64,000 nt of DNA from Geovibrio thiophilus (GTDB lineage: Bacteria > Chrysiogenota > Deferribacteres > Deferribacterales > Geovibrionaceae), in NCBI RefSeq assembly GCF_004087915.1, contig NZ_CP035108.1, positions 1,984,001 through 2,048,000 on the forward strand, read 5' to 3'. Of this stretch, positions 1-64,000 are shown piece by piece. A program made the position numbers and the translations under genes. The notes beneath the pieces were generated by a model, which searched no databases, was not told where the DNA came from, and saw nothing but the letters and a program-made list of their open reading frames with translations. Positions within the stretch are counted from its first letter, which is position 1. Each line of letters starts with the position of its first letter.

Positions 1-430
1 GCTTCATCAGCACATCCAGACATGAGGGCGAGTAAGCGGCGATAAGCGGGTGAATCTTGCCGAAAGCGTCCGGCACTGCGGCGTCATACCCTTCCAGCGC
101 ACTGAGAACAGCCTTCACAGCTCCTGCGGGAACAGCCGGAGCATCGGTGGAGATAACAAATACCGGAGAACGGAAATGGCGCAGCGCGGTGATTATACCC
201 GCCAGCGGGCACTGCTGCTCGTAGATGTCCTCCACATGCTCAACTGAACCGCTGAGAACATTCAGGTACTTTGTAACGTCCTTTGATATGACGGAAACAT
301 TGAACCCTTCACGGACAAACTTTTCGGATATATACTCAATAAGAGGTTTTCCGCGGAAAAGAGCCAGAGCCTTGTCGGAACCGAAGCGCCTGCTCTGCCC
401 GCCCGCAAGGAGAGCTACATTCAAAAGCAT
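1..430 (-). CDS. mobA: MobA-type molybdenum cofactor guanylyltransferase (3' end beyond window)
   Basis: Reading the minus strand from 430 gives about 143 codons that run off the left edge, so the C-terminus is missing. The N-terminus carries the nucleotidyltransferase signature LLAGGQSRRFGSDKAL (glycine-rich loop with a following Lys), and further on ISTDAPAVP, the usual acidic metal-binding position. In the family this cytoplasmic enzyme transfers GMP from GTP to molybdopterin to make (bis-)MGD, the cofactor needed by DMSO-reductase-family enzymes such as the one encoded at 8319-10634. An upstream in-frame ATG at 460 would add ten residues. I prefer 430 because family members begin just before the LAGG motif, although neither start has a strong ribosome binding site. 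It is divergent from the kinase gene at 501. Confidence 0.88.
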   Translation of the reverse strand, partial: MLLNVALLAGGQSRRFGSDKALALFRGKPLIEYISEKFVREGFNVSVISKDVTKYLNVLSGSVEHVEDIYEQQCPLAGIITALRHFRSPVFVISTDAPAVPAGAVKAVLSALEGYDAAVPDAFGKIHPLIAAYSPSCLDVLMK

Positions 431-500
431 CAAAAAGAGATAGCACTTCTCTTTAAACATGGCAACTGATATATTGAGCACACTAACAACAAGGTGATTA

Positions 501-1793
501 ATGGAACAGAACAAAAACGGATTCGCGGAAAAACTTAAGCTTGTGCTTATAGCGGTAATACTGCTCAACCTGATTCACGCTGTAATCCACATACAGTCCT
601 ATACCAGAAACATTGAGACTTATAAACACCATATAATCGACATGGGCATAAACTCCCTGAAATCGCTGGAAGGCGGCAGGCGGGCGTTCATGGGCTCCAG
701 ATTCGCAGGCACGGACAGGCTGAAACGCTTCGTGGAGGAACTGAGCAGACAGAACTCAGTCCTGAATATGGTAATCTTCGACGAAAACGGAAACATAGAG
801 GTAAATCCGTCACCGGAATACACACCGCCTTATATGGGCGAAATCAGCGGATATTCCATTGTCGAAGGCAGAGACACCATTACGATATACACATCGCTCA
901 AAACATTCAGCAGCCAGAATCATGAACATATGCAGAACCGCCCTCAGCAGGGACAGAGACTCATGCAGGAGCTGACCAACCCCGACAACTTTCAGGATAT
1001 AACAGTTGCACTAGTCATGGATTCCTCCGCAGTGGCTCTGGCAAAACGGCAGATGTACACAGGGCTGGCGCAGATAGGAATTATACTGGTTTTTCTCATT
1101 ATCGCCTATGTGCTTGTCATACGCTTCATAAAGCTGCATCTTATACAGATAGAACGCCTGAAAAAGGTTGAGCAGGAAGCTGAAATGGGTAAAATGTCCC
1201 ACATTCTCGCCCATGAGATAAGAAATCCGCTCAGCTCAATCTCCGGACTGATAAGCTTCGCCGCCAAAAAGGAGCAGAGCCCCGACATAAAAGATATTTT
1301 ATCCCACACCACGGACGAAATAAACAGGCTGAACACCATTGTGAACGACTTCCTCACCTTCGGCAAGGAGCTCAAGGCGGATATGCAGAATATCTCAGTC
1401 GGCGCTCTGGTGGACAAAACAGTGAACCTTCTCTCCGCAGATTTCAGAAGCAAATCAGTACGCCCCGTAATAGAAGGCGAGGACGCGCTGATAAAAGTTG
1501 ATGCAGACAAGATGCTTCAGGTGCTGTTCAATCTCCTCCTCAACGCATTGCAGGCATCGCCGGAGCACGGAACTGTGGAAATACGTTACAGCGAAAAAGG
1601 CATAAGCGTTAAAAACGATGTGGCAGGAGAAGCGCCTGAAAAAAGCAGACTGTTTGAGCCCTTCTACACCACAAAGGCAAAAGGTTCCGGTCTGGGGCTT
1701 GCCGTGGTGAAAAGAATCTGCGCTCTCCACGGCTTTCAGGCGGAAGTGACAAATACCAACCCCTTTATTATAGAATTAAAATTCGGCAGGTAA
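501..1793 (+). CDS. Membrane sensor histidine kinase, NtrB/ZraS-like
   Basis: The 430-residue protein has a transmembrane segment at about 12-31, an extracytoplasmic sensing region of about 150 residues, and a second transmembrane segment at about 188-210. A HisKA H-box follows, with the phospho-accepting His at about 238 (ILAHEIRNPLSS). Then come an N-box (NLLLNALQAS) and a G-box (KGSGLGLAVV) of the HATPase domain. No HAMP or PAS domain is obvious. The start has a good site (AAGGTG, then ATTA, then ATG). It lies 5 bases upstream of an NtrC-type response regulator, its probable phosphotransfer partner. The signal sensed cannot be told from sequence; the His-rich patch near residues 140-150 (QNHEHMQNR) could be a metal site, but that is speculation. 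Confidence 0.9.
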   Translation: MEQNKNGFAEKLKLVLIAVILLNLIHAVIHIQSYTRNIETYKHHIIDMGINSLKSLEGGRRAFMGSRFAGTDRLKRFVEELSRQNSVLNMVIFDENGNIEVNPSPEYTPPYMGEISGYSIVEGRDTITIYTSLKTFSSQNHEHMQNRPQQGQRLMQELTNPDNFQDITVALVMDSSAVALAKRQMYTGLAQIGIILVFLIIAYVLVIRFIKLHLIQIERLKKVEQEAEMGKMSHILAHEIRNPLSSISGLISFAAKKEQSPDIKDILSHTTDEINRLNTIVNDFLTFGKELKADMQNISVGALVDKTVNLLSADFRSKSVRPVIEGEDALIKVDADKMLQVLFNLLLNALQASPEHGTVEIRYSEKGISVKNDVAGEAPEKSRLFEPFYTTKAKGSGLGLAVVKRICALHGFQAEVTNTNPFIIELKFGR

Positions 1794-1798
1794 TTAAC

Positions 1799-3106
1799 AT
1801 GGCTGGCAGAATACTTATCGTTGATGATGAATCCAACCACAGACTGATGATGAAGCTCCACCTTGAGGACAGCGGATACAAAACGGAAGAGGCCTCAAAC
1901 GGTGCGGAAGCGCTTATTAAGCTTGATGATTTTGAGCCGGATGTAATCCTGCTTGACATGAAGATGGATATAATGGACGGATTGACCTTTCTTACCCACG
2001 TGAGCAGGCGGGGACTGGCTGTGCCTGTCATAGTGATAACGGCATTCTCAAGCGTTAAAACCGCTGTGGAAGCTATGAAGCTCGGCGCCGCTGATTATCT
2101 CACCAAGCCTGTGGACATTGAGCACATGCTTGAGACAGTGGCAAAAACACTGACTGAAAAAACTGTTATACCCCCGCTTGAATACGCCGAGGAATACGGC
2201 TTTGAGGGAGTTTACTCCGCCGACGGACTGGGAAAAATTATAGAACAGCTTAAGATGGTGGCTCCATTAAACGCCACTGTTCTGGTACTGGGCGAATCCG
2301 GCACGGGAAAAGAGCTTATAGCCCGTTCCATCCACACAAACTCACCCCGCAAAAACAAGCCCTTCATCGCCGTTAACTGCGCCGCCCTGAACGAAAACCT
2401 CATAGAAAGCGAGCTTTTCGGTCATATGAAAGGCTCCTTCACAGGGGCATCCTCCAATAAGGAGGGGCGCTTTGAGCTGGCGGACGGCGGAACAATATTT
2501 CTGGACGAAATAGGCGAGCTTCCCCCGCAGGTGCAGGCGAAGCTGCTTCGTGTTTTGCAGGACAGAACATTTGAAAGAGTGGGTGGAATCCGCACCGTCA
2601 CCACTGACGCACGCATTGTAGCCGCCACCAACAAAGACCTGAAAACACTTTCGGAAAAAGGCGAATTCAGGGAAGATCTGTATTTCAGACTGTCTGTTTT
2701 CCCTGTGAATCTGCCGCCTCTGCGGGAAAGAACACAGGAAATTGAGCCTCTGGTGAACTACTTCATATCAAAATACGCTCAGAGATTCGGCAAACTGATC
2801 AAAGGAGCGGAAAGGAATTATATTGATAAGCTGAAAAAATATTCTTTTCCCGGCAATATCAGAGAGCTTGAAAATATAGTCGAAAGAAGCGTGATTCTCT
2901 CAAAATCGGAAAGACTTACGCCTGACACACTGCCGCCGCTGGAGATAAAAAACGGCTGCGGCTCTCTGGATATGAGGGACAACGAAAAGGATCTGATAAT
3001 AAAGGCGCTGGAAAAAACAGGCGGAAACAAAACCAAGGCTGCGGAAGTTCTCGGAATCTCCCGCAGAACACTCCACAGCAAAATAAACGAATTCGGCATT
3101 AAATGA
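1799..3106 (+). CDS. NtrC-family sigma-54-dependent response regulator
   Basis: A complete three-domain regulator of 435 residues. The receiver domain (1-120) has the phospho-acceptor Asp at 53 and the KP motif at 103-104. The AAA+ domain has Walker A GESGTGKE at 165-172, and the sigma-54 contact loop reads GSFTGA at 212-217, a variant of the usual GAFTGA. The C-terminal Fis-type helix-turn-helix is at about 395-435 (NKTKAAEVLGISRRTLHSKI). It should activate sigma-54 promoters when phosphorylated by the kinase encoded directly upstream. The target genes are unknown. A hairpin follows the stop codon, so kinase and regulator probably form a two-gene operon. Confidence 0.93.
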   Translation: MAGRILIVDDESNHRLMMKLHLEDSGYKTEEASNGAEALIKLDDFEPDVILLDMKMDIMDGLTFLTHVSRRGLAVPVIVITAFSSVKTAVEAMKLGAADYLTKPVDIEHMLETVAKTLTEKTVIPPLEYAEEYGFEGVYSADGLGKIIEQLKMVAPLNATVLVLGESGTGKELIARSIHTNSPRKNKPFIAVNCAALNENLIESELFGHMKGSFTGASSNKEGRFELADGGTIFLDEIGELPPQVQAKLLRVLQDRTFERVGGIRTVTTDARIVAATNKDLKTLSEKGEFREDLYFRLSVFPVNLPPLRERTQEIEPLVNYFISKYAQRFGKLIKGAERNYIDKLKKYSFPGNIRELENIVERSVILSKSERLTPDTLPPLEIKNGCGSLDMRDNEKDLIIKALEKTGGNKTKAAEVLGISRRTLHSKINEFGIK

Positions 3107-3115
3107 TGCCTGTCT

Positions 3116-3142
3116 CTGTTACACCCCTTTCGGGTGTAACAG
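3116..3142 (+). terminator. Hairpin after the NtrC-type regulator gene
   Basis: A perfect 11-bp stem (CTGTTACACCC / GGGTGTAACAG) with a CTTTC loop starts 10 bases after the stop codon. A weak T-rich stretch follows. It probably ends the two-component operon. Confidence 0.65.
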
Positions 3143-3158
3143 TTACTTTAAGCTTATT

Positions 3159-3269
3159 TTACTGAAGTATGCCCATCAGGCAGAGTATTCCGAGCACTGC
3201 AAGGCTGAAAGCGAATATGCCGAGCCTGACTTCATTATGTTCGTTGCGCACTTTATAGTTTCCGTTCAT
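3159..3269 (-). CDS. 36-residue single-span membrane peptide
   Basis: A small ORF encoding 36 residues, beginning MNGNYKVRNEHNEVRLG and ending in a hydrophobic helix (IFAFSLAVLGILCLMGILQ). It is preceded by a strong ribosome binding site (GGAGGG, then ATTAT, then ATG). A polar, charged N-terminus and one membrane span suggest a small subunit or regulator of a membrane complex, but I do not recognise the family. It is convergent with the regulator gene at 1799-3106 and divergent from the MocR gene at 3380. A second tiny membrane peptide with an equally strong site is at 42814-42900. Confidence 0.6.
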   Translation of the reverse strand: MNGNYKVRNEHNEVRLGIFAFSLAVLGILCLMGILQ

Positions 3270-3379
3270 ATAATCCCTCCGGATAATCATTGACTCTTTA
3301 TGCTTATTATAATACTACTTTCTCAGAACAATAACAGATACAGTCAACAGAAATTCAGGGTATAACAGACAGGTGTTTT

Positions 3380-4810
3380 ATGACGGCTGACAGCGGAAAA
3401 TTCCTTTACGAAGAGATACAGGAACTGATCCTAGAAATGGTGAAAACAGGAAAACTGCAAGCGGGAGGAAAGATTCCTTCCCTGCGGGAGACTGCGCAGA
3501 AGCTGAAAACCAGCGTTACCACTGTTATGAAAGCTTATATGGAACTTGAGCGCAAGGGCTTCATAGAATCACGCCCGAAATCGGGCTATTTCCTTGTGAA
3601 TACACAGATGCGCAGGCTCCCCCAGCCTGAAGCGACAAGCCCCTCACCTATCCCGAATCCCGTAAGCAAGTTTGATCTTGTGATGCAGCTTTACTATACA
3701 ATGGGCAAAACCAGCAAAATATCCTTCGCCGTGGCGGAACCGTCCTCAAAGCTTCTGCCTACCGATGAGCTTGCGAAGATGATGAAAAAGGCTATGGCGC
3801 AGACACCGAACCATTCGTCATACGAGACAATCGGCGGTCTGCCGGAACTAAAAAACCAGATAGCCTATCACATGCTCTCAAACGGAATAACAATGCCCAC
3901 AGATAAGATGATCATCACATCCGGCGGTTCGGAGGCGATTTACCTTGCCCTCAAAATACTCACCAAACCCGGGGACAGCGTAATTGTCGAGTCACCCTGC
4001 TATTTCGGCTATACAAACATTCTCCACGCGTTGGGCATCTATGCCCTTGAGCTTCCCACACACCCCGTGACAGGGATAGACAAGGAGGCTCTCCGCCGTG
4101 CCCTGATGAGGGATGACGTGAAAGCGGCAATCATCCAGCCCAACTACAACAACCCTCTCGGCTGCCTGATCCCCGAAAGAGACAGGCAGGAGATTACAGA
4201 GATGTTCCGCAGCAGCGGAGCGGTGATAATTGAGGATGACATATACGGCGACCTGCCCCATGAGGGGGAGCGCCCCTCCACGCTGTACCAGTATGACAGG
4301 GAATCTGTTATATACGTGTCCTCCTTCTCCAAAACAATCGCCCCCGGATACAGAGTTGCGTGGATGTGCTCGGAAAAATATCTCACACCCATGTTCAAAT
4401 ACAAGGCGTCCACCACGGTAGACACCGTACGCCCCACTCAGCTTGCACTGGCGGAGTATCTTGCATCCGGAAAATACACCCGCCACCTCAAGAAATTCAG
4501 AGGCACATGCGCCTCCTTAGTCGCCTCCTTCACCAACGCAATATCTAAATATTTTCCCGAAGGGACAAGAATCACCCGCCCCAAAGGGGGATTCATTCTC
4601 TGGCTGGAGCTGCCGGAAACGGCGGACACTCTTGCTATTTATCAGCGTGCCTCCCACGAGGGGATAGGCTTCGCCCCGGGAACGGTGTTCTCATCGCAGG
4701 ACAAATACAATAACTGCATGCGCATAAACTGCGCCGTGGTATGGAATGACGAAACTGAAATGTATCTGAAGCGTCTGGGCGAACTCTGCCACAAGGCGCT
4801 CAAGGAATAA
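3380..4810 (+). CDS. MocR-type transcriptional regulator (GntR HTH fused to aminotransferase fold)
   Basis: A 476-residue fusion. The N-terminal winged helix of the GntR family covers about 1-75 (KIPSLRETAQKLKTSVTTV, then KGFIESRPKSGYFL). A class I aminotransferase-like domain follows, with the PLP Schiff-base Lys at about 318 (SSFSKTIAPGYRVAW) and the phosphate-binding SGGSEAIYLA. MocR regulators bind PLP or amino-compound effectors and usually control a neighbouring metabolic gene. No obvious target sits beside it, since the downstream gene is convergent. A class I aminotransferase with an accessory domain is the alternative, but the intact HTH favours a regulator. Confidence 0.9.
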   Translation: MTADSGKFLYEEIQELILEMVKTGKLQAGGKIPSLRETAQKLKTSVTTVMKAYMELERKGFIESRPKSGYFLVNTQMRRLPQPEATSPSPIPNPVSKFDLVMQLYYTMGKTSKISFAVAEPSSKLLPTDELAKMMKKAMAQTPNHSSYETIGGLPELKNQIAYHMLSNGITMPTDKMIITSGGSEAIYLALKILTKPGDSVIVESPCYFGYTNILHALGIYALELPTHPVTGIDKEALRRALMRDDVKAAIIQPNYNNPLGCLIPERDRQEITEMFRSSGAVIIEDDIYGDLPHEGERPSTLYQYDRESVIYVSSFSKTIAPGYRVAWMCSEKYLTPMFKYKASTTVDTVRPTQLALAEYLASGKYTRHLKKFRGTCASLVASFTNAISKYFPEGTRITRPKGGFILWLELPETADTLAIYQRASHEGIGFAPGTVFSSQDKYNNCMRINCAVVWNDETEMYLKRLGELCHKALKE

Positions 4811-4814
4811 AAAA

Positions 4815-4846
4815 CAGCCCGGAGAAAACTCCGGGCTGCCTTTTTT
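4815..4846. terminator. Bidirectional intrinsic terminator
   Basis: A 10-bp perfect stem (CAGCCCGGAG / CTCCGGGCTG) with an AAAA loop. T-runs lie at the right on the plus strand and, through the A-run at 4809-4814, at the left on the minus strand. It sits between the convergent MocR and rhodanese genes and can serve both. Confidence 0.9.
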
Positions 4847-4880
4847 GAAGAAAGTTTATGAAAAAGTGTAATTGCTTCGG

Positions 4881-6071
4881 TTATTCAACTATGCACTGAG
4901 CGTTGCTGAATTTTACGTGAGCGTCAAGGAAGTGGAGTCTTTCCTTCTGAGCGAAGTTGCAGTCCTCTACAAGACCGAAATACATTTCGCCCGCTCTGCC
5001 GCCTGAGGCGCAGTGGAAAATGACGTCTCCTTCTTTAGGAAGAAGAGCAGTCACAGCCTCGCAGCCTTCTTTATATATTTTGTTCACGTCTATGTTTATT
5101 GCGCCTTCAATGTGACCGTTCTGGAATTCAGCGGGAGTCCTTACATCAACAATAATGATATTCGCGGGTCTGGAAGGAACAAGAGTCTTAAAGTAGTCCT
5201 TGTCAACGGAGCCGGGTTCGGCACCCTGTTTGATTGCGCCTGCGGGTGCGGCGGCAGCGGCAGCCTTAGGAGCGGCAGCAGACATTGTTCCGCCCATTTT
5301 TTCCCACTCGGGAAGACCGCCGGCGTAGATGAGGGGTTTCTTGTAGCCGAGTTTCATGGCTTCTTCGGCCACGATGTGTGATTTCACACATTCATAGCCG
5401 CCGCAGTAAACAACGAAAGTTTCGCTTTTTTCAGCGGGAAGAAGGTTTTTGAACTCTTCAAATTTGTTATCAGGAACATTGACAGAACCGGGGATTGTGC
5501 TTTTGGCGAAAACTCTTTCGGGACGTGCGTCAACGAAAAGAGTTTTGCCGTCTGCCTGAAGCTTTTTCGCTGTTTCAAAGCCTATTTCGATCGCCTGCCC
5601 CTGTTTTGTCCAGTCGGGCATACCGTCAAGGTAGATTTTTATGTTTGTATAACCTTTGTCTTTGAGCATTTTAGCGTCATAAAGGCTTTTTATGCAGTCA
5701 ACACCGCCGCAGTAAGTGATTATGTAAGTGTCTTTAGTCACTTTCTTTTCAGCGAGAACAGGGAAGAACTGCTCAAACTTGTTGTCCGGAACATTCACTG
5801 AACCGGGGATGTGTCCCTGATCGAATGTGCGTTCGGGGCGCGCGTCAACAAGAACACCTCTTGAAGCGTTGAACATGCCGTCACCGACAACCTTTTTAAC
5901 TTCATCGAATTTGACCATTTCAAAACCGGCTTCAATAATCTGTTCCGCAACAGATTTAGCTTTTGCAGCCTCGGCGGGGGCGGCAACCTCCTTCTTCGCC
6001 GTTCCGCAGCCTGCGGCAAAAAGAGCCATGCTGAACACGGCAGCCATAAGAATTCTGCTTACCATACGCAT
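4881..6071 (-). CDS. Lipoprotein with three rhodanese domains
   Basis: A 396-residue exported sulfurtransferase candidate. The signal peptide ends in a lipobox (ALFAAGC) with acylated Cys at 22. Three rhodanese modules follow at about 45-160, 165-262 and 288-390. Each has an active-site Cys candidate: Cys121 (TYCGGVDC), Cys223 (VYCGGYEC) and Cys354 (FHCASGGRAG). The first two loops are alike and probably arose by internal duplication, while the third is a distinct single-domain type. An Ala/Pro linker separates modules 2 and 3. It has a good ribosome binding site (GGAGGT). Placement downstream of a PsrA/PhsA-type operon suggests that it carries or transfers sulfane sulfur (polysulfide, thiosulfate) at the membrane surface. 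Substrate specificity is inferred. Confidence 0.9.
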   Translation of the reverse strand: MRMVSRILMAAVFSMALFAAGCGTAKKEVAAPAEAAKAKSVAEQIIEAGFEMVKFDEVKKVVGDGMFNASRGVLVDARPERTFDQGHIPGSVNVPDNKFEQFFPVLAEKKVTKDTYIITYCGGVDCIKSLYDAKMLKDKGYTNIKIYLDGMPDWTKQGQAIEIGFETAKKLQADGKTLFVDARPERVFAKSTIPGSVNVPDNKFEEFKNLLPAEKSETFVVYCGGYECVKSHIVAEEAMKLGYKKPLIYAGGLPEWEKMGGTMSAAAPKAAAAAAPAGAIKQGAEPGSVDKDYFKTLVPSRPANIIIVDVRTPAEFQNGHIEGAINIDVNKIYKEGCEAVTALLPKEGDVIFHCASGGRAGEMYFGLVEDCNFAQKERLHFLDAHVKFSNAQCIVE

Positions 6072-6491
6072 TAAAATACCTCCATCGGGGTTAATTAAAA
6101 TTTATAACTCAGCCTGCCGCTTCATCCGTACCGCTCAAGTCGGCACACACATGAGGAACAGGCATCTGCTATCATTGGCTGAGGCGCACTATTTTCGTAA
6201 AAATTAAACAAATAAATTATCAACAAAAAACTATTCCAGTATACATTTTTTTACGAAACTTACAATTTAAAAATTCAATAGTAAAAACAATTATTCTATA
6301 AGTATTCTAACTATTCAATATTAAAAAACTAAATTACCAAGTAATTATCTATGAATAATATCATAGATTAAATCTATAATATTAGCAAGTATTTATCACT
6401 GAACTAATATATAGAGATAAACAAATATCAGTTCCTTTATTCTGCCCGGGCGGCAGCCCCGCGAACAGGACTGCCGTCTGGGAGTATCCGT
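6072..6491. promoter_or_regulatory. AT-rich control region of the rhodanese gene
   Basis: There is no gene in these 420 bases. The stretch is very AT-rich between 6200 and 6430. It contains a perfect palindrome (ATAGATT A AATCTAT, 6363-6377), a GTATAC hexamer (6239-6244) and heptamers of the form TATTCNA at 6232, 6292, 6303 and 6312. The last three are spaced 11 and 9 bases, close to one helical turn. Such direct repeats are typical of response-regulator sites. I could not settle on a single promoter. Confidence 0.4.
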
Positions 6492-6517
6492 AAAATCCGC
6501 CGGAATGCGCGGATTTT
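6492..6517 (-). terminator. Hairpin after the NrfD-subunit gene
   Basis: A 9-bp perfect stem (AAAATCCGC / GCGGATTTT) with an 8-base loop lies 7 bases past the stop of the NrfD gene. On the minus strand the stem ends in TTTT. It probably ends the three-gene oxidoreductase operon. Confidence 0.6.
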
Positions 6518-6523
6518 CACTGT

Positions 6524-7735
6524 TTAATGATGCGCTTCTGTCTCAAGGTTAAGGAACTTCTCCGCTGAGAAATACAGCAGAAAGAAGACGCCGAAACCGA
6601 AGAGATAAATAAGCCACTCAAGAGCGGAAGGACTGTACATGGCAAGCCCTGCGGCATTCGTGACCACACCAGAACCCGCGAACCCTTCCCTCATAGGAGG
6701 AAGCTGACCCGCCACCACAAAGTCATACCTTGTGAAAAACAGACCGATAAGGAAAAGGAAACCCGCAAGGCTCAGCTTTTTGATGCTTCCCTTAGCGGTA
6801 ACTATAAGCGCAAGGGGCAGAACAACCGCGAGAAGCATTTCACCGAACCAGAAGTTGAAGCTCAGGGGACCGCTGACAAGCGCCATAACGGACATATAAG
6901 CATCGCCCGGTTCAGTGAATATTGATGAAAGCATCTTCCAAAGGTAAAGAAATATCATCACCCCTATTCCGCCGCCCATCAGCTTGCCGAGGGAGACCAT
7001 AGAGGGCTTGAGCTCTTGGGGAAGAGAGCCTTTGTAAACTATTGTGTGAACCAGTATGAGCAGCGCCGCTCCGGCTGTTACACCCGAAACCACAAGGAAT
7101 GTGGAAAAGTATATTCCGTGATACCAGTCTCTTGCGTTGAGTGAGCCGAAAACATAGCCGAGGTTGCTTGTGGCGAGTACACCCACAAGGAGGGCGAGAA
7201 AGCCCGCAACTGCGGCGAGTTTATGGTCGCTTTCAGTCTGGTTCGGCTTGAAGATCAGGTAAAGCTCAAAGGCGAGGATAACAAGCTCTATGCCGTAGAA
7301 CATACCCATCCAGAAAATAGGCGCCTTGAAGTTCGGGCTTATCATCATATAAACCATTCTCAGCGGGTTGCCTATCTCCATAAGGATTTGCGTGAATCCG
7401 GCAAGGAGAACTATAGTCGCCAGAACGACAATCCTCTTGCTGATCTTCGCGTATTTTTCATACCCGAAGGCATGCCCGAGACCGCCTATGAACGCTATAC
7501 CCGTGGAGATAATCACGAAATAGGCGTATGAGGAGATCAGAAGTCCCCAAGGAACCTGTCTGGTTACTCCGTATGATTCGTGGTGTCCTTTTACGAACAC
7601 AGTGATAACCGCGAATGCACCCACGGCGCAGAGAACAAGCCCTAGGATTATAAAAGGCATTGCGGGAATGTCCTTATTATTAACTATAAGGGACTTCAAA
7701 AAGGATTTTCCGTGGTTTTCTGTATGTGCTGCCAT
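6524..7735 (-). CDS. NrfD/PsrC-family quinol-interacting membrane subunit
   Basis: A 403-residue, strongly hydrophobic protein with eight or more transmembrane helices starting at about residue 25 (FIILGLVLCAVGAFAVITVF). It fits the NrfD/PsrC family, which takes electrons from menaquinol, or returns them, and passes them to a periplasmic FeS subunit. It is the last gene of an A-B-C operon with the catalytic subunit (8319-10634) and the FeS subunit (7749-8303), 13 bases downstream of the latter. The length and the A-B-C order match polysulfide/thiosulfate reductase-type complexes. Confidence 0.9.
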   Translation of the reverse strand: MAAHTENHGKSFLKSLIVNNKDIPAMPFIILGLVLCAVGAFAVITVFVKGHHESYGVTRQVPWGLLISSYAYFVIISTGIAFIGGLGHAFGYEKYAKISKRIVVLATIVLLAGFTQILMEIGNPLRMVYMMISPNFKAPIFWMGMFYGIELVILAFELYLIFKPNQTESDHKLAAVAGFLALLVGVLATSNLGYVFGSLNARDWYHGIYFSTFLVVSGVTAGAALLILVHTIVYKGSLPQELKPSMVSLGKLMGGGIGVMIFLYLWKMLSSIFTEPGDAYMSVMALVSGPLSFNFWFGEMLLAVVLPLALIVTAKGSIKKLSLAGFLFLIGLFFTRYDFVVAGQLPPMREGFAGSGVVTNAAGLAMYSPSALEWLIYLFGFGVFFLLYFSAEKFLNLETEAHH

Positions 7736-7748
7736 CAGAACATCCCCC

Positions 7749-8303
7749 TTATTTTATGTAGTGAAGCCGGGGTTTGGTATTTTTCTCCGGCTTAAGCTGA
7801 TATGAGTGATTACGGGCAAGCACTTTGCTTGCTTCACTTTCGGGATCGTTAAGATCGCCGAAAACCCTGACTCTGGTGGGGCATGTCTCAACACATGCCG
7901 GTTCTCTGCCCTCAGGCTGGCGCTGATAGCAGAAGGTGCATTTGTCTATGGCGTGAAGGTGAACGTTTTCATATCTCGCGTCATAGGGGCATGCTGTCAT
8001 ACATGCTTTACAGAGAATGCACTTGTCATAGTCGATGAGCACCACACCCTCGGCGGATTTGTAGGTCGCCTTCGTGGGGCAGACGCTGGCGCAGGGGGTG
8101 TTCTCGCAGTGCTGGCACTGAGAGGGCTGATATTCCTGCGAAATATTAGGATAAACCCCTTTCAGCTCAAGCTCGGTAACCCATATCCTGTATTCGTTTT
8201 CGCCCGGGTGGATCATATTCTCAAACTTGCAGGCAACGGTACATGCCTTGCAGTTGAGGCATTTTTTGGCATCAAGAACTATGCCGAATTTTTTAGTAGC
8301 CAT
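7749..8303 (-). CDS. Four-cluster ferredoxin-like electron transfer subunit (PsrB/PhsB type)
   Basis: A 184-residue protein with sixteen cysteines in four ferredoxin motifs: Cys15/18/21/25, Cys63/66/71/75, Cys95/98/101/105 and Cys122/125/137/141. This is the layout of the DmsB/PsrB/NrfC subunits that wire the molybdenum subunit to the membrane subunit. It lacks a signal peptide, as expected for a subunit exported by hitch-hiking on the Tat-signal-bearing catalytic partner. The start is preceded by GGAGGT. It lies between the catalytic and NrfD genes with short gaps. Confidence 0.93.
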   Translation of the reverse strand: MATKKFGIVLDAKKCLNCKACTVACKFENMIHPGENEYRIWVTELELKGVYPNISQEYQPSQCQHCENTPCASVCPTKATYKSAEGVVLIDYDKCILCKACMTACPYDARYENVHLHAIDKCTFCYQRQPEGREPACVETCPTRVRVFGDLNDPESEASKVLARNHSYQLKPEKNTKPRLHYIK

Positions 8304-8318
8304 TATACCATTACCTCC

Positions 8319-10634
8319 CTACGCCTTGCTTACGGTTACAAAGGTTTCGTGCATTGCGGCGTTTCCCGAGATGGGTTCAATGTAGTCCTCAAGTATCGCC
8401 GCCTGAGAGGCGCCCTTCTGGTAAACAAGGCTCATTCCCTTGGAAATACGTCCGAAGCCGTGAGCATAGTATACGCAGTCGGGGCGGATTTTTTCCGTAA
8501 CCTCGGCTCTGAGCGACTGTTCGCCCACTGAACTCTTCACAACAACTTTATCCCCGTTTTTGATACCGAGCTTAAAAGCCTCTTTGGAGTTTATCCAGAG
8601 AGTGTTCTCCTTCTGTATCTCCCAGAGATATTCGTTGTTCTGTGTGCCGGTGTGGGTGTTCCAGCCGTGTCTGCCGAGAATGAAACGGAACTGACCGTTT
8701 TTAGGCTGTCTCGCTCTTCTGTAAACAGGGAGCGAATCAAGCCCTTTTTCAGGGTATTTCACATTGGTGAATTCTATTTTCCCGCTTCTGGTCTTAAACC
8801 TGTAAGCGTCGTTCTTGGTTGTGCCGTAGACACCCTGATCGGTTTTATAGATCACGCCTTCTTTAAGGAGCCTTTCGTAGCCGTTTTCATAACCGCTTAC
8901 CTGATATTTTATATAATCCTGTATGGGTGCGTGGAGTATTGCTTCGACAAAGTCTTCCTTGAAATATTCAAGCTCTTCTTCATCCGTGTCATCCCAAAGT
9001 TCGGGAATCTTAAGCATTTCGTCCACTATGCCGGCTGTGATCTCAAACATTGATTTTGTCTGGAAAACAGGCTCAACACACGCCTGACGGAAGGTGGCTA
9101 TAGGCCATATACCGGCAAGACTGTGCACCACGTCCCATCTTTCGAGGTAGGTGGATTCGGGAATAACAAGATCCGCATAGTAGGCGGTATCGGACATCTG
9201 TATATCTATCATACAGATGAAGTCCATCATTTCCATCATTTTCAGGGTCTTGACCCTGTTGGGAGCGGCTTCCACGAAGTTCTGCTTGTAGACCATCATC
9301 ATCTTGACAGGGTAAGGCTCGCCTCTGAGAACGGCTTCCCTGAATCTGACCCAGCTTCCGTCCTTCTCGCCGAGGTAAGCAACGGAATCAAGAGGGAGTC
9401 CGGCCTCTTTTCTTGCGTCATCCGGCAGGTTGTTGTCAAACTCTCCGAAGGATTCAACATCAAGCCTTTCCTCAACCATATCATAGAAGGGGTACATAAC
9501 ATCAGGAGTCTTAAGCGGAACACCCGCTTTTGGAACTATGCCGCCCGGAACATCCCAACAGCCGCAAAGGGCGGGGATAATCGCACAGGCTCTGCGGAAG
9601 GCAACGTCATCCACATACCATGATGTTCTCCTGCCCGGGTAAATTACTGAGCGGGGAGCATATTTAGCGAACTCACGCGCGCACCACCTTATTTCGGATG
9701 CGGGGATTTCACACTCCTTCTCAGCCCATTCAGGGGTGTACTGCTGAACATGAGCTTTAAGGTCTTCAAAACCTTCGGTCATATTCGCGACGAATTCTTT
9801 ATTATAAAGCTCTTCGTTTATGATCACATTTATCATGCCGAGCATGAAAGCCATATCGGTAGCCGGTTTCACAGGATACCACCTGTCGGCCTTCGCTGCC
9901 GTGTTGGTGAACCTCGGATCGAGAACAACAAGCTGCTGACCCTTGGGTCTGTAGCGCAGAAAGTCCATTGAATCCGGCGTTACAAGCGCCTCTGCCCTGT
10001 TTGCTCCGGGCATTACCACAAACATGGCGTTAGCCAGATCCGCATCGGGGTAAACTCCGTAAACGGATGACCAGCCCTGTATTGTGGAAGAGAGACAGAG
10101 TGAAGGGTGGCGCACTGTGTTAAGTGAGCCGTAGGTCTGTGCGAGCATCTGAAAACTGCCTTCCTGAAGCCCTTCGGATGAGAAAAACGCCACTGATGAA
10201 CGGTTTTCATATTTTGTTTTGGCTTCAGCCAGCTTCTGAGCGACTATCTGAAAAGCCTCTTCATAAGAGATTTTTCTCCATTTATTTTCGCCTCTTTCGC
10301 CGTCTCTCACCAGAGGTGTTTTAAGCCTTTCGGGGTTGTAGGGTTCTTCCGCGCCTGCGTTGCCTCTTGCGCAAAGCATTGAGCGGCTTTTGAAAAAATG
10401 GGGGTTGGGGTTAAGCTTTTTGATGCGTCCGTTAACCACGTGGGCGTAAAACCCGCACTTGTTAACGCACATTTCACAGGACGAGGCTATATGCTTTTCG
10501 CCTTTTTCCCCTGTCTGCGCATCACCGTGTCCGCTTTCCGCAACTGCCGTAAGGGATGAAAGATTCGCCGCTGCCACTGCCGCTGCGAATGCCCCTCCGG
10601 AAGCCGCCAGAAACTTCCTGCGACTGAGCTTCAT
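8319..10634 (-). CDS. PsrA/PhsA-family molybdopterin oxidoreductase, catalytic subunit
   Basis: A 771-residue Tat substrate: SRRKFLAASGG at 4-14 is followed by a hydrophobic stretch. A [4Fe-4S] site is formed by Cys53, Cys56, Cys60 and Cys88. Cys180 (RHPSLCLSSTI) sits where PsrA/PhsA-type enzymes place the cysteine ligand of molybdenum. The C-terminal molybdopterin-dinucleotide-binding region starts near 640 (FRFILGRHGWNTHTGTQNN). In the family this periplasmic enzyme reduces polysulfide, thiosulfate or related oxyanions (tetrathionate, selenite and arsenate relatives exist). The sulfur-handling neighbours favour polysulfide or thiosulfate, but the substrate is not proven. The ribosome binding site AGGAGGT lies 8 bases from the ATG. 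A TorD-like chaperone is encoded upstream. Confidence 0.92.
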   Translation of the reverse strand: MKLSRRKFLAASGGAFAAAVAAANLSSLTAVAESGHGDAQTGEKGEKHIASSCEMCVNKCGFYAHVVNGRIKKLNPNPHFFKSRSMLCARGNAGAEEPYNPERLKTPLVRDGERGENKWRKISYEEAFQIVAQKLAEAKTKYENRSSVAFFSSEGLQEGSFQMLAQTYGSLNTVRHPSLCLSSTIQGWSSVYGVYPDADLANAMFVVMPGANRAEALVTPDSMDFLRYRPKGQQLVVLDPRFTNTAAKADRWYPVKPATDMAFMLGMINVIINEELYNKEFVANMTEGFEDLKAHVQQYTPEWAEKECEIPASEIRWCAREFAKYAPRSVIYPGRRTSWYVDDVAFRRACAIIPALCGCWDVPGGIVPKAGVPLKTPDVMYPFYDMVEERLDVESFGEFDNNLPDDARKEAGLPLDSVAYLGEKDGSWVRFREAVLRGEPYPVKMMMVYKQNFVEAAPNRVKTLKMMEMMDFICMIDIQMSDTAYYADLVIPESTYLERWDVVHSLAGIWPIATFRQACVEPVFQTKSMFEITAGIVDEMLKIPELWDDTDEEELEYFKEDFVEAILHAPIQDYIKYQVSGYENGYERLLKEGVIYKTDQGVYGTTKNDAYRFKTRSGKIEFTNVKYPEKGLDSLPVYRRARQPKNGQFRFILGRHGWNTHTGTQNNEYLWEIQKENTLWINSKEAFKLGIKNGDKVVVKSSVGEQSLRAEVTEKIRPDCVYYAHGFGRISKGMSLVYQKGASQAAILEDYIEPISGNAAMHETFVTVSKA

Positions 10635-10700
10635 ATGAATGGACCTCCTGTTGTATCACTAATTTTTCCGACATATTCGTTTACTAACTGACTGCATATT

Positions 10701-10720
10701 GTATACAATATACAAGTATA
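10701..10720. promoter_or_regulatory. Overlapping inverted repeats upstream of the molybdoenzyme operon
   Basis: GTATACAATATAC (10701-10713) is a perfect inverted repeat (GTATA, 3 bases, TATAC). It runs into a second palindrome, ATATAC AA GTATAT, so three half-sites lie in a row. The same 13-mer occurs at 14253-14265 upstream of the torD-like gene. It resembles GntR-family operators in general form, but the regulator is unknown. The rest of 10635-10929 shows only a small palindrome (ACAAATATTTGT, 10752-10763) and the terminator at 10896. Confidence 0.55.
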
Positions 10721-10895
10721 TCTATATCTGTCTTTCTCAATATATGCAAGTACAAATATTTGTTTTTATAACACTGTCACAATTGCTATCAAACCACTGG
10801 GAAAAGCATTTAAAGTATTTATGACCTGAATCTGATGTGCGGAACGGAACATGGGTAAAAAGCGCAATACGGTCATTTATCAGCCTTTTATAAAA

Positions 10896-10920
10896 GCGGG
10901 AGCTCTTAGTGAGCCCCCGC
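10896..10920 (-). terminator. Intrinsic terminator of the porin gene
   Basis: The stem GCGGGAGCTC / GAGCCCCCGC (one mismatch) has a TTAGT loop and is followed on the minus strand by TTTTATAAAA. It starts 10 bases past the porin stop codon. Confidence 0.8.
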
Positions 10921-10929
10921 GTGAAAGTG

Positions 10930-12933
10930 CTAGAAACTGTAAGTGAAGGAACCGTAGAATTTCTCTACCTTATCAACAACAGGCATCATCGCATGAAGAC
11001 CGTTTACGTCATCAATTTTGGTGGGCGCGCCCATGGGGTTGCCGCTGCCTGTGTAGTCATAGTCGAAGTACTGATAGCCGATGGTGGCGAACAGCTTATT
11101 GTCGACTATGGGCTGGTGATAGTAAACTTCGTAAACTTTACCTCTTACGGCAAGCTTGCTGCCTACAAGATCATCCTCGCCAGCTGTAAAGTTTATCCAG
11201 TTTTTGCTTCCCTGATTGTACTCAAAGCCGAGCTTGCCGCCGGTGAAGGGAAGGTCGGGGGTTGTAACGCCCACCCATACCATGTTGCCGTGCTTGCTGC
11301 TGTCTGAGCCGAGAAGCTTGTCCTGATCCATAAACTGGAACATGGGGTTGTTTGATCTGCCGTCCGGATGAGTAACGCTGAGGTTGTAGGAAGCGAACCA
11401 GTTAAAACCGTAGTTCTCGCCCTGAACAAGGAAGGCGTGCATTTCTATGTCGCCGATTTCCGCTGTGGGCTCGAATCTTGAGGCATAACCGCCGTAGTTG
11501 GCGTTAAACGTGTACTCATCGTACTCGCCGTCCAGATTGTAGTCTTTGCCGCTTATGTAAAAGGGCATAGCCACCATTCCGGTGAAGCCGTCCGTCACGC
11601 CGATTCCTCTGGCGTAGTTGTACCATACCTTATACTGCTCATCGTCATAGAACTTAAAGATGATTCCGCCGAACTCAACATCGTCTACATTAGGATTGGA
11701 AATGAGACCGTTGTTCGCGGAAAGTGCGTTCGCAGTACCCCACTGACCTTCAAAGCCTTTGCCGTAGCAGAATTTAATAAAAGAGCCGGGAACCCATGCG
11801 TCAAAATCGAACTGGAGAGACGCTCCGTCGAAGTTCCACTGGATGATAGAAGCCACGGGAGAACCGCCGAGAACCGAGTTCTCATGGTTTTCATACCCGG
11901 GACCATAGGTGGAGGGGCGGCGTCCGAATGAGAAATGGTAGCCCATATCGCCTATATTGTTCTTATAGACGAAGTAGGCTCTCTCTACATGCACAGAATC
12001 ATCTGTCGGAACAGCGGCGGAGTTGCCGTCAAGATACATACTCTTGAATGTTCCGTCAAAAAATCTGATGTTGTTGGAATCGCCCCATGATTTATACATA
12101 ACAAGCCTGCCGGCGAAGCTGAGGTTATTATTGACCTTGCTGTTGAGACGAAGGCGAAGCTTGTTTGTGAACATTGAGCTGTTTTCTGTGTCATACTTTC
12201 TGGGTTTGACACCTTTGAACATGGATTTTACAACCGCAGCCTCTGCAGAGGAAAGCGTGCTGTCGCTCATGAGGTAAGCGAATGCCATCATGTTTGCCAT
12301 CATCTGCGCCTGAGCAGCCTGAGCAGGGTCGTTGAGATCGAGCCCGTTCATTCCGGCGACAGTTATAACAACGTCCTGATAGTCGGTAACGCCGTTCATG
12401 TTGCCGTCAGCGAGACCTGTCATCCCTGCGAAGTCGATCATGCCGTCAACCCAGTCGGTATTGCTGAAGTTGCCTGTACCGTCGCTGCCGATAAGGGCTC
12501 CGAAGTTCATCTGAAACTCCTGCGCAACCTCAGAGGTTCCCATAAGCTCTGTGTAGAGAGCTCCGAAGTCCTGCTGATAGTTCTGCATGAAAGCATCGTT
12601 CCAGAAGTCGCCGTTTGTGTCCCATGCGGAACCGCCGGCGCCGGAAATAAGGGTATTATTGAGCCAGAGCCCCATCATGTCGTTAGCGTATGCTGGAAGA
12701 GCCCGCACATCGTTATAGCTGATGGAGTCAAGCCTTGTCCTCAGCTCTATGCTGAGATTGGTTTTGTCAAGCGCTGTGTGACGCTCTGTCACATCCACAC
12801 GCTTGCTGATCGTGTCTATCTCAGACTGCAATGCGGTTATCTGATTTTTGAGATCCTCAAGGGAAGGATCCGCCGCAAAAGCAACCGAGACAGACATGAA
12901 CACTGTTAAAAGCGCAACGAGAAGTTTGTTCAT
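10930..12933 (-). CDS. Outer-membrane porin-like protein, probably DUF3373 family
   Basis: A 667-residue protein with a Sec signal peptide (LLVALLTVFMSVSVAFA) and a short coiled coil at about 25-55 (LEDLKNQITALQSEIDTIS). A long beta-rich region follows, ending in the aromatic beta-barrel signature FYGSFTYSF. It lacks cysteines typical of enzymes. From memory it best fits DUF3373 porin-like proteins, which are often found near periplasmic sulfur and nitrogen oxyanion reductases; I could not check this. It would let sulfur substrates or products cross the outer membrane. It has its own terminator and is separated from the cytochrome gene upstream by two hairpins (12966-13046), so its expression may be uncoupled from that gene. 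Confidence 0.75.
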   Translation of the reverse strand: MNKLLVALLTVFMSVSVAFAADPSLEDLKNQITALQSEIDTISKRVDVTERHTALDKTNLSIELRTRLDSISYNDVRALPAYANDMMGLWLNNTLISGAGGSAWDTNGDFWNDAFMQNYQQDFGALYTELMGTSEVAQEFQMNFGALIGSDGTGNFSNTDWVDGMIDFAGMTGLADGNMNGVTDYQDVVITVAGMNGLDLNDPAQAAQAQMMANMMAFAYLMSDSTLSSAEAAVVKSMFKGVKPRKYDTENSSMFTNKLRLRLNSKVNNNLSFAGRLVMYKSWGDSNNIRFFDGTFKSMYLDGNSAAVPTDDSVHVERAYFVYKNNIGDMGYHFSFGRRPSTYGPGYENHENSVLGGSPVASIIQWNFDGASLQFDFDAWVPGSFIKFCYGKGFEGQWGTANALSANNGLISNPNVDDVEFGGIIFKFYDDEQYKVWYNYARGIGVTDGFTGMVAMPFYISGKDYNLDGEYDEYTFNANYGGYASRFEPTAEIGDIEMHAFLVQGENYGFNWFASYNLSVTHPDGRSNNPMFQFMDQDKLLGSDSSKHGNMVWVGVTTPDLPFTGGKLGFEYNQGSKNWINFTAGEDDLVGSKLAVRGKVYEVYYHQPIVDNKLFATIGYQYFDYDYTGSGNPMGAPTKIDDVNGLHAMMPVVDKVEKFYGSFTYSF

Positions 12934-12965
12934 AAACTGCCCCCATAAAAAGGAATGAAATTATA

Positions 12966-13046
12966 TATAAACAGCGTTGAAGGGAACGCTGGTTTATATC
13001 TTTTAACTGTTTGTCTGAGCGGGTGTTGAAGGGAACACCCGCTCAG
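12966..13046. repeat. Two consecutive hairpins with identical loops
   Basis: Hairpin 1 (12966-12998) pairs TATAAACAGCGTT with AACGCTGGTTTATA, with one bulged G. Hairpin 2 (13015-13046) pairs CTGAGCGGGTGTT with AACACCCGCTCAG perfectly. Both close on the same plus-strand loop, GAAGGG. They fill the gap between the cytochrome and porin genes, so on the minus-strand transcript they could stop, protect or process the RNA. No U-run follows, so a simple intrinsic terminator is unlikely. Confidence 0.7.
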
Positions 13047-13058
13047 GCACTTAGTTTA

Positions 13059-13400
13059 TCAACCGCAGGTTTCGGGCTGATCGCTGTCCAGCGCGTGACC
13101 TTTCAGATATTCGTATATATCTTCCCAGTCGCTGGGCTGAAGAGCATCGTGCGAAGCGCCTTTTGCTTTGTGAGCAGCATCAATCTTAGCGTGGTTGCCG
13201 TCAAAGAGGGCCTTCCACTGAGCCTGAGTCTTTGAAACAGGAGAAAGATCAGAAGCCTTGCCTCCTTCATGACATGCCGTACGGCAGCTTTTCTTCCATG
13301 TTCTTTTGCCTTTTCTTTCATTTCCCGCAGCAAACGCAGTCGCAACTGCGAAAGCGAGGATAAGAGCAATTGTGAGAACCATAACCGCTTTTCTTTTCAT
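13059..13400 (-). CDS. Small periplasmic c-type cytochrome with CX3CH motif
   Basis: A 113-residue protein with a Sec signal peptide (VLTIALILAFAVATAFA). One haem-attachment-like motif reads SCRTACHEGG, so three residues rather than two separate the cysteines (CX3CH). The rest (WKALFDGNH, then DWEDIYEYLKGH) has the look of a class I cytochrome fold, and a lone Cys lies at position 112. Canonical haem ligation uses CX2CH; CX3CH is rare and needs either a permissive maturation system or means altered haem binding. It lies between the chaperone and porin genes of the sulfur island, so a role in electron transfer with the periplasmic reductase or flavocytochrome is likely. Confidence 0.85.
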   Translation of the reverse strand: MKRKAVMVLTIALILAFAVATAFAAGNERKGKRTWKKSCRTACHEGGKASDLSPVSKTQAQWKALFDGNHAKIDAAHKAKGASHDALQPSDWEDIYEYLKGHALDSDQPETCG

Positions 13401-13445
13401 GTTTTGCCTCCATAAACCAACAGGGCGTTTGCCCCTTTATTTTTA

Positions 13446-14132
13446 TTATCCTTCGAAGATCAGCTCTCCGAAAATCTGCTCTGCATCCGCAAGAAAGCCC
13501 TGAGTAAGTCTCCCTGCGGTTTTATAAAACTCCAGCTCCGCCTCTTCGGTTACTTTTAAAGCGAACTTATCGGCGAAGGCGGGGAAAAAATCTCTCATTA
13601 TTTCAAGAAGCGCAAAAAAGCTGCCTATTCCGCAAGGTTCCGCACCTGATGCTATCTTTTCAGTGAGAACCGAACAGAACTCAAGGACAACGCTTACGTG
13701 ATCCTCAAGCTCGGTCACGGAAGCGCTCATTACGAAGCCTTCCTTCTCCATGAGCTCCTTAAGGCGCATCATCTGCTCGCCCCAGAGGAGCTTTTCGTCA
13801 CTGAGCCAGCATGAGGCATAAGGGTTTGCTTTCATTCCGCCGGGTGCGTTTATAAAGAGACGCACATAGTCGTACTCCATTTCACGCCTGTCGGTGAGCT
13901 CAAGAATGCCCGCCGTATATTCATCAATAAATGACTGAAATTCGGGAAGATACCTTTCGAGGGTGTCGTAAACCGGCTTATCCGGATACCTGAAAACAAG
14001 GGAGAGAAACATAAAAGCGGCGGACAGACTGACCAGACCGTTTTTATCAGGATTCGCGCCGGAAAGAACACTGATGGCGCTTTCATAGTTATTTTCCGCA
14101 AGAGCGGTTTTTAGTCCCGTCATTGAACTCAT
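13446..14132 (-). CDS. TorD/DmsD-family molybdoenzyme chaperone
   Basis: A 228-residue, all-helical cytoplasmic protein. It has the family motif YDYVRLFINAPGG (Y/F-x-x-L-F followed by a Gly/Pro-rich turn) and NPYASCWL after it. TorD-type chaperones bind the Tat signal and help insert the molybdenum cofactor into their partner. The obvious partner is the enzyme at 8319-10634, which belongs to the same strand and island. The start is preceded by GAGG about 10 bases upstream. The upstream region carries two strong inverted repeats (14192 and 14253), so it may be the regulated first gene of chaperone-cytochrome-porin. Confidence 0.88.
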   Translation of the reverse strand: MSSMTGLKTALAENNYESAISVLSGANPDKNGLVSLSAAFMFLSLVFRYPDKPVYDTLERYLPEFQSFIDEYTAGILELTDRREMEYDYVRLFINAPGGMKANPYASCWLSDEKLLWGEQMMRLKELMEKEGFVMSASVTELEDHVSVVLEFCSVLTEKIASGAEPCGIGSFFALLEIMRDFFPAFADKFALKVTEEAELEFYKTAGRLTQGFLADAEQIFGELIFEG

Positions 14133-14191
14133 AATAAAAAAACCTCGGGGCTGATTACGTATTAATCTACTTTATCTATCTGTTATTCACC

Positions 14192-14211
14192 ATATTCCAA
14201 GATTGGAATAT
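14192..14211. promoter_or_regulatory. Perfect 20-bp palindrome upstream of the torD-like gene
   Basis: ATATTCCAA GA TTGGAATAT is a perfect 9-bp inverted repeat with a 2-base centre, 60 bases upstream of the chaperone start codon. The size and symmetry fit a dimeric repressor or activator site. The half-site TATTCCA recurs in the rhodanese control region (6232-6238). The regulator is unknown. Confidence 0.6.
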
Positions 14212-14252
14212 AGCTACTATACCGATGTATAAAAAAATGTAAAGAGTTTTTT

Positions 14253-14265
14253 GTATACAATATAC
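14253..14265. promoter_or_regulatory. GTATACAATATAC operator-like repeat (second copy)
   Basis: The same 13-base inverted repeat as at 10701-10713, extended on both sides to a shared TTGTATACAATATACA. It lies 120 bases upstream of the torD-like gene. Farther upstream is another inverted repeat, ATGTTTT with 10 bases to AAAACAT (14301-14324). The segment from 14325 to 14520 is AT-rich and shows nothing else I can support. Confidence 0.55.
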
Positions 14266-14609
14266 ATTTTCTTTCACATTATAAACACTAGTTACATCAT
14301 ATGTTTTTCGCTTATTGAAAACATCTATCCCGCTGACGTGTTACTTTTTAATCACGTAACTTATTTGTCACTAAAGCAATTAGCATTAAAACAATTCGGG
14401 AATAAAACAGATGATAAAACATAGAGGCAAGTATTTAATTCAATAGATAAGAAAATATAATAATCAAAATATTATGTTTTTTGAATGAATCCCAATCAGA
14501 TTCCGCAAAACAAAGAAAACCGCCGCGAAAAACAGCGGTCAGACTGATGACAAACTCAGTATTTGGCACTGAGATGAGCATGTTTAACTCAAGTCTGTAT
14601 TGCTAATAA

Positions 14610-14657
14610 GTTACGTCACTGCGGGGAGCGTCAGCGACGCGGCTGTCTCAGTTTTTT
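14610..14657 (-). repeat. Dispersed repeat, copy 1
   Basis: The minus strand of this 48-base segment matches 36673-36719 with few differences: both read CTGAGAC(A/T)GCCGCGTCGCT, then GCAGTGACGTAAC at the far end. The sequence resembles the widespread bacterial dispersed repeat whose chance translation reads CEERSDEA. It lies between the fccB stop and the torD promoter region. A stem-loop with the related sequence CCGCGAAAAAC is found at 14520-14539 and again in the hairpin at 14670. Confidence 0.6.
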
Positions 14658-14669
14658 GCCTTTGTCAAC

Positions 14670-14704
14670 AAGCTGAACAGCCGCGAAAAACGGCGGTTCA
14701 GCTT
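14670..14704 (-). terminator. Hairpin downstream of fccB
   Basis: AAGCTGAAC pairs with GTTCAGCTT, with a second inner stem around the GAAAAAC loop. It lies 13 bases past the fccB stop. There is no clear U-run, so a role in RNA 3'-end protection is equally possible. Confidence 0.45.
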
Positions 14705-14716
14705 GTATCTGTTTCA

Positions 14717-16024
14717 TTACGTCAGCATGTCCGACCAGATGCTTAGCGCCCAGTCCTCAGCATGTTTTGCGTAGAGCTCCGAACGCTCGGGGGAAAGCCC
14801 GCCGCCCCTGCTGATTATCAGCTTAGTCGTTTCGTCATAGTCGTACACACCTGATATGAATATAGCCTCCCTGTCATTAACCATGCTGTAGCATGTATTA
14901 ACAAGGTTCGGCTTCAATGGCTCCTTGCCGTTAAGCTGATTCACAACAGCGGCAGCCGCTACCTTGCCCATTGAATTGGCGACAAAGCCTGATTTCGGAA
15001 CAGGACCCACGGTTCCGGCATGGGTGGAGTCTCCGAGCACAAAAACATCTTTCAACGCCTGAGATTCAAGGGTAAACGCCTGCACCCTCACCCAGCGGTC
15101 GGTTTCGGGAAGAAGTCCTGCCTTGTAAGCAAAAGAGCCCGCCTTCATGTCCGGAATAATGTTCGCCGCGCCGCCTTTAAAATCACCGTTGGTTGTTTTC
15201 ACAACTCTGCTTTTTACATCAACACCTTTCACGGCAGTGTCAGGCACATACTCTATGACATCCTTATAATAATCATCCCACGCCGCATGGAAGAGCTTGC
15301 CCTTGGAGGCAATATCCTCATTGGCATCAATGACTATCAGCTTAGAACCCTTCTTGTTGTTCTTGAGGTAAAAAGCTATCTGGCACGCTCTTTCATAAGG
15401 ACCCGGAGGGCATCTGTATGGAGCAAGAGGAACAGTAAGCAGGACATTCTCGCCGTTATTCAGGTTTACAAGCTGCTCACGGAGGAGTGTTGTCTGCCTG
15501 CCGGCCTTGTAAGCATGGGGGAAAACATCCTCAGCGTCCTTTGACCAGCCTTCTATCTTATCATACATAAACTCTACGCCCGGGGAGACTATGAGCTTGT
15601 CATACTCAATGCGCCCTGCCGCGGTGATAAGCTGCTTCGCAGCGGCATCAAGCCCCGCAGCTTCTGTCTTTATAATTTTGATGCCGTAGTTTTTCACCAG
15701 AGCATCGTATGTAAAAGTGATTTCCTGAAGGGATTTCATTCCGGATAAAACAAGGTTGCTCATCGGGCATGAGACAAAATTATCCAGCCTCTCCACAAGC
15801 ACAACCTCAATGGAAGGATCGCCGAGCTTAACATATTTCGCAGCCGTGGTCCCTCCCCAGCCGCCGCCGAGAACGACTACTCTTTTGCCGGATTTTGGCA
15901 GAATAACCTGCTCCTGCTGCTTATTAAAATTAAGATTCAGGCTTCCCGCACAGCCGGAAATACCCGCCGAGGCTATGACAGCGGCGGAAGCCTTAACAAA
16001 GTTTCGTCTGGATATGCCGCTCAT
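14717..16024 (-). CDS. fccB: Flavocytochrome c sulfide dehydrogenase, flavoprotein subunit
   Basis: A 435-residue protein with a Tat-like leader (SRRNFVKASAAV) and a possible lipobox (GISGC). The FAD-binding Rossmann motif is VVVLGGGWGGTTAAKY at about 48-63. Two conserved cysteine contexts of the family are present, SCPMSNLVLSG and YRCPPGPYERAC, which supply the redox-active disulfide near the flavin. A second dinucleotide motif, VFVLGDSTHAGTVGPVPKSG, is near 335-355. FccB oxidises sulfide to sulfur or polysulfide in the periplasm and passes electrons to its cytochrome partner. The gene overlaps that of the cytochrome subunit by 4 bases. In this reducing organism it may work on sulfide made by the neighbouring reductase, or in another direction; that is inference. 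Confidence 0.85.
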   Translation of the reverse strand: MSGISRRNFVKASAAVIASAGISGCAGSLNLNFNKQQEQVILPKSGKRVVVLGGGWGGTTAAKYVKLGDPSIEVVLVERLDNFVSCPMSNLVLSGMKSLQEITFTYDALVKNYGIKIIKTEAAGLDAAAKQLITAAGRIEYDKLIVSPGVEFMYDKIEGWSKDAEDVFPHAYKAGRQTTLLREQLVNLNNGENVLLTVPLAPYRCPPGPYERACQIAFYLKNNKKGSKLIVIDANEDIASKGKLFHAAWDDYYKDVIEYVPDTAVKGVDVKSRVVKTTNGDFKGGAANIIPDMKAGSFAYKAGLLPETDRWVRVQAFTLESQALKDVFVLGDSTHAGTVGPVPKSGFVANSMGKVAAAAVVNQLNGKEPLKPNLVNTCYSMVNDREAIFISGVYDYDETTKLIISRGGGLSPERSELYAKHAEDWALSIWSDMLT

Positions 16025-16605
16025 CTGTTCCTCCCCAGTTCTGTGAGATAAGACACCATGGCGTCTATCTCAACTTCGCTAATATCTTTGAGAAAAACCA
16101 TTTCATCCGAAGGGATCAGCCCCGCCTTATACTTCATCAGCACATTTTTCAGGTATCCGGGCGCCTGTCCGGTTATTGCGGGTGTTTCGCCCTCGCCCTT
16201 TCCGTTGTTAACGTGACAGCCGAAGCAGGAATAATCCTCAATGAGCTTAACAGTCGCGCTCATATTGTATTCCTTTACCTTAACCTTGGAATCGACCCAT
16301 TTTTTCTCGGCGTACCATTCGGATACAGCGATAATCTGTTCCTCGGTGTAGCCGGATGCCATGAGAGACATCTCAACACTGTGGGAGCGTTTTTTCGCTT
16401 TCAGCTCAATGAGAACTTTCTTAAGATATTCGGCGTTCTGACCGCCGATAGTGGGGATGAATGTGCCGGGTGAAGCACCGTAGGTTCCGTGACAACCCGC
16501 GCACGTTTTTGCGGTTCTTTCCGCAGTGTCTCCCCCTGCCGCTGCCCATGCGCTGATGGACACGAGCATAAGGAGAGACAACAGATAAAGCGCTGACCTC
16601 TTCAT
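16021..16605 (-). CDS. fccA: Dihaem cytochrome c, flavocytochrome c cytochrome subunit
   Basis: A 194-residue periplasmic protein with a signal peptide (LYLLSLLMLVSISAWA) and two haem motifs, CAGCH and CFGCH. Each starts one of two similar cytochrome domains (compare PTIGGQNAEYLKKVL with PAITGQAPGYLKNVL), the layout of FccA. I start at 16605 because GGAGGT lies 5 bases before that ATG; a longer reading to 16728 has no such support and overlaps the lipoprotein gene. The stop overlaps the fccB start (ATGA), which indicates translational coupling. It should accept electrons from FccB and hand them to the periplasmic cytochrome pool. Confidence 0.85.
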   Translation of the reverse strand: MKRSALYLLSLLMLVSISAWAAAGGDTAERTAKTCAGCHGTYGASPGTFIPTIGGQNAEYLKKVLIELKAKKRSHSVEMSLMASGYTEEQIIAVSEWYAEKKWVDSKVKVKEYNMSATVKLIEDYSCFGCHVNNGKGEGETPAITGQAPGYLKNVLMKYKAGLIPSDEMVFLKDISEVEIDAMVSYLTELGRNR

Positions 16606-16654
16606 TAATACCTCCGTTCTTCTCAAGGGAAGAAGACTGGGTAACCGTATGAGG

Positions 16655-17158
16655 CTATTTGAGAAGCTTGGTAAACGACCTTCCGTCGGCATATCCGTAA
16701 ACGTCAGCCGAACGCACAGCCGCAACACCCGCAGTCCCTGCCTCGCCTTCCAGAATTTCCACCATTGAATCGGGTGAAATTATCTTCACCGGTTCGCCGG
16801 TTAAATTACGGTTCCCATACAATGATACACCTTTATTTGAATAAGCCAAATTCTTTGTGAGAGTAAAATTGTCCACTTTTGAATTAATAGCGGTCAAGGT
16901 TTCCCTGTAAGCCACGAAAAGCTCTATAATCTGTTTGTATTTTTCCTCAATCGCCATGTTTCTGCGGTTGATTATCTCTATATCCTGTTTTACCTCATGA
17001 AGCTGGGCAGTAAGCTCTCCGAGCCGTTTGGAGTTCTCAGTTTCTCCGGCGGAGGAAAATCCGGCGAGTATCGCCTGCCCCGTTTCAACCTTCGGCTCCT
17101 TTGCACCGCAGGCAGCTAAAAAAGCACATACATAAATAAGACAGATAAGTTTTTTCAT
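16655..17158 (-). CDS. Putative lipoprotein with coiled coil, unknown function
   Basis: A 167-residue protein. The signal peptide ends in the lipobox FLAAC. A heptad-rich segment is at about 40-95 (LGELTAQLHEVKQDIEIINR), and a C-terminal beta-rich part (VSLYGNRNLTGEPVKIISP) looks like a small SH3-type domain. I do not recognise a family. I take the ATG at 17158 rather than 17173 because the lysine-rich signal peptide begins there. It is 49 bases upstream of fccA on the same strand, so it probably belongs to the fcc operon. Confidence 0.7.
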   Translation of the reverse strand: MKKLICLIYVCAFLAACGAKEPKVETGQAILAGFSSAGETENSKRLGELTAQLHEVKQDIEIINRRNMAIEEKYKQIIELFVAYRETLTAINSKVDNFTLTKNLAYSNKGVSLYGNRNLTGEPVKIISPDSMVEILEGEAGTAGVAAVRSADVYGYADGRSFTKLLK

Positions 17159-17218
17159 AAGAAGACACCCCATAATGCGGAAATTTTAAAAATACAGCCA
17201 CAAATACACTCAAACCCC

Positions 17219-17247
17219 TTGACTAAGGAGGTTTCTTTTGATATACA
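17219..17247 (+). promoter_or_regulatory. Sigma-70-type promoter of rpsT
   Basis: TTGACT (17219-17224), a 17-base spacer, then TATACA (17242-17247). It lies 31 bases upstream of the GTG start, giving a short leader. Confidence 0.75.
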
Positions 17248-17278
17248 TCACCTCTTACAAAAATACTAGAGGTGAAAA

Positions 17279-17542
17279 GTGGCCCACACACTTTGTGCTA
17301 ACAAAAGAATCAGACAGGACAGTAAAAAGGCTCTTGCGAACAAAGCGAATAAATCTAAAATGAGAACTGTCATCAAAAAATTTCTCGCGGCTGTATCAAG
17401 CGGAGATAAAGCAGTGGCAGCAGAAGCTTTTAAAAACGCCGAAGTCACAATAAGAAAAATCTCCACTAAAGGCGTGATTCACAAGAATCAGGCTTCCAGA
17501 AGAGTATCAAGGCTCGCTGTCCGTCTTAACGCAATGGGTTAA
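17279..17542 (+). CDS. rpsT: 30S ribosomal protein S20
   Basis: An 87-residue, Lys/Arg/Ala-rich helical protein with the S20 pattern: SKMRTVIKKFLAAV in the middle and KGVIHKNQASRRVSRLAVRL at the end. It binds 16S rRNA in the small subunit. The start is GTG at 17279, four bases after AGAGGTG; no ATG is available nearby. It has its own promoter and a hairpin after the stop, so it is probably monocistronic. Start codons other than AUG in rpsT are known in other bacteria and go with autoregulation, which may also apply here. Confidence 0.96.
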   Translation: MAHTLCANKRIRQDSKKALANKANKSKMRTVIKKFLAAVSSGDKAVAAEAFKNAEVTIRKISTKGVIHKNQASRRVSRLAVRLNAMG

Positions 17543-17557
17543 GTTTCAGATGATATA

Positions 17558-17586
17558 AACCCCGGCTATCGGATGATGTCGGGGTT
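17558..17586. terminator. Hairpin between convergent rpsT and ybaK
   Basis: AACCCCG pairs with CGGGGTT around a 15-base loop that can fold further. On the minus strand GGGGTTTATAT follows, so it can serve ybaK; on the plus strand it lies 15 bases past the rpsT stop. Confidence 0.6.
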
Positions 17587-17602
17587 AGCGTCTGATTCTC
17601 AT

Positions 17603-18082
17603 CTACTCAATCCCGACGTTCACCTTAACAGGCTTAAGCACTCTTTCCATATCCTTCGGATCCAGAATTACCAGAAACCCTCTTTTCCCCCCGTTTATCA
17701 GTATCTTACTGAGTTCAAAAATAGTCTCCTCTGCATAAACGGGCATTTGCTTCTTTGTGCCGAAAGGGGATGTTCCGCCGACCATGTAGCCTGTGTGCTT
17801 GTTAGCCGTGTTCGGATCGCAGGGATGCAGGGTCTTTGCTCCGATGAATCTGGCAAGATTTTTCAGGGAAATCTCCCTGTCCCCGTGCATAAGGACAATC
17901 ATCGGTTTTTTATTTTCATCTTCGACAATAATGGTTTTCACCACGATATGCTCTTCAACGCCAAGTTCTTTTGCGGACTGCGCCGTGCCGCCCTTCTCCA
18001 CATATTTGTATAAGTGCCCCTCAAAGGGAACCTTAGCCGCTCTCAAAACACGTATCGCCGGAGTAACGGGTAAATCTGCCAT
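17603..18082 (-). CDS. ybaK: Cys-tRNA(Pro)/Cys-tRNA(Cys) deacylase YbaK
   Basis: A 159-residue YbaK/EbsC-type editing enzyme. It hydrolyses Cys-tRNA(Pro) made in error by prolyl-tRNA synthetase. The sequence shows the N-terminal TPAIRVLRAAKVPFEGHLY, the region KTIIVEDENKKP with the conserved Lys, and the substrate-binding loop GYMVGGTSPFGTKKQMPVY. The length is typical. It stands alone between rpsT (convergent) and the meaB operon. Confidence 0.93.
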   Translation of the reverse strand: MADLPVTPAIRVLRAAKVPFEGHLYKYVEKGGTAQSAKELGVEEHIVVKTIIVEDENKKPMIVLMHGDREISLKNLARFIGAKTLHPCDPNTANKHTGYMVGGTSPFGTKKQMPVYAEETIFELSKILINGGKRGFLVILDPKDMERVLKPVKVNVGIE

Positions 18083-18241
18083 TGCCAGTGCCTCTCTGAA
18101 CTGAAATAATTAATAATATAGCATATTTTGAAGACTAATACAAAAAAAAGATATGACCGCCGCTCAGTGATTAGGGTTTTAAGGGAATTCGAGGGAACTT
18201 TTGCCTAAAAATTATCCCGCTTAAGATGAAAAAACAAAAAA

Positions 18242-19213
18242 CTAATATTTCCTGAAAGCGTCCAGAAGACGTTTTGAGGCAGCAGAGGGAGTGGTTATCC
18301 CTTTTGAAACTGCCTCCTGCACCTGCGGAAAGATGCCTTTTACGTTTTTATTATTGAGAAACAGTGACTTAAGGTCATCCATCAGCAGGCTCCACATCCA
18401 GTCCACTGACTGGCTGCGGCGTTTATCCTCAAATTCACCGGATTTTTCCATAGCCTCACGGAAGTTCATCAGCATTGTGCGGACTTCTTCCATCCCCTCA
18501 TTTTTCAGAGCACTCACAGTGAGCACAGGGACTGACCAGTTGCGGCTTCTGGGGCGGAGGATATGCAGGGCTGTGATGTATTGCGATTTGGCGAGATCTG
18601 TCTTGCTGCGGTCTATGTCCGCCTTGTTTATGACTACAGCGTCCGCAAGCTCCATGACACCTTTTTTGATCCCCTGAAGCTCATCACCCGCTGTTGCGAG
18701 CTGTAGCAGCATGAAGAAATCCACCATGGATGCCACGGCCGTTTCCGACTGCCCGACGCCGACGGTTTCCACTATGGCTACATCATACCCTGCCGCTTCG
18801 CAGAGGAGCATTGTCTCCCTTGTGCGTCTGGCGACGCCGCCTAGGGTGTCTCCGGCGGGGGAGGGACGTATGAATGCGTTGGGATCACGGGAAAGTTCCT
18901 CCATGCGTGTTTTATCGCCGAGGATGCTTCCGCCTGTTATCTGAGAGGATGGGTCAACGGCAAGCACCGCCACTTTGTGCCCCAAAGAGGTGAGATGCCT
19001 GCCGAAAGATTCGATGAATGTGCTTTTGCCCACGCCCGGAACGCCTGTGATGCCTACTCTGAGCGACCTGCCGGAGTGAGGCAGAAGCCTGTCCAGAAGC
19101 TTAGCCGCCTGTTCCGCATGCTCAGGTCTGCGGCTTTCTATCAGGGTTATCCCTTTTCCGATAGCCCTGACGCTGCCTTTTAGTATCTCCTGCGTGAGTA
19201 AGTCCAAATCCAT
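18242..19213 (-). CDS. meaB: MeaB/ArgK-type GTPase, methylmalonyl-CoA mutase chaperone
   Basis: A 323-residue G3E-type GTPase with P-loop GVPGVGKSTFIESFG at about 57-71, the Mg-binding Asp in VDPSSQITGGSILGDKTRM, the switch motif ETVGVGQSE and the guanine-specific NKAD. MeaB gates cobalamin loading of methylmalonyl-CoA mutase and protects it from inactivation. It is the last gene of the pathway operon, and its ATG overlaps the mutase TAA by one base (TAATG), so the two proteins should be made in step. Confidence 0.95.
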   Translation of the reverse strand: MDLDLLTQEILKGSVRAIGKGITLIESRRPEHAEQAAKLLDRLLPHSGRSLRVGITGVPGVGKSTFIESFGRHLTSLGHKVAVLAVDPSSQITGGSILGDKTRMEELSRDPNAFIRPSPAGDTLGGVARRTRETMLLCEAAGYDVAIVETVGVGQSETAVASMVDFFMLLQLATAGDELQGIKKGVMELADAVVINKADIDRSKTDLAKSQYITALHILRPRSRNWSVPVLTVSALKNEGMEEVRTMLMNFREAMEKSGEFEDKRRSQSVDWMWSLLMDDLKSLFLNNKNVKGIFPQVQEAVSKGITTPSAASKRLLDAFRKY

Positions 19214-21360
19214 TATGAGATTTTCTTTTTCCTTATGGCTTCCAGAGTTTCTCTGGCTGATTTTGTTATGGGAGTACCGGGACCGAAAATGCAGGCTGCT
19301 CCGGCGGCGTACAGCGCGTCATAATCCTGACGGGGGATAACCCCTCCGCAGACAATGACAACATCATCAGCTCCGAGCTTGCGCAGCTCTTCTGCCAGAT
19401 GAGGCACAAGGGTTTTATGACCTGCCGCGAGACTCGATACGCCTATGGCGTGAACATCGTTCTCCACTGCCATTTTAGCAGTTTCGGCAGGAGTCTGGAA
19501 CAGAGGTCCCACATCCACATCGAAACCGGCATCAGCAAAAGCCGTAGCCACAACCTTAGCGCCTCTGTCGTGTCCGTCCTGCCCCATTTTAGCGATGAGG
19601 ATTCTGGGTCTGCGCCCCTCCTCTTCGCTGAAGGAATCTATTTCTTTCTTAATTTGAGCAAAATCTTCACTGTCCTCAAACACTTTTCCGTACACTCCGG
19701 ATACAAGCTTAATTTCCGCCTTGTGCCTGCCGAAAACCTTTTCCATAGCGTCAGACATTTCACCGACTGAGGCACGCTTTCTCGCGGCATTCACACACGC
19801 TTCAAGGAGGTTGCCCTGCCCTGTCTCGGCGACTCTTGTTATCTCTTCAAGGGCTGCGCGGCATTCCGCCTCATTGCGCTCCGCACGGAGCCTTTGAAGG
19901 CGTTTTATCTGCGCCTCGCGAACCGCAGTGTTGTCGATGTCAAGCACGTCTATGGGGTTTTCCTTGGCGAGCCTGTACTTATTCACCCCGACGATAACAT
20001 CCTCGCCTATATCGATTTTCGCCTGCTTTCTCGCTGAGGATTCCTCGATCTTAAGCTTCGGCATGCCGGATTCGATTGCTTTTGTCATACCGCCGAGTGC
20101 GTCTATCTCTTTTATGAGCTTGCGCGCCTCGCTTATGAGCGATGCCGTCAACGACTCAACATAATATGAACCGCCCAGAGGGTCAACAACATTGCATATG
20201 CCTGTCTCTTCCTGAATTACAAGCTGCGTGTTTCTGGCTATGCGTGCCGAGTGGTCGGTGGGAAGAGCTATAGCCTCGTCCAGAGCGTTGGTATGCAGTG
20301 ACTGTGTTCCGCCCAGAACCGCAGCCATCGCCTCTATTGTGGTTCTGATGACGTTGTTGTAGGGATCCTGTTCGGTGAGGCTCCAGCCGGAGGTCTGGCA
20401 GTGGGTGCGGAGTGCGGAGGAGAGAACGTTTTTCGGGTTGAACTGACTCATAAGCTCCGCCCAGAGGAATCTTGCCGCGCGGAGCTTGGAGATCTCCATG
20501 AAGAAGTTCATGCCTATTGCGAAGAAGAACGAAAGTCTCGGCGCAAACTGATCGACCTCAAGTCCTTTTGCAATGGCTGCTTTCACATACTCAACGCCGT
20601 CAGCGAGAGTGAAGGCGAGTTCCTGAACATTGTTCGCTCCCGCCTCCTGAATGTGATAGCCGCTGATGGATATAGAGTTGAACTTCGGCATGTATTTGCT
20701 GGTATATTCTATGATGTCCGAAATAATGTTCATGGAGGGCTCAGGGGGATAGATGTATGTGTTTCGCACCATGAACTCTTTCAGTATGTCGTTCTGGATT
20801 GTGCCTGAAAGCTTGTCCTGAGTGACTCCCTGCTCCTCAGCGGCGATGATGTAAAGCGCCATAATGGGCAGAACCGCGCCGTTCATAGTCATTGACACGG
20901 AAACATCCGCAAGGGGAATGTCCTTGAACAGAATCTCCATGTCAAGGATAGAGTCGATTGCGACCCCCGCCTTGCCCACATCGCCCACCACTCTGGGATG
21001 GTCTGAGTCGTAGCCTCTGTGAGTGGCGAGATCGAACGCAACGGAAAGTCCCTGCTGACCTGCCGCGAGATTGCGGCGGTAGAAAGCGTTTGACTCCTCC
21101 GCTGTGGAGAAGCCCGCATACTGACGCACAGTCCACGGACGCCCCGCATACATTGTCGCCTTGGGACCGCGCATAAAGGGCGCAAATCCGGGGATTGTAT
21201 TTATATTTTCTAGTTTCTCAAGGTCTTCAAGCGTGTACAGCGGTTTTACTCTTATGCCTTCCGAAGTATCCCACATGAGGGATGAAACATCTTCCTTCTT
21301 AATCTCCTTCGCGGCGAGCTTTTCCCAGTCCTGCACGGTCTTTTTATCAAAACCTGCCAT
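19213..21360 (-). CDS. scpA: Adenosylcobalamin-dependent methylmalonyl-CoA mutase (single chain)
   Basis: A 715-residue single-chain mutase that isomerises (R)-methylmalonyl-CoA and succinyl-CoA. The N-terminal TIM barrel carries the substrate region ([38 protein letters not shown]). The C-terminal cobalamin domain at about 585-715 has the base-off motif [11 protein letters not shown] (D-x-H-x-x-G) and [11 protein letters not shown]. No separate small subunit is needed. It lies 89 bases after the biotin carrier gene and overlaps meaB. The operon suggests propionate oxidation, or propionate formation from succinyl-CoA. Confidence 0.96.
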
Positions 21361-21449
21361 GTTGTTTTCTCCGTTTAAAAAGCGATGGGAGAACCGTCAC
21401 CGACTCTCCCTTCAACTATATCATTACAAGTTCAATTTTAAAACTCCGT

Positions 21450-21968
21450 CTATTCCACAACCGCCAGCTTATCTCCGGCAGCGACTGTCTGATCAGGCTT
21501 AACAAAAAGCTCCTGAACCACTCCGTCCTTCGGCGCCTTGATCTCGTTTTCCATCTTCATGGCAACGAGGATCATAAGCGGCTGACCCGCCTTGACCTCC
21601 TGCTCAGGCTCCACAAGAACCTTCCAGATCATGCCGGGCATCTGCGCCTCAATGACCTGACGCCCCTCAAGCCCTGCGGATGTGCGGAGCTTCATTAGAC
21701 GCTTCATCTCATCCAGAACCTCCACATCGAAGTGGTCGCCTCCCATGAGCACGGAGAAATTATCCCCTTTTTCTGTTACATCAATATCATAAGAGCGTCC
21801 GTCAATAATGATCGAATACAGGTTGTCACCCATCCGCGCGAAATCAACCGTGCTTTCTTTTCCGTCTATGCTGACGGTGAACACGTTTGAGGTTTCCTCA
21901 ACAATATCAATGGTGTATTCCTGTTCGCCCTTATCAACCGTCGCGAAGTACTGTCTTTTGGTTATCAT
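21450..21968 (-). CDS. Biotin carboxyl carrier subunit of an acyl-CoA carboxylase
   Basis: A 172-residue protein. The C-terminal 75 residues form a biotinyl domain with the biotin-accepting Lys at 138 in VAMKMEN. The N-terminal 95 residues resemble the region that precedes the biotin domain in propionyl-CoA carboxylase alpha chains. It lies 10 bases downstream of the biotin carboxylase gene, so it looks like an alpha chain split into two subunits. It carries carboxybiotin between the carboxylase and carboxyltransferase subunits. Confidence 0.9.
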   Translation of the reverse strand: MITKRQYFATVDKGEQEYTIDIVEETSNVFTVSIDGKESTVDFARMGDNLYSIIIDGRSYDIDVTEKGDNFSVLMGGDHFDVEVLDEMKRLMKLRTSAGLEGRQVIEAQMPGMIWKVLVEPEQEVKAGQPLMILVAMKMENEIKAPKDGVVQELFVKPDQTVAAGDKLAVVE

Positions 21969-21978
21969 TATCCACCCC

Positions 21979-23499
21979 TTATCCGAGCCTGTTTCCGAGG
22001 CTTGTCAGCCTGCCGAAACGCTTCCAGTTGCTTTCGCCCACGTCCCTTCTGGTGACTGAGCGCTGTGCCGAGATTTTTTCGCTCAATAGCTGCTTAATAG
22101 CCGCCGCGATGAGCGCCACGGAGGGATCCTTTCCCTCTTTGCGCTGAAGGTCTTCCATGTCGAACTTGGTGTCTATGAAGCTTGTGTCATAGTTGCCCGC
22201 AAGGAAGGTTTCGTTCTTCAGAACCCTCTGGTGGAAAGGGATGGATGTTTTTATGCCGCATACCTTGTACTCGGTAAGAATCCTTTTCATGGCGATTATG
22301 GCGCTCTCTCTGGTTTTGCCCACAGAGCAGACCTTCGCTATCATCGGGTCATAGTACAGGGGAACCTCATAGCCAGCAAAAGCGCCGCTCTCAACCCTGA
22401 CATTGGGACCGCCCGGAGTTTCGTACACGGTTATAAGTCCCGGTGAGGGAGCAAAGTTGTTGCTGGGGTCCTCTGCGTAAATCCTGCACTCGATGGCGTG
22501 TCCGGTTCTCACGATCTCTTCCTGTTTGTAGGTGAGGGGTTTGCCTTCCGCGACCTTGATCATCTCGGTTACTATGTCTACACCGGTTATGAGTTCGGAA
22601 ATCGGGTGCTCAACCTGAAGCCTTGTGTTCATCTCAAGGAAGTAGAAATCCTGATTCTCTCCCACGATAAACTCTAAGGTTCCGGCGCTGTAGTAACCTA
22701 TCGCTTTAACAGCTTTCACCGCGACATCATACATCTTAGCCCTTGTTTCATCATTGATAAAGGGTGAGGGAGCCTCCTCAATAACCTTCTGGTGGCGGCG
22801 CTGGATGGAGCATTCACGCTCAAAGAGGTGAAGCGCGTTGCCGTGCTTGTCGCCAAGAATCTGTATCTCCACATGGTGGGGACCTATGATGAATTTTTCG
22901 ATGTACATGTCTCCGTTGCCGAAAGCGTTTTCCGCCTCAGAGGAAGCCATGCGGAATGAGGATTCAAAATCCTCTTCTCCCTGAACAAGCCTCATGCCCT
23001 TTCCGCCGCCGCCGTGGACGGCTTTCAGCATGATCGGGTAACCTACTTCCCTTGCGGTTTTTTTCGCTTCCTCAATGTCACGGATTGCGTTCTTTGTTCC
23101 GGGAACAACAGGTACGCCCGCCTCAACCATTGCGTTTCTGGCGCCGGTTTTGGAGCCCATGAGCTTGATATGCTCCGCGGAGGGACCGATAAACACAACG
23201 CCCTCTTCCTCAAGACGCTGTACAAACGTCGGGTTTTCGGAGTAGAAGCCGTATCCCGGATGGATAGCGGCCCCTGCTTTCTTAGCGATTTCTATTATTT
23301 TGTCAGCTTTCAGGTAGCTTGTGTCGTTATCCGCTTCGGAGATGCAGTAAGCCTCGTCAGCGTATCTGACATGGGGAGCCGTTCTGTCCGCATGGGTGTA
23401 GATGGCAACGGTTTTGATGCCCAGCCTGCGGCAGGTTCTGAAAACCCTTATAGCTATTTCGCCTCTGTTGGCGACAAGTATTTTTTTAATATCAGGCAT
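21979..23499 (-). CDS. Biotin carboxylase subunit (acetyl/propionyl-CoA carboxylase)
   Basis: A 506-residue ATP-grasp enzyme that carboxylates biotin with ATP and bicarbonate. It has KILVANRGEIAIRVFRTCRRLG at the start, the glycine-rich ATP loop KAVHGGGGKGMR, and the catalytic block EMNTRLQVEHPISE. It is about 50 residues longer than typical AccC; the C-terminal tail (RKEGKDPSVALIAAAIKQLL) is the part that leads into the biotin domain in fused alpha chains. The context with carboxyltransferase, BCCP and mutase points to propionyl-CoA rather than acetyl-CoA as the substrate. Confidence 0.92.
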   Translation of the reverse strand: MPDIKKILVANRGEIAIRVFRTCRRLGIKTVAIYTHADRTAPHVRYADEAYCISEADNDTSYLKADKIIEIAKKAGAAIHPGYGFYSENPTFVQRLEEEGVVFIGPSAEHIKLMGSKTGARNAMVEAGVPVVPGTKNAIRDIEEAKKTAREVGYPIMLKAVHGGGGKGMRLVQGEEDFESSFRMASSEAENAFGNGDMYIEKFIIGPHHVEIQILGDKHGNALHLFERECSIQRRHQKVIEEAPSPFINDETRAKMYDVAVKAVKAIGYYSAGTLEFIVGENQDFYFLEMNTRLQVEHPISELITGVDIVTEMIKVAEGKPLTYKQEEIVRTGHAIECRIYAEDPSNNFAPSPGLITVYETPGGPNVRVESGAFAGYEVPLYYDPMIAKVCSVGKTRESAIIAMKRILTEYKVCGIKTSIPFHQRVLKNETFLAGNYDTSFIDTKFDMEDLQRKEGKDPSVALIAAAIKQLLSEKISAQRSVTRRDVGESNWKRFGRLTSLGNRLG

Positions 23500-23511
23500 T
23501 TTGTCCTCCTC

Positions 23512-25056
23512 TTAAAGCGGCAGGTTGTCGTGCTTCTTGGGCGGGTTGGACTGCCTTTTGTTCGCAAGAAGCTCAAAAGCCTGAATTATTTTCGGTCTGG
23601 TTAATTCGGGCAGGATTATTTCGTCTATGAAGCCCAATTCAGCAGCTCTGTAAGGATTGGCGAAGGTTTCCCTGTATTCGTCAACCTTCTGCTTCTGAAG
23701 AGCCGCGGGATCACTCGCGCTTGTGATCTCTTTTTTATAAAGGATCTGCGCCGCGCCGTCCGGTCCCATAACAGCTATCTCCGCCGTGGGGAAGGCGTAG
23801 TTAATGTCGCCTCTCACATGCTTGGAGCTGAGAACATCATAGGCTCCGCCGTATGCCTTTCTGGTAATCACCGTGACCTTGGGCACTGTGGATTCGCAGT
23901 AAGCATAGAGAAGCTTCGCGCCGTGGCGGATTATGCCGCCGTATTCCTGCGCAACGCCGGGCATAAAGCCGGGAACATCCACAAGGGTAAGGAGCGGAAT
24001 GTTAAACGCATCGCAGAAGCGGACAAATCTGGCTGCTTTAACCGATGAGTCAATATCAAGAGCACCCGCCATAATTGCCGGCTGGTTGGCTACTATGCCC
24101 ACAGTTCTGCCGTTGAGACGGCAGAAGCCTATGATGATGTTTTTCGCGAAATGCTCCTGTATCTCAAAGAAGTTACCGTCATCAACTATTTTATGTATAA
24201 GATCGTGCATGTCGTAGGGTTTGTTGGCATCAACCGGAATTATGTCATGAATAGACATTTCAGGTCTGTTGGGGTCGTCTTTAGTGGGAACTATGGGCGC
24301 TTCCTCCATGTTGTTGGAGGGGATGAAGCTGAAGAGTTCTCTGATTCTGAGAAGGCAGTCCTCATCGTTTTCCGTGGCGAAGTGGGCAACACCGCTTTTG
24401 GAGTTGTGGGTCATAGCCCCGCCAAGCTGCTCCTTGGTCACATCCTCGCTGGTCACTGTTTTAACAACCTCGGGACCGGTGATGAACATGTAGCTGGTAT
24501 CCTTAACCATGAAGGTGAAGTCCGTAAGCGCGGGTGAATACACAGCACCGCCCGCGCAGGGTCCCATGATAGCGCTTATCTGGGGAACAACGCCTGAGGA
24601 GAGAGTGTTTCTGAGGAAAATGTCGGCATAGCCCGCAAGAGACATAACGCCTTCGTGAATCCTCGCGCCGCCGGAATCGTTAAGACCTATGACAGGGCAG
24701 CCGAGCTCAATTGCCTTGTCCATAATTTTGCAGATTTTTTTGGCGAACATTTCGGAAAGAGAACCGCCGAGAACAGTAAAATCCTGAGAGAAAACAAAGA
24801 CAGTTCTTCCGTTGATTTTTCCGTAGCCTGTAACAACACCGTCGCCGAAGACTTTGCTCTTTTCCATGCCGAAGTTGGTGCATCTGTGAACCACGAACTT
24901 ATCAAGCTCAACGAAAGTTCCTTTATCAAGGAGTTTGTCGATTCTTTCGCGGGCGCTGAGCTTACCCTGCTCGTGCTGTTTCTTGATCCTGTCCAGACCG
25001 CCTCCCAGTTCTGCAATACTGTTAAGCTCCTGGAACTTTTTGATTTTCTCTTTCAT
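23512..25056 (-). CDS. pccB: Propionyl-CoA carboxylase beta (carboxyltransferase) subunit
   Basis: A 514-residue protein with two crotonase-like halves, as in PccB/MmdA. Signatures include [18 protein letters not shown] near the start, the acyl-CoA-binding [29 protein letters not shown], and [15 protein letters not shown] in the C-terminal half. I start at 25056, where GGGGGA precedes the ATG; the ORF could extend to 25101 without support. It is the first gene of the operon. A decarboxylase (MmdA) role would need a membrane beta subunit, which is not present here, and a biotin carboxylase is, so carboxylation is favoured. Confidence 0.92.
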
Positions 25057-25354
25057 GAAAGTCCCCCATTTTTTTCTTATATGGCTCAAATATAAAAACA
25101 TAATTTATAATCCGTGTCAACTGTCAATATAAGTTTTCATAATATAATCAAACACTTTTTGTTTGTTTATTTATCAGTTGTTTATAGAACACAAATATTC
25201 ATAACGATATTATGAACCAGGATCAGTTAAACTGTTATTATGGTTTTTAACACATGAAAGCAGCGAGATTTTCCATAATCAGAAATGATTTGAGAGTTTC
25301 ACAGAATAGCACGAGAGTTATTGTTTATCAGGTTTTTAGAGCTTGAAAACTGTT
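25057..25354 (-). promoter_or_regulatory. Upstream region of the propionyl-CoA carboxylase operon
   Basis: No gene is visible. On the minus strand TTGACA (complement of 25122-25127) lies upstream of AT-rich sequence that could hold a -10 element 16-17 bases on, but the match is poor. The rest, between this and the mqnB stop at 25355, is AT-rich with no clear hairpin or motif. Confidence 0.3.
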
Positions 25355-25981
25355 TTAGAATATACTTTGAAAAAGGGTTCCTAAAGACCTGAGAGCGGGT
25401 TTAAGATCCCATTCCTGCTTTGTTCTTTCACCGCAGTAGTTTGAAATGCTTCTGACCTGCATTGTCCTGACATTGAAACGAGCAGCCGAGAGTCCGACGG
25501 ATGCGCCCTCCATATTCTCAACAGAGGCACCGGTCTTATTATAATAAAGATTTGCGAGGTTATCACACGAACTGAGGAGGGATACAGTATTAGACACTGC
25601 CTCATTGAGAGAGGGTATTTTTTCAAATATAGTGAAATTATTTTCGCATACAGGGAAACCCTCTTCCCCTAAAAGCCTTATATCAGACCCGAAAAAGAGC
25701 GCTTCATCCACAAACCAGTCTTTAACCACACTGACAATATCACCGGTTTTAAGCCCGCTTTGCCTGTAAGCACCGCATATTCCTGCGAGAAGCGCCTGCT
25801 CAGGACGGATTTCGGAAAAAATAAGCGCAGATGAAAAAGCGGCGTTGGTTTTCGTGACTCCGGTAATGAATACCCGCATACCCTTCCACTCGCCGTTGAG
25901 AATGCCGTATTTCCATTCGTTGAGAGTGATTTTGCCCAGCGAGCCGTACAGTTCGTTCACAGTGGGAAACAGGAGTATCAT
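25355..25981 (-). CDS. mqnB: Futalosine hydrolase / related nucleosidase
   Basis: A 208-residue phosphorylase/nucleosidase-fold protein. It has LLAGICGAYRQSGLKTGDIV, the catalytic region VENMEGASVGLSAARF (Glu in ME), and RSISNYCGERTKQEWDLKPAL near the end, matching MqnB-type proteins better than MTA/SAH nucleosidase. MqnB cleaves futalosine in the alternative menaquinone pathway, which fits a menaquinone-dependent anaerobe. It abuts the start of the radical SAM gene's stop with no gap, so both belong to one operon with metF. Confidence 0.75.
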   Translation of the reverse strand: MILLFPTVNELYGSLGKITLNEWKYGILNGEWKGMRVFITGVTKTNAAFSSALIFSEIRPEQALLAGICGAYRQSGLKTGDIVSVVKDWFVDEALFFGSDIRLLGEEGFPVCENNFTIFEKIPSLNEAVSNTVSLLSSCDNLANLYYNKTGASVENMEGASVGLSAARFNVRTMQVRSISNYCGERTKQEWDLKPALRSLGTLFQSIF

Positions 25982-26863
25982 TTAAAATTCCTCATAAAAG
26001 TCGGGGTACTTATCCAGCATACCCCGAGAATGCAGAAATTTCTCCGCTTCATCAACTCTTGCCAGAAGTTTTTCCTTATCCCTCGGCAGAACACCCTCAA
26101 GAGGAACAAAGTTTGAAACGTGATTTGAACGGAAAATCATGCTGCCTTCATTTATCCCCGTCAGGAATCTTCTGATCTCATCCGTAAGATCTCCGACACG
26201 CGGTTTTTCGATGCTGTCGAAATAGTCCCGCCTGCGTCTGAGGAAAAGCGTAAGAAGAGACACATACTTAGGCTTTGCAGCGTTGAGCCATGCAGTTGTG
26301 TCCTCCATGTGTGCACAGCTGAGCTTCCGCCCGCCGCCGCCCAGAATAACCATGACCGAAAAATCGATCCCCTGCTCTTTAACCAGTTGAACCTTCGGAA
26401 GAAGTTTGTCCGCCTTCATCCCTTTGTTCATCAATTCGAGCACCTCATTATTTCCGCTTTCAAGCCCGAAATACAGCAGCCTCAATCCCTTTTCCCTGAG
26501 AAGCTTCCAGTCACCGGCGCTCTTCTTCATAAGCGCCTGAGGACCGGCGTAGCTGCTTATTCTTCGTATTGCGGGAAACTTTGCTGTCAGAGCGTCCAGA
26601 ATCACAGCCAGTTCAGCGGTCGGGTAAATAACGCCGTCACCGTCCGCAAGGAAAACCCTGTGGACATGCTTTGCGTAAGGCTCGGGGATGCCGTTTATTT
26701 CGACGAGAACATCGTCCAACGGTTTAATACGGAATGGTTTATCGATGTACATGCCGCAGAAAGCGCATTTATTGTATGAGCAACCTTCTGTTATCTGAAA
26801 TATAAGCGAATCCGCCTCGCTGGGCGGTCTGTAAAGCGGCTCGGTATGATGCGGCATGCCCAT
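25982..26863 (-). CDS. Radical SAM protein, function unassigned
   Basis: A 293-residue protein with the radical SAM motif CSYNKCAFC (CX4-type spacing read here as C-S-Y-N-K-C-A-F-C) near residue 30. A SAM-binding GDGVIYPTAELAVILDAL follows, then LYFGLESGNNEVLELMNKGM and VMVILGGGG. This is the Elp3/HemN-like radical SAM core. The start at 26863 forms TAATG with the metF stop; the longer reading to 26959 lies inside metF and is unlikely. The gene pattern metF - radical SAM - mqnB suggests cofactor metabolism, but none of the MqnC/MqnE signatures are evident to me. Confidence 0.8.
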   Translation of the reverse strand: MGMPHHTEPLYRPPSEADSLIFQITEGCSYNKCAFCGMYIDKPFRIKPLDDVLVEINGIPEPYAKHVHRVFLADGDGVIYPTAELAVILDALTAKFPAIRRISSYAGPQALMKKSAGDWKLLREKGLRLLYFGLESGNNEVLELMNKGMKADKLLPKVQLVKEQGIDFSVMVILGGGGRKLSCAHMEDTTAWLNAAKPKYVSLLTLFLRRRRDYFDSIEKPRVGDLTDEIRRFLTGINEGSMIFRSNHVSNFVPLEGVLPRDKEKLLARVDEAEKFLHSRGMLDKYPDFYEEF

Positions 26864-27711
26864 TAAAACAGCCTCTTGAGAACCTCTTCTGTTGCACCGG
26901 AGCGGTTCAGAGTATAAAAATGAACACCCCTGACGCCGTTTTTCCATAGATCCGCACACTGCTCCACAGCATAATCCACGCCGAGAGAGAACATGTCCTC
27001 TTCGCTCCTGCCTTCCATGGCGCTGATGATCGAGACGGGAACCTCAACGCCGCACATCTGGGTGAAGCGGATGACCTGAGATATATTCGTGATAGGCATC
27101 ACACCTGCTATAATCGGAATGGTAATGCCCGCCTTTTCGCACTTTTCAATGAACCTGTAGAAGTAGTCATTCACAAAAAACAACTGCGTAATGGCAAAAT
27201 CCGCACCAAGTTCCTGTTTAAGCTTAAGGTGTTCCAGTTCTTTGTCTATATTTTTTGTCTGCACGTGCCCTTCGGGGTAACAAGCGACGCCAACGCTGTA
27301 ATCTCCGCTCTTTTTCAGAAAATTCACCAGATCAGATGCGTATTCAAACTCCTTACTTATCTCATCCGTGTTCATTTCCAGCGGGACATCCCCCCTGAGA
27401 GCGAGAATATTCTTTACGCCAATAGAATCAAGCTCCGAGGTTACAGACTTGATCACCTCGCAGGTCGCCGCAACGCACGTAAGGTGCATCATTACCTCAA
27501 GACCGTAATCCACACGGGTTCTGCGTATCCATTCCACAGTTTTTTCAGTGGTGCTGCCGCCCGCACCGTAGGTAACGGAGACAAAGTCGGGGCTGTATTT
27601 TTTTAACTGAGAAATTGTATCAAAAAGGACGGATTCCGCTTCCTCTTTTTTAGGGGGAAAAAATTCAAAAGATATTGTGCGTTTTGAATTTATTATATCA
27701 ATAATTTTCAT
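26863..27711 (-). CDS. metF: 5,10-methylenetetrahydrofolate reductase
   Basis: A 282-residue TIM-barrel flavoprotein with the MetF signatures ISFEFFPPKKEEAE (catalytic Glu), FVSVTYGAGGST, NILALRGDVP and FAITQLFF. It reduces methylene-THF to methyl-THF for methionine synthesis, or in reverse in C1 oxidation. The length matches the short bacterial form. It is the first gene of a three-gene unit with the radical SAM protein (one-base overlap) and mqnB. Confidence 0.95.
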   Translation of the reverse strand: MKIIDIINSKRTISFEFFPPKKEEAESVLFDTISQLKKYSPDFVSVTYGAGGSTTEKTVEWIRRTRVDYGLEVMMHLTCVAATCEVIKSVTSELDSIGVKNILALRGDVPLEMNTDEISKEFEYASDLVNFLKKSGDYSVGVACYPEGHVQTKNIDKELEHLKLKQELGADFAITQLFFVNDYFYRFIEKCEKAGITIPIIAGVMPITNISQVIRFTQMCGVEVPVSIISAMEGRSEEDMFSLGVDYAVEQCADLWKNGVRGVHFYTLNRSGATEEVLKRLF

Positions 27712-27792
27712 GTGGACATCTCCGGATGTTTAATGAAAAATAACCGCAGAATGCGTTGACTGCAAGAAATATTTATGAAATAGTCATTACAG

Positions 27793-28386
27793 ATGAAGCT
27801 TATCTCAATATATAAAAAAATCCTGCTGGCGTTTATCATTTATGTTCTTCTTTTAAATACATGCACATTCCTGAGCACATTTAATCCGAAAGCACTCTTA
27901 AATCCTTTTCATATAAAGATAAGAACGGTCAGCGTATACTACCTAGTACGTCATGTCGTGCTTGTTTCCGGCGTGGCGTTCAGGGAAACGCCGAAAGAAA
28001 TCATCAACAAGAAAGCAGAGCTCTATTCCGAAAAATACGGTATTGATCCGGACCTTGTTAAAATAGTGATCGATGTGGAATCCGAATACAATAAATTTGC
28101 CATATCCAGAACAGGCGCCATGGGACTTATGCAGCTTATGCCCATCACCTTCGGCGATATGGGCGGGCAGGATCCTTTCGACATAGACACAAACCTTGAG
28201 GCGGGGATAAAATATCTCTCAATTCAGCTTAAAAGGTTCAATAATACTGAACTGGCTCTCTCCGCTTACAACGCGGGACCTTACACTGTCTCCTCCAGAG
28301 GGAACCGTGTGCCTGATTTCGGGGAGACACAGCGGTATGTCAAAAAAATCATGTACCGCTACAGTCAGGTCGCAGGGCAGGACTAA
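27793..28386 (+). CDS. Membrane-anchored lytic transglycosylase (SLT domain)
   Basis: A 197-residue protein with an N-terminal signal anchor (ILLAFIIYVLLLNTC) and a C-terminal SLT domain: VIDVESEYNKFAISRTGAMGL has the catalytic Glu and the Gly-Ala-Met-Gly-Leu-Met-Gln core, ALSAYNAGP follows, and RYVKKIMYRY closes the domain. It cleaves murein glycan strands with formation of anhydro-muramic ends. Its stop codon overlaps that of the convergent alcohol dehydrogenase gene by 4 bases. Confidence 0.92.
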   Translation: MKLISIYKKILLAFIIYVLLLNTCTFLSTFNPKALLNPFHIKIRTVSVYYLVRHVVLVSGVAFRETPKEIINKKAELYSEKYGIDPDLVKIVIDVESEYNKFAISRTGAMGLMQLMPITFGDMGGQDPFDIDTNLEAGIKYLSIQLKRFNNTELALSAYNAGPYTVSSRGNRVPDFGETQRYVKKIMYRYSQVAGQD

Positions 28387-29471
28387 ACCAGCTTTTTCAC
28401 CACGTAATCCGCATCCGCCTCGAAGGGGGTGGACTTCATATTCGGCTTGCTCAGAGCGTACGCCGCCATCACAGGCTTTTCATCCATAGTCAGAACGCTG
28501 CTCAGAGGTTCCGCTCCAAGTCTTTCCAGCCAAAGGTTTATATCAAATCTGTGTTTCTCAAACAGAGAAGGAATAACATTGAACTTCTGTACCCCTTTCT
28601 CTCTGAGCATTTCCATAAAGCATGGAAGAAGCATGGCGTTTGCAGTGCCGTGGTGAATTTTCTTGTTGTTTGTAAGGTAATAGCCGAGACTGTGCAGGAG
28701 TGTGGTACCCGTATGCAGAATAACCGTGCCCGCAAGGGATGAGGCGTACATGAAATTAACAAGGGCGCGTTCGTCTTTGAGGTCTTCCACGGCGGAAAGT
28801 GTGGCGAGAATAAGCTCCATGGATGTCATGGCGCACATATCGCTGAAAGGGTTCGCCCTGAGCGATATTAGCCCCTCCATTGAGTGGGTAAAAGCGTCGA
28901 ATACTGTCGCAAGCAGTGTGCGCTCATTCAGTGTTTTCAGCAGCCCGGGATCAAGCACCGCCCACTTGGGGAACATGCAGGGCTTGCTGAAATTTATTTT
29001 ATCTGTCTTTTCTGCGTCCGTAATGATCGAATAAGCGTTCATTTCGCTTCCGGTACCGCATGTGGTGGGCACTGCGAGAACCGGCAAAGGCTTATTGGGC
29101 ATATCCTTTTTCGCCAGAAGCTCATAGAAGCTGTCGTTGTTTGTCGCAAACACGGCTATTGATTTCGCAGCATCCAGCGGACTCCCTCCGCCCACGGCTA
29201 TCACAGCCTCACACCTTGCGCTGCGCATGAAAGCTCCGCCGCGGATGATTGTGTTTATGGACGGGTTTTCCTCAACTTCCGAGAAGAAATGGAGCGACCT
29301 GTCCGCAAGCTCAGCTTCCAGAAACGCCTTCATGCCTGTAGCTTCAAGAGATGTGCGACCGGAGACTATGCCTATTGTTTTGTAGGGCGCCATCAGTTCT
29401 TTGATTTTTTCTATGCTGTCGAAGCCGAAAAACGCCTCAACGGGGCTGTGGAACGAGAATATATAGCTCAT
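28383..29471 (-). CDS. Iron-containing alcohol dehydrogenase family protein
   Basis: A 362-residue protein of the group III (iron-dependent) dehydrogenases. Signs are the NAD-binding GGGSPLDAAKSIA, the PTTCGTGSEMN block, and metal ligands in DAFTHSMEG, LLHSLGYY and KIHHGTANAMLLP. The family oxidises or reduces primary alcohols, aldehydes or related carbonyls; the substrate is not evident. It is 3 bases downstream of the aminopeptidase gene and overlaps the convergent transglycosylase gene by 4 bases at the stop codons, leaving no room for a terminator between them. Confidence 0.92.
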   Translation of the reverse strand: MSYIFSFHSPVEAFFGFDSIEKIKELMAPYKTIGIVSGRTSLEATGMKAFLEAELADRSLHFFSEVEENPSINTIIRGGAFMRSARCEAVIAVGGGSPLDAAKSIAVFATNNDSFYELLAKKDMPNKPLPVLAVPTTCGTGSEMNAYSIITDAEKTDKINFSKPCMFPKWAVLDPGLLKTLNERTLLATVFDAFTHSMEGLISLRANPFSDMCAMTSMELILATLSAVEDLKDERALVNFMYASSLAGTVILHTGTTLLHSLGYYLTNNKKIHHGTANAMLLPCFMEMLREKGVQKFNVIPSLFEKHRFDINLWLERLGAEPLSSVLTMDEKPVMAAYALSKPNMKSTPFEADADYVVKKLV

Positions 29472-29474
29472 AGC

Positions 29475-30572
29475 TTACATACCGCTGAATCTGCCGTTTT
29501 CAAAAACAAGCCTTCCGTCCAGATAAGCTTTGCCGTCTTCCATGGCTTTTATCATGTCCCAGTGGATGCCGGATTTATTTTTGCCGCCCGCTTCGGGGTA
29601 AGAGGCGCCCACTGCCATATGGATTGTACGTCCGATTTTTTCATCAAACAGAATATTTTTCGTAGGTTTGGTAATGGATTCGTTAAGCCCGAAGGCTATT
29701 TCGCCTATGAAGCGTGAGCCTTCGTCTGTCTCAAGCACGGACTGGAGAAAGTCATCGCCCTTTTCAGCGTGGGCTTCCATGATTCTGCCTTTCTCAATTT
29801 TAAGAGTTATTCCGCCCGCTTCCACGCCCATGTAAGATGTGGGCACATCGAAGTATATAGTTCCGTTAACTCCGTCCTCCACAGGGCTTGTAAAGACCTC
29901 TCCGTCAGGCATATTGTGGTGTCCGTTGCAATTGATCCACTTGCGCCCGTCCACGTTGAAGGTTATGTCGGTCTTATTGCCGACAATGCGGAGCTCCTTT
30001 GTTCCGTTCAGGAGACCCGTAATTTTCTGCTGGTATTCGTCAACCGCTCTCCATGCGGCAACAGGATCATCCTCATGAAGCCTGCACGCGCGGAACACAA
30101 ACTCAGTGTATTCATCAAGCGACATTTCCGCATCCTGCGCCATTGCGGCTGTGGGATAGGGGCAGAGCGACCAGCGGAACTCCCCCTTCTGCTCCCTGTC
30201 CATGAGGACTTCACGCACCTTTGCGTATGACTTGGCGTATGTCGCTATCTTGGATTTATCAGCCCCTGTGAGCTGCTTGGTGTTGTCTGTGGCATCTATG
30301 TATACCGAAGCTGTTACATTGTGAGTATCCGCCCATACGCTGTGCGGGATAAACTCAAGCTGATCCTTCCCCGCATGCTTGTAAAACACCGACTGCTGAC
30401 CGGAGAACGCCAGACGCAGAACCGGATAAGCGCCAATCTCAAGGGTTTTGGCATAGATCTCTTTTATAAGCGGCTCACTGACTGTTTCCGCACGGATCAG
30501 GAGAATATCTCCCTTTCTCAAGGCAAGGCTGTATTCGCATATAAGTTTGGCTAATTTCTTTTCAAGACTCAT
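29475..30572 (-). CDS. M29-family metallo-aminopeptidase
   Basis: A 365-residue protein of the thermophilic aminopeptidase (M29) family. The metal-binding region is recognisable in GEVFTSPVEDGVNGTIYF (Glu), IGEIAFGLNE, IHMAVGASYPEAGG (His) and SGIHWDMI (His, Asp). These cytoplasmic enzymes remove N-terminal residues from peptides. It shares a short operon with the alcohol dehydrogenase. An intrinsic terminator from the upstream adhesin gene lies before it. Confidence 0.92.
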   Translation of the reverse strand: MSLEKKLAKLICEYSLALRKGDILLIRAETVSEPLIKEIYAKTLEIGAYPVLRLAFSGQQSVFYKHAGKDQLEFIPHSVWADTHNVTASVYIDATDNTKQLTGADKSKIATYAKSYAKVREVLMDREQKGEFRWSLCPYPTAAMAQDAEMSLDEYTEFVFRACRLHEDDPVAAWRAVDEYQQKITGLLNGTKELRIVGNKTDITFNVDGRKWINCNGHHNMPDGEVFTSPVEDGVNGTIYFDVPTSYMGVEAGGITLKIEKGRIMEAHAEKGDDFLQSVLETDEGSRFIGEIAFGLNESITKPTKNILFDEKIGRTIHMAVGASYPEAGGKNKSGIHWDMIKAMEDGKAYLDGRLVFENGRFSGM

Positions 30573-30664
30573 TTTGTGCTCCCCGTTGTTTTTACTTCTG
30601 ACATAACATAATCCATTTTGTTAAATAAAAAAAGGGCAGCCTGAAAAGACCAGCTCAATAAAAA

Positions 30665-30695
30665 AAGCGCCGCACCCTGAAAAGGTACGGCGCTT
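30665..30695 (-). terminator. Intrinsic terminator of the adhesin gene
   Basis: AAGCGCCG-C-ACC pairs with GGT-A-CGGCGCTT (one internal mismatch). On the minus strand a run of seven T residues follows. It lies 36 bases past the adhesin stop. Confidence 0.85.
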
Positions 30696-30730
30696 CTGAT
30701 ATTATTCTGTTTTTTTACTCTTTGTCGGTT

Positions 30731-33700
30731 TTAGACTTTTCTCCTTCTGATAAAGAGAACAAGCGCAGCAGTGAGGAATATGAGACTGATCACAGGATCC
30801 CCCGAACCCGCTGAGCATCCGCCGTGACCGCCGCCGCCTCCGCTGTTTCCGCCGCCGTTATCCGGCAGGGTTTCCTTACTGACTATGCCGAAGCTCGTAA
30901 GGTGGTCAACCCAGAATGTGGCTGTGCCTGTTATGTAGTCAATTTCAATTATATTATCCAGCGGAACAGCCGTTAAGTTTCCAGCCACGAAATCTTCATA
31001 GGATTCCGCACTGAAAATTTTGTACTCTCCGCTTTCAATATCACCGGGTTTAACGATAGCTGTGTTAAACGGAACAGTAATCTCAATGCGCTCAAGGATG
31101 TTGTCCTCGCCATTGGTTTCAAACTTAAGGTCTTCGCATCCGTATACATAGAGAGACACATCATACAGACTCGCGTACGAACCCTGAAGAGTATCCTCAC
31201 CGCTGTACAGCTGCTGAACCTCAAGATTTGCGGTGAGCGAGTCGGTGTTGCCGCAAACGCTTTCAGTGTCAGCCATGATTTTATCAACATTCAGACCCGC
31301 AGGCGGGATGATGACAAGGATTTTTTCATCCGCAGTCACTCCGTCACCGTCTTCGGCGTCACCCACGTTGTTTGAAACCTGACTTCCGCCCTCAATATTA
31401 ATCTCTTCATTGAGATAAACAGGGGTCACATCGTTATCCTCTGCCTTGTTGTTCACAAGGTAGGTGTATGTATAGAGCACTCTGCCTCTGTCGGAAACGT
31501 TGAGAACAATGTTTCTGCTTCCGCCGTACTGATAGTCATACTCTGTTCCGAGCATGGATTCAGTATCGATAAGTGTTCCGTTGTCCGACTTCACTATGAG
31601 TGTCAGACCGTTGAAGCTTCTGCCCGAAAAGGTTATTACAGTCACGTTGTCGGCTGATGCGGCTGATGCTCTGATGTCCGTATTGATTTTCGGTGTCATA
31701 GCCACGCTGACTTCTGTATCAGTTGCGCCTATGCTTTTGGTTCCCGTCAAATATCCGGCTGATTCGCATGTGATGAATGAGAAATCAGAGCCGGATTCAA
31801 GCCAGAAGACATTCTCCGCCGTACCGCCCGCACCTGCTGTTAGGGTAACTGAGGCATGTTTCTTTTGCACTCCGCCGGTTTTGACCCAGAGAATAACATT
31901 CGCTGAATCTCCCTGAAGCAGACCGCTCACTCTAGCCGTTATGCTTTTCGTTGTCGCCTGCATGGTGACACTCTGTCCGTAGCCGGTGAGAGCAGTGCCG
32001 GACATTTTGGTGAACACATAGCCTGTTTTTGTGAAGGTCAGGGTATGCGCAGTATCGAATCTGGAAGGTATCTCCAGAGAGAACCTGCCGTCCGATCCTG
32101 ATGTGGCGGTGTAGCTTACTCCGTCATACTTCACTTCGTGCTCGGCGAATACACTCACGCCGGAAAGCGGGTTCTGAGAAGAATCGCGCAGCGTCCCTGC
32201 GTATATGACAGAGGGAACCATGAGTATGGAGCCTGTCTGCGCGCTCTCCTCATCGCTTTCGGCAAGTATGCTGAAGTTGAGGAATTCCTCTGCGTCAGCA
32301 GGCATAACTGTTCCGTATGCAGTGTTGCCGCCTGACGCCGCAGAAGCGAAAGTGCCGGAGGTTACAGTGGCGATTTCGCCCGACGCGTCTTCCGCTCCGT
32401 TTTCGTCAAGCACTGTAAACACCGCGGCAGAGCTTATTTCACCGCCCTTAAGGATTACTTTTTTAGTGGAGTCTTTTTCATATATCTGCTGTTCCTGCAC
32501 GAAGATATTCATCGGTACATGCAGGGTGAATACGGAGACCTCTCCGGTGAGAGAATCCGTAACAGTCACTGTGTAATTGCCTGCGAAGGCTCCTTCCGCG
32601 GTTATTTTAAGGTCAAAGGAAGAGCCGCTGCGCACTACTTCATAAGCAGCAGTTCCCCCTTCCTTGGTGACGATCACTGAAGGAGTGACAGCAGCGGGAA
32701 TATTGAAGCTGAGAGCCTTGCCCGTTTTGAGCTGAACGGTAGTATAATTCAGCACTGTTCCCTGACTTGTTACGGTGAAAGGGTAGTCCTTCCTGCCATC
32801 GCCATTTGCGTCGTCATCAAGATAGTCGAGCCTGCCGTCACCGTCTGAATCTCCAGTTCCTTCCAGATAATCGGGAATGCCGTCGCCGTCTGAGTCCCTC
32901 GTCTTATCTGAGGACAGACTAACGGTAACGGAGATCGTTGCCTCATCAGTGAGAGCGCCGTCCGAAACCCTTATCTTGAAGCTGTCAGCGCCTATGTATC
33001 CGCTTGCGGGAGTATATGTAAACGAACCTGTTGAAGCGTTAACGGAAGCCGTGCCGTGACCCGCCTGAGCGGATATGGTGTAAGAGAGGCTGTCGCCGTC
33101 CACATCCTCAGCGTCCGCAGTGTCTGTAACCGGAGTGTTCTCCTCGGTGCTCACTGAGGCATCCTCAGCCACAGGGGCTTCATTCACGTTGGTGACTGTG
33201 ACAGTTATATCCTGCTCGTCGTTATCTGTGCCTACAAGCACTGCGGCTTTCACACGCACAATATAAGTGTTGTTATGGTCTGAGTCTGACGGCTCCTCAT
33301 AATCCGGAGCACTGTTGAAAACAAGCGCTCCGCTTGAGGAGTTAATACTGAAGGCTGAAGAATCCGCGCCGCCTGTTATAGAGTAGACTATGCTGCCGCC
33401 GAGAGGATCATCGGCAGTTACGGTCATGACCTCAGTCTGTTTTTCGGGTACGGACGCAGTAGCTGAGCTCGTTATTTCAAATACAGGCTCAAACACATCC
33501 GTAACAGTGACTGCTATGTTCTGAGTAACCTCATGCACGCCGTCAGAAGCCTTTACGGTAACAAGGTAAATGTTATTGCTGTCTGCATCCGCAGGCGTTT
33601 CATAATCAGGCGCTGAAGTAAATGCGAGCGCACCGTTAGCCGAGTTCAGCGAAAATTTCGCAGCATCGGCGCCGCCTGTTTTAGTAAAAATCAGTGTATT

Positions 33701-35278
33701 GCCGTCTGCGTCGTCAGCAGTGACCGTCATTACCGATGTCTGATTTTCAGGAGTGCTCAAAGCTGCGAGGCTTGTAAACACAGGAGTATTATCATTAAGA
33801 TTGTTTATGCTCACAGTAATGCTCATGGGCACGCTGTGCGGACCGTCATCCACTGTGACCGTGAGTTCGTAAACATTGTCGGCGTTGGAGTCGAGGGGAT
33901 TCTCATAGTCCTGAGCCGATGCGAAAGCAAGAACGCCGGTGAATGTGTTCAGCGTGAATTTGCCCGAATCAGCTCCGGCGCTGAGGGAGTATGAAAGCGT
34001 GCTGCCGTCCGCGTCTGTCGCTGCGATAGTTCCAACCGCTGTCAGTCCTTCGTCAACAGAGAATGTTCCTGAACTTGAAAATACCGGAGCATTGTCGTTC
34101 TCATTGGTTACTGTGACCGCAAAAGAAGAGTTCGCTGTGAAAGTTCCGTCGGATACTGTGACTGTAACATTGTAGATGTTGTCAGCGCCTGCATCCGTCG
34201 GATTTTCATAATCCGGCGCCGCTATGAACGAAAGGATGCCCGTTGCCGCCCCTATGCTGAATTTAGCGGCATCCGCACCGCCTGTTATGCTGAATGCGAG
34301 CGTATCGCCGTCAGCGTCAGTTGCTGAGGTTGTCCCCACAGATGTCTGGTTTTCAGGAACGCTGAAGGTTGCTCCCCCTGTGAAAGCGGGGGCGTTCTCG
34401 TTTATTTCATCCGTGACCGTGACTGATATAATCTGCACGGCAGGGTTTGTCCCGTCTGTGGCGGTAACCTGTACTACATATATATTGTTGGTATCACTGT
34501 CTGAAGGGTGTTCATAATCAGGAGCATTTACAAAAATGAGCTCTCCCGTTGTGCTGTTTATACTGAATTTAGCAGCATCCGCACCGCCGGTTATGCTGAA
34601 TGTCACCGAAGCGCTGTCAGGGTCTGTCGCTGTTACGGTCACTGCCTCAGTAGTATTTTCCGAAGCAGACACAGAAGCGGAGCTTGTAAATGTCGGTGCT
34701 GTATCATCAAGATCCTGAACCGTTACAGTTATGCTTTGTGAGTCAAAGTTTGTTCCGTTTGAAGCTCTTACAATGACTTCATATATATTGTCCGTGCCGG
34801 AGTCGGCGGGGGTTTCATAGTCCGGAGCGGAGTTAAAGGTCAATACGCCTGTTGAAGAGTTGATGGAGAAAAATGCGCTGTCAGCTCCCCCGTCCAGTGT
34901 GTAAGTATATGTTTCGCCGGTAACCGCAGTTACCGTCACTGTGGTCACCGCGGTTGTGTTTTCATTGACATTGACAGACGCGAGCGAACCGCCGCCGTTG
35001 CTGGTGATGGTTACGGTATCAGCAACGGAATTGATCGTGACATTGACAGTTATTTCATCCGTCCCGCCGCTGGTGTTGGTTATTTTAACCTTGAAAGTAT
35101 CACTGCCGAAGTAGTTCGCAGTGGGTGTATATGTCACAGATTTTGATGTCCCGGTTCCGCTCACTGATGCCGTGCCGTGTAAAGCGGCGGAGGAGATGCT
35201 CCATGTTATCGTCTCGCTGTTCGGGTCAGTGGCGTTAAGCGTGAGACTGAACGCTGTGGGGCTTCCGTCCTCGCTCAT
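30731..35278 (-). CDS. Cadherin-repeat surface protein, downstream part of an interrupted gene
   Basis: 1515 residues from the first in-frame ATG. Eight Ig-like/cadherin-like repeats of about 100 residues come first; six carry the linker pattern APDYE(T/H/N/E)P(A/S/T)D. A calcium-binding aspartate-rich stretch follows near 800-840 (DSDGDGIPDYLEG), then a carboxypeptidase-regulatory-like fold (YAGTLRDSSQNPLSGVSV). The C-terminus is a Gly-rich spacer, GGCSAGSG, a hydrophobic helix and RRRK, which looks like a Cys-containing CTERM sorting signal. No ribosome binding site precedes the ATG at 35278, and the frame stays open up to the TAG at 35324-35326. It is therefore probably the body of one gene with 35324-36514, split by a nonsense codon. 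Confidence 0.8.
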   Translation of the reverse strand: MSEDGSPTAFSLTLNATDPNSETITWSISSAALHGTASVSGTGTSKSVTYTPTANYFGSDTFKVKITNTSGGTDEITVNVTINSVADTVTITSNGGGSLASVNVNENTTAVTTVTVTAVTGETYTYTLDGGADSAFFSINSSTGVLTFNSAPDYETPADSGTDNIYEVIVRASNGTNFDSQSITVTVQDLDDTAPTFTSSASVSASENTTEAVTVTATDPDSASVTFSITGGADAAKFSINSTTGELIFVNAPDYEHPSDSDTNNIYVVQVTATDGTNPAVQIISVTVTDEINENAPAFTGGATFSVPENQTSVGTTSATDADGDTLAFSITGGADAAKFSIGAATGILSFIAAPDYENPTDAGADNIYNVTVTVSDGTFTANSSFAVTVTNENDNAPVFSSSGTFSVDEGLTAVGTIAATDADGSTLSYSLSAGADSGKFTLNTFTGVLAFASAQDYENPLDSNADNVYELTVTVDDGPHSVPMSITVSINNLNDNTPVFTSLAALSTPENQTSVMTVTADDADGNTLIFTKTGGADAAKFSLNSANGALAFTSAPDYETPADADSNNIYLVTVKASDGVHEVTQNIAVTVTDVFEPVFEITSSATASVPEKQTEVMTVTADDPLGGSIVYSITGGADSSAFSINSSSGALVFNSAPDYEEPSDSDHNNTYIVRVKAAVLVGTDNDEQDITVTVTNVNEAPVAEDASVSTEENTPVTDTADAEDVDGDSLSYTISAQAGHGTASVNASTGSFTYTPASGYIGADSFKIRVSDGALTDEATISVTVSLSSDKTRDSDGDGIPDYLEGTGDSDGDGRLDYLDDDANGDGRKDYPFTVTSQGTVLNYTTVQLKTGKALSFNIPAAVTPSVIVTKEGGTAAYEVVRSGSSFDLKITAEGAFAGNYTVTVTDSLTGEVSVFTLHVPMNIFVQEQQIYEKDSTKKVILKGGEISSAAVFTVLDENGAEDASGEIATVTSGTFASAASGGNTAYGTVMPADAEEFLNFSILAESDEESAQTGSILMVPSVIYAGTLRDSSQNPLSGVSVFAEHEVKYDGVSYTATSGSDGRFSLEIPSRFDTAHTLTFTKTGYVFTKMSGTALTGYGQSVTMQATTKSITARVSGLLQGDSANVILWVKTGGVQKKHASVTLTAGAGGTAENVFWLESGSDFSFITCESAGYLTGTKSIGATDTEVSVAMTPKINTDIRASAASADNVTVITFSGRSFNGLTLIVKSDNGTLIDTESMLGTEYDYQYGGSRNIVLNVSDRGRVLYTYTYLVNNKAEDNDVTPVYLNEEINIEGGSQVSNNVGDAEDGDGVTADEKILVIIPPAGLNVDKIMADTESVCGNTDSLTANLEVQQLYSGEDTLQGSYASLYDVSLYVYGCEDLKFETNGEDNILERIEITVPFNTAIVKPGDIESGEYKIFSAESYEDFVAGNLTAVPLDNIIEIDYITGTATFWVDHLTSFGIVSKETLPDNGGGNSGGGGGHGGCSAGSGDPVISLIFLTAALVLFIRRRKV

Positions 35279-35323
35279 GGTTACGCTTGCTGAATCACCT
35301 TCGGTAATTGAGGGCGTGGGGGT

Positions 35324-35326
35324 CTA
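35324..35326 (-). other. In-frame TAG interrupting the adhesin gene
   Basis: Codons upstream end in VYGVA, then TAG, then TPTPSITEGDSASVTMSEDG and the large ORF in the same frame with no further stop. The residues just after TAG (ITEGDSASVTMSEDG) are the normal start of a cadherin-like repeat, so the interruption separates parts of one reading frame. Confidence 0.85.
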
Positions 35327-36514
35327 AGCAACACCGTAAACATACGTGCTTGCGTCATCATAGTTGACATAGATAAAGCCGCTTACAGGTCCGGGAAAAA
35401 ACTCCCCCCAACTGTCGGGGCTCTCTCCGGTACGTACAGGTCCTTCAAGGCTTGTTGCGTTATTATCAAGCAGTTCTGAGGTTACATATGAATCCACGTC
35501 AACATCGGCAAGAACAAAACCTCCGTCTTTCAGGCTTACGGGCTGTTTAATGGAAGTGTTGCCGACCACGCGCAGGATAGTTTCACCGGAAACTGTACCT
35601 GTGCCGCTGATAAATGCCCGCCGCTCATCCCTTGAGTTATAATCTGCTCCGGGTTCCCCCATAAACATTGTTACAAATGTATTATTTGAGAGCCCCTGAA
35701 CATAAATCTGTGCAGACCCGCCTTTATCAACGGAAGAAATTTTATAATGGTTGTACCCGCCAACGGTAGTCTGGGTTCCGTCGTTATTGTATATTACACC
35801 GTAGTAATTATCCACACCGTTGCAGTGATAGCCGAACATGAATTTGCTGTCGATCACTCCGAGGGAGTGGGAGTACATTGATGAGCATGTACCGTCCCTT
35901 GTGCCGGTGTTGGATATGGAGGTGGCGCTTTTCGCAACGTCACCGTCAGCTTCAAATATCTTCATATGATATTCATCACCAGCGCTCTGCCAATAAAACA
36001 GTATATTTCCGTTGGAAAGCTCCGCTGAACCTCCGTAACAGTTGTAACTTGATGCGCTTTCGGAAATGTTGGTTACACCCTTTACAAGTCCTCCGTCTTC
36101 ATCAAGGATTATCATTTGATAATCGCTTCCGCAGCCGTTATCTGTACCGTCCCATGAAACTATTATGTTTCCATTGGAAAGTGTCTGAATGTATGAGCCC
36201 ATGTAGTTTGAAGCTCTGGCGCCCATAAGCGGGCTGACGTCATATGTCCACGCCGCACTGCCGTCCAGATTGAAAGCTTTGACATAAAGCCCGCTTAAGT
36301 TCCATGAATCGTCCAGAGAGCCAACAGAGTAAACAACCTTGCCGCCCGCGGTAACGCCGAATTTGTAATGATATGCTGTTCCGGAACCGTCAAACTCGGA
36401 GAAATCGGGAATAATCTTGGCTGCGTTCGCAACGCCGAGATACGCCGCGTGAGCACTAACTGAAAATGAAAAAATTACGAGAAACAGAAATAGTCTAATA
36501 ATACTCTTATACAT
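35324..36514 (-). CDS. N-terminal part of the interrupted adhesin: signal peptide and propeller-like domain
   Basis: 396 residues. The signal peptide (IIRLFLFLVIFSFSVSAHA) is followed by repeats of about 45-50 residues with LSNGNI, WxSAGDEYHMK and GTRDG-like turns that look like a beta-propeller (for example SNGNIIVSWDGTDNG and SNGNILFYWQSAGD). No catalytic motif is evident. The ATG at 36514 is chosen because GGATGG lies 6 bases upstream; a TTG at 36520 is the alternative. With the downstream 1515 residues the restored protein would be about 1930 residues, secreted and probably anchored by the C-terminal helix. Confidence 0.75.
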   Translation of the reverse strand: MYKSIIRLFLFLVIFSFSVSAHAAYLGVANAAKIIPDFSEFDGSGTAYHYKFGVTAGGKVVYSVGSLDDSWNLSGLYVKAFNLDGSAAWTYDVSPLMGARASNYMGSYIQTLSNGNIIVSWDGTDNGCGSDYQMIILDEDGGLVKGVTNISESASSYNCYGGSAELSNGNILFYWQSAGDEYHMKIFEADGDVAKSATSISNTGTRDGTCSSMYSHSLGVIDSKFMFGYHCNGVDNYYGVIYNNDGTQTTVGGYNHYKISSVDKGGSAQIYVQGLSNNTFVTMFMGEPGADYNSRDERRAFISGTGTVSGETILRVVGNTSIKQPVSLKDGGFVLADVDVDSYVTSELLDNNATSLEGPVRTGESPDSWGEFFPGPVSGFIYVNYDDASTYVYGVA

Positions 36515-36562
36515 ATGCAACCATCCGGAAATAATTATGATTCTAATCTGTCAAAATTAATA

Positions 36563-36591
36563 ATAACATATTTTGTCACATATAGTGTCAA
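36563..36591 (-). promoter_or_regulatory. Probable sigma-70-type promoter of the adhesin gene
   Basis: On the minus strand TTGACA (complement of 36586-36591), a 17-base spacer, then TGTTAT (complement of 36563-36568). It is about 50 bases upstream of the start codon in AT-rich DNA. Confidence 0.45.
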
Positions 36592-36629
36592 ATCAAAGTA
36601 TTTTTTTATGCGAACGTCTAAAATAAAAA

Positions 36630-36654
36630 GGGGGAGCTTTGAAAAGGCTCCCCC
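36630..36654 (-). terminator. Intrinsic terminator downstream of the eno repeat array
   Basis: A perfect 8-bp stem (GGGGGAGC / GCTCCCCC) with a 9-base loop and, on the minus strand, TTTTTATTTT after it. If it serves eno, the whole tandem array lies in the eno 3' untranslated region. Confidence 0.8.
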
Positions 36655-36672
36655 GGCTGATAGCAGAAGAAA

Positions 36673-36719
36673 AAAAAGCTGAGACTGCCGCGTCGCTTTG
36701 CTCCTCGCAGTGACGTAAC
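36673..36719 (+). repeat. Dispersed repeat, copy 2
   Basis: 47 bases that match the minus strand of 14610-14657 with few mismatches and one gap (CTGAGACTGCCGCGTCGCT, then GCAGTGACGTAAC). It continues into TGTCATTGCGAGCG, a sequence typical of the widespread dispersed repeat whose chance translation reads CEERSDEA. It directly adjoins the tandem array at 36745. Confidence 0.65.
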
Positions 36720-36744
36720 CTGCTGTCATTGCGAGCGTGCGAAG

Positions 36745-38420
<1,676 letters not shown>

Positions 38421-38463
38421 TTATATTTTTTTCTTAACTGTTATTAGGTGCCGTAAGTATATA

Positions 38464-38491
38464 TTGAAAAATTGCGAAAATACAATATGAT
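38464..38491 (+). promoter_or_regulatory. Probable sigma-70-type promoter of the radical SAM/nadB operon
   Basis: TTGAAA (38464-38469), a 16-base spacer, then TATGAT (38486-38491), with a leader of about 80 bases before the ATG at 38576. Confidence 0.5.
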
Positions 38492-38575
38492 TTGTTTTCC
38501 CGTGCTCACTGACGGCGGGCTGTCCGTGCGTGTCAATGAGGCATCCGCGCGGGCTTATTAAACAAGGCAGGTACT

Positions 38576-39865
38576 ATGTACGATATACCAAGTCTGCTGT
38601 TTGCGGACAGACAGGGCAATATATATGACCACCCCAGCCTTAAGATGGCTGTGAGAAGCGAAAATTATAACTTTGTTCCTTACGAGACAGAGCTTATTGA
38701 GCTCCCCGAAACCTCAAGACTGTATTTCATGCCGAACACCCACCCCATAGCCTATAATCAGGACACGGCAAACATGGAAACCTTCACGGGCGGAACGGCT
38801 GTGAGCGCATTTCTCGCCCCCGGGTTCCTGCGCCTGTTTCTTCCGGCGTATAAAAAGCTTAATACGGAGATTCTGCCGCTTTACGCATATACGGCAGTGG
38901 GCTGGATGAACGGCAAATTCGTTGTTCCGGCTATCAAAATAGACGATGATTCCAAATGGAATCCCAATCTTTACGACTACACGGACGCCTTCAAGCCGAA
39001 GGTTCAGGCTTACCTCAGCAAATACCCCGAAAACAGGCTCTACAGGCAGCTTGCCAAATGCGCGCTGGAATACCACTGCACGGCGGCGAAAAACGTTTTC
39101 ATGGGCAGATGGGAATGCCCCATCCCCACCGCTCCCTCGTGCAACAGCAGGTGTCTCGGCTGCATATCCAAACAGCCTGCCGAATGCTGCCCCTCACCTC
39201 AGTCCCGAATAAATTTCGTTCCTTCTCCCAAGGAAATAATAGAAGTAGCGCTGAACCACTATGAAACCGCTGAGGAGCCGATAATCAGCTTCGGTCAGGG
39301 CTGCGAAGGAGACCCGATAACAGAGGCTGAAACCATTGCCAAGGCTGTTTCCGTCATTAAGAAGAAGGCGCCGAATATGACAATTAACTTTAACTCCAAC
39401 TGCTCCAGCCCGGAAAAGCTCAAGCTCCTTCTGGACGCCGGAGTGGACAGCATAAGAGTCAGTATGAACTCCGCCAACCACACAACATACGAAATGTACT
39501 ATTCACCGGTGGATTACGATTTCGGAGATGTTCTGAAAAGCATAGAGCTGGCAAATAAATATAAAGCCTACGTTTCCCTGAATCTTCTCACCATCCCCGG
39601 CGTGAATGACCGTGAGGGTGAGCTGAACACGCTCCTTGATTTCCTCGGAGCCTACAACATTGATCTCATTCAGCTTCGCAACCTCAATATTGATCCCGAT
39701 TTTCTCTTCTCAAAAATGAAGTTTAAAACAGAGGAAATCCTCGGACTTAAAAACATGTTAAAATTAATCAAGCGTAAAAATAAGAATGTCAGGTTCGGTT
39801 ACTTCAACCGCACGAAGGAAAACTTTTTCAAGGACTTCGGCTACCCTGACCTTAAAAGGAGATAA
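38576..39865 (+). CDS. Radical SAM protein of unknown function
   Basis: A 429-residue protein. The radical SAM cluster motif CNSRCLGC lies near residue 190, not at the N-terminus, and is followed by EC-C and PSPQSRINFVPSPKEI. Other core motifs are FGQGCEGDPITEAETI, NFNSNCSSPEKLKLLLDAG (SAM-binding), and IRVSMNS. The first 180 residues form an extra domain without a recognisable motif (several aromatic-rich beta stretches, NTHPIAYNQDTANMETFTGG). No SPASM-like cysteine cluster is evident at the C-terminus. It is the first gene of a run with the beta-barrel protein, nadB and the MnmC-like gene, but no functional link is evident. Confidence 0.8.
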   Translation: MYDIPSLLFADRQGNIYDHPSLKMAVRSENYNFVPYETELIELPETSRLYFMPNTHPIAYNQDTANMETFTGGTAVSAFLAPGFLRLFLPAYKKLNTEILPLYAYTAVGWMNGKFVVPAIKIDDDSKWNPNLYDYTDAFKPKVQAYLSKYPENRLYRQLAKCALEYHCTAAKNVFMGRWECPIPTAPSCNSRCLGCISKQPAECCPSPQSRINFVPSPKEIIEVALNHYETAEEPIISFGQGCEGDPITEAETIAKAVSVIKKKAPNMTINFNSNCSSPEKLKLLLDAGVDSIRVSMNSANHTTYEMYYSPVDYDFGDVLKSIELANKYKAYVSLNLLTIPGVNDREGELNTLLDFLGAYNIDLIQLRNLNIDPDFLFSKMKFKTEEILGLKNMLKLIKRKNKNVRFGYFNRTKENFFKDFGYPDLKRR

Positions 39866-39868
39866 ACC

Positions 39869-40585
39869 ATGAAGAAGCTTCTCGTACTTGCATTCGTCAT
39901 CTGCTTTTCCGCTACGGCGTTCGCAGACGACATAAAACTCCGCTCCGGCATGACTCAGAGCGATTTCAAAACCTTCGCGAAAGAGCTCGGCTCGGTCATA
40001 TCCTTTGACCCCAACAGCCCCGCTGACCCGCTTGGCATACTCGGCTTTGACATAGCCGCCGAAGCGTCATTCAATATAATCGACACCGGAATATGGGATC
40101 ACGCGGCAGAGGACGGCGATTCGCAGGAAGCTCTCGTTATGTACAGAGTTCACGCTCAGAAGGGGCTCCCCGGCAAGATTGACATAGGCGCCATGATAGG
40201 TCAGTCCGCCAACTCCGACCTCACTGTAGCAGGCGTTTCAATAAAATACGCCATACTGGAAGGCACAATGGCAACCCCCGCCATCTCACTCAGAGCGGCA
40301 TATTCGCAGACAATAGGTCACGATGAAATAGACGCCTACAACGCCAACCTCGGTCTTTTCATCAGCAAAGGCATACTCATCGTCAAACCTTACGCGGGCA
40401 TAGTCGGCTCCATGAACTATCTCAAGGAAAGCTCTGACGCGGTTGATCTCGACGCTGAAACGGCTTACACGGCAAAAGGCATAGTGGGTGTTCAGGTTAC
40501 TCCGTTCCCTTTCCTTAAGTTCAACGCTGAGGCGGGAATAGGTGAAATTAACCAGTTGAGCCTTAAGGCGGGCATTCGCTTCTGA
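39869..40585 (+). CDS. Outer-membrane beta-barrel-like protein
   Basis: A 238-residue protein with a signal peptide (KLLVLAFVICFSATAFA), alternating hydrophobic/polar beta strands (ISLRAAYSQTIG, LGLFISKGILIVKPYAGI) and the terminal SLKAGIRF typical of barrel insertion signals. It lies 4 bases after the radical SAM gene, and its stop overlaps the nadB start by one base (TGATG). The ligand or role is unknown. Confidence 0.7.
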   Translation: MKKLLVLAFVICFSATAFADDIKLRSGMTQSDFKTFAKELGSVISFDPNSPADPLGILGFDIAAEASFNIIDTGIWDHAAEDGDSQEALVMYRVHAQKGLPGKIDIGAMIGQSANSDLTVAGVSIKYAILEGTMATPAISLRAAYSQTIGHDEIDAYNANLGLFISKGILIVKPYAGIVGSMNYLKESSDAVDLDAETAYTAKGIVGVQVTPFPFLKFNAEAGIGEINQLSLKAGIRF

Positions 40586-42144
40586 TGAATAAAAAACGCT
40601 TCGATTATATAGTTCTCGGCAGCGGCGTAGCAGGTTTGCGCGCCGCTATTGAGCTTGCCGGTCACGGTGATGTGGCTCTCATAACCAAATGTGTTCTGGG
40701 TGAAAGCAGTTCCGAATATGCTCAGGGCGGCGTCGCCGTTGCCCTCAGCGAAGAGGACGACATAGTTCTTCACTATGAAGACACCCTGAAGGCAGGCGAC
40801 GGGCTCTGCGTTAAGGAGGCTGTCAAAACCCTTGTCGCCGAGGGACCGGAATACATCACCCAGCTTATTTCATGGGGAGCGAAATTCGATACCAAGGAGG
40901 GAGCCCTCTCCTTCACCCGTGAGGCGGCGCACAGCGTAAACCGAATAATACACGCCCACGGCGACGCCACAGGACACGAAATAGTCCGTACACTGAAAGA
41001 ATATTCCCTTAAATTCATTAATATTTACAGGCTTGACTACACCTACGCCATAGATTTCATAAAAGAAGACGGCAGGGTCACGGGAGTTCTGGCGCTGGAT
41101 GAAAAAAGCGGCGAGTTCACGTCATTCTTCTCCAAAGCGGTTATTGTCGCCACGGGGGGAGCGGGAAGGCTTTTCACCCGCACTACAAACCCTGATGTTT
41201 CAACCGGAGACGGCGCCGCTATGGCTTTCAGAGCCGGAGCGGAGCTGGAGGACATGGAGTTTTTCCAGTTTCACCCCACGGCACTCCACTTTCCCGGCGC
41301 TCCGGCGTTCCTCCTCAGCGAGTCTATGAGAGGCGAAGGAGCTGTTCTGCGCAACAACGCGGGGGAAAGATTCTGCTTCAGCTATCACGAAGACGGCGAG
41401 CTTGCTCCCAGAGACGTTGTAAGCCGTTCAATATTCTTTGAAATGAATAAAACAAAAACGAATCATGTTTACCTTGACGTGACTCATCTTGATAAAGAGC
41501 ACATCCTCCTCAGATTTCCGAAGATATACAATACATGCCTAGGCTACGGCATTGACATAACGCAGGATTATATCCCCGTCAGCCCCGCAGCGCACTACTA
41601 CATGGGCGGAATAAAGACCGACCTTGACGGGCGCGCGAGCCTCAAAGGTCTGTACGCCTGCGGCGAAGCGGCATGCACGGGAGTTCACGGAGCAAACAGG
41701 CTTGCCAGCAACTCGCTCCTTGAGGGTGTTGTTTTCGGCGGAAGAAGCGCGAAAGCGGCGATTAAGGATTCAGAAAATACGGACATAAGCGATACGGAAG
41801 TTCAGACCGCTGAAAAGTTCGCCGAAGCGGATTACGCCGAATCACTGAAATCCATTCAGGAAATTATGTGGAAGTATGTAAGCGTTTCCAGAAATGAAAC
41901 GGGGCTCAAAGCCGCAGTCAGTGAGCTTTCCGCTTTTCTGAAAAGATTTGAAGACAGAACACCCTCAGACAGGAAAACGGCAGAGCTTAAGAACCTCGCC
42001 CAGTCGGGGCTTCTGATGGCTCATGCCGCACTCGCCAGAGAAGGCAGCCGCGGCGGACACTACAGAGACGACAAGCCGGAGAAAATAACAGAAGATTACC
42101 ATATATATTTCAGCAATGCCGAATTTAATCCTCATTTCAGGTGA
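40585..42144 (+). CDS. nadB: L-aspartate oxidase
   Basis: A 519-residue flavoprotein of the fumarate-reductase/aspartate-oxidase family, oxidising L-aspartate to iminoaspartate for NAD synthesis. The N-terminal FAD motif is IVLGSGVAGLRAAIELA. The flavin/substrate region includes SEYAQGGVAVAL and HSVNRIIHAHGDATGHEI, and HPTALHFPGAP and PAAHYYMGGIKTD carry the active-site His/Arg region. The short C-terminal helical domain ends with SRGGHYRDD, as in NadB. The other quinolinate genes (nadA, nadC) are not in the window. Confidence 0.92.
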   Translation: MNKKRFDYIVLGSGVAGLRAAIELAGHGDVALITKCVLGESSSEYAQGGVAVALSEEDDIVLHYEDTLKAGDGLCVKEAVKTLVAEGPEYITQLISWGAKFDTKEGALSFTREAAHSVNRIIHAHGDATGHEIVRTLKEYSLKFINIYRLDYTYAIDFIKEDGRVTGVLALDEKSGEFTSFFSKAVIVATGGAGRLFTRTTNPDVSTGDGAAMAFRAGAELEDMEFFQFHPTALHFPGAPAFLLSESMRGEGAVLRNNAGERFCFSYHEDGELAPRDVVSRSIFFEMNKTKTNHVYLDVTHLDKEHILLRFPKIYNTCLGYGIDITQDYIPVSPAAHYYMGGIKTDLDGRASLKGLYACGEAACTGVHGANRLASNSLLEGVVFGGRSAKAAIKDSENTDISDTEVQTAEKFAEADYAESLKSIQEIMWKYVSVSRNETGLKAAVSELSAFLKRFEDRTPSDRKTAELKNLAQSGLLMAHAALAREGSRGGHYRDDKPEKITEDYHIYFSNAEFNPHFR

Positions 42145-42805
42145 TAAGAAGCCGATCTCCACGGGGGACGGCTCCATATCATTCTACAATCTCACTTATA
42201 AGCAGGCTTACCACGCCAAAAGCATAGGCACCTTCACCGAAAGCCTGCACAAGTTCGTAATCCCTTCGGAAATTGTGGAAAAGCTGAAAAAAGGGCATGT
42301 CCGCCTGCTGGACATCTGTCTGGGAATCGGCGCAAATCTCGCCGTGACTTTCCATGAAATAGAGAAACTCGGAATCCCAAAAGAGCACAGACTCCAGATA
42401 GTAAGCCTTGAGAAGGACCACAGCCTTGTGCAGCTTATACAGAGAACATCTACCCTCAGTCCGCCTGACGGCTACAGAATCCTCCGCAGACTGCTTTATG
42501 AAGGCACATGCGGGCGATACGGACTTGATGTCATGTACGGTGACGCGGTAAACAGTCTGGACAGGCTACAGGCTCCGTTTGACGCAGTATACTTCGATCC
42601 TTTCAGTAAAAGAAAAAACGCCGAAATGTGGACGGAAAGCGTGTTCAGAAATTTACACAGAATATTGAAAGACGATGGAAAAGTTGTAACTTATTCGTGC
42701 GCCAGAGGGGTAAGAGAGGATATGAAGAAGGCGGGGTTCGCCGTCTCTGACATTCCCCGCCTTCCTGATGGCTTTCAGTCAGGAACTGTAGCTATGAAAA
42801 ACTAG
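42116..42805 (+). CDS. MnmC-like SAM-dependent methyltransferase (DUF752 type)
   Basis: A 229-residue protein overlapping the nadB end by 29 bases. The SAM-binding loop is LLDICLGIGANLAVTF near 65-80, and VYFDPFSKRKNAEMW near 160 matches the DAF-x-P-x-K-x-P-x-x-W block of MnmC methyltransferase domains. MnmC makes 5-methylaminomethyl-uridine at the tRNA wobble base in some bacteria. Here it lacks the oxidase half, as in many stand-alone forms. The start at 42116 lies inside nadB and has no strong site, so the true start could be slightly different. Confidence 0.75.
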   Translation: MPNLILISGDKKPISTGDGSISFYNLTYKQAYHAKSIGTFTESLHKFVIPSEIVEKLKKGHVRLLDICLGIGANLAVTFHEIEKLGIPKEHRLQIVSLEKDHSLVQLIQRTSTLSPPDGYRILRRLLYEGTCGRYGLDVMYGDAVNSLDRLQAPFDAVYFDPFSKRKNAEMWTESVFRNLHRILKDDGKVVTYSCARGVREDMKKAGFAVSDIPRLPDGFQSGTVAMKN

Positions 42806-42813
42806 TCTGCACA

Positions 42814-42900
42814 CTAGTCTGCATGTTGTGCTTTGTAGTAAACAGCAGTCCAGAAACCTGCGATAGCCGAAACACAAAGAATACCTAAGAGTATTGCCAT
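42814..42900 (-). CDS. 28-residue single-span membrane peptide
   Basis: A small ORF encoding 28 residues: a hydrophobic helix (MAILLGILCVSAIAGFWTAV) and a short polar tail (YYKAQHAD). It has a near-perfect ribosome binding site (GGAGGA, then AAGA, then ATG). It is convergent with the MnmC-like gene (stop 9 bases away). The size and form resemble accessory subunits of membrane oxidases such as CydX or CcoQ, but no such complex is nearby and the family is unknown to me. The direct repeat ACTAGTCTGC (42802-42823) spans its stop. Confidence 0.6.
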   Translation of the reverse strand: MAILLGILCVSAIAGFWTAVYYKAQHAD

Positions 42901-43344
42901 TTCTTTCCTCCATACGCAGAACGTATTTCCTTTGTCAGCCGAAGCCGGAAAACTGCGTTCAACTTATTTGTTTGATCTGAAATAATAATAGATCCTCTGA
43001 TGAATAAAACAACTCCATTTTTTGTCTCTAATTAATAGATCGTAGAACAAAACGCGTTTTACTGTTCTAATACACTATTAATCATCAGTTTATTTATTAA
43101 TATGTTTCCTTTGCGCGCAAAACAAATAACTTCTTTTTAAAAAGAAACACCTTGAATTATATATTAAAAGCAATTTTCACAGACACTGTGCTCAAAAGCT
43201 TTTCTGAATGATTTTGTTCATTATGAATTACAGTGCGTTTCGCTGATGAAACAAGACAGACTGTTTTTATAAATAAAAAAAATTGGTGTTGCGCAGCAGA
43301 GAACTCTGATCTACTTTTATTAATTACACTTTGGCAGGTGCCGG
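42901..43344. other. AT-rich intergenic region without a gene
   Basis: 444 bases between the divergent 28-residue peptide and the PrsW-like gene. The stretch 42960-43150 is AT-rich and presumably holds promoters for both. I saw no strong hairpin, inverted repeat, or small ORF with a ribosome binding site. Confidence 0.4.
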
Positions 43345-44016
43345 TTGGAGCTGATGTTAATTCTGACGGCGGGATCACTTGTATTGGCATTTATCATAAA
43401 TGCCTTCGGCAGGTTTGAGAAACGCACACTTTTCATGTCGCTCCTTGTGGCTTTTGCGGCAGGTTCCGCGGCCTATCACCCTGCGGCGTGGATGAACACC
43501 CTCTTTCTCGATACTCTGGGAATAGAAATGAACGCCGTGAACCTGCCCAGACCTTCAACGGCTGCCTACTCCGCCTTTGTCGGCATAAATGAGGAGTTCC
43601 TCAAGTGTCTCATTACATACCTGATAATAAAAGACTCAAATAATTACCAAACCCCGCTGCAGGGCTATGTATACGCCGCTTCGGCGGGGCTCGGCTTTGC
43701 CGTGCTGGAAAACATATACTACCTCGGCGGGCTGAACATACAGATGCTGCTGATGCGGCTTTTTATATCCACCCCGCTGCACATAGTCCTTGCGCTGATA
43801 TGGGCTGCCGGAATAAATTCTGCAAAATTCCGCGGATGCGGTTTTCTCAAATGTACCGCAGCGTATGTGTTCGTTTCCGCAGCCCTGCACGGAACATACA
43901 ACTATCAGGCGATATACGCCCGCACAATGGGTGAAAGCGCTGTGAAGACACTGACCGTCCTCGCCGTCACAACGGTTACTGCGTTCTTCTTCATAAGGCA
44001 TCATAAAAACAGATAA
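43345..44016 (+). CDS. PrsW-family intramembrane metalloprotease-like protein
   Basis: A 223-residue, multi-span membrane protein. The PrsW motifs are in order: EEFLK (Glu83, Glu84, Lys87), LENIYY (Glu122, Asn123), and His146 (STPLH) and His182 (LHGTYNY) in later helices. In Bacillus, PrsW cuts anti-sigma factors at a membrane site; here the substrate is unknown. The TTG start at 43345 is preceded by AGGTG; an ATG at 43354 would shorten the protein by three residues. It is 86 bases upstream of the PAS kinase gene on the same strand. Confidence 0.8.
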   Translation: MELMLILTAGSLVLAFIINAFGRFEKRTLFMSLLVAFAAGSAAYHPAAWMNTLFLDTLGIEMNAVNLPRPSTAAYSAFVGINEEFLKCLITYLIIKDSNNYQTPLQGYVYAASAGLGFAVLENIYYLGGLNIQMLLMRLFISTPLHIVLALIWAAGINSAKFRGCGFLKCTAAYVFVSAALHGTYNYQAIYARTMGESAVKTLTVLAVTTVTAFFFIRHHKNR

Positions 44017-44102
44017 AGGCTATTATTACCCTTTTACTCAGTGATAGTTTATGATAATTTACTAAACAATATGTTTTGAGCGATTGTTAAGGCTGTGGAT
44101 GT

Positions 44103-46148
44103 ATGTGCGTGAACAACTCCGATGGACAGAAAAAAACTGAGAGCATTGATTTCGCCTCTCTCTCCGAGGAGGAGAGCTGTTTTCTGTTCAGGTCTGTTTT
44201 TGAGCAGAGCTCTGATGCCGTTATCATCACTGACCCCAAAAACAACATAACTTTCTTCAACCCCGCCGCCGTGCGCATGTTCGGAATGGACGCCGAGCAG
44301 CTCTCCAGACAGAATATCAACTCACTCGCCTTCGGACGCAGAATCATTCTGCCGGACGAGCTTAAAAAACTCTCGAAGGGTGAATATCCCGAAGGTCTCA
44401 GAGCGGAAAACCTCTTCATGACTAAAAACGGCTTCTTCTGGGGGCATACTGCAATATCCGTCATTACGGGAAACGGACGGGGAAAACAGCGTATTCTCTT
44501 TGTAATAAGAGATATAACCACTGAGAAGAACCTCCGTGAGGAGCTTTTCACCAGCAGAGAGCAGCTCCAGAACATGCTGGATTTTGTGAACAGCATGGTT
44601 GTGGTCACAAACGGCACTGAGATGCGCAACTGCAATAAAAACCTCCTGAACTTCTTCGGGTATGAATCCCTCCCCGATTTCAAAGAAAATAACGGCTGCG
44701 TATGCGACATGTTCGTTCCTATGAACGGCTATCTCACGGAGAGCAGACGCGGGCACTGGCTTAAAAAGGTTCTGCGCAACAAGGCATCCTCCGGAGATAC
44801 AAAGGTTGCCATAAAGGATCCCAAAACAGGCTCTGTACGCTTCTTTTTAGTGGATATTCAGCCGTTTCCCGGGGAAAAATATTACTATATAGTCTCCTTC
44901 ACTGACATCACCGAGCTTGAAAACCAGAAAAAGCTTTTGGAAGACACGAATATCTCCCTCGAAGAGAAAATAAACCGCCGCAGCAGAGAGCTTTTTGAAA
45001 GCTACCGCAAGCTGGCGGCAAATGAGGAGATGCTTTCCGTAATATTCAATATGGCGAGCATAGGCATAGCCATGGTAGACGACAAAGGGCGATACGTGCG
45101 GGTAAACGGGCGCTTCTGTGAGATGTACAGGCTGAAGGAATTCAACATAATAAACTCTGCGTTTGAAACCGTGCTCCACGAAACCCTGCGGGAGGATATG
45201 CGGAGACTGTTCATGAAATACCGTGACGGGCACTTAAAACGCATCGCCTCCGAGTGGAAAATAAGGCGTGTTGATGATACGGTTATGGACATGCTTATGA
45301 CCACCAAGTGGGTAACCATGTACGACGGCAAGCGTTATCTTATCTCCACTCACCTTGATATAACCGATAAAAACAAGCTCCAGCAGAAGCAGAGAGAACA
45401 GGAGCGGATGCTTGTCCAGCAGTCCAAAATGGCAGCCATGGGCGAGATGATAGGCGCCATAGCCCACCAGTGGAAACAGCCGCTGAACGCCATAGCCCTC
45501 ATAGCGCAGTGCTTTAAGGACGATTATGACTATAAGGAGCTCACCCTTGATGCGGTGAATGAGCACGTAAGCGGAATCCTCAAGCAGGTAAACTTCATGG
45601 CGGCGACCATTGATGATTTCAGAAACTTCTTCAAGCCCGCCAGAACGATGCAGGAATTCAAAATTTCATCCGCAGTGGCGGATATTGTCAATCTCATGCT
45701 GCCCCAGCTCAAGGTCAACTACATAGCTGTGTATGTGGACGACACAGGAACGGAGAAATGCGGCTCGGAAGTTTACGGTTATCCCAATGAATTCAAGCAG
45801 GTGATCCTGAACCTGATAGCAAACTCTAAAGACGCCATAGCGGAGAGACGAAGCCGTAAAACGCTTAAAAACTCGGAAGCAGGCATAATAAACATAAAAA
45901 TAGAGTCAAACGAACAGCAGGTAAAAATCACCTTCGCAGACAACGGAGGAGGCATACCGGACGAAGCCATGAGCAGGCTTTTTGAGCCTTATTTCACCAC
46001 CAAGGGCTCAGGTTCGGGCATAGGTCTTTATATGTGCAGAACAATTATTGAAGGGAAAATGAAGGGAAAAATCAGCGCTAGAAATACCGGCGACGGCGCG
46101 GCGTTCACCATTGTGCTGGAAAAATTTATTGAGGGGAGCAGCGAATGA
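44103..46148 (+). CDS. Cytoplasmic multi-PAS sensor histidine kinase
   Basis: 681 residues without transmembrane segments. PAS domains are seen at about 25-150 (AVIITDPKNNITFFNPAAVRMF), 155-280 and 310-430 (IAMVDDKGRYVRVNGRF), with a coiled coil at about 285-315. The H-box is MGEMIGAIAHQWKQPLN with His455; NLIANSKDAIAE (N-box), DNGGGIP and GSGIGLYMCRTI are the ATP-binding motifs. It overlaps the response regulator gene by 4 bases (ATGA), so they form a pair. It is a paralog of the kinase at 56048-58783. Confidence 0.92.
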   Translation: MCVNNSDGQKKTESIDFASLSEEESCFLFRSVFEQSSDAVIITDPKNNITFFNPAAVRMFGMDAEQLSRQNINSLAFGRRIILPDELKKLSKGEYPEGLRAENLFMTKNGFFWGHTAISVITGNGRGKQRILFVIRDITTEKNLREELFTSREQLQNMLDFVNSMVVVTNGTEMRNCNKNLLNFFGYESLPDFKENNGCVCDMFVPMNGYLTESRRGHWLKKVLRNKASSGDTKVAIKDPKTGSVRFFLVDIQPFPGEKYYYIVSFTDITELENQKKLLEDTNISLEEKINRRSRELFESYRKLAANEEMLSVIFNMASIGIAMVDDKGRYVRVNGRFCEMYRLKEFNIINSAFETVLHETLREDMRRLFMKYRDGHLKRIASEWKIRRVDDTVMDMLMTTKWVTMYDGKRYLISTHLDITDKNKLQQKQREQERMLVQQSKMAAMGEMIGAIAHQWKQPLNAIALIAQCFKDDYDYKELTLDAVNEHVSGILKQVNFMAATIDDFRNFFKPARTMQEFKISSAVADIVNLMLPQLKVNYIAVYVDDTGTEKCGSEVYGYPNEFKQVILNLIANSKDAIAERRSRKTLKNSEAGIINIKIESNEQQVKITFADNGGGIPDEAMSRLFEPYFTTKGSGSGIGLYMCRTIIEGKMKGKISARNTGDGAAFTIVLEKFIEGSSE

Positions 46149-46513
46149 AGAACCTGAAAGACATCAGGCTTCTTTTCGTGGAGGACGAGCTGCTGATGCA
46201 GAAGTCCATCGAAAAGATACTGGCAAAGCATGTTACTGAATTCAGGCTTGCGGTTAACGGGGAAGAGGGTCTGAAGATGCACGGAGAGATGAAGCCCGAC
46301 ATCATAGTCACAGATCTCGACATGCCTGTGATGAACGGAATCCAGATGATTTCGGCGATCAGAAAGACAGATACCGAAACGCCGATAATAATCATCACCG
46401 CATTTGAGGATCAGGCAGAAGTGGCTAAGGGAGCCGATTTCTCTCTTATTAAGCCTATCCTGAAGAAAAAGCTTTTTGAGCTTCTGGAACTCTGTGTGGA
46501 AAAGCTGAACTAA
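46145..46513 (+). CDS. Single-domain CheY-like response regulator
   Basis: A 122-residue receiver domain with phospho-acceptor Asp57 (IVTDLDMPVMNG), acidic pocket FVEDE near 11-15, the Thr/Ser position in IIITAF, and Lys in SLIKP near 105. There is no output domain, so it may relay phosphate or control a partner by binding. The start overlaps the kinase stop, and the genes should be cotranslated. It is convergent with the nqrM-like gene, 6 bases apart. Confidence 0.9.
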   Translation: MKNLKDIRLLFVEDELLMQKSIEKILAKHVTEFRLAVNGEEGLKMHGEMKPDIIVTDLDMPVMNGIQMISAIRKTDTETPIIIITAFEDQAEVAKGADFSLIKPILKKKLFELLELCVEKLN

Positions 46514-46519
46514 AACCGG

Positions 46520-46711
46520 TCAGCTTTTACCGCAGTCTCCATGCCCGTTCTCACATTCACCCTTATCGGTATGCCCGCCGGAGGAGGCGCAGCAGTCTGC
46601 GCCCTTTCCGCACCCGCATGAGGCGTTTTTCCTCTTCGCGCTAAGCACGGTGAGGAAAAACACCGCAAAGGCTATGAAAGCCGCCACAAGGGCGGCCGCA
46701 AACATTTTCAT
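46520..46711 (-). CDS. nqrM: NqrM-like small membrane protein with cysteine cluster
   Basis: 63 residues: an N-terminal transmembrane helix (MFAAALVAAFIAFAVFFLTV) followed by a cysteine-rich tail (SCGCGKGADCCASS, then GECENGHGDCG). It is the last gene of the nqr operon. NqrM is needed for delivery or insertion of the iron centre of Na+-NQR and has one helix followed by conserved cysteines, which fits in form and place; sequence likeness is loose. The ATG at 46711 is preferred; an overlapping TTG at 46717 lies directly after the nqrF stop. Confidence 0.6.
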   Translation of the reverse strand: MKMFAAALVAAFIAFAVFFLTVLSAKRKNASCGCGKGADCCASSGGHTDKGECENGHGDCGKS

Positions 46712-46717
46712 TCTCAA

Positions 46718-47944
46718 TTACCCGCCGAAATCGTCGAAGTATATGTTCTCCGGCTCGACACCGAGTCTGTCCAGCAGATCAAGCACGGCATCTATCATCA
46801 CAGGAGGTCCGCAGAGATAATATTCGCAGTCCTCAGGCGCCGGATGGTTTCTCAGATAAGCGTCATAGGCTATGCAGTGCACAAAGCCCTTGTATCCTGT
46901 CCAGTTGTCCTCTGGCAGGGGCTCACTCATCACCACGTGCCAGCTGAAATTCTCGAACTCCTTCTCAAGCTGCTTGAAGTCCTCATCGTAAAACAGCTCG
47001 GCAACGCTTCTGGCCCCGTACCAGTATGAAATTTTGCGTTTCGTTCCCTTTCTCTTAAGCTCGTCAAATACAATGGAGCGCAATGGAGCCATGCCCGCGC
47101 CGCCGCCGAGAAATATCATCTCAGTGTCATTATCCGTGGCGTGGAACTCACCGAAGGGTCCCGTTATCGTGATCTTATCGCCGGGCTTTCTCGTATGGAG
47201 GTAAGTTGAACCTTTTCCGGGGGGGATGCCCACAGTCTTCGGAGGCGGAGTGGCTATGCGTACATTGAGTTTGATAACACCCTTCTCGTCAGGATAATTC
47301 GCCATGGAATAAGCACGCACCACTGGCTCGTCAACCTTGGAGCTGTACTGATAGATACCGAACTTCTCCCAAGCGGCGTGGTATTTTTCGCCCACGTCTA
47401 TCTGGATGAAGTCCGCTTCATAGGGAGGAACCATAACCTGAATATACCCGCCCGCGCGGAAGTTCACATCCTCACCTTCGGGAAGCTTGAGAACTATCTC
47501 CTTTATAAAGGTGGCAACATTTCTGTTGGATATTAGCTCGCATTCCCACTGCCGTGCACTGAACACCTCAGCGGGGACTTCTATTTTTAGATCTTCCTTA
47601 ACAGTGAGCTGACAGGAAAGTCTGTAGCCCTCACGCTCCATCTTTCTGTTGATGTGGCTTTTTTCCGTGGGAAGAATGTCCCCGCCGCCTTCATGCACTA
47701 TAACCTTGCACTGACCGCAGGAGCCCCCGCCACCGCATGCGGAGGAGACAAATATTTTTTCATCCGCCAGAACGCTTAAGAGCTTCCCGCCCCTCTGCAC
47801 GCTGAGCGCCTTATCCTCGCTGTCATTGATTATAATGCGGACACTGCCCGCCGGAACAAGCCACTGTTTGGCGGTGAGGATGAATCCTGCCAGAAAAAGG
47901 ATTATTGCCGTAAAAAGGGCAACGCCTAAAACTATCTCTATCAC
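46718..47944 (-). CDS. nqrF: Na+-translocating NADH:quinone oxidoreductase subunit F
   Basis: 408 residues. An N-terminal membrane anchor ([18 protein letters not shown]) is followed by a [2Fe-2S] ferredoxin domain ([11 protein letters not shown] and the distal Cys in YRLSCQLTV), then an FAD-binding domain with RAYSMANYP, and an NADH-binding domain ([13 protein letters not shown] and the terminal YFDDFGG). It is the NADH-oxidising entry subunit of the sodium pump. It lies 12 bases after nqrE and directly before the nqrM-like gene. Confidence 0.96.
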
Positions 47945-47956
47945 GCTTCGCCCCCC

Positions 47957-48568
47957 TTAGAGCTGTATGCCTGAGAAAAGCATGAACGAAATCGCCATGA
48001 TTCCCGCTATTACAAATACTATGCCCAAGTTATCAAGTCCTTTAGGAACATCAGCATACTTCATCTTTTCCCTTATACCCGCCATCGCTATTATGGCGAG
48101 AGCCCACCCTGCCCCTGAGCCGAATCCGTAAACCACGCTCTCGCCGAAGGTGTAATCACGCTGAACCATGAAAAGAGTACCGCCGAGTATAGCGCAGTTC
48201 ACCGTGATCAGCGGAAGGAAGATGCCGAGTGCGTTGTAGAGCTTCGGCACGAACCTGTCCAGCCCCATCTCAAGCACCTGAACAATGGCTGCGATGATGC
48301 CGATGTAGGTTACAAGACCTATGAACGTGAGATCAACATTATCGAGCCCCGCCCACGCCAGAGCTCCTTCCTTAAGTATATGCTGATATATCAGGTTATT
48401 GACCGGAACGGTGATCGTCTGCACGGCGATAACCGCTATACCCAGCCCAGTCGCCGTCTCCACCTGTTTTGAAACGGCAAGGAATGTGCACATACCCAGA
48501 AAGAAGGCAAGCGCCATGTTCTCCACAAAAATTGATTTAACCAGAAGGCTTAAGTAGATCTCTGTCAT
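47957..48568 (-). CDS. nqrE: Na+-NQR subunit E
   Basis: A 203-residue integral membrane protein with about six helices, related to NqrD and RnfA. Motifs are [18 protein letters not shown] (containing a conserved Cys near the membrane iron centre) and [16 protein letters not shown] (the second Cys). It overlaps the nqrD stop by 4 bases. Together with NqrD it forms the central symmetric part holding the iron centre. Confidence 0.95.
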
Positions 48569-49185
48569 GCCTTGACCCCTTTGGTTATAATAAGCTGAAC
48601 ACCCCAGATAATAAGCCCGATCAGGAAAAACGCGCTCGGAGCCAGAAGAAACAATCCGTTAGGCGTGTACCAGCCGCCGTCCGAGGTGAGCGGAAGCACC
48701 TGAAAGCCCAGAAGCTTGCCGGCACCGATAAGCTCACGGACTGTACCCACGGCTATGAGCACGAGACCGTAGCCGGCGCCGTTGCCCAGACCGTCAAGAA
48801 GACTCTGAAACGGCGGATTCTTTATAGCGTAAGCTTCAGCTCTGCCCATGAGAATGCAGTTTGTTATGATAAGCCCCACAAAAACAGAGAGCTGCTTGCT
48901 GATCTCAAAAAAGTAAGCCTTTATAAACTGATCCGCTATGATAACCAGAGAGGCGATAATCGTCATCTCCACTATGATCCTTATGCTTGAGGGTATGTAG
49001 TTCCTGATTACGCTTAAGGATAAGTTTGACAACCCCAGAACCACAGTAACAGCCAGTGCCATGACAAAGGTAGTCTTCAGGTTTGAAGTAACCGCCAGAG
49101 ATGAACATATACCCAGAACCTGCACTGCGATGGGGTTGTTTCTGAAAATGGGGTCAGTAAATATTTTCGCTGTGCTGCTAGCCAT
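48565..49185 (-). CDS. nqrD: Na+-NQR subunit D
   Basis: A 206-residue integral membrane protein with six helices. Motifs are [17 protein letters not shown] (Cys) and [18 protein letters not shown] (Cys), the symmetric counterpart of NqrE. It overlaps nqrC by 8 bases at its start and nqrE by 4 bases at its end, indicating coupled translation. Confidence 0.95.
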
Positions 49186-49954
49186 TGATCCCCTCCGCCT
49201 CTATTTTGGAAAGAAACTTTCCGTAGCCGTTTTCTCCCAGCCAGAACCGCACGAGGCTGTTTACGCCCCTGCTTGTCATTGATGCGCCGGAGAGCGAATC
49301 CACAAGATATGCGGCATCGGGCGAAGCGGGATCAACCTTTCCGTTTCCCACACCGAGCCTAAGCCCGCCGTCCTCTCCGTAAATCTCTTTTCCCCGCCAC
49401 TGAGCTTTCCAGTTCGGGTTGTCCACCTCACCGCCGAGACCGGGTGTTTCCTTCTGGTCATAAAAGGTGAGTCCGGCAACGGTTTTGCCGTCGCCTTCCA
49501 GCGCCAGAAAACCGTACATTGTAGACCAGAGTCCGCTGCCGTATACATGAAGTATTATTTTATCCGGTTTGCCGTCCCTCATGACTATATAAACGGGCTG
49601 CTCCTCAGCTATGCTGGCTATGCCCGCCGTGTCCTGTTCCTTAGTGAGGCGGACTGCCGTGCTGAGAGCCTTGAAATCCTTAAAAAACCCTGTGTCAAAG
49701 CCCTGCTTCCGCTCAAAGCTTCCGTCGCCCACATTCACCGCAAGTACGGAAATATTCTCAAAAGCCTCTTCAATATCGGTGTTTTCACCGAGAAGCCCCG
49801 CAGCGGCGAGAACATTCTTCTGCCTGTCAAGCTCGCGGTTTCTATCCTGAATGGGCTTGAGAGAAACAGCCGCGGCAGAAACCAGAACCGAACAAACAAC
49901 GGAGAGAACCAGAGAGACTATAAATGTAAATTTTCGTGAATTAACATCCGGCAT
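49178..49954 (-). CDS. nqrC: Na+-NQR subunit C
   Basis: 258 residues with one N-terminal transmembrane helix ([20 protein letters not shown]) and a periplasmic FMN-binding domain. The flavinylation motif is [12 protein letters not shown], matching D-x-x-S-G-A-T/S; the covalent FMN acceptor would be Ser here, where Thr is the commoner residue. The gene overlaps nqrB by 14 bases and nqrD by 8. An ApbE-type flavin transferase, needed for this attachment, is not in the window. Confidence 0.94.
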
Positions 49955-51134
49955 ATCTGCGCCCCCTCCTTCTTATATTCGCCTTTATCACATACTGATC
50001 TATCACAGGCGCGAATACGTTTCCGAAGAGGACGGCGAGCATCGCCCCCTCAGGGAAAGCAGGATTCACCACCCTTATCAGCGCCGTCATTGCGCCTATT
50101 AAAAATCCGTAGATATACATGCCTGTTCTCGTCATGGAAGCTGACACAGGATCTGTCGACATAAAGACAGTGGCGAAGGCGTATCCGCCGAGGACAAGAT
50201 GCCATTCGGGGCTGAGGTTCATCATCGGGTTGGTTTCGCTCCCGATCCCGTTAAAAAGCAGGACAAGAGAAACCAGTCCGGCAACACTTGAAAGCATTAT
50301 CCTCCATGAGCCTATGCCTGTCACTATCAGAACCGCGGCACCGAAAAGACACGCAAGAGCGGATGTCTCACCCATTGAGCCGGGCATAAAGCCCAGAAAA
50401 GCGTTGATCCATGTGATCCCCGAATCACTTCCGTGAGCCATGGAGCCCAGAGGGGTGGCGTATGTCATTGTATCGGCGGGAATCCATATCCGATCCCCTG
50501 TCATGGCGGCAGGATATGAGAAGAAAAGTACCGCCCTTGACATCAGAGCAGGGTTGACAAAGTTGCGCCCTGTTCCGCCGAAAACCTCCTTGCCCATAAC
50601 AAGACCGATGGAGATAGCCACTCCCGCCTGCCAGAGAGGAATAGTCGGCGGAAGGATCAGCGGAAAGAGAAGAGAGGTCACAAGGAACGCCTCGCCTATC
50701 TCATGCTTTCTGACAACTGCAAAAAGCAGCTCCCAGAAGCCGCCCACGGCAAGAGTCAGAATATATACAGGCAGAAAATACAGTGCCCCGTGCAGAAAAC
50801 ATGAGCCGACGGATGAGCTGTCCGCTCCGCCGGAAATGCTCATAACGGCAAGCCGCCAGCCCTCGGCAAGAGTTCCCGCCTCAAAAGCATAATTCGCCTG
50901 AAGTCCGGTATTGTAAAAAGCCATAAGAACGCAGGGGATAAGAGCAAGAACGACAGTTGTCATTATCCTCTTAAGATCCAGTCCGTCTCTAATGTGAGTG
51001 TATCCTTTTGTCACATCAGGGGAAGTATAAAGAAAAGAATCGGTCATCTCAAATACGGGATACCATCTTTCCAGCTTTCCGCCCTTTTTGAAGTGATGCT
51101 CATGTTTTTCGAGAAAATTACGCAGCCCTTTCAT
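49941..51134 (-). CDS. nqrB: Na+-NQR subunit B
   Basis: A 397-residue protein with about ten membrane helices. The covalent FMN site is in GSMGETSALACLFGA (Thr of ETS). Other signatures are GRNFVNPALMSRAVLFFSYP and DPVSASMTRTGMYIYG. This subunit holds riboflavin and FMN and forms the main sodium path. It begins with TGATG overlap with the nqrA stop. Confidence 0.95.
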   Translation of the reverse strand: MKGLRNFLEKHEHHFKKGGKLERWYPVFEMTDSFLYTSPDVTKGYTHIRDGLDLKRIMTTVVLALIPCVLMAFYNTGLQANYAFEAGTLAEGWRLAVMSISGGADSSSVGSCFLHGALYFLPVYILTLAVGGFWELLFAVVRKHEIGEAFLVTSLLFPLILPPTIPLWQAGVAISIGLVMGKEVFGGTGRNFVNPALMSRAVLFFSYPAAMTGDRIWIPADTMTYATPLGSMAHGSDSGITWINAFLGFMPGSMGETSALACLFGAAVLIVTGIGSWRIMLSSVAGLVSLVLLFNGIGSETNPMMNLSPEWHLVLGGYAFATVFMSTDPVSASMTRTGMYIYGFLIGAMTALIRVVNPAFPEGAMLAVLFGNVFAPVIDQYVIKANIRRRGRRYAGC

Positions 51135-52480
51135 CAGCCTTCCTTCTCCAAAGTATCAAGCACCTGCCTGAGCATAGGCGCATAGTCCTGCTTGCCCGGG
51201 CAGGCGTAAGTACAAAGAGATAAATCCTCCTCCAAAAGCTCCAGACAGCCGAGCTTCTCCGCCGTTTCAAAATCACCCACGGAAACAGCCCGCAGGAGAT
51301 AGGTGGGCAGAATGTCCATAGGCATAACATCCTCATAGCTTCCAACAGGAATTATGGGACGTTTGCCGCCGTTAAGATTTGTATTGAAAGCAGGCTTCCC
51401 TATGCCGAAGGCGGTGAGAAAAGAACGCTTAACCGAGTGCATGTCCGTTCCCAAACCTGCCCAGCCCAGAAGCTTTCTTTCCCGACCTTCGGGGATAAGA
51501 GTAACCTGATTTATGTATCTGTGCAGATAGTCTGTCGGGGGTGCGGTTTTCCTTCCATGGAGAGCGCTTCCGCTTATGATACGCACATCCTCCGCATTGA
51601 TCTCGTTTTTAAGGAGATCACCGAACCATGCGCCCCGTATGGTTCTGATGAGTCTCGGTTTAACCGCTCCGGTTCCGCAAAGGGACACGACAGCCTGCAC
51701 GGGAATTTTCCCTGTCAGGAAAAGCTCGCCTATTGCCGCAGTGTCCTGCCAGTTTATTTCCCATGTGCGGTTGCCGGCGTGAGCGGGAGAAAGAAAATGT
51801 ATGTGAGTCCCTGCCAGCCCCGCAGGGTGGGGTCCTTTAAAGCACACGTACTCTATTTTGCCCCCCTGAACCGCGGGAACCGCGTCTTCCGAACTAACAC
51901 ATATGTATAGTTTTTTGCCCGCCAGTTTTTCAAGGAGGCTCACACCGGCAGCAAAAAAGCTTTCCATGCCCGCCATGGCGGTCTTTACATCAGCGCAGAG
52001 GGGTCTGGTATCGGCGGCTGTTACATAAATATAATCCGCTTTTGCGTCGATAGCCGGGGTTCTGCCGAACGGACGGCTGATGAAGGATGTCCAGAGTCCG
52101 GCATCGTTCAGCACATTGCGGATCGTTTCTTCACCGATGATTTTCAGCTCCGCAGTGTTAAAGACCTTCAGGCTGCCGCCCTCTGTGCCGTCTATTTCGA
52201 TTTCAAGGGAAAGAAACCTTCGCTTCTCGCCCCTGTTGACAGCCAGAACTTTGCCGGAAAAGGGGGAAACAAACTTCACGCCCGCATTTTTTTTATCGGT
52301 GAAAAGCAGATCACCGGACTTCACAGAATCCCCTTCCTGAACATTCATCGTGGGTTTCAGTCCGATATAGTCGTCCCCAGTGACGGCATATCTGCTCACA
52401 GTTCCCGATTCATAAACTTTCTGTTCGGGAGCTCCGCCTAAAGGGAGGTCAATTCCCTTCTTAAGAACCACTTTTTTCAT
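51134..52480 (-). CDS. nqrA: Na+-NQR subunit A
   Basis: 448 residues, the peripheral cytoplasmic subunit that contributes to quinone binding. The N-terminus MKKVVLKKGIDLPLGGAP and GLKPTMNVQEGDSVKSGDLL (lipoyl-like fold) are typical, as is LGTDMHSVKRSFLTAFG in the C-terminal part. The ATG at 52480 matches family starts. A TTG at 52489 has the better spacing to GAGGGTG and could be the true start. It is the first gene of nqrABCDEFM, separated by about 100 bases from the GGDEF/EAL gene upstream. Confidence 0.93.
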   Translation of the reverse strand: MKKVVLKKGIDLPLGGAPEQKVYESGTVSRYAVTGDDYIGLKPTMNVQEGDSVKSGDLLFTDKKNAGVKFVSPFSGKVLAVNRGEKRRFLSLEIEIDGTEGGSLKVFNTAELKIIGEETIRNVLNDAGLWTSFISRPFGRTPAIDAKADYIYVTAADTRPLCADVKTAMAGMESFFAAGVSLLEKLAGKKLYICVSSEDAVPAVQGGKIEYVCFKGPHPAGLAGTHIHFLSPAHAGNRTWEINWQDTAAIGELFLTGKIPVQAVVSLCGTGAVKPRLIRTIRGAWFGDLLKNEINAEDVRIISGSALHGRKTAPPTDYLHRYINQVTLIPEGRERKLLGWAGLGTDMHSVKRSFLTAFGIGKPAFNTNLNGGKRPIIPVGSYEDVMPMDILPTYLLRAVSVGDFETAEKLGCLELLEEDLSLCTYACPGKQDYAPMLRQVLDTLEKEG

Positions 52481-52582
52481 TCCGCTCAAAAAACACCCTC
52501 ACTAACTCGCTATATTAAGACAATTTATACCTTATAATACACAACAGCTTACAAATAAAGCATAATCCTAATGGCGTCAGAG

Positions 52583-54802
52583 TCAAGTAAAGTCGTCAGG
52601 CTTGGTGTCAGGTCTCGGCTTGGCAATAAAAAACCCCTGCGAATAGTCGATTCCGAGTTCATTGACAGCGTCAAAAATCTCCTGACTGCTCACAAACTCA
52701 GCAACCGTTTCTATTTTCATTCCGCCGGCGAAGCCCGCTATACTTTTCACCAGACGGTTTGTGTATTCGTCACGGTGGATGTTCTGGATAAGGCTTCCGT
52801 CAATCTTCAGATAGTCAAAGTCAAGGTTCATCAGATGAGTGAAGTTGGAATACCCTGTGCCGAAATCGTCTATGGCAACCTTGCAGCCAAGACTTTTCAC
52901 TTCGCTGATAAACTCCCTTATCTCCTCATAGTTACCGATGTTGTCCGTTTCGAGAATTTCAAATATCACGTTTCGGGCAGTGCAGGTTTCCTTCAGGAGA
53001 TTTTGTATATAATGCACTATATCCTTATTGAGTATATCCTCAGTTGAAATATTTATGGAAAATTCTTTCCCGCCGCCGTTAAAATGCTCCACCGACTTGC
53101 GGAGCATAATTTTGGTAAGCTGCGGGTAAAGCTTGGTTTTCTTGATAATTGGCAGAAACATCCCGGGGGAAACCACGCTTCCGTCCGCCTCCAGCATCCT
53201 GATGAGACATTCGTATTTGCGGATCTCACCCGTGCGGTTGTCCATGATGCCCTGAAAATAAGGCACTATGCGGTCTTCCTTAATAGCCTGCTTAACCTTA
53301 TTCAGCCAGAAAAAGTTGTTGGACTGATGCTGGCTCAGCTCCATGCTCTCGTCAAAGTGCATGTATGCCCTTTTGCGCTCCCGGGAGATTTTGAGCGCAA
53401 TATCCGAGGATTGGAGAGGCTTTTCCCTGTTCCCTGAAATGCCTATGCTCACGGATATGGAGATTTCGATCCCCTGATAATCTATAATTTCGGAATCTGT
53501 TCTGTTTGATATGTAGTCGGCTATCTTCTCAGCCAGCTCGGTTTTTGTATTAAGAAGGATGACGAATTCATCCCTCCCAAGCCTGTAAAGAGTATGTTCT
53601 CCGGTTATTTCGGGGTTAATTGACTCAAAGGATGAAATATATTCCCGCAGACACACCGAATACTCCTTAAGAACCTGATCTCCAGCCCCGATTCCGAAAA
53701 CCTCATTGACCTCCTTGAAGCGGTCAATATTAATCAGAATCATAACAGAGCCCGAAGCCCATTCCAGATCGCTCAGAAGCGCGTTTCTGTTGGGAAGTCC
53801 GGTGAGTGTGTCCGTTCTTTGCTGAGCGGAGAGAGTTTTCTTCCCCTCCTCAATCTCCCTGAGCATAACACGGAAGCTGTAGTGGAGAATAGCCGCAGCG
53901 AGAATGAGAAAAGCAAACACCACCAACACAAGGTAAAATCTGGCGTTACGGTAATCCTGAACCTCCGCATCGATATTCTGTACCACTACAAGGTAGGCAA
54001 AGGGCGCATCATCATACTCCCTCAGTTCGTAAGCGGTGTGAAAGCTGTAGTAAGCGCCGTCGATTTTCTTGAGGAGCATCTCCCTGCCCGGAGTAAAATC
54101 CGTGCCGAGAGTCAGAAATACGGGGTCATCGGTTCCTGTGATATAATAGTTTCCTGCGCCGATCATTTCCTCTCTGTTGTTTATGACTCCCGCGTAAGAT
54201 TTATTCAGAAACAGCGCACTCTTAAACTGGAAGTGCTTCGATACCGCCTCAATAACAAAATCAGCGTTAAGCCCCAGATCGAGCATTCCCTCGTACTCTC
54301 CGCCTGAAAAGATAGGAATCATCACTCTGTAGTAAATGCCGTGCCTGCCCGGTTCAAAGCCGGAGAGCCTTTCTCTGGTTCTGTTCATCAGCCTGACAAG
54401 CGGGCGAACATCAGTGAGATTATCGCCGTGAAAATCCGGTCTGTGCATACGCAGAACTGTCACTCCGTTTTTGTCGATGAAGTGCATAACGTGGAAAAAG
54501 GGATCCTCCCGTGTCATCTCCCTGTAGAGCGGAACAAGCTCCAGAAAAAGCTTTTCCCTGTCTCCGGCGAGAAATGCGCTGAGAACCTTGTCCCGCTGGA
54601 GCAGGGCGTGGGCGGCATTGAAATATTTGCGTTCAGTTTCCGATACGGAAAGCCCGAATGAACGGGCAAGCTGCGAATCGAACCTGCGGAAGGAGTAATC
54701 AAGGTATTTTTCATTAAAATAATTGCCCGCAAAAAGAAAAATAGCAGAAAGAGAGAGCATTAATATGATAACAAGAAGCATGGCTCTCATGCGGACAGTC
54801 AT
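52583..54802 (-). CDS. Membrane GGDEF/EAL protein with extracytoplasmic sensor; GGDEF degenerate
   Basis: 739 residues: a transmembrane helix at about 7-27, a periplasmic Cache-like sensor at about 30-285, a second helix at about 288-308, a GGDEF domain at about 330-485 and an EAL domain at about 500-735. The cyclase signature reads GRDEF (near 410), with Arg in place of the second Gly. The phosphodiesterase signature is ECLIR, with DDFGTGYSNF and KIDGSLIQNI intact. It should therefore mainly degrade cyclic di-GMP, with the GGDEF part perhaps acting as a GTP-binding regulator. The start is preceded by AAGGTGGT. It is divergent from the CheY-like gene at 55072. Confidence 0.88.
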   Translation of the reverse strand: MTVRMRAMLLVIILMLSLSAIFLFAGNYFNEKYLDYSFRRFDSQLARSFGLSVSETERKYFNAAHALLQRDKVLSAFLAGDREKLFLELVPLYREMTREDPFFHVMHFIDKNGVTVLRMHRPDFHGDNLTDVRPLVRLMNRTRERLSGFEPGRHGIYYRVMIPIFSGGEYEGMLDLGLNADFVIEAVSKHFQFKSALFLNKSYAGVINNREEMIGAGNYYITGTDDPVFLTLGTDFTPGREMLLKKIDGAYYSFHTAYELREYDDAPFAYLVVVQNIDAEVQDYRNARFYLVLVVFAFLILAAAILHYSFRVMLREIEEGKKTLSAQQRTDTLTGLPNRNALLSDLEWASGSVMILINIDRFKEVNEVFGIGAGDQVLKEYSVCLREYISSFESINPEITGEHTLYRLGRDEFVILLNTKTELAEKIADYISNRTDSEIIDYQGIEISISVSIGISGNREKPLQSSDIALKISRERKRAYMHFDESMELSQHQSNNFFWLNKVKQAIKEDRIVPYFQGIMDNRTGEIRKYECLIRMLEADGSVVSPGMFLPIIKKTKLYPQLTKIMLRKSVEHFNGGGKEFSINISTEDILNKDIVHYIQNLLKETCTARNVIFEILETDNIGNYEEIREFISEVKSLGCKVAIDDFGTGYSNFTHLMNLDFDYLKIDGSLIQNIHRDEYTNRLVKSIAGFAGGMKIETVAEFVSSQEIFDAVNELGIDYSQGFFIAKPRPDTKPDDFT

Positions 54803-55009
54803 ACATTACCACCTTGATTCCGCGGCATTCAGACCGCAGAATTAATACACAAAAAACCTGCGGCAGCGCATCAGAAACGAACAGCCGTTTAAACAATACC
54901 AAATCACTATTCATTATACATTTTCACAAAAGGAACCGCAACTAACATTGATATTCGGAAATAACAGCCCAAAGTAGGCAGAATGAGCGCCGGAATTGAG
55001 ATCTTGAAC

Positions 55010-55037
55010 TTGACATTTGGCTTTCTCAGGTTATGAT
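55010..55037 (+). promoter_or_regulatory. Sigma-70-type promoter of the cheY-cheC-kinase operon
   Basis: TTGACA (55010-55015), a 16-base spacer, then TATGAT (55032-55037), 35 bases upstream of the ATG. The match to consensus is close. Confidence 0.7.
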
Positions 55038-55071
55038 CATTTAACTTAATAAAAATTATCAGCAGGTACAC

Positions 55072-55431
55072 ATGAAAATCTTGATAGCCGATGATTCTAA
55101 AATAGCAAGGAAGGGGGTGCTCAAATCTCTTACCGCGGCTTTTTCAGGAGAGTTTGACTACCGCGAGGCTTCAAACGGCTTTGAAGCGGTTGAATCCTTT
55201 GCCGCATACAGACCGGATCTCGTGTTTATGGATCTCACCATGCCGGAAAAAAACGGAATAGAAGCACTGGAAGAAATAAAAGCAATGAATCCGGCGGCAA
55301 AGGTTGTTATAATTACCGCAGATATACAGAAAAAAACAACCGAGATTGTCTCCGAGCTCGGAGCAACAGGGATACTCAATAAACCTGTCACTGCCGAGAA
55401 AATCTCGCAGATTATAACAAAACTCGTTTAA
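55072..55431 (+). CDS. CheY-like response regulator
   Basis: A 119-residue receiver domain with acidic pocket ADDSK (Asp7, Asp8), phospho-acceptor Asp54 (VFMDLTMPEKNG), Thr in IITAD and Lys in NKP near 104. It has no output domain. It is followed after 12 bases by a CheC-type phosphatase gene and then a PAS kinase gene. The set kinase, receiver and receiver phosphatase makes a compact relay whose output is not visible here. Confidence 0.92.
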   Translation: MKILIADDSKIARKGVLKSLTAAFSGEFDYREASNGFEAVESFAAYRPDLVFMDLTMPEKNGIEALEEIKAMNPAAKVVIITADIQKKTTEIVSELGATGILNKPVTAEKISQIITKLV

Positions 55432-55443
55432 CGGCTGATTTGT

Positions 55444-56067
55444 ATGATGAATGTTCTGAATGACGACAGGAAAGATGCGCTCACGGAAATCATGAATATT
55501 TCTTACGGCATGGCTACTGCCATAATATCCGATTCCATCGAAGCTCACGCGAATCTGCATGTTCCGAAGATTCATATAGTGGGCACCGAAGGACTTGAGA
55601 ACTACGTCAACAGCAAAACATCCAAAAAGAATAACTATTTCGTTTCCGTACAAGTGTTTATCAACAAACTGGACGGAGAAAGCATCTTCATCATAGACGA
55701 TAAGTCCGCTCTGCAAGTCGCCGGCATTTTTATGAGCGATGCGGACGAAACCATCGAGAATGAGGACGACATAGTGAGCTCCATCCACGAGCTTTCAAAC
55801 ATCCTCACCTCCGCCTGCGTGGGCAAGATCGCTGAACTTCTTGAACTTGAAGTGTTTTTTCATCCTCCCGCCGTTGACAAGCAGAGCGGGGAAAAAATCG
55901 CCGAATACAAAAACTTTGAAAATTTCAGCAAAATTATTGTCGTGGAAACTGTTCTGGATTTCAGACAGGAAAAAATCCACGGGCTTCTCATCTTTCTTCT
56001 CAAGGAGAGTTCTTTTGAGCATCTGCTCATAGCTTTGGATAAATATATTGAACAGTATGAAATTTGA
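55444..56067 (+). CDS. CheC-family CheY-phosphate phosphatase
   Basis: 207 residues with the CheC helices in duplicate: first EIMNISYGMATAII near 16-29, second HELSNILTSACVGKIAELL near 114-132. Each has the E-x3-N pattern that pulls phosphate off CheY-P. The CheC fold also has beta strands FVSVQVFI and IVVETVLDF. The gene overlaps the start of the kinase gene by 20 bases. Its target is probably the receiver encoded just upstream. No chemoreceptor or CheA is in the window. Confidence 0.82.
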   Translation: MMNVLNDDRKDALTEIMNISYGMATAIISDSIEAHANLHVPKIHIVGTEGLENYVNSKTSKKNNYFVSVQVFINKLDGESIFIIDDKSALQVAGIFMSDADETIENEDDIVSSIHELSNILTSACVGKIAELLELEVFFHPPAVDKQSGEKIAEYKNFENFSKIIVVETVLDFRQEKIHGLLIFLLKESSFEHLLIALDKYIEQYEI

Positions 56068-58783
56068 GACTGATCCGGCTTATTTTCTTGACTCCATCTA
56101 CAACGGCGCCTGCATTCTGGACGATGAACTGACGGTTCTTTTCTGGAACAAGTGGCTTGAGGCGCATACTTCCCTGTTCAGAGAACAGGTTACAGGCAAA
56201 AAAATAACAGATCTTTTCCCTGAAATAAACGTAAAACAGCTCAAAAGAAAGATACGCTCCATGAAGGCACTGCGTTCACATACATACTACGACGCCGGCA
56301 CGGACGGCTGGCTTTTCAAAATCAAATCAGCGAAATTCACCAATTCCTTATTTGAATACATGAAGCAAAACGTGGTCATATCCCCCTTTGACAAGGATCT
56401 GAATTACGCTCTCGTGATGATCTACGACCAGACACGCCTTTTTGAGACTCAGAAAAAACTTGAGGAAAGCGAGTCTTTCCAGCGTGCCGTATTCGGCAGG
56501 AGCGCCAGCGGCATAGTTATTCTCAACACTGACAAATCCATACTAACCACGAACGAATCATTCCGGAAAATGGCGGGAAGTGACGAGGATGAGCTCAAGG
56601 GCATGGACTTTGAACGGTTTCTGAGCCCTGACCACACTGAGCTCTGCCGTGAATGCTTCGGAAAGCTCTATTCCGGTCAGGCGGACTCGGTGACAGAGGA
56701 TGTGAAGATACAGATGCCGGGCGGCAGAAAGTTCTGGAGCAGGATTGCGGTTTCCGTAATCTTCGATCAGGAGGGAAAGCCCGAATACATCGTATGCGTT
56801 ATGGACGATATAACCGAGCGCAGAAACTTCCTTGATGAGCTTGAGAAAAAAAGCGAATACGTGCAAAAAATTCTGGATTTCCAGTCAAACATAATAATAG
56901 TCACCGACGGCGAATTTCTCCTCAACTGCAACAAAAGCTTTCTGGACTTCTTTCAGGCAAAATCTCTGGATGAATTTAAGAGCAAAAAGAAGGAGCTTTC
57001 TGATTACTTCATGAAGGAACAGGGGCTTATAACCGGAGAGGATGAGCAGGGCTGGCTTGAGGAGGTTTTTCAGAACTTCCGCATGGGTGTGGACAGCAAG
57101 TTGAAAATGCGTGACCCGTTCGGCGCCGTGCGCACATTTCAGGTAACGTTCCGTGTTCTCCCCATGACTGCCGGAGAATACATAGTCTCCCTCTCTGACA
57201 TAACCGACCTTGAGAATTACCACAAAATACTCAGGGACGCCAACCGCATACTGGAAATAATAGTCAACGAGCGCACCGAGGAGCTGAGAAAAACCAACCG
57301 CATGCTTGAAAGCAGCCGTCAGCAGCTTGAGCAGGCGCAGCAGATCGCACGTATCGGAAGCTGGGAATGGTCAGGAGCGGACAGAAAGCTGAGCTGCTCC
57401 GACGAGCTTTACAGGATATTTGGCGTTGACAAAACAGAGGTTATCCTTTCCGACAAACACTTCTTTGAAATGGTCGCTCAGGAAGATGTTCAACTGCTTC
57501 GGACTATGGTTTCCGAAGACACGATAGCACGGGGCAGCTTCGATGAATACATCCACATCAACAGGATAGACGGAGAACGACGGATCCTCAGAGTGCAGAG
57601 CCGTATAAGAACGGACGCTGCCGGCTATATAAATATACTCGGAACAGCACACGACATAACAGAGATCAAGCGCACGGAAACAGCGCTCCGCCAGAACGAG
57701 CAGCTTCTTTCATTCATATTCGACTTCGCCAGCTTCGGTATATGCCTTGTGGATCAGGAAGGCAGCTTCATCCGCTTCAACAGGAAGTTCAGTCAGCTGC
57801 TCTCCATTCCTGAAGCTGCGCTCAAGCAGCAGAACTTCTTCGGACTTTTCCCCGAAGCCGACAGAGAAAAAGCGCACCATACCACAGAGTGGAAGCACGA
57901 ACTGGAAAACGGAAAAACCCTCGATTTACTTGTTACGGCTGGTGCGGTCAAGATGCTTGAGGAGGAGGACAAACTCCACTTCATATACTCAATAGCCGAT
58001 ATTACCGAGAAAAACAGGATAGAAAAGATACACCGTGAACAGGAGCAGATGCTTATACAGCAGTCCAAGCTGGCAGCTTTGGGAGAGATGATAGGAGCCA
58101 TAGCCCACCAGTGGAAGCAGCCCCTGAACTCCGCCAGCCTGTATGTTCAGCTTATTGAGGACGACTACGACTTCAATGAGCTCACGAAGGAAAAACTCAG
58201 CGAATACGTAATAGAAATCATGAACCAGCTTAATTTCATGGCGCACACGGTTGAGGATTTCCGCACCTTCTTCACACCGTCAAAATCACTGGGTGAATTC
58301 TCCGTCAGGAGAGCGCTTGATGATGTTGTAGCGCTCATGAAGTCATCCCTTGAAAAGCACAAAATTAAAGTAAGTGTGGTTACCGAAGGCAATGAACCGG
58401 ACAGCATTGTCCTTTTCGGATATGCCAGCGAGTTTAAGCAGGTTATGGTGAACCTGCTCAGCAACGCCCGGGATGCCATAGACGCTAAAAGGCTCTCCAT
58501 GCCGCCCTTGGAAAGGAAAACAGTGGGAAATATAGATGTGATAATTACCGAAACCGACACCGAAGTAATAGTCGAAACCAAGGACGACGGCGGCGGCATA
58601 CCGGAGGACGCTCTTAAGCGGATCTTTGAATCCTACTTCACCACCAAGGGTGACGAAGGCACGGGAATTGGTCTCTACATGTCCCGCATGATAATAGAAA
58701 ACCGCATGAAGGGAACAATCGCGGCCTCAAACAGCGGAAAAGGCGCGGTGTTCACCATGCGCTTCCCGAGAGAATTTCTTTAA
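56048..58783 (+). CDS. Cytoplasmic multi-PAS sensor histidine kinase (paralog)
   Basis: 911 residues without membrane segments. PAS domains are near 10-125, 145-260 (GIVILNTDKSILTTNESFRKM), 265-390, 425-545 and 555-670, with coiled-coil linkers. The H-box LGEMIGAIAHQWKQPLN places His687. ATP-binding motifs are NLLSNARDAIDA, DDGGGIPED and GTGIGLYMSRMI. It resembles the kinase at 44103-46148 over both the PAS/coiled-coil region and the kinase core. The ATG at 56048 overlaps cheC; the ATG at 56057 is an alternative. Its stop overlaps that of the convergent DUF269 gene by 4 bases. Confidence 0.92.
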   Translation: MNSMKFETDPAYFLDSIYNGACILDDELTVLFWNKWLEAHTSLFREQVTGKKITDLFPEINVKQLKRKIRSMKALRSHTYYDAGTDGWLFKIKSAKFTNSLFEYMKQNVVISPFDKDLNYALVMIYDQTRLFETQKKLEESESFQRAVFGRSASGIVILNTDKSILTTNESFRKMAGSDEDELKGMDFERFLSPDHTELCRECFGKLYSGQADSVTEDVKIQMPGGRKFWSRIAVSVIFDQEGKPEYIVCVMDDITERRNFLDELEKKSEYVQKILDFQSNIIIVTDGEFLLNCNKSFLDFFQAKSLDEFKSKKKELSDYFMKEQGLITGEDEQGWLEEVFQNFRMGVDSKLKMRDPFGAVRTFQVTFRVLPMTAGEYIVSLSDITDLENYHKILRDANRILEIIVNERTEELRKTNRMLESSRQQLEQAQQIARIGSWEWSGADRKLSCSDELYRIFGVDKTEVILSDKHFFEMVAQEDVQLLRTMVSEDTIARGSFDEYIHINRIDGERRILRVQSRIRTDAAGYINILGTAHDITEIKRTETALRQNEQLLSFIFDFASFGICLVDQEGSFIRFNRKFSQLLSIPEAALKQQNFFGLFPEADREKAHHTTEWKHELENGKTLDLLVTAGAVKMLEEEDKLHFIYSIADITEKNRIEKIHREQEQMLIQQSKLAALGEMIGAIAHQWKQPLNSASLYVQLIEDDYDFNELTKEKLSEYVIEIMNQLNFMAHTVEDFRTFFTPSKSLGEFSVRRALDDVVALMKSSLEKHKIKVSVVTEGNEPDSIVLFGYASEFKQVMVNLLSNARDAIDAKRLSMPPLERKTVGNIDVIITETDTEVIVETKDDGGGIPEDALKRIFESYFTTKGDEGTGIGLYMSRMIIENRMKGTIAASNSGKGAVFTMRFPREFL

Positions 58784-59238
58784 ACAAGCCCCAGTTCAGC
58801 CGCCTTTTCGCAGGCTTTCTGGGTTTTTGTCTCACCTGCTCCTGCGAGCTCCTCAACAGAACTGAAACTGAATTTGTGGGCATTGCGGAGGGTATCGCAG
58901 CAGAGAATGAAGTCCTCGTGTATCACGAACGCCCTTCCGAATCCCTCATAGCCCAGATCCAAAGCGGCATAGCACATCTTCCCTATGTTCTGCTCAACAA
59001 GCATCGCCACAGCCTCGTAAAACATCCTTATCTGCCAGACCGTCTGTATGTCCACAACGCCGGAGGTGTCTATCTTCTTTTTTTCTTCCCTGCTTTTCAC
59101 ATAACGGCTCAGAACCTGAGTATCCTCAAGCTTTTTCCATGAGCCGTATGTGTCGAACGCCCTCATCTTTTTGACAAGGGTATCGGTAAAGTCTGAGACC
59201 TCCCAGCCGGTTCTCTGTGAAAGAGACATGCCCGCCAT
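58780..59238 (-). CDS. NifX-associated protein (DUF269 type)
   Basis: A 152-residue protein with the features of the NifX-associated family: FDTYGSWKKLEDTQVLSRY, a central IRMFYEAVAMLVEQNIGKM and EGFGRAFVIHEDFILCC. It is one base downstream of nifX at the end of the nif run, the usual place. The family is linked to FeMo-cofactor assembly, but its exact role is not known. Confidence 0.85.
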   Translation of the reverse strand: MAGMSLSQRTGWEVSDFTDTLVKKMRAFDTYGSWKKLEDTQVLSRYVKSREEKKKIDTSGVVDIQTVWQIRMFYEAVAMLVEQNIGKMCYAALDLGYEGFGRAFVIHEDFILCCDTLRNAHKFSFSSVEELAGAGETKTQKACEKAAELGLV

Positions 59239-59239
59239 G

Positions 59240-59608
59240 TTATTTTACCTGTATCGCCTTTCTCAGCCATGGCGGCGGAGAATCGTTAAGCTTTTTCACA
59301 AGAGTATCCAGAAGCTCGTCTATGGACGCCTTGTCATCCACCTTTACGGGGTGAATCTTATTGCGCACAACAACGGCAGCAGCGGGTCCGCCTATCTCGG
59401 TGAGGTAAAGGATCGAACAGTCGTTGAGGGCTTCAACCTTTGTATTAATGTCAATTTTATGATTTTCATCAGCATCTATGGGGATAAATGTGCGCAGCTC
59501 GGCGAACTCCGATCCGTCCGTGTTTACATCATAAACCGCCACTGAGGTAGCTCTGCCGAAATGCTCATCCACCTCTTTCATACTGTTCGTACAGAACGCA
59601 ACCTTCAT
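59240..59608 (-). CDS. nifX: Nitrogenase cofactor carrier protein NifX
   Basis: 122 residues of the NifX/NifY/NafY-like dinitrogenase iron-molybdenum cofactor-binding fold: MKVAFCTNSMKEVDEHFGRA at the start (His at the cofactor site), then LYLTEIGGPAAAVVVRNKIHPVKV. It carries NifB-cofactor or FeMo-cofactor intermediates between NifB and NifEN. I start at 59608, where GGAGGA precedes the ATG and the start overlaps the nifN stop (ATGA). Confidence 0.92.
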   Translation of the reverse strand: MKVAFCTNSMKEVDEHFGRATSVAVYDVNTDGSEFAELRTFIPIDADENHKIDINTKVEALNDCSILYLTEIGGPAAAVVVRNKIHPVKVDDKASIDELLDTLVKKLNDSPPPWLRKAIQVK

Positions 59609-60936
59609 ATACTCCTCCTGTAGTGCTCCGTCTGTTTCTCCCATGAGTCGTGCTCGTCATGCTCAAGGAGAATGCTTCCTATCTCAGAGGCGAAATAAGC
59701 CGTGCCTCTGTAGCAGGTGTAAACCTTTATAAACTGCCCTATCCTGTCCTTCACCGGAATGCCCATCCTCAATAATGGAGCGTGTATCATCTCCGAGGCT
59801 AAGTGAGCATTGGTGTTTGAAATAATAAGAGAGACTCCTCCCCCCTTTAGGGCTGCATCTTCCAGATCGCCTTTGATAACCTCTTCCGCAGGAATATCCA
59901 TGAGAAAGGGGGAACCGAAGGTGGTGATTCCTATTTGTACGGTAATGCCCAGCTCGTTATGAAGAAACTTGGATACGCCGAGCAGGAGATCCGGCTCAAT
60001 GGCGACGGCAGCTTTCTTCCCGCCGAAATTGAAGTGTCCGTCAAGCATTACGTCTATTGCTGTTCTGCGCTGCTTTTTGATTTTTGCGGGAATATCCTTC
60101 CTTCCGGAAAGCTCCATAAGCAGCTCTATAAATCTGTCCGTTTCGGTGATTCCTATGAGGGAATCAAACACAACGAAAGGGACATCCGTAAGTTCTTTCA
60201 GTAGTTCCGTTATCTCACCCATTGTTCTGCCGACTGCTATATTAAGCTCAGCGGCTCCTGCTGTTTCAATGTCTTCAACCGTGCATCCGCCGGGGGCTGT
60301 GCTGTAGAAGAAGTCTGCGCAGCCGGACATGCTTTCGGAAATATCAGGCAGAAATACAGGACGAAGCCCGAAAGATTCCACTATATCCCTTATCTCGTCT
60401 ATATCGCCTGCTGTCATGGCAAATGCGGGGATAATGTTCACACGCCCCTTTTCGGTTTCCATTTCAGCGGGCGCCAGCTGCTTAAATATTGCTTTCAGGG
60501 TGTTGGTGTAGCCGAGGTGAGCGTCATCCACAAAGTCCGGCGTTGTGCAGTAAACTATTTTTGATCCGGCGTACTCGGGATATTTCTTCCTGAAATCCTT
60601 TATGCTCCGCTCAAAGTCGTCCCCTCTGGTATCGGAAATCCCTGTGGAGAGAAGAACAAGAAGTTCCGGTTTATGCTTCTCTATTACGTTTTTCATCCCC
60701 TCAAGCAGGTTCCAGTCCTCGCCCATAATCGTTGCAATGTCGGTGAGGGCTGTGGTCTGCATAGGAACAATCTCACGGAAGTGCTGAGTGAGGAACGTCT
60801 TAGTGAACGCCGTGCACCCCTGCGACCCGTGATGGAGAGGCATAGCCCCTTTTATGCCAAGGGCGGCTAAGCTTCCGCCCAGTACCTGACTTTTTTTAAG
60901 CGGGTTGGTTTGCCCAACTTTTGATATTGCTTCCAT
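59605..60936 (-). CDS. nifN: Nitrogenase cofactor biosynthesis protein NifN
   Basis: 443 residues, related to NifK. It forms the NifEN scaffold on which the iron-molybdenum cofactor is matured. Visible motifs are KSQVLGGSLAALGIKGAMPL, the cysteine of HHGSQGCTAF, and IGITTFGSPFLMDIPAEEV. The start at 60936 agrees with the usual NifN N-terminus and lies 4 bases after the nifE stop; the longer reading to 61020 lies within nifE. Its stop overlaps nifX. Confidence 0.93.
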   Translation of the reverse strand: MEAISKVGQTNPLKKSQVLGGSLAALGIKGAMPLHHGSQGCTAFTKTFLTQHFREIVPMQTTALTDIATIMGEDWNLLEGMKNVIEKHKPELLVLLSTGISDTRGDDFERSIKDFRKKYPEYAGSKIVYCTTPDFVDDAHLGYTNTLKAIFKQLAPAEMETEKGRVNIIPAFAMTAGDIDEIRDIVESFGLRPVFLPDISESMSGCADFFYSTAPGGCTVEDIETAGAAELNIAVGRTMGEITELLKELTDVPFVVFDSLIGITETDRFIELLMELSGRKDIPAKIKKQRRTAIDVMLDGHFNFGGKKAAVAIEPDLLLGVSKFLHNELGITVQIGITTFGSPFLMDIPAEEVIKGDLEDAALKGGGVSLIISNTNAHLASEMIHAPLLRMGIPVKDRIGQFIKVYTCYRGTAYFASEIGSILLEHDEHDSWEKQTEHYRRSI

Positions 60937-60940
60937 AGAC

Positions 60941-62299
60941 CTACTCCCAAGGAGCCTTGCGCCTTGCCACTTCCCAAACGGGGGAGGTGAGAGTGTATGC
61001 GAGCTGTTTTGCCAGCTCAACCATGCCTGTGTAGCCTGCGTAGCCGTGTATCCTTTCCTGATTCACGTCCACAAAAGGGTATCTGCCTTTGATGGAGGTG
61101 TACATGTTCCTCCCTCCGGCTAGGAGAAGATCAGCCTTCTCCTTTTCCAAAACACCCAGAAGAATACGTCCGTCCCCTTTTTCAAGAAGCATTTTCTGTG
61201 TACCTTCAAAGTGTTCCCTGATTTTCTCTATATCCTGCTCAGTGGATTTTCTTGTACTGGTTCCGATTACGTCCATGCCGAGTTCCTCAAGCTGATATAT
61301 TGTCGACCAGCTTTTCACTCCGCCTGTGTAAACAAAAACTTTTTTACCTTTAAGAAGAGCGGTGTATGGCGCTATATCAGCCAGAGTCTCTGCGTTTTTC
61401 CTTTCAACATAAGTGTGTATTCTTCCCCGCAGCTCCTCTGAGTCCAGCATGTCCGCTACAGAGAGAAGCGTCTTCTCTATCTCTCCCAGTCCGTAGAATG
61501 AGCCCTCCGCGAACGGTATTCCGTATTTGCGCTTAAGCCCCTCCGCCAGAGTGAGCAGAGCCTTGCTGCATATAACAAGTGTGCATTTCGCCCTGTGCGC
61601 ATAGGCGATTTCGTCAAATGACGTGCCGCCTGTGAGACTTGAGAGAACATTTATCCCCAGCTCCCTGAAAATAGGCATCATCTGCCAGAGCTCACCTGCT
61701 ATGTTGTAGTCGCCAATAATGTTGATGTCGTATTCTGTGGTTTTTTCAGGCTCTTGCGTGCCTATTACGTACTCAAGGAGAGCATCGCCCGCTATCTTGT
61801 TGCCGAAGTTTTTATTGCCGATAAAGCCGGGGGATTCCACGGGTATCACGGAGATTCCGGTGAGTTCGGCAGCCTTTTTACAGGCGGTGGGAACATCGTC
61901 GCCGATCATGGCGGTAACGCAGGTGGTGTAGACAAAGATAGCTTTTACAGGGTATCTGGCAGCTATCTCCACGCATTTATCCGTAATCTTCTTCTCCCCG
62001 CCGAAAACAACGTCCATTTCGGTTACATCTGTAGAGAATCCCATTTTATAGTATTGACCGTGAAGGTTCCTGCTGCCCCTGTTGTTCCAGTTCTGGCTCA
62101 CGCATGTGGCGGGTCCGTGTATGAGATGCGCTGCGTCCCCCACGGGAAGAAGCACTATCTGCGATCCGTCAAAGGCGCATCCGCCCATTGTTGCCCCGGG
62201 TGTGGGTTTGGCGCATTTTTTTACTTTTTCCGCTGTGCTTTTCTTTTTATTTTCAGAACAGCTGTCAACTTCGGTCAGATGGTCAAATTTTGCAGCCAT
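60941..62299 (-). CDS. nifE: Nitrogenase cofactor biosynthesis protein NifE
   Basis: 452 residues, related to NifD. P-cluster-like cysteines are in GGCAFDGSQI, HGPATCVSQNW and VYTTCVTAMIGDD, and the region GGVKSWSTIYQLEELGMDVIG is typical. It forms the NifE2N2 scaffold with NifN. It lies 11 bases downstream of nifT and just ahead of nifN. The short N-terminal Lys/Cys-containing extension (DSCSENKKKSTAEKVKKC) is of unknown meaning. Confidence 0.94.
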   Translation of the reverse strand: MAAKFDHLTEVDSCSENKKKSTAEKVKKCAKPTPGATMGGCAFDGSQIVLLPVGDAAHLIHGPATCVSQNWNNRGSRNLHGQYYKMGFSTDVTEMDVVFGGEKKITDKCVEIAARYPVKAIFVYTTCVTAMIGDDVPTACKKAAELTGISVIPVESPGFIGNKNFGNKIAGDALLEYVIGTQEPEKTTEYDINIIGDYNIAGELWQMMPIFRELGINVLSSLTGGTSFDEIAYAHRAKCTLVICSKALLTLAEGLKRKYGIPFAEGSFYGLGEIEKTLLSVADMLDSEELRGRIHTYVERKNAETLADIAPYTALLKGKKVFVYTGGVKSWSTIYQLEELGMDVIGTSTRKSTEQDIEKIREHFEGTQKMLLEKGDGRILLGVLEKEKADLLLAGGRNMYTSIKGRYPFVDVNQERIHGYAGYTGMVELAKQLAYTLTSPVWEVARRKAPWE

Positions 62300-62310
62300 G
62301 ACACATTCCT

Positions 62311-62517
62311 TTATTTTGAGAGTACTTTTACCTCGAATGTAGCGGGGAGCTTAGGTACTTCCTCCAAAGCGGGAAATTCCAAAACCCAGCCGTTGTCAAG
62401 TTCAAACACTCCGCCCCATGCCCCTGCCTGCTCAATTTTGATTACGTGCGCTTCAATGTCCTTCTTGGGAACGTAAATATTAATGCCTTTCGGTGTTTCT
62501 CTAACTGTTACTTTCAT
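62311..62517 (-). CDS. nifT: NifT/FixU family protein
   Basis: 68 residues with the NifT layout: MKVTVRETPKGINIYVPKKD at the start, then GGVFELDNGWVLEFP. The small protein is usually encoded just after nifK and before nifE; its function is not established. Here a 400-base repeat array is inserted between nifK and nifT. GGCAGGG lies 7 bases before the ATG. Confidence 0.88.
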   Translation of the reverse strand: MKVTVRETPKGINIYVPKKDIEAHVIKIEQAGAWGGVFELDNGWVLEFPALEEVPKLPATFEVKVLSK

Positions 62518-62542
62518 TTTGCAGCCCTGCCTCTAATTAAAT

Positions 62543-62957
62543 CATCGCCGAACCGGCGTCCTGCGGTTCGGCTGAAACCGCTCGCGCCTTGCAAAGCAAG
62601 CCTCCGCTCCGGCACGGCGCAGTTCCATCCATGGAACCGGATAAAACGAGGGGCGGACTTTTGCCGCCGCCCCGCAGCGGTATATACTTTGTTATTGAAA
62701 CTGTTTGTTATCTGATTACGTCGTAGCTCGTGGTGTACATCGTTTCCCACTTTCCATCGCCGAACCTGCATCCTGCGGTTCGGCTGAAACCGCTCGCGCC
62801 TTGCAAAGCAAGCCTTCGCTCCGGCACGGCGCAGTTCCATCCATGGAACCGGATAAAACGGGGGGCGGACTTTTGCCGCCGCCCCGCAGCGGTATATACT
62901 TTGTTATTGAAACTGTTTGTTATCTGATTACGTCATAGCTCGTGGTGTACATCGTTT
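62543..62957 (-). repeat. 212-bp tandem duplication containing the nifK 3' end
   Basis: Two copies of 203 bases (62543-62745 and 62755-62957), separated by nine bases, with about five to seven differences. Each copy ends on the right with the last 38 bases of nifK including the stop; only the right copy is joined to the real gene. The copied tail has one synonymous change (TAT to TAC, Tyr). Each copy holds a three-hairpin core (62551-62637, 62763-62849): AACC..GGTT, CTTGC/GCAAG and GTTCCAT/ATGGAAC, plus a GC-rich hairpin near 62865-62885. The core has the same linkers as that after eno. Confidence 0.9.
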
Positions 62958-64000
62958 TCCTGTCTGTTTCGTCAAGGATTGTGTTGACGATCCAGTTGAG
63001 GAGGTTCAGACCGCCCATGTACCCTATTGTGGGGTATCTGTGGAGGAACTGTCTGTCAAACATGGGAAAACCGATTCTGATAAGCGGTATGCCCGTATCT
63101 CTCATAAGGTATTTTGCGAAGCTGTTCCCTATGATGAAATCGCAGGGGTCGGTTGCAAGCAGTGAGCGGAAGTGCCACATATCTTTATGAGCGTAAACTT
63201 CGGCCTCGCTGCCCTGAGGGCAAGAAGCAAGCAGCGCTTTAGTGTCTGCTTCCCAGTCCTTTGTACCGTTTGTAAGCAGAACATGCTTGATTTCGCCGCC
63301 GAGTTCCATAACCATGCGTGTAAGACCGAAGGCATAGTCAGGGTCAGCATTCAGAGAGAAGGTCTTGCCGTGTACCCAGTAGTATGAGTCGCCTATGGCA
63401 TCGACAAATCTGCCTCTTTCATTTTCGATTTCAGCAGGAATTTCCTTGCCGGTAAGTTCGGCTATTGCCATCATAAGGTCGTCTGAGCCTTTGATACCGA
63501 AGGGGTTAACCACTTTCACAGGGTGTCCCCATTCTTTCTCAATGAACTCTATTGTTTTAACAGTTGAGTATTTCTGAAGAAGAAGCGTAGCCTTGGAGTT
63601 GGGCGCGTCCTTCAGGTCAGCTATCTTAGTTCCGCCGTTGAACATTTTGTAATGTCCGTCGGTGGGGGAATCAAGGTTGTAGGAAGGATCGCTCAATATT
63701 ATGAAATCCACTCCGAACAGACCGAGAATCCTTTTTATCTCACGGAAGTTGCCTATATAGGTATCGAATCCGAGGATAACGTTGATTCTGTCTTTCACTT
63801 CGCCTGTTTTCTCGCCAACCTGAGCAAGCATGCTTGAGAGCATGTTGTCATAGCCGGTGATATGCGAACCCACGAAGGAAGGGGTGTGCGCATGGGTTAT
63901 AAGCGAGCCTTCGGGAACGTTGCCCTGCTCTTTGGCGTTTTTTACGAAGTTGTTAAGGTCATCCCCGATAACTTCCGCCATACATGAAGTGCATATGGCG
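62920..64000 (-). CDS. nifK: Nitrogenase molybdenum-iron protein beta chain (5' end beyond window)
   Basis: The last 359 or so codons are present; the gene continues past the right edge. At the edge the reading is AICTSCMAEVIGDDLNNF, the NifK block with a P-cluster cysteine, so the frame extends beyond the apparent start at 63981. Other motifs are VGSHITGYDNML, GIPLIRIGFPMFDRQFLHR and PTIGYMGGLNLLNWIVNTIL. NifK pairs with NifD to form the MoFe protein. The gene ends in YTTSYDVIR and its 3' end is duplicated downstream. Confidence 0.95.
   Translation of the reverse strand, partial: AICTSCMAEVIGDDLNNFVKNAKEQGNVPEGSLITHAHTPSFVGSHITGYDNMLSSMLAQVGEKTGEVKDRINVILGFDTYIGNFREIKRILGLFGVDFIILSDPSYNLDSPTDGHYKMFNGGTKIADLKDAPNSKATLLLQKYSTVKTIEFIEKEWGHPVKVVNPFGIKGSDDLMMAIAELTGKEIPAEIENERGRFVDAIGDSYYWVHGKTFSLNADPDYAFGLTRMVMELGGEIKHVLLTNGTKDWEADTKALLASCPQGSEAEVYAHKDMWHFRSLLATDPCDFIIGNSFAKYLMRDTGIPLIRIGFPMFDRQFLHRYPTIGYMGGLNLLNWIVNTILDETDRKTMYTTSYDVIR

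Follow-up and report, generated by a model that had tools for sequence, protein, structure and literature searches.

A repeated promoter word at two sulfur loci of Geovibrio thiophilus and a predicted GntR/FCD regulon of the citric acid cycle and respiration

Members of the Deferribacterales use sulfur, nitrate or metals to oxidise acetate. Our literature searches turned up no global regulator that governs acetate oxidation or anaerobic respiration in this order, nor any regulon of such kind. The available text of two reports describes HgtR (GSU3364) of Geobacter sulfurreducens as a global repressor of gltA, atpG (F0 b') and nuoA (PMC7726332, PMC7894505). Excerpts of other work give the operator consensus of the FadR subfamily as NyGTM-N0-1-KACNy (PMC4494728), and the metal ligands as Asn147-His191-His213 in CitO and as three histidines in TM0439 (PMC4746285). 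The heptanucleotide repeats found in tandem in Geobacter metallireducens were set aside as a precedent; they read GGGACCG (PMC2700814).

The window analysed here is the whole stretch of 64,000 nucleotides of Geovibrio thiophilus DNA. Within it the word GTATACAATATAC occupies positions 10701-10713 and 14253-14265, each time in a control region, and is enclosed at both sites by the common 16-mer TTGTATACAATATACA; the original prediction of an identical 13-base inverted repeat in a shared 16-mer before both transcription units was thus exact in its coordinates. The word has the architecture GTATA-CAA-TATAC, with arms of 5 bp, or of 6 bp once the flanking T/A is counted; a series of GTATAC hexamer boxes spaced 7 bp apart describes it better. 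A chance match is unlikely, as had been argued: the window holds five matches with at most two mismatches against a shuffle mean of 0.47 (0 of 100 shuffles reach five), and a first-order Markov model predicts 0.0004 occurrences of the exact 13-mer per window, both strands counted. The extension beyond two boxes claimed for the 10701 site is likewise present, in the form of degenerate boxes that flank the operator (GCATAT 7 bp off one side and GTATAT after 8 bp on the other).

Table 1. Features of the window, and the two regulator genes elsewhere in the host genome
Feature	Position	Strand	Remarks
Operator cluster before phsA	10694..10721	.	15-mer TGTATACAATATACA at 10700-10714
Overlapping 1-mismatch operator copy, phsA cluster	10693-10707	-	
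Degenerate box GTATAT, phsA cluster	10716-10721		
Likely phsA promoter	10721..10749	-	-35 TTGCAT 10749-10744, 17-bp spacer, -10 TATAGA 10726-10721
phsA/psrA-like molybdopterin oxidoreductase, thiosulfate/polysulfide reductase type	8319..10634	-	Pfam
4Fe-4S subunit	7749..8303	-	Pfam
NrfD/PsrC-like membrane subunit	6524..7735	-	Pfam
Operator TGTATACAATATACA before torD	14252..14266	.	coding strand reads TGTATATTGTATACA
Likely torD promoter	14216..14243	-	-35 TTTACA 14243-14238, 16-bp spacer, -10 TATAGT 14221-14216
TorD/DmsD-like chaperone	13446..14132	-	PF02613; NCBIfam TorD match under cut-off
Small c-type cytochrome	13059..13400	-	weak CBB3-type match
DUF3373 protein (the porin of the original prediction)	10930..12933	-	PF11853
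GTATAC hexamer before rhodanese gene	6239..6244	.	part of extended -10, TG-TATACT on minus strand
Three-domain rhodanese	4881..6071	-	Pfam
Regulator A, GntR/FCD	about 2402476-2403141 of genome	-	
Regulator B, GntR/FCD	about 2401770-2402420 of genome	-	

The motif is kept in relatives before the orthologous genes, for phsA in 10 of the genomes read and for torD also in 10. The two sites differ in their relation to the likely promoters (Table 1). The torD operator is centred at about -50, whereas the position of the likely phsA promoter means that the operator there covers the start region; a TTGC word was found by eye upstream of the phsA operator in 10/10 genomes, although it matches TTGACA in at least five of six positions in only 2/10. 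The phsA product has PhsA as its best NCBIfam match, at 499 of 694 bits and hence under the cut-off. A GTATAC hexamer had also been pointed out before the rhodanese gene. The letters are there, but since both relatives of the same genus that were read have TATAAT at the aligned position, and the hexamer is common in the window (10 copies against 5.5 expected), it is a -10 box, and an operator role is ruled out for this genus. An operator at two mismatches or fewer does precede the rhodanese gene in five relatives of other genera.

The whole host genome contains four exact copies of GTATACAATATAC, and the genome-wide scan did not find the exact motif scattered through coding DNA. Copies with at most one mismatch to TGTATACNNTATACA lie before icd, sdhC, phsA, torD, mdh, a gltD-like gene, nuoA, acnB, the atpF operon, gltA and the gene for regulator A; three others at this threshold are inside coding DNA (1027063, 2076545 and, at the atpZ/atpI junction, 575928) and one is without a clear target (1231941). 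At two mismatches the host scan falls to background (81 strand hits against 72 in the control). The operator-bearing genes encode citrate synthase, aconitase B, the isocitrate, malate and succinate dehydrogenases, NADH dehydrogenase, ATP synthase and a GltD-like oxidoreductase. Across the order, 24 genomes of five families gave 297 strand hits against 57 for a reversed-pattern control, and 15 genomes of three further families gave 25 against 40, genomes of one family being non-independent samples. Regulon content differs between genomes, and no exact gltA site was met in the Denitrovibrio/Seleniivibrio-type genomes read.

Comparison of these genomes uncovered a new feature, namely that the operator exists in two forms, each tied to one promoter geometry. 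The asymmetric form GTATATTGTATAC lies just upstream of the -35 box, before gltA, sdhC, torD (in the host as well) and a cytochrome gene, while the symmetric form GTATACWGTATAC lies over -10/+1 of icd, mdh, acnB, the gltD-like gene and regulator A. A -35-like word follows the operator by 5-12 nt in 8/8 sites of gltA, 17/17 of sdhC, 8/10 of torD and 6/6 of the cytochrome gene (shuffles 0.42, 0.85, 0.42 and 0.33); it precedes the operator by 14-38 nt in 20/20 sites of icd, 5/5 of mdh, 17/17 of the gltD-like gene, 12/12 of regulator A and 4/4 of acnB (shuffles 3.3, 0.8, 2.7, 2.1 and 0.55). The exceptions are phsA, where the asymmetric word lies over or downstream of the likely promoter instead of upstream of -35, and fumA, with 0/3 for the -35-like word. 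These gene groups consist of exact matches to GTATACNNTATAC plus five host entries added by hand (gltA, acnB, nuoA and A, with one or two mismatches to GTATACNNTATAC or to its 15-mer form, and the gltD-like gene, an exact match), and each denominator covers only genomes with an exact match for that gene. The counts omit two acnB rows at distances above 150 bp, two fumA rows at distances above 200 bp and one row of genome G008 at 175 bp, whose gltD-like label was judged false; the -10/+1 groups of the operator-position tally hold one row per genome. Target classes were named after inspection of the alignments, in which the sites of G017, G018, G022, G023, G036 and G038 were read in part and those listed for the other genomes were included with few exceptions.

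We propose that the two words in the window are very probably operators through which two tandemly encoded GntR-family regulators, A and B (FadR subfamily, with an FCD ligand domain), control a global regulon. Each GTATAC hexamer would be one GntR-type box, and an operator two or three such boxes at 7-bp spacing, bound by A and/or B. The regulon would unite the citric acid cycle with the generation of NADH/NADPH and ATP, and these with the Phs/Psr-type reductase and its TorD-cytochrome-porin unit, whereby the oxidation of acetate and the acceptor branch of respiration might be set jointly. Activation is suggested from the sites just upstream of -35 (gltA, sdhC, torD), and repression from those over -10/+1 (icd, mdh, acnB, gltD-like, A) and at phsA. 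The FCD pocket, with its metal-ligand residues, may sense a small carboxylate, for instance an intermediate of the cycle, and the ligand could flip the regulator between the operator forms, with both gene sets induced jointly. More tentatively, we can imagine a two-regulator switch in which the tandem paralogues, with nearly the same DNA-reading helix, share one regulon and operator spelling encodes the sign of regulation: one base, changing GTATAC to GTATAT in one box (usually the promoter-distal one), would turn repression at -10/+1 into activation at -50, and one carboxylate signal would induce the whole cycle plus the sulfur-respiration branch, in a scheme kept across the order, with the pair and its operators found also in a second, distant group.

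It is conceivable, with a likelihood well short of even, that all sites repress and that an operator upstream of -35 simply blocks polymerase by a different route. Among the FCD regulators described, the majority are repressors. In addition, the HgtR target set, which overlaps the present one, is repressed in Geobacter (PMC7726332, in the part available). Yet with the operator centred between -49 and -53 the -35 box stays free, the combination of upstream position and asymmetric form is conserved in four to five families (gltA, sdhC, torD), and the accessible account of CitO has this FCD regulator activating from sites upstream of promoters (PMC4746285).

The original prediction that both units share an operator bound by a single regulator of dimeric type is supported, and the proposed candidate is the GntR/FCD pair, whose genes lie in tandem, A then B, about 0.4 Mb from the window sites. 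Regulator A combines an N-terminal GntR winged helix (PF00392, E 2e-19) with a C-terminal FCD domain (PF07729, E 2e-22), both above cut-off. The pocket metal-ligand residues (Asn/Asp-His-His-His; N137, H141, H185 and H207) are invariant in 21 A and B sequences, and the three histidine columns align with histidines in 7xp0. None of the named GntR regulators in NCBIfam (NanR, PdhR, LldR, GlcC, PhnR and others) scored above its curated cut-off (best TIGR03338, 132 bits against 271.5; NanR, 66 against 260), and PdhR is among the PDB sequence relatives of A. An operator with at most one mismatch lies within 200 bp before regulator A in 23/23 genomes (shuffle fraction 0 to 0.003). Such a site speaks for regulation of A and not for the identity of the binder, and some other transcription factor might bind the operator, with the pair as one of its targets. 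We consider this improbable: the TGTATACA boxes (GTATAC) fit the GntR/FadR consensus; motif and pair co-occur over 39 genomes, the pair being present in the five motif-rich families and absent from the three motif-poor ones, apart from weak single homologues (36-37%) in family f5; in the host genome the query has a single further FCD-type match at E<=1e-10; and in the second group the pair again has the operator upstream (clear in L147 and L149, with three mismatches in L148), as do mdh, acnB and atp. ModE-, FNR- and MetJ/ribbon-helix-helix-type binders, considered at the outset, were dropped, and a MocR-type binder (window gene 3380-4810, GntR plus aminotransferase) was rejected because this gene does not follow the motif across genomes. 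The word alone cannot identify the regulator, since the symmetric operator also occurs before other genes in 100/395 Desulfobacterota genomes (a class-I-type fumarase in 9/30 loci taken in and, on visual inspection, genes for TRAP-type transporters and CoA metabolism), which rules it out as a universal marker of the pair. The local sulfur-island regulon with a dedicated regulator that was originally envisaged has very little left in its favour: two of the four exact genome copies do fall in the window, but sites mark central carbon and energy genes genome-wide and order-wide, no FCD-type regulator adjoins the sites among the scanned proteins, and the local MocR-type gene carries its aminotransferase domain instead of FCD.

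A promoter word spotted at two sulfur genes has in this way led to central metabolism, and to a pair of candidate regulators with a list of predicted targets, as well as to the hypothesis that a single base sets the sign of regulation. Cross-genome comparison can reveal operator geometry, and, as judged from the genomes compared, a sister regulator pair appears to coordinate the citric acid cycle with respiration across the order.

Among known systems, E. coli PdhR controls respiratory genes and has an operator that differs from the GTATAC-box operator. It is, like regulator A, of the FCD/GntR type, and is described as a pyruvate-dehydrogenase regulator with wider metabolic roles (PMC10572922). 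The two are distant in sequence: the NCBIfam PdhR model gives 44 bits, where its cut-off is 330. HgtR resembles the predicted system in that host operators lie before gltA, atpF and nuoA, a likeness of predicted targets only and not of regulation; a paired regulator or a two-geometry operator is not described for it in the consulted parts of its reports (PMC7726332, PMC7894505). E. coli NanR, also FCD/GntR, places several dimers side by side on short tandem GGTATA repeats, according to the portion of the source available (PMC8012715), but needs for this a 32-residue N-terminal extension that regulator A lacks (its GntR match starts at residue 15), and its targets are sialic acid genes. CitO of Enterococcus is likewise of the FCD/GntR type, has an FCD domain with metal and citrate, and activates from upstream of promoters, as is predicted here for gltA, sdhC and torD (PMC4746285, in part), but its regulon is local and serves citrate utilisation, whereas that predicted here would extend over the whole cycle and respiration.

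The original prediction had placed one identical 13-base word before the molybdoenzyme (phsA) operon and the torD unit and held a chance match to be unlikely; both copies are exact, at 10701 and 14253, where about 0.0004 exact occurrences are expected in the window, and with up to two mismatches allowed, 5 matches were seen in the 64 kb against 0.47 expected. A genome-wide motif scan of the organism's own 2,997,552 bases found 4 exact copies of the 13-mer and 12 matches with one mismatch allowed, and at two mismatches the operator scan is background (81 strand hits versus 72 for the control). Reading the gene neighbourhoods of these sites showed that they precede largely genes of central metabolism. 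Citric acid cycle targets are the sdhC gene of a succinate dehydrogenase/fumarate reductase operon and the genes for citrate synthase, aconitase B, monomeric isocitrate dehydrogenase and malate dehydrogenase. Further targets are nuoA, an operon with the ATP synthase b subunit gene, the gene for a GltD-like iron-sulfur flavoprotein and, within the window, phsA and torD. The scan with TGTATACNNTATACA (one mismatch) also placed a site 121-123 bp upstream of a GntR gene. Sites without a good target lie inside coding DNA (1027063 and 2076545), at the atpZ/atpI junction (575928) and between mnhE and a small gene (1231941). The last of these (C1:1231941, loci L002/L124) is an exact operator flanked by mnhE (-) and the small gene (+), which encodes a 44-aa Cys-rich membrane-type protein; two congeneric relatives carry a symmetric site 211-213 bp upstream of mnhE.

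Across 39 genomes of the order Deferribacterales, GTATACNNTATAC was counted with symmetric sites scored on both strands. Five families (f1, f2, f3, f7 and f8; 24 genomes) are motif-rich, with 297 strand hits versus 57 for the reversed pattern, and three (f4, f5 and f6; 15 genomes) are motif-poor, with 25 versus 40. One of the genes downstream of the sites across the order encodes a GntR/FCD regulator, A, which a search of the same genomes found in 23 of the 24 motif-rich members at 61-100% identity, always adjoined by a paralogue, B, that is 45-49% identical to it. The sole exception, G018, is a genome that is 88% complete and holds a regulator fragment and a distant match only. Regulator A was not found in f4 and f6 in this search, and f5 has a single 36-37% homologue in each of its two genomes, with no operator nearer than 4 mismatches. 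In 23/23 genomes a site that departs from the motif by no more than one base lies inside 200 bp of the A gene, frequently as three boxes chained at 7-bp spacing. The A and B genes of the own genome lie on the same strand, 55 bp apart and 46% identical, about 3.3 kb away from the citrate synthase operator. Their family assignment is clear from the GntR plus FCD domains, A fits no named NCBIfam member, and both keep an Asn-His-His-His set that aligns with the His of a solved relative.

When 156 distinct exact sites from 24 genomes were arranged by target, two promoter geometries were recognised by eye and counted afterwards. An asymmetric operator marks citrate synthase, sdhC, torD and a small cytochrome, reading GTATATTGTATAC on the coding strand in 31/41 rows, with the reverse GTATACAATATAC in 9/41 and one variant. 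It lies 5-12 nt upstream of a TTGACA-like -35 (citrate synthase 8/8, sdhC 17/17, torD 8/10, cytochrome 6/6; shuffles 0.42, 0.85, 0.42 and 0.33), and its centre falls at -49 to -53. The symmetric GTATACWGTATAC accounts for 57/63 rows at isocitrate dehydrogenase, malate dehydrogenase, the GltD-like protein, regulator A, aconitase B and two rhodanese genes. Here the -35 sits 14-38 nt before the operator (20/20, 5/5, 17/17, 12/12, 4/4 and, for rhodanese, 2/2; shuffles 3.3, 0.8, 2.7, 2.1, 0.55 and 0.33), so that the operator centre comes to lie at -7 to +16. The shuffles preserve base composition only and relatives inside one family are not independent; the main strength of the result is that the sites of citrate synthase, sdhC, torD, isocitrate dehydrogenase and the GltD-like gene agree over four to five families. 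The fumA gene fails the -35 test (0/3). The phsA site matches neither class cleanly: its word is asymmetric and follows a weak -35 of the TTGC type, and four genomes have a third box there. The phsA and torD sites share a word and differ in position, and their promoters are predicted to be regulated in different modes.

Likely promoters of the two window sites and genes upstream of the torD unit
Feature	Position	Strand	Remark
Likely phsA promoter, TTGCAT-17-TATAGA	10749-10721		operator (10701) immediately past promoter
Likely torD promoter, -35 TTTACA	14243-14238		operator (14253) in upstream geometry
Likely torD promoter, -10 TATAGT	14221-14216		
Flavocytochrome c sulfide dehydrogenase flavoprotein	14717-16024	-	upstream of torD unit
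Cytochrome c	16021-16728	-	upstream of torD unit
Protein without Pfam match	16655-17173	-	upstream of torD unit

The window motif scan found no operator before the three genes upstream of the torD unit. The GTATAC hexamer noticed before the rhodanese gene (6239) is indeed there, as one of ten in the window, but its proposed operator role is rejected for this genus: both same-genus relatives read have TATAAT at the aligned position, which identifies the hexamer as a -10 box. The rhodanese gene of five other genomes (G001, G009, G013, G032 and G030, which we take to be Denitrovibrio) does have an operator, with 0 to 2 mismatches, and membership of this gene thus varies among genera. Beside the sulfur island, convergent with the rhodanese gene, lies a MocR-type regulator (GntR domain plus aminotransferase; 3380-4810, +), and the island's edge carries a sensor kinase and NtrC-type sigma-54 response regulator pair (501-3106, +).

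Outside the order, scanning species genomes gave distant regulator homologues at 42-45% identity, and the tandem pair recurs in three genomes, those of loci L147, L148 and L149. An operator precedes the first gene of the pair with 2 mismatches at L147 and 1 at L149; the best match at L148 has 3. Exact operators in these genomes stand before malate dehydrogenase (L234, L235, L239) and aconitase B (L237, L246) and beside ATP synthase genes (L233, L240), all named by eye from translations. This second group of distant bacteria has the symmetric operator in 7/12 genomes, with zero control hits. At L147 and L148 the GntR pair is near a formate-dehydrogenase-like molybdoenzyme cluster, as judged by eye from open reading frames. 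In Desulfobacterota, the phylum of the genome of locus L153, the symmetric operator occurs in 100/395 genomes and, in the loci read, precedes other genes, so that the GTATAC-box word alone is not diagnostic of A/B. In 9 of 30 loci read (L262-L266, L269, L271-L273) a class-I-type fumarase gene follows GTATACWGTATAC at a distance of 36-60 bp. These fumarase-linked operators probably belong to another GntR regulon, and several GntR regulators probably use operators built of GTATAC boxes. One member of the phylum, G234, has the reversed control pattern nine times and the operator not at all, a repeat for which we have no explanation.

The GntR/FCD family, the kept Asn-His-His-His set and two precedents lead us to infer that A and B may form one carboxylate-sensing pair, which would repress where the operator lies at -10/+1 and activate where it lies at -50. 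For CitO, such an FCD pocket is described as able to hold a metal with citrate, together with activation from upstream sites (PMC4746285); for NanR, several dimers are described on short tandem boxes (PMC8012715). The nearest functional parallel is HgtR of Geobacter, which is reported to control gltA, atpG and nuoA (PMC7726332, PMC7894505), a likeness in target genes.

Follow-up and report, generated by a model that had tools for sequence, protein, structure and literature searches.

Tandem arrays of a dispersed palindromic element that include gene tails, at nifK-nifT and elsewhere in Geovibrio thiophilus

What is the repeated segment that separates nifK from nifT in Geovibrio thiophilus, and how did a piece of nifK come to be copied into it? 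The window analysed here is a stretch of 64,000 nucleotides, in which a sequence-only reading had noticed a tandem copy of the nifK tail together with hairpin-rich DNA and had likened it to an event at eno. We conclude that the nifK-nifT segment is an array of a dispersed palindromic element of the REP/REPIN-like kind, lying antisense behind gene stop codons, and that nifK is not special but one of dozens of such places in the genome.

The repeat between nifK and nifT

Repeat finding and TRF located a direct repeat between the two genes, at 62543-62748 and 62755-62960, with the period of 212 that had been reported and with copies of 206 bases rather than 203. The copies are identical at 200 of 206 positions (97%, 6 mismatches). 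nifK ends on the minus strand with its stop at 62920, and nifT occupies 62311-62517. Within each copy, an element of ~105 bases is accompanied by a native terminator-like hairpin and by the final 41 bases of nifK with its stop codon; the 38 bases of nifK that were said to be in both copies are the coding part of these 41. The segment that had been described simply as hairpin-rich therefore has two parts, the dispersed element and the native hairpin, and the order is nifK, hairpin, element, nifK tail, hairpin, element, nifT. The features are as follows.

62543-62640 (about), forward strand: element copy A, nearer nifT, placed by repeat and element alignment
62547-62572 (about), forward strand: hairpin 1 of copy A
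62580-62586, forward strand: GCTCGCG of copy A
62586-62602 (about), forward strand: hairpin 2 of copy A
62610-62620, forward strand: linker of copy A, CGGCACGGCGC
62620-62639 (about), forward strand: hairpin 3 of copy A
62646-62690 (about), reverse strand: native terminator-like hairpin, copy A, which follows nifK in the genus (from the congener comparison)
62708-62748, reverse strand: extra nifK tail, the last 41 bases with the stop codon
62749-62754: unrepeated filler ACTTTC, linking the extra nifK tail to the 5' boundary of element copy B; a similar filler stands at the same join in G002
62755-62852 (about), forward strand: element copy B, nearer nifK, with its GCTCGCG at 62792-62798
62858-62902 (about), reverse strand: native terminator-like hairpin, copy B
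62920-62960, reverse strand: true nifK 3' end, the source of the duplicated tail

The gene at the array stays intact, since its true tail is retained in the unit nearest to it, and the additional tail is a by-product.

The locus was then compared in two congeners. G001, whose nifK fragment is 87% identical, has no element in the gap: nifK and nifT are separated by 98 bases, which include a terminator-like hairpin. In G002 (fragment 97% identical) the order is nifK, element, second nifK tail, native hairpin, nifT; the element sits between two 39-base nifK tails, and the tail/element junction is the same as here. The proposed check of this gap in related genomes thus found duplication and element together in G002 and neither in the single-copy gap of G001. 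We read the common junction as one ancestral event. The comparison shows that the nifK-nifT gap in the ancestor of this species and G002 already had an element beside an extra nifK tail, through a join of a point inside nifK to the 5' boundary of the element, with neither in G001. Chance is excluded for the nifK repeat, because 44 like arrays were analysed in this genome and the same nifK-tail/element junction is present in G002, an independent assembly. An assembly artefact at nifK was also considered and ruled out: 6 sites distinguish the two copies, and the junction recurs in G002.

The nif operon had been described as normally tight at this position. This holds for the seven members of other genera of the family whose gap was read, but not for G001, where the gap is 98 bases and has its own hairpin even though it is free of the element. 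All three congeners have a terminator-like hairpin in the nifK-nifT gap (locus L102 in G001), and here it is doubled; the tight gaps of the other genera were read without one. This hairpin may be an attenuator.

Anatomy, distribution and placement of the element

The element consists of three separate hairpins, variable and covarying, around a fixed and directional core. Read with GCTCGCG forward, it starts with sequence like CTGACTTRATAAT and continues with hairpin 1 (variable stem, apex TCC), TACAC, GCTCGCG, hairpin 2 (variable stem), CTTCGCTTCGCACGGCGCA and hairpin 3 (variable stem, apex TCC). RNAalifold gave 24 pairs for the element copies, 18 of them changed on both sides, and the covariation score was greater than in all 500 shuffles. 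In the stems 94.9% of cells pair, compared with 35.6-45.6% when the partners are slid by 1-3 columns, a control that favours pairing since the structure was derived from closely overlapping data. Among 100 distinct sequences of hairpin 2 there were 567 Watson-Crick, 8 G-T, 11 A-C and 14 other cells. A constraint on RNA of one strand should favour G-U, so the lack of any G-T excess over A-C suggests that pairing is probably maintained as DNA.

Hairpin 2 is wholly different between some orthologous elements of this species and G002 whose flanks agree (L061/L143, L068/L151 and L089/L129), which suggests that elements exchange sequence; the same types of hairpin 2 are found in all three species. 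In some arrays hairpin 1 is a chimera of two elements, again indicating exchange.

Exact copies of the core number 222 in this genome of 3.0 Mb, 42 in G001 and 80 in G002, and 1 in total in nine other genomes of the family; the reversed core pattern was absent from the same genomes. Searching the genome with the nifK unit gave 72 matches and with the eno element 96, many in runs with locus-specific spacing. The sequence examined, which comprised stretches around element matches and orthologous loci rather than the whole genome, held 252 element copies in 100 clusters. A near-identical pattern was found in the GTDB genome collection only in records of Deferribacterales bacterium Deferri_01, in one Denitrovibrio bin and in one Polyangia bin, in a search where records near the source genome may be left out of the collection. 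The viral contigs searched for the core pattern gave no match.

Element copies lie mostly between ORFs, with 3 clusters inside a predicted ORF; for these placement counts ORFs were predicted by length only. The right-hand gene faces the element tail-first in 73 of 95 contexts, so that the element is antisense to it, often within a few bases of its stop codon; clusters between divergent gene starts are few (6 of 95). If the terminus is put at 1.5 Mb, elements favour one orientation relative to replication by 68 to 32, a figure that carries no weight here since it is confounded with gene direction. The strong bias to gene 3' ends, together with the duplication of the native terminator-like hairpin at nifK, would fit an array of functional RNA or terminators, in which selection would keep the element as an mRNA terminus or attenuator and the size of the array would set the expression of nifT-E-N and further genes downstream. 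We nevertheless consider this very unlikely. No Rfam 15 family matched at or above its gathering score in the window, and six array loci gave three weak matches, all far below; the stems have no G-U excess; and selection against harm to promoters and genes would be expected to give such placement too, and may explain part of it.

Array geometry and the origin of the duplications

The 44 arrays analysed are made of locus-specific units with unrepeated filler. In 24 of the 44, the left edge of the unit is the element 5' boundary, 33-56 bases before the core, where 8.4 would be expected if edges fell anywhere in the unit (the maximum of 20,000 simulations was 23). The right edge in those 24 arrays lies between 7 and 165 bases after the core start, and the other breakpoint is often in the tail of the neighbouring gene. 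An edge falls inside the core in 13 arrays, some with a truncated first copy and some with a chimeric hairpin 1. These data show recurrent joins throughout the genome, with a fixed element 5' boundary, a variable point in the 3' flank and few filler bases. The earlier suggestion of a shared mechanism for the nifK and eno tails, as opposed to chance, is borne out by the same process at dozens of loci. Copies within an array are 95-100% alike and those at different loci at most 97%, which suggests that array copies are kept alike or locally renewed and that dispersal would be slower.

Unit number was shown to differ between species. Locus L061 has four units here, an element-free site in G001 and one element between two gene-tail copies in G002, and the junction in the G002 ortholog is at the same gene position as here; L040 has two element-flank units here and a single unit in G002, a draft of about 50 contigs whose arrays have possibly collapsed, so that its unit counts are soft while its junctions are firm.

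The reading that we favour, at about an even chance of being right, is that arrays are built by a template switch provoked by hairpins, together with homologous exchange. Replication or break repair would, to judge from the boundaries, switch template from the flanking gene to the 5' edge of the element. Unequal homologous exchange and gene conversion would then alter copy number and keep copies alike, and dispersal of the element to new loci would be slower than local amplification. We favour this because of the locus-specific arrays throughout the genome with their edges at the 5' boundary, the empty site in G001 and the common junction in G002, the single-unit state of L040 and the same-position junction of L061 in G002. 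It is also favoured by covarying stems without G-T excess, the missing Y1 transposase (below), the greater likeness of copies within arrays than between loci, and the chimeric hairpin 1.

Homologous recombination alone, with element-flank-element duplicated by unequal crossing over and no special join, predicts a hybrid pattern of first, middle and last elements, and this pattern is found in L031, L076 and L089. At nifK, eno and other loci, however, flanks and elements are equal in number, and the final flank copy continues directly into the intact gene, where no further element stands; element-element recombination therefore cannot have made the first duplication at nifK or eno. This explanation is contradicted at nifK and could apply only to a subset of arrays, and as a general account we regard it as quite unlikely.

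The main rival to template switching is a putative element-joining enzyme. True transposition would have such an enzyme recognise the terminal hairpins, possibly on single-stranded DNA, and insert the element at the 3' ends of genes; each insertion would leave direct repeats of differing length (about 15-71 bases), and arrays would grow from these. The single elements bear on this: when their two flanks were compared for direct repeats, 16 of 59 reached a score of at least 16, as did 9 of 600 mismatched pairs. Most left repeats stop at the element 5' boundary, 46-52 bases ahead of the core, and right repeats start 50-104 bases beyond it. In G002 nifK (L101), G002 L143 and G001 L195 the element stands between repeats that have no remnant of an earlier element. 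Such single elements in long direct repeats, without trace of a first element, look like insertion and count against a template switch. Transposition would also account for the dispersal of more than 200 copies, with sites occupied here and empty in G001. Against it, the repeats lack a precise 3' side, elements at different loci are never identical, and the left repeats of L083, L033 and L219 retain a hairpin-3 remnant of a lost first element, as in decayed two-unit arrays. Both kinds may be present, some loci being decayed arrays of two units and others insertions with long target-site duplications. A MITE of a DDE transposase would leave a short target-site duplication of fixed length, and none was seen; the direct repeats, where present, are 15-71 bases and variable.

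Nor did enzyme searches support transposition. The Y1 transposase (PF01797) is absent from the three element-bearing genomes (G000, G001 and G002), while the control search found it in 5 of 14 genomes; a RAYT may have diverged or been lost in them. A search for Y2 transposases gave no match, but with its control silent too it has no bearing on the question. We hold transposition to be possible but doubtful, clearly less probable than the template switch. Less probable again is that miniature elements move and amplify without any known transposase or reverse transcriptase, through a novel process that joins their 5' hairpin edge to points in neighbouring genes and leaves long, variable direct repeats. 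As a further point against the template switch, the constant 5' boundary and the CTGACTT-like start could equally mark an enzyme cut site.

A process resembling retrotransposition, in which the gene tail and antisense element of an mRNA 3' end are reverse transcribed and inserted beside themselves, would explain one fixed and one variable boundary and the 5'-truncated first copies. We find it hardly credible, as RVT_1 (PF00078) gave no candidate in this genome, no match in G002 and one in G001, and the stems carry no G-U signature of RNA structure. The reverse-transcriptase domain of G001 (G001:C3:114810-115451, L156), being absent here and from G002, does not track the element.

Other repeats were seen alongside. 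A second repeat family, GTCATTGCGAACCCTGAAAGGGTGAAGCAATCTC and variants, is often in the array unit beside the element (L031, L042, L058, L070, L075 and L076, and at about 36700-36745 of the window). Two tandem arrays are free of the element: L060:1-879, with a 270-base unit in 3.3 copies (99%) that is a multiple of 3 and possibly coding, and L052:6894-7444, with a 184-base unit in 3 copies (93%).

The eno array gives the relative age of the two events.

36744-37166, forward strand: eno array at the 3' end of eno; 166-base unit, 2.5 copies, 100% alike, first element 5'-truncated

The eno tail/element junction is at CCCTGA(TC) both here and in G001, within 2 bases. In the orthologous arrays (L132 in G001, L133 in G002), hairpin 2 is constant while hairpins 1 and 3 vary from species to species, and both this genome and G001 have a first copy truncated at its 5' end. 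The nifK event had been taken to be the older because its copies have diverged, but G001 has the eno junction and nothing at nifK, which makes the eno event the earlier of the two. How alike the copies are tells of recent homogenisation or altered copy number and not of age. Tandem-copy identity is accordingly no clock: the identical eno copies stem from an older event than the diverged nifK copies.

Relation to known repeats and significance

Tandem clusters of palindromic repeat and flank are already known from the REPINs of Pseudomonas. According to Bertels and Rainey (2011, PMC3116915), Pseudomonas fluorescens SBW25 has 16 REPIN clusters, in which near-identical palindromic elements and their flanks stand in tandem, usually with a short unrepeated stretch between; hairpin changes are compensatory, the largest cluster is over 700 bp, and REPINs, each made of two conserved 16-mers in inverted order, are accompanied by a RAYT (Y1) transposase. 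The element studied here shares the tandem palindromic clusters with flanks, the unrepeated filler and the compensatory hairpin changes. It is likewise short, palindromic, extragenic and present in more than 100 copies (222 with the exact core), with ordered clusters that repeat the flank and have filler between units (44 arrays). It differs in having three separate hairpins with variable stems instead of two inverted REPs forming one hairpin, and in that no RAYT (Y1 tyrosine) transposase was detected in the same genome. Inclusion of gene tails and a one-sided fixed boundary were not found described for REPINs in the passages of PMC3116915 consulted.

The REP families tagged with GTAG or CGTC occur in large clusters in which the repeat and a flank of varying length are reiterated together in tandem, and these REPs are 20-40 bp with a terminal GTAG or CGTC tag (PMC3733652); the main text of that paper has no mention of Denitrovibrio or Deferribacter-type names. 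Large tandem clusters with variable-length flank are common to both, whereas the element here is about 105 bp and has TCC at the apex of two hairpins. The BRE of Bordetella is an interspersed intergenic repeat of about 90 bp that also occurs in tandem, with copy number varying between species and none or few nucleotides between joined copies (PMC3110155). The likeness lies in an interspersed, intergenic, tandem repeat whose copy number varies with species; most units here, in contrast to BRE, carry a locus-specific flank or gene tail.

The MIRU of Mycobacterium tuberculosis are short repeats, dispersed and in tandem near gene ends, with variable copy number. Unlike the arrays described here, MIRU units are not known to carry the tail of the neighbouring gene.

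The distinctive part of the present arrays is the inclusion of gene tails with one fixed boundary, of which no description was found in the literature searched, a body that most subscription journals lay outside. What is new is the element family, without a detectable Y1 transposase or, in this genome, a reverse transcriptase, and its one-sided fixed breakpoint. With 44 arrays in one genome, and empty and single-unit states in two congeners, these loci form a replicated natural data set that bears on how bacterial tandem duplications are set off by short palindromes. In genomes without a detected transposase of the REPIN type, it becomes testable whether host replication and repair alone build such clusters.
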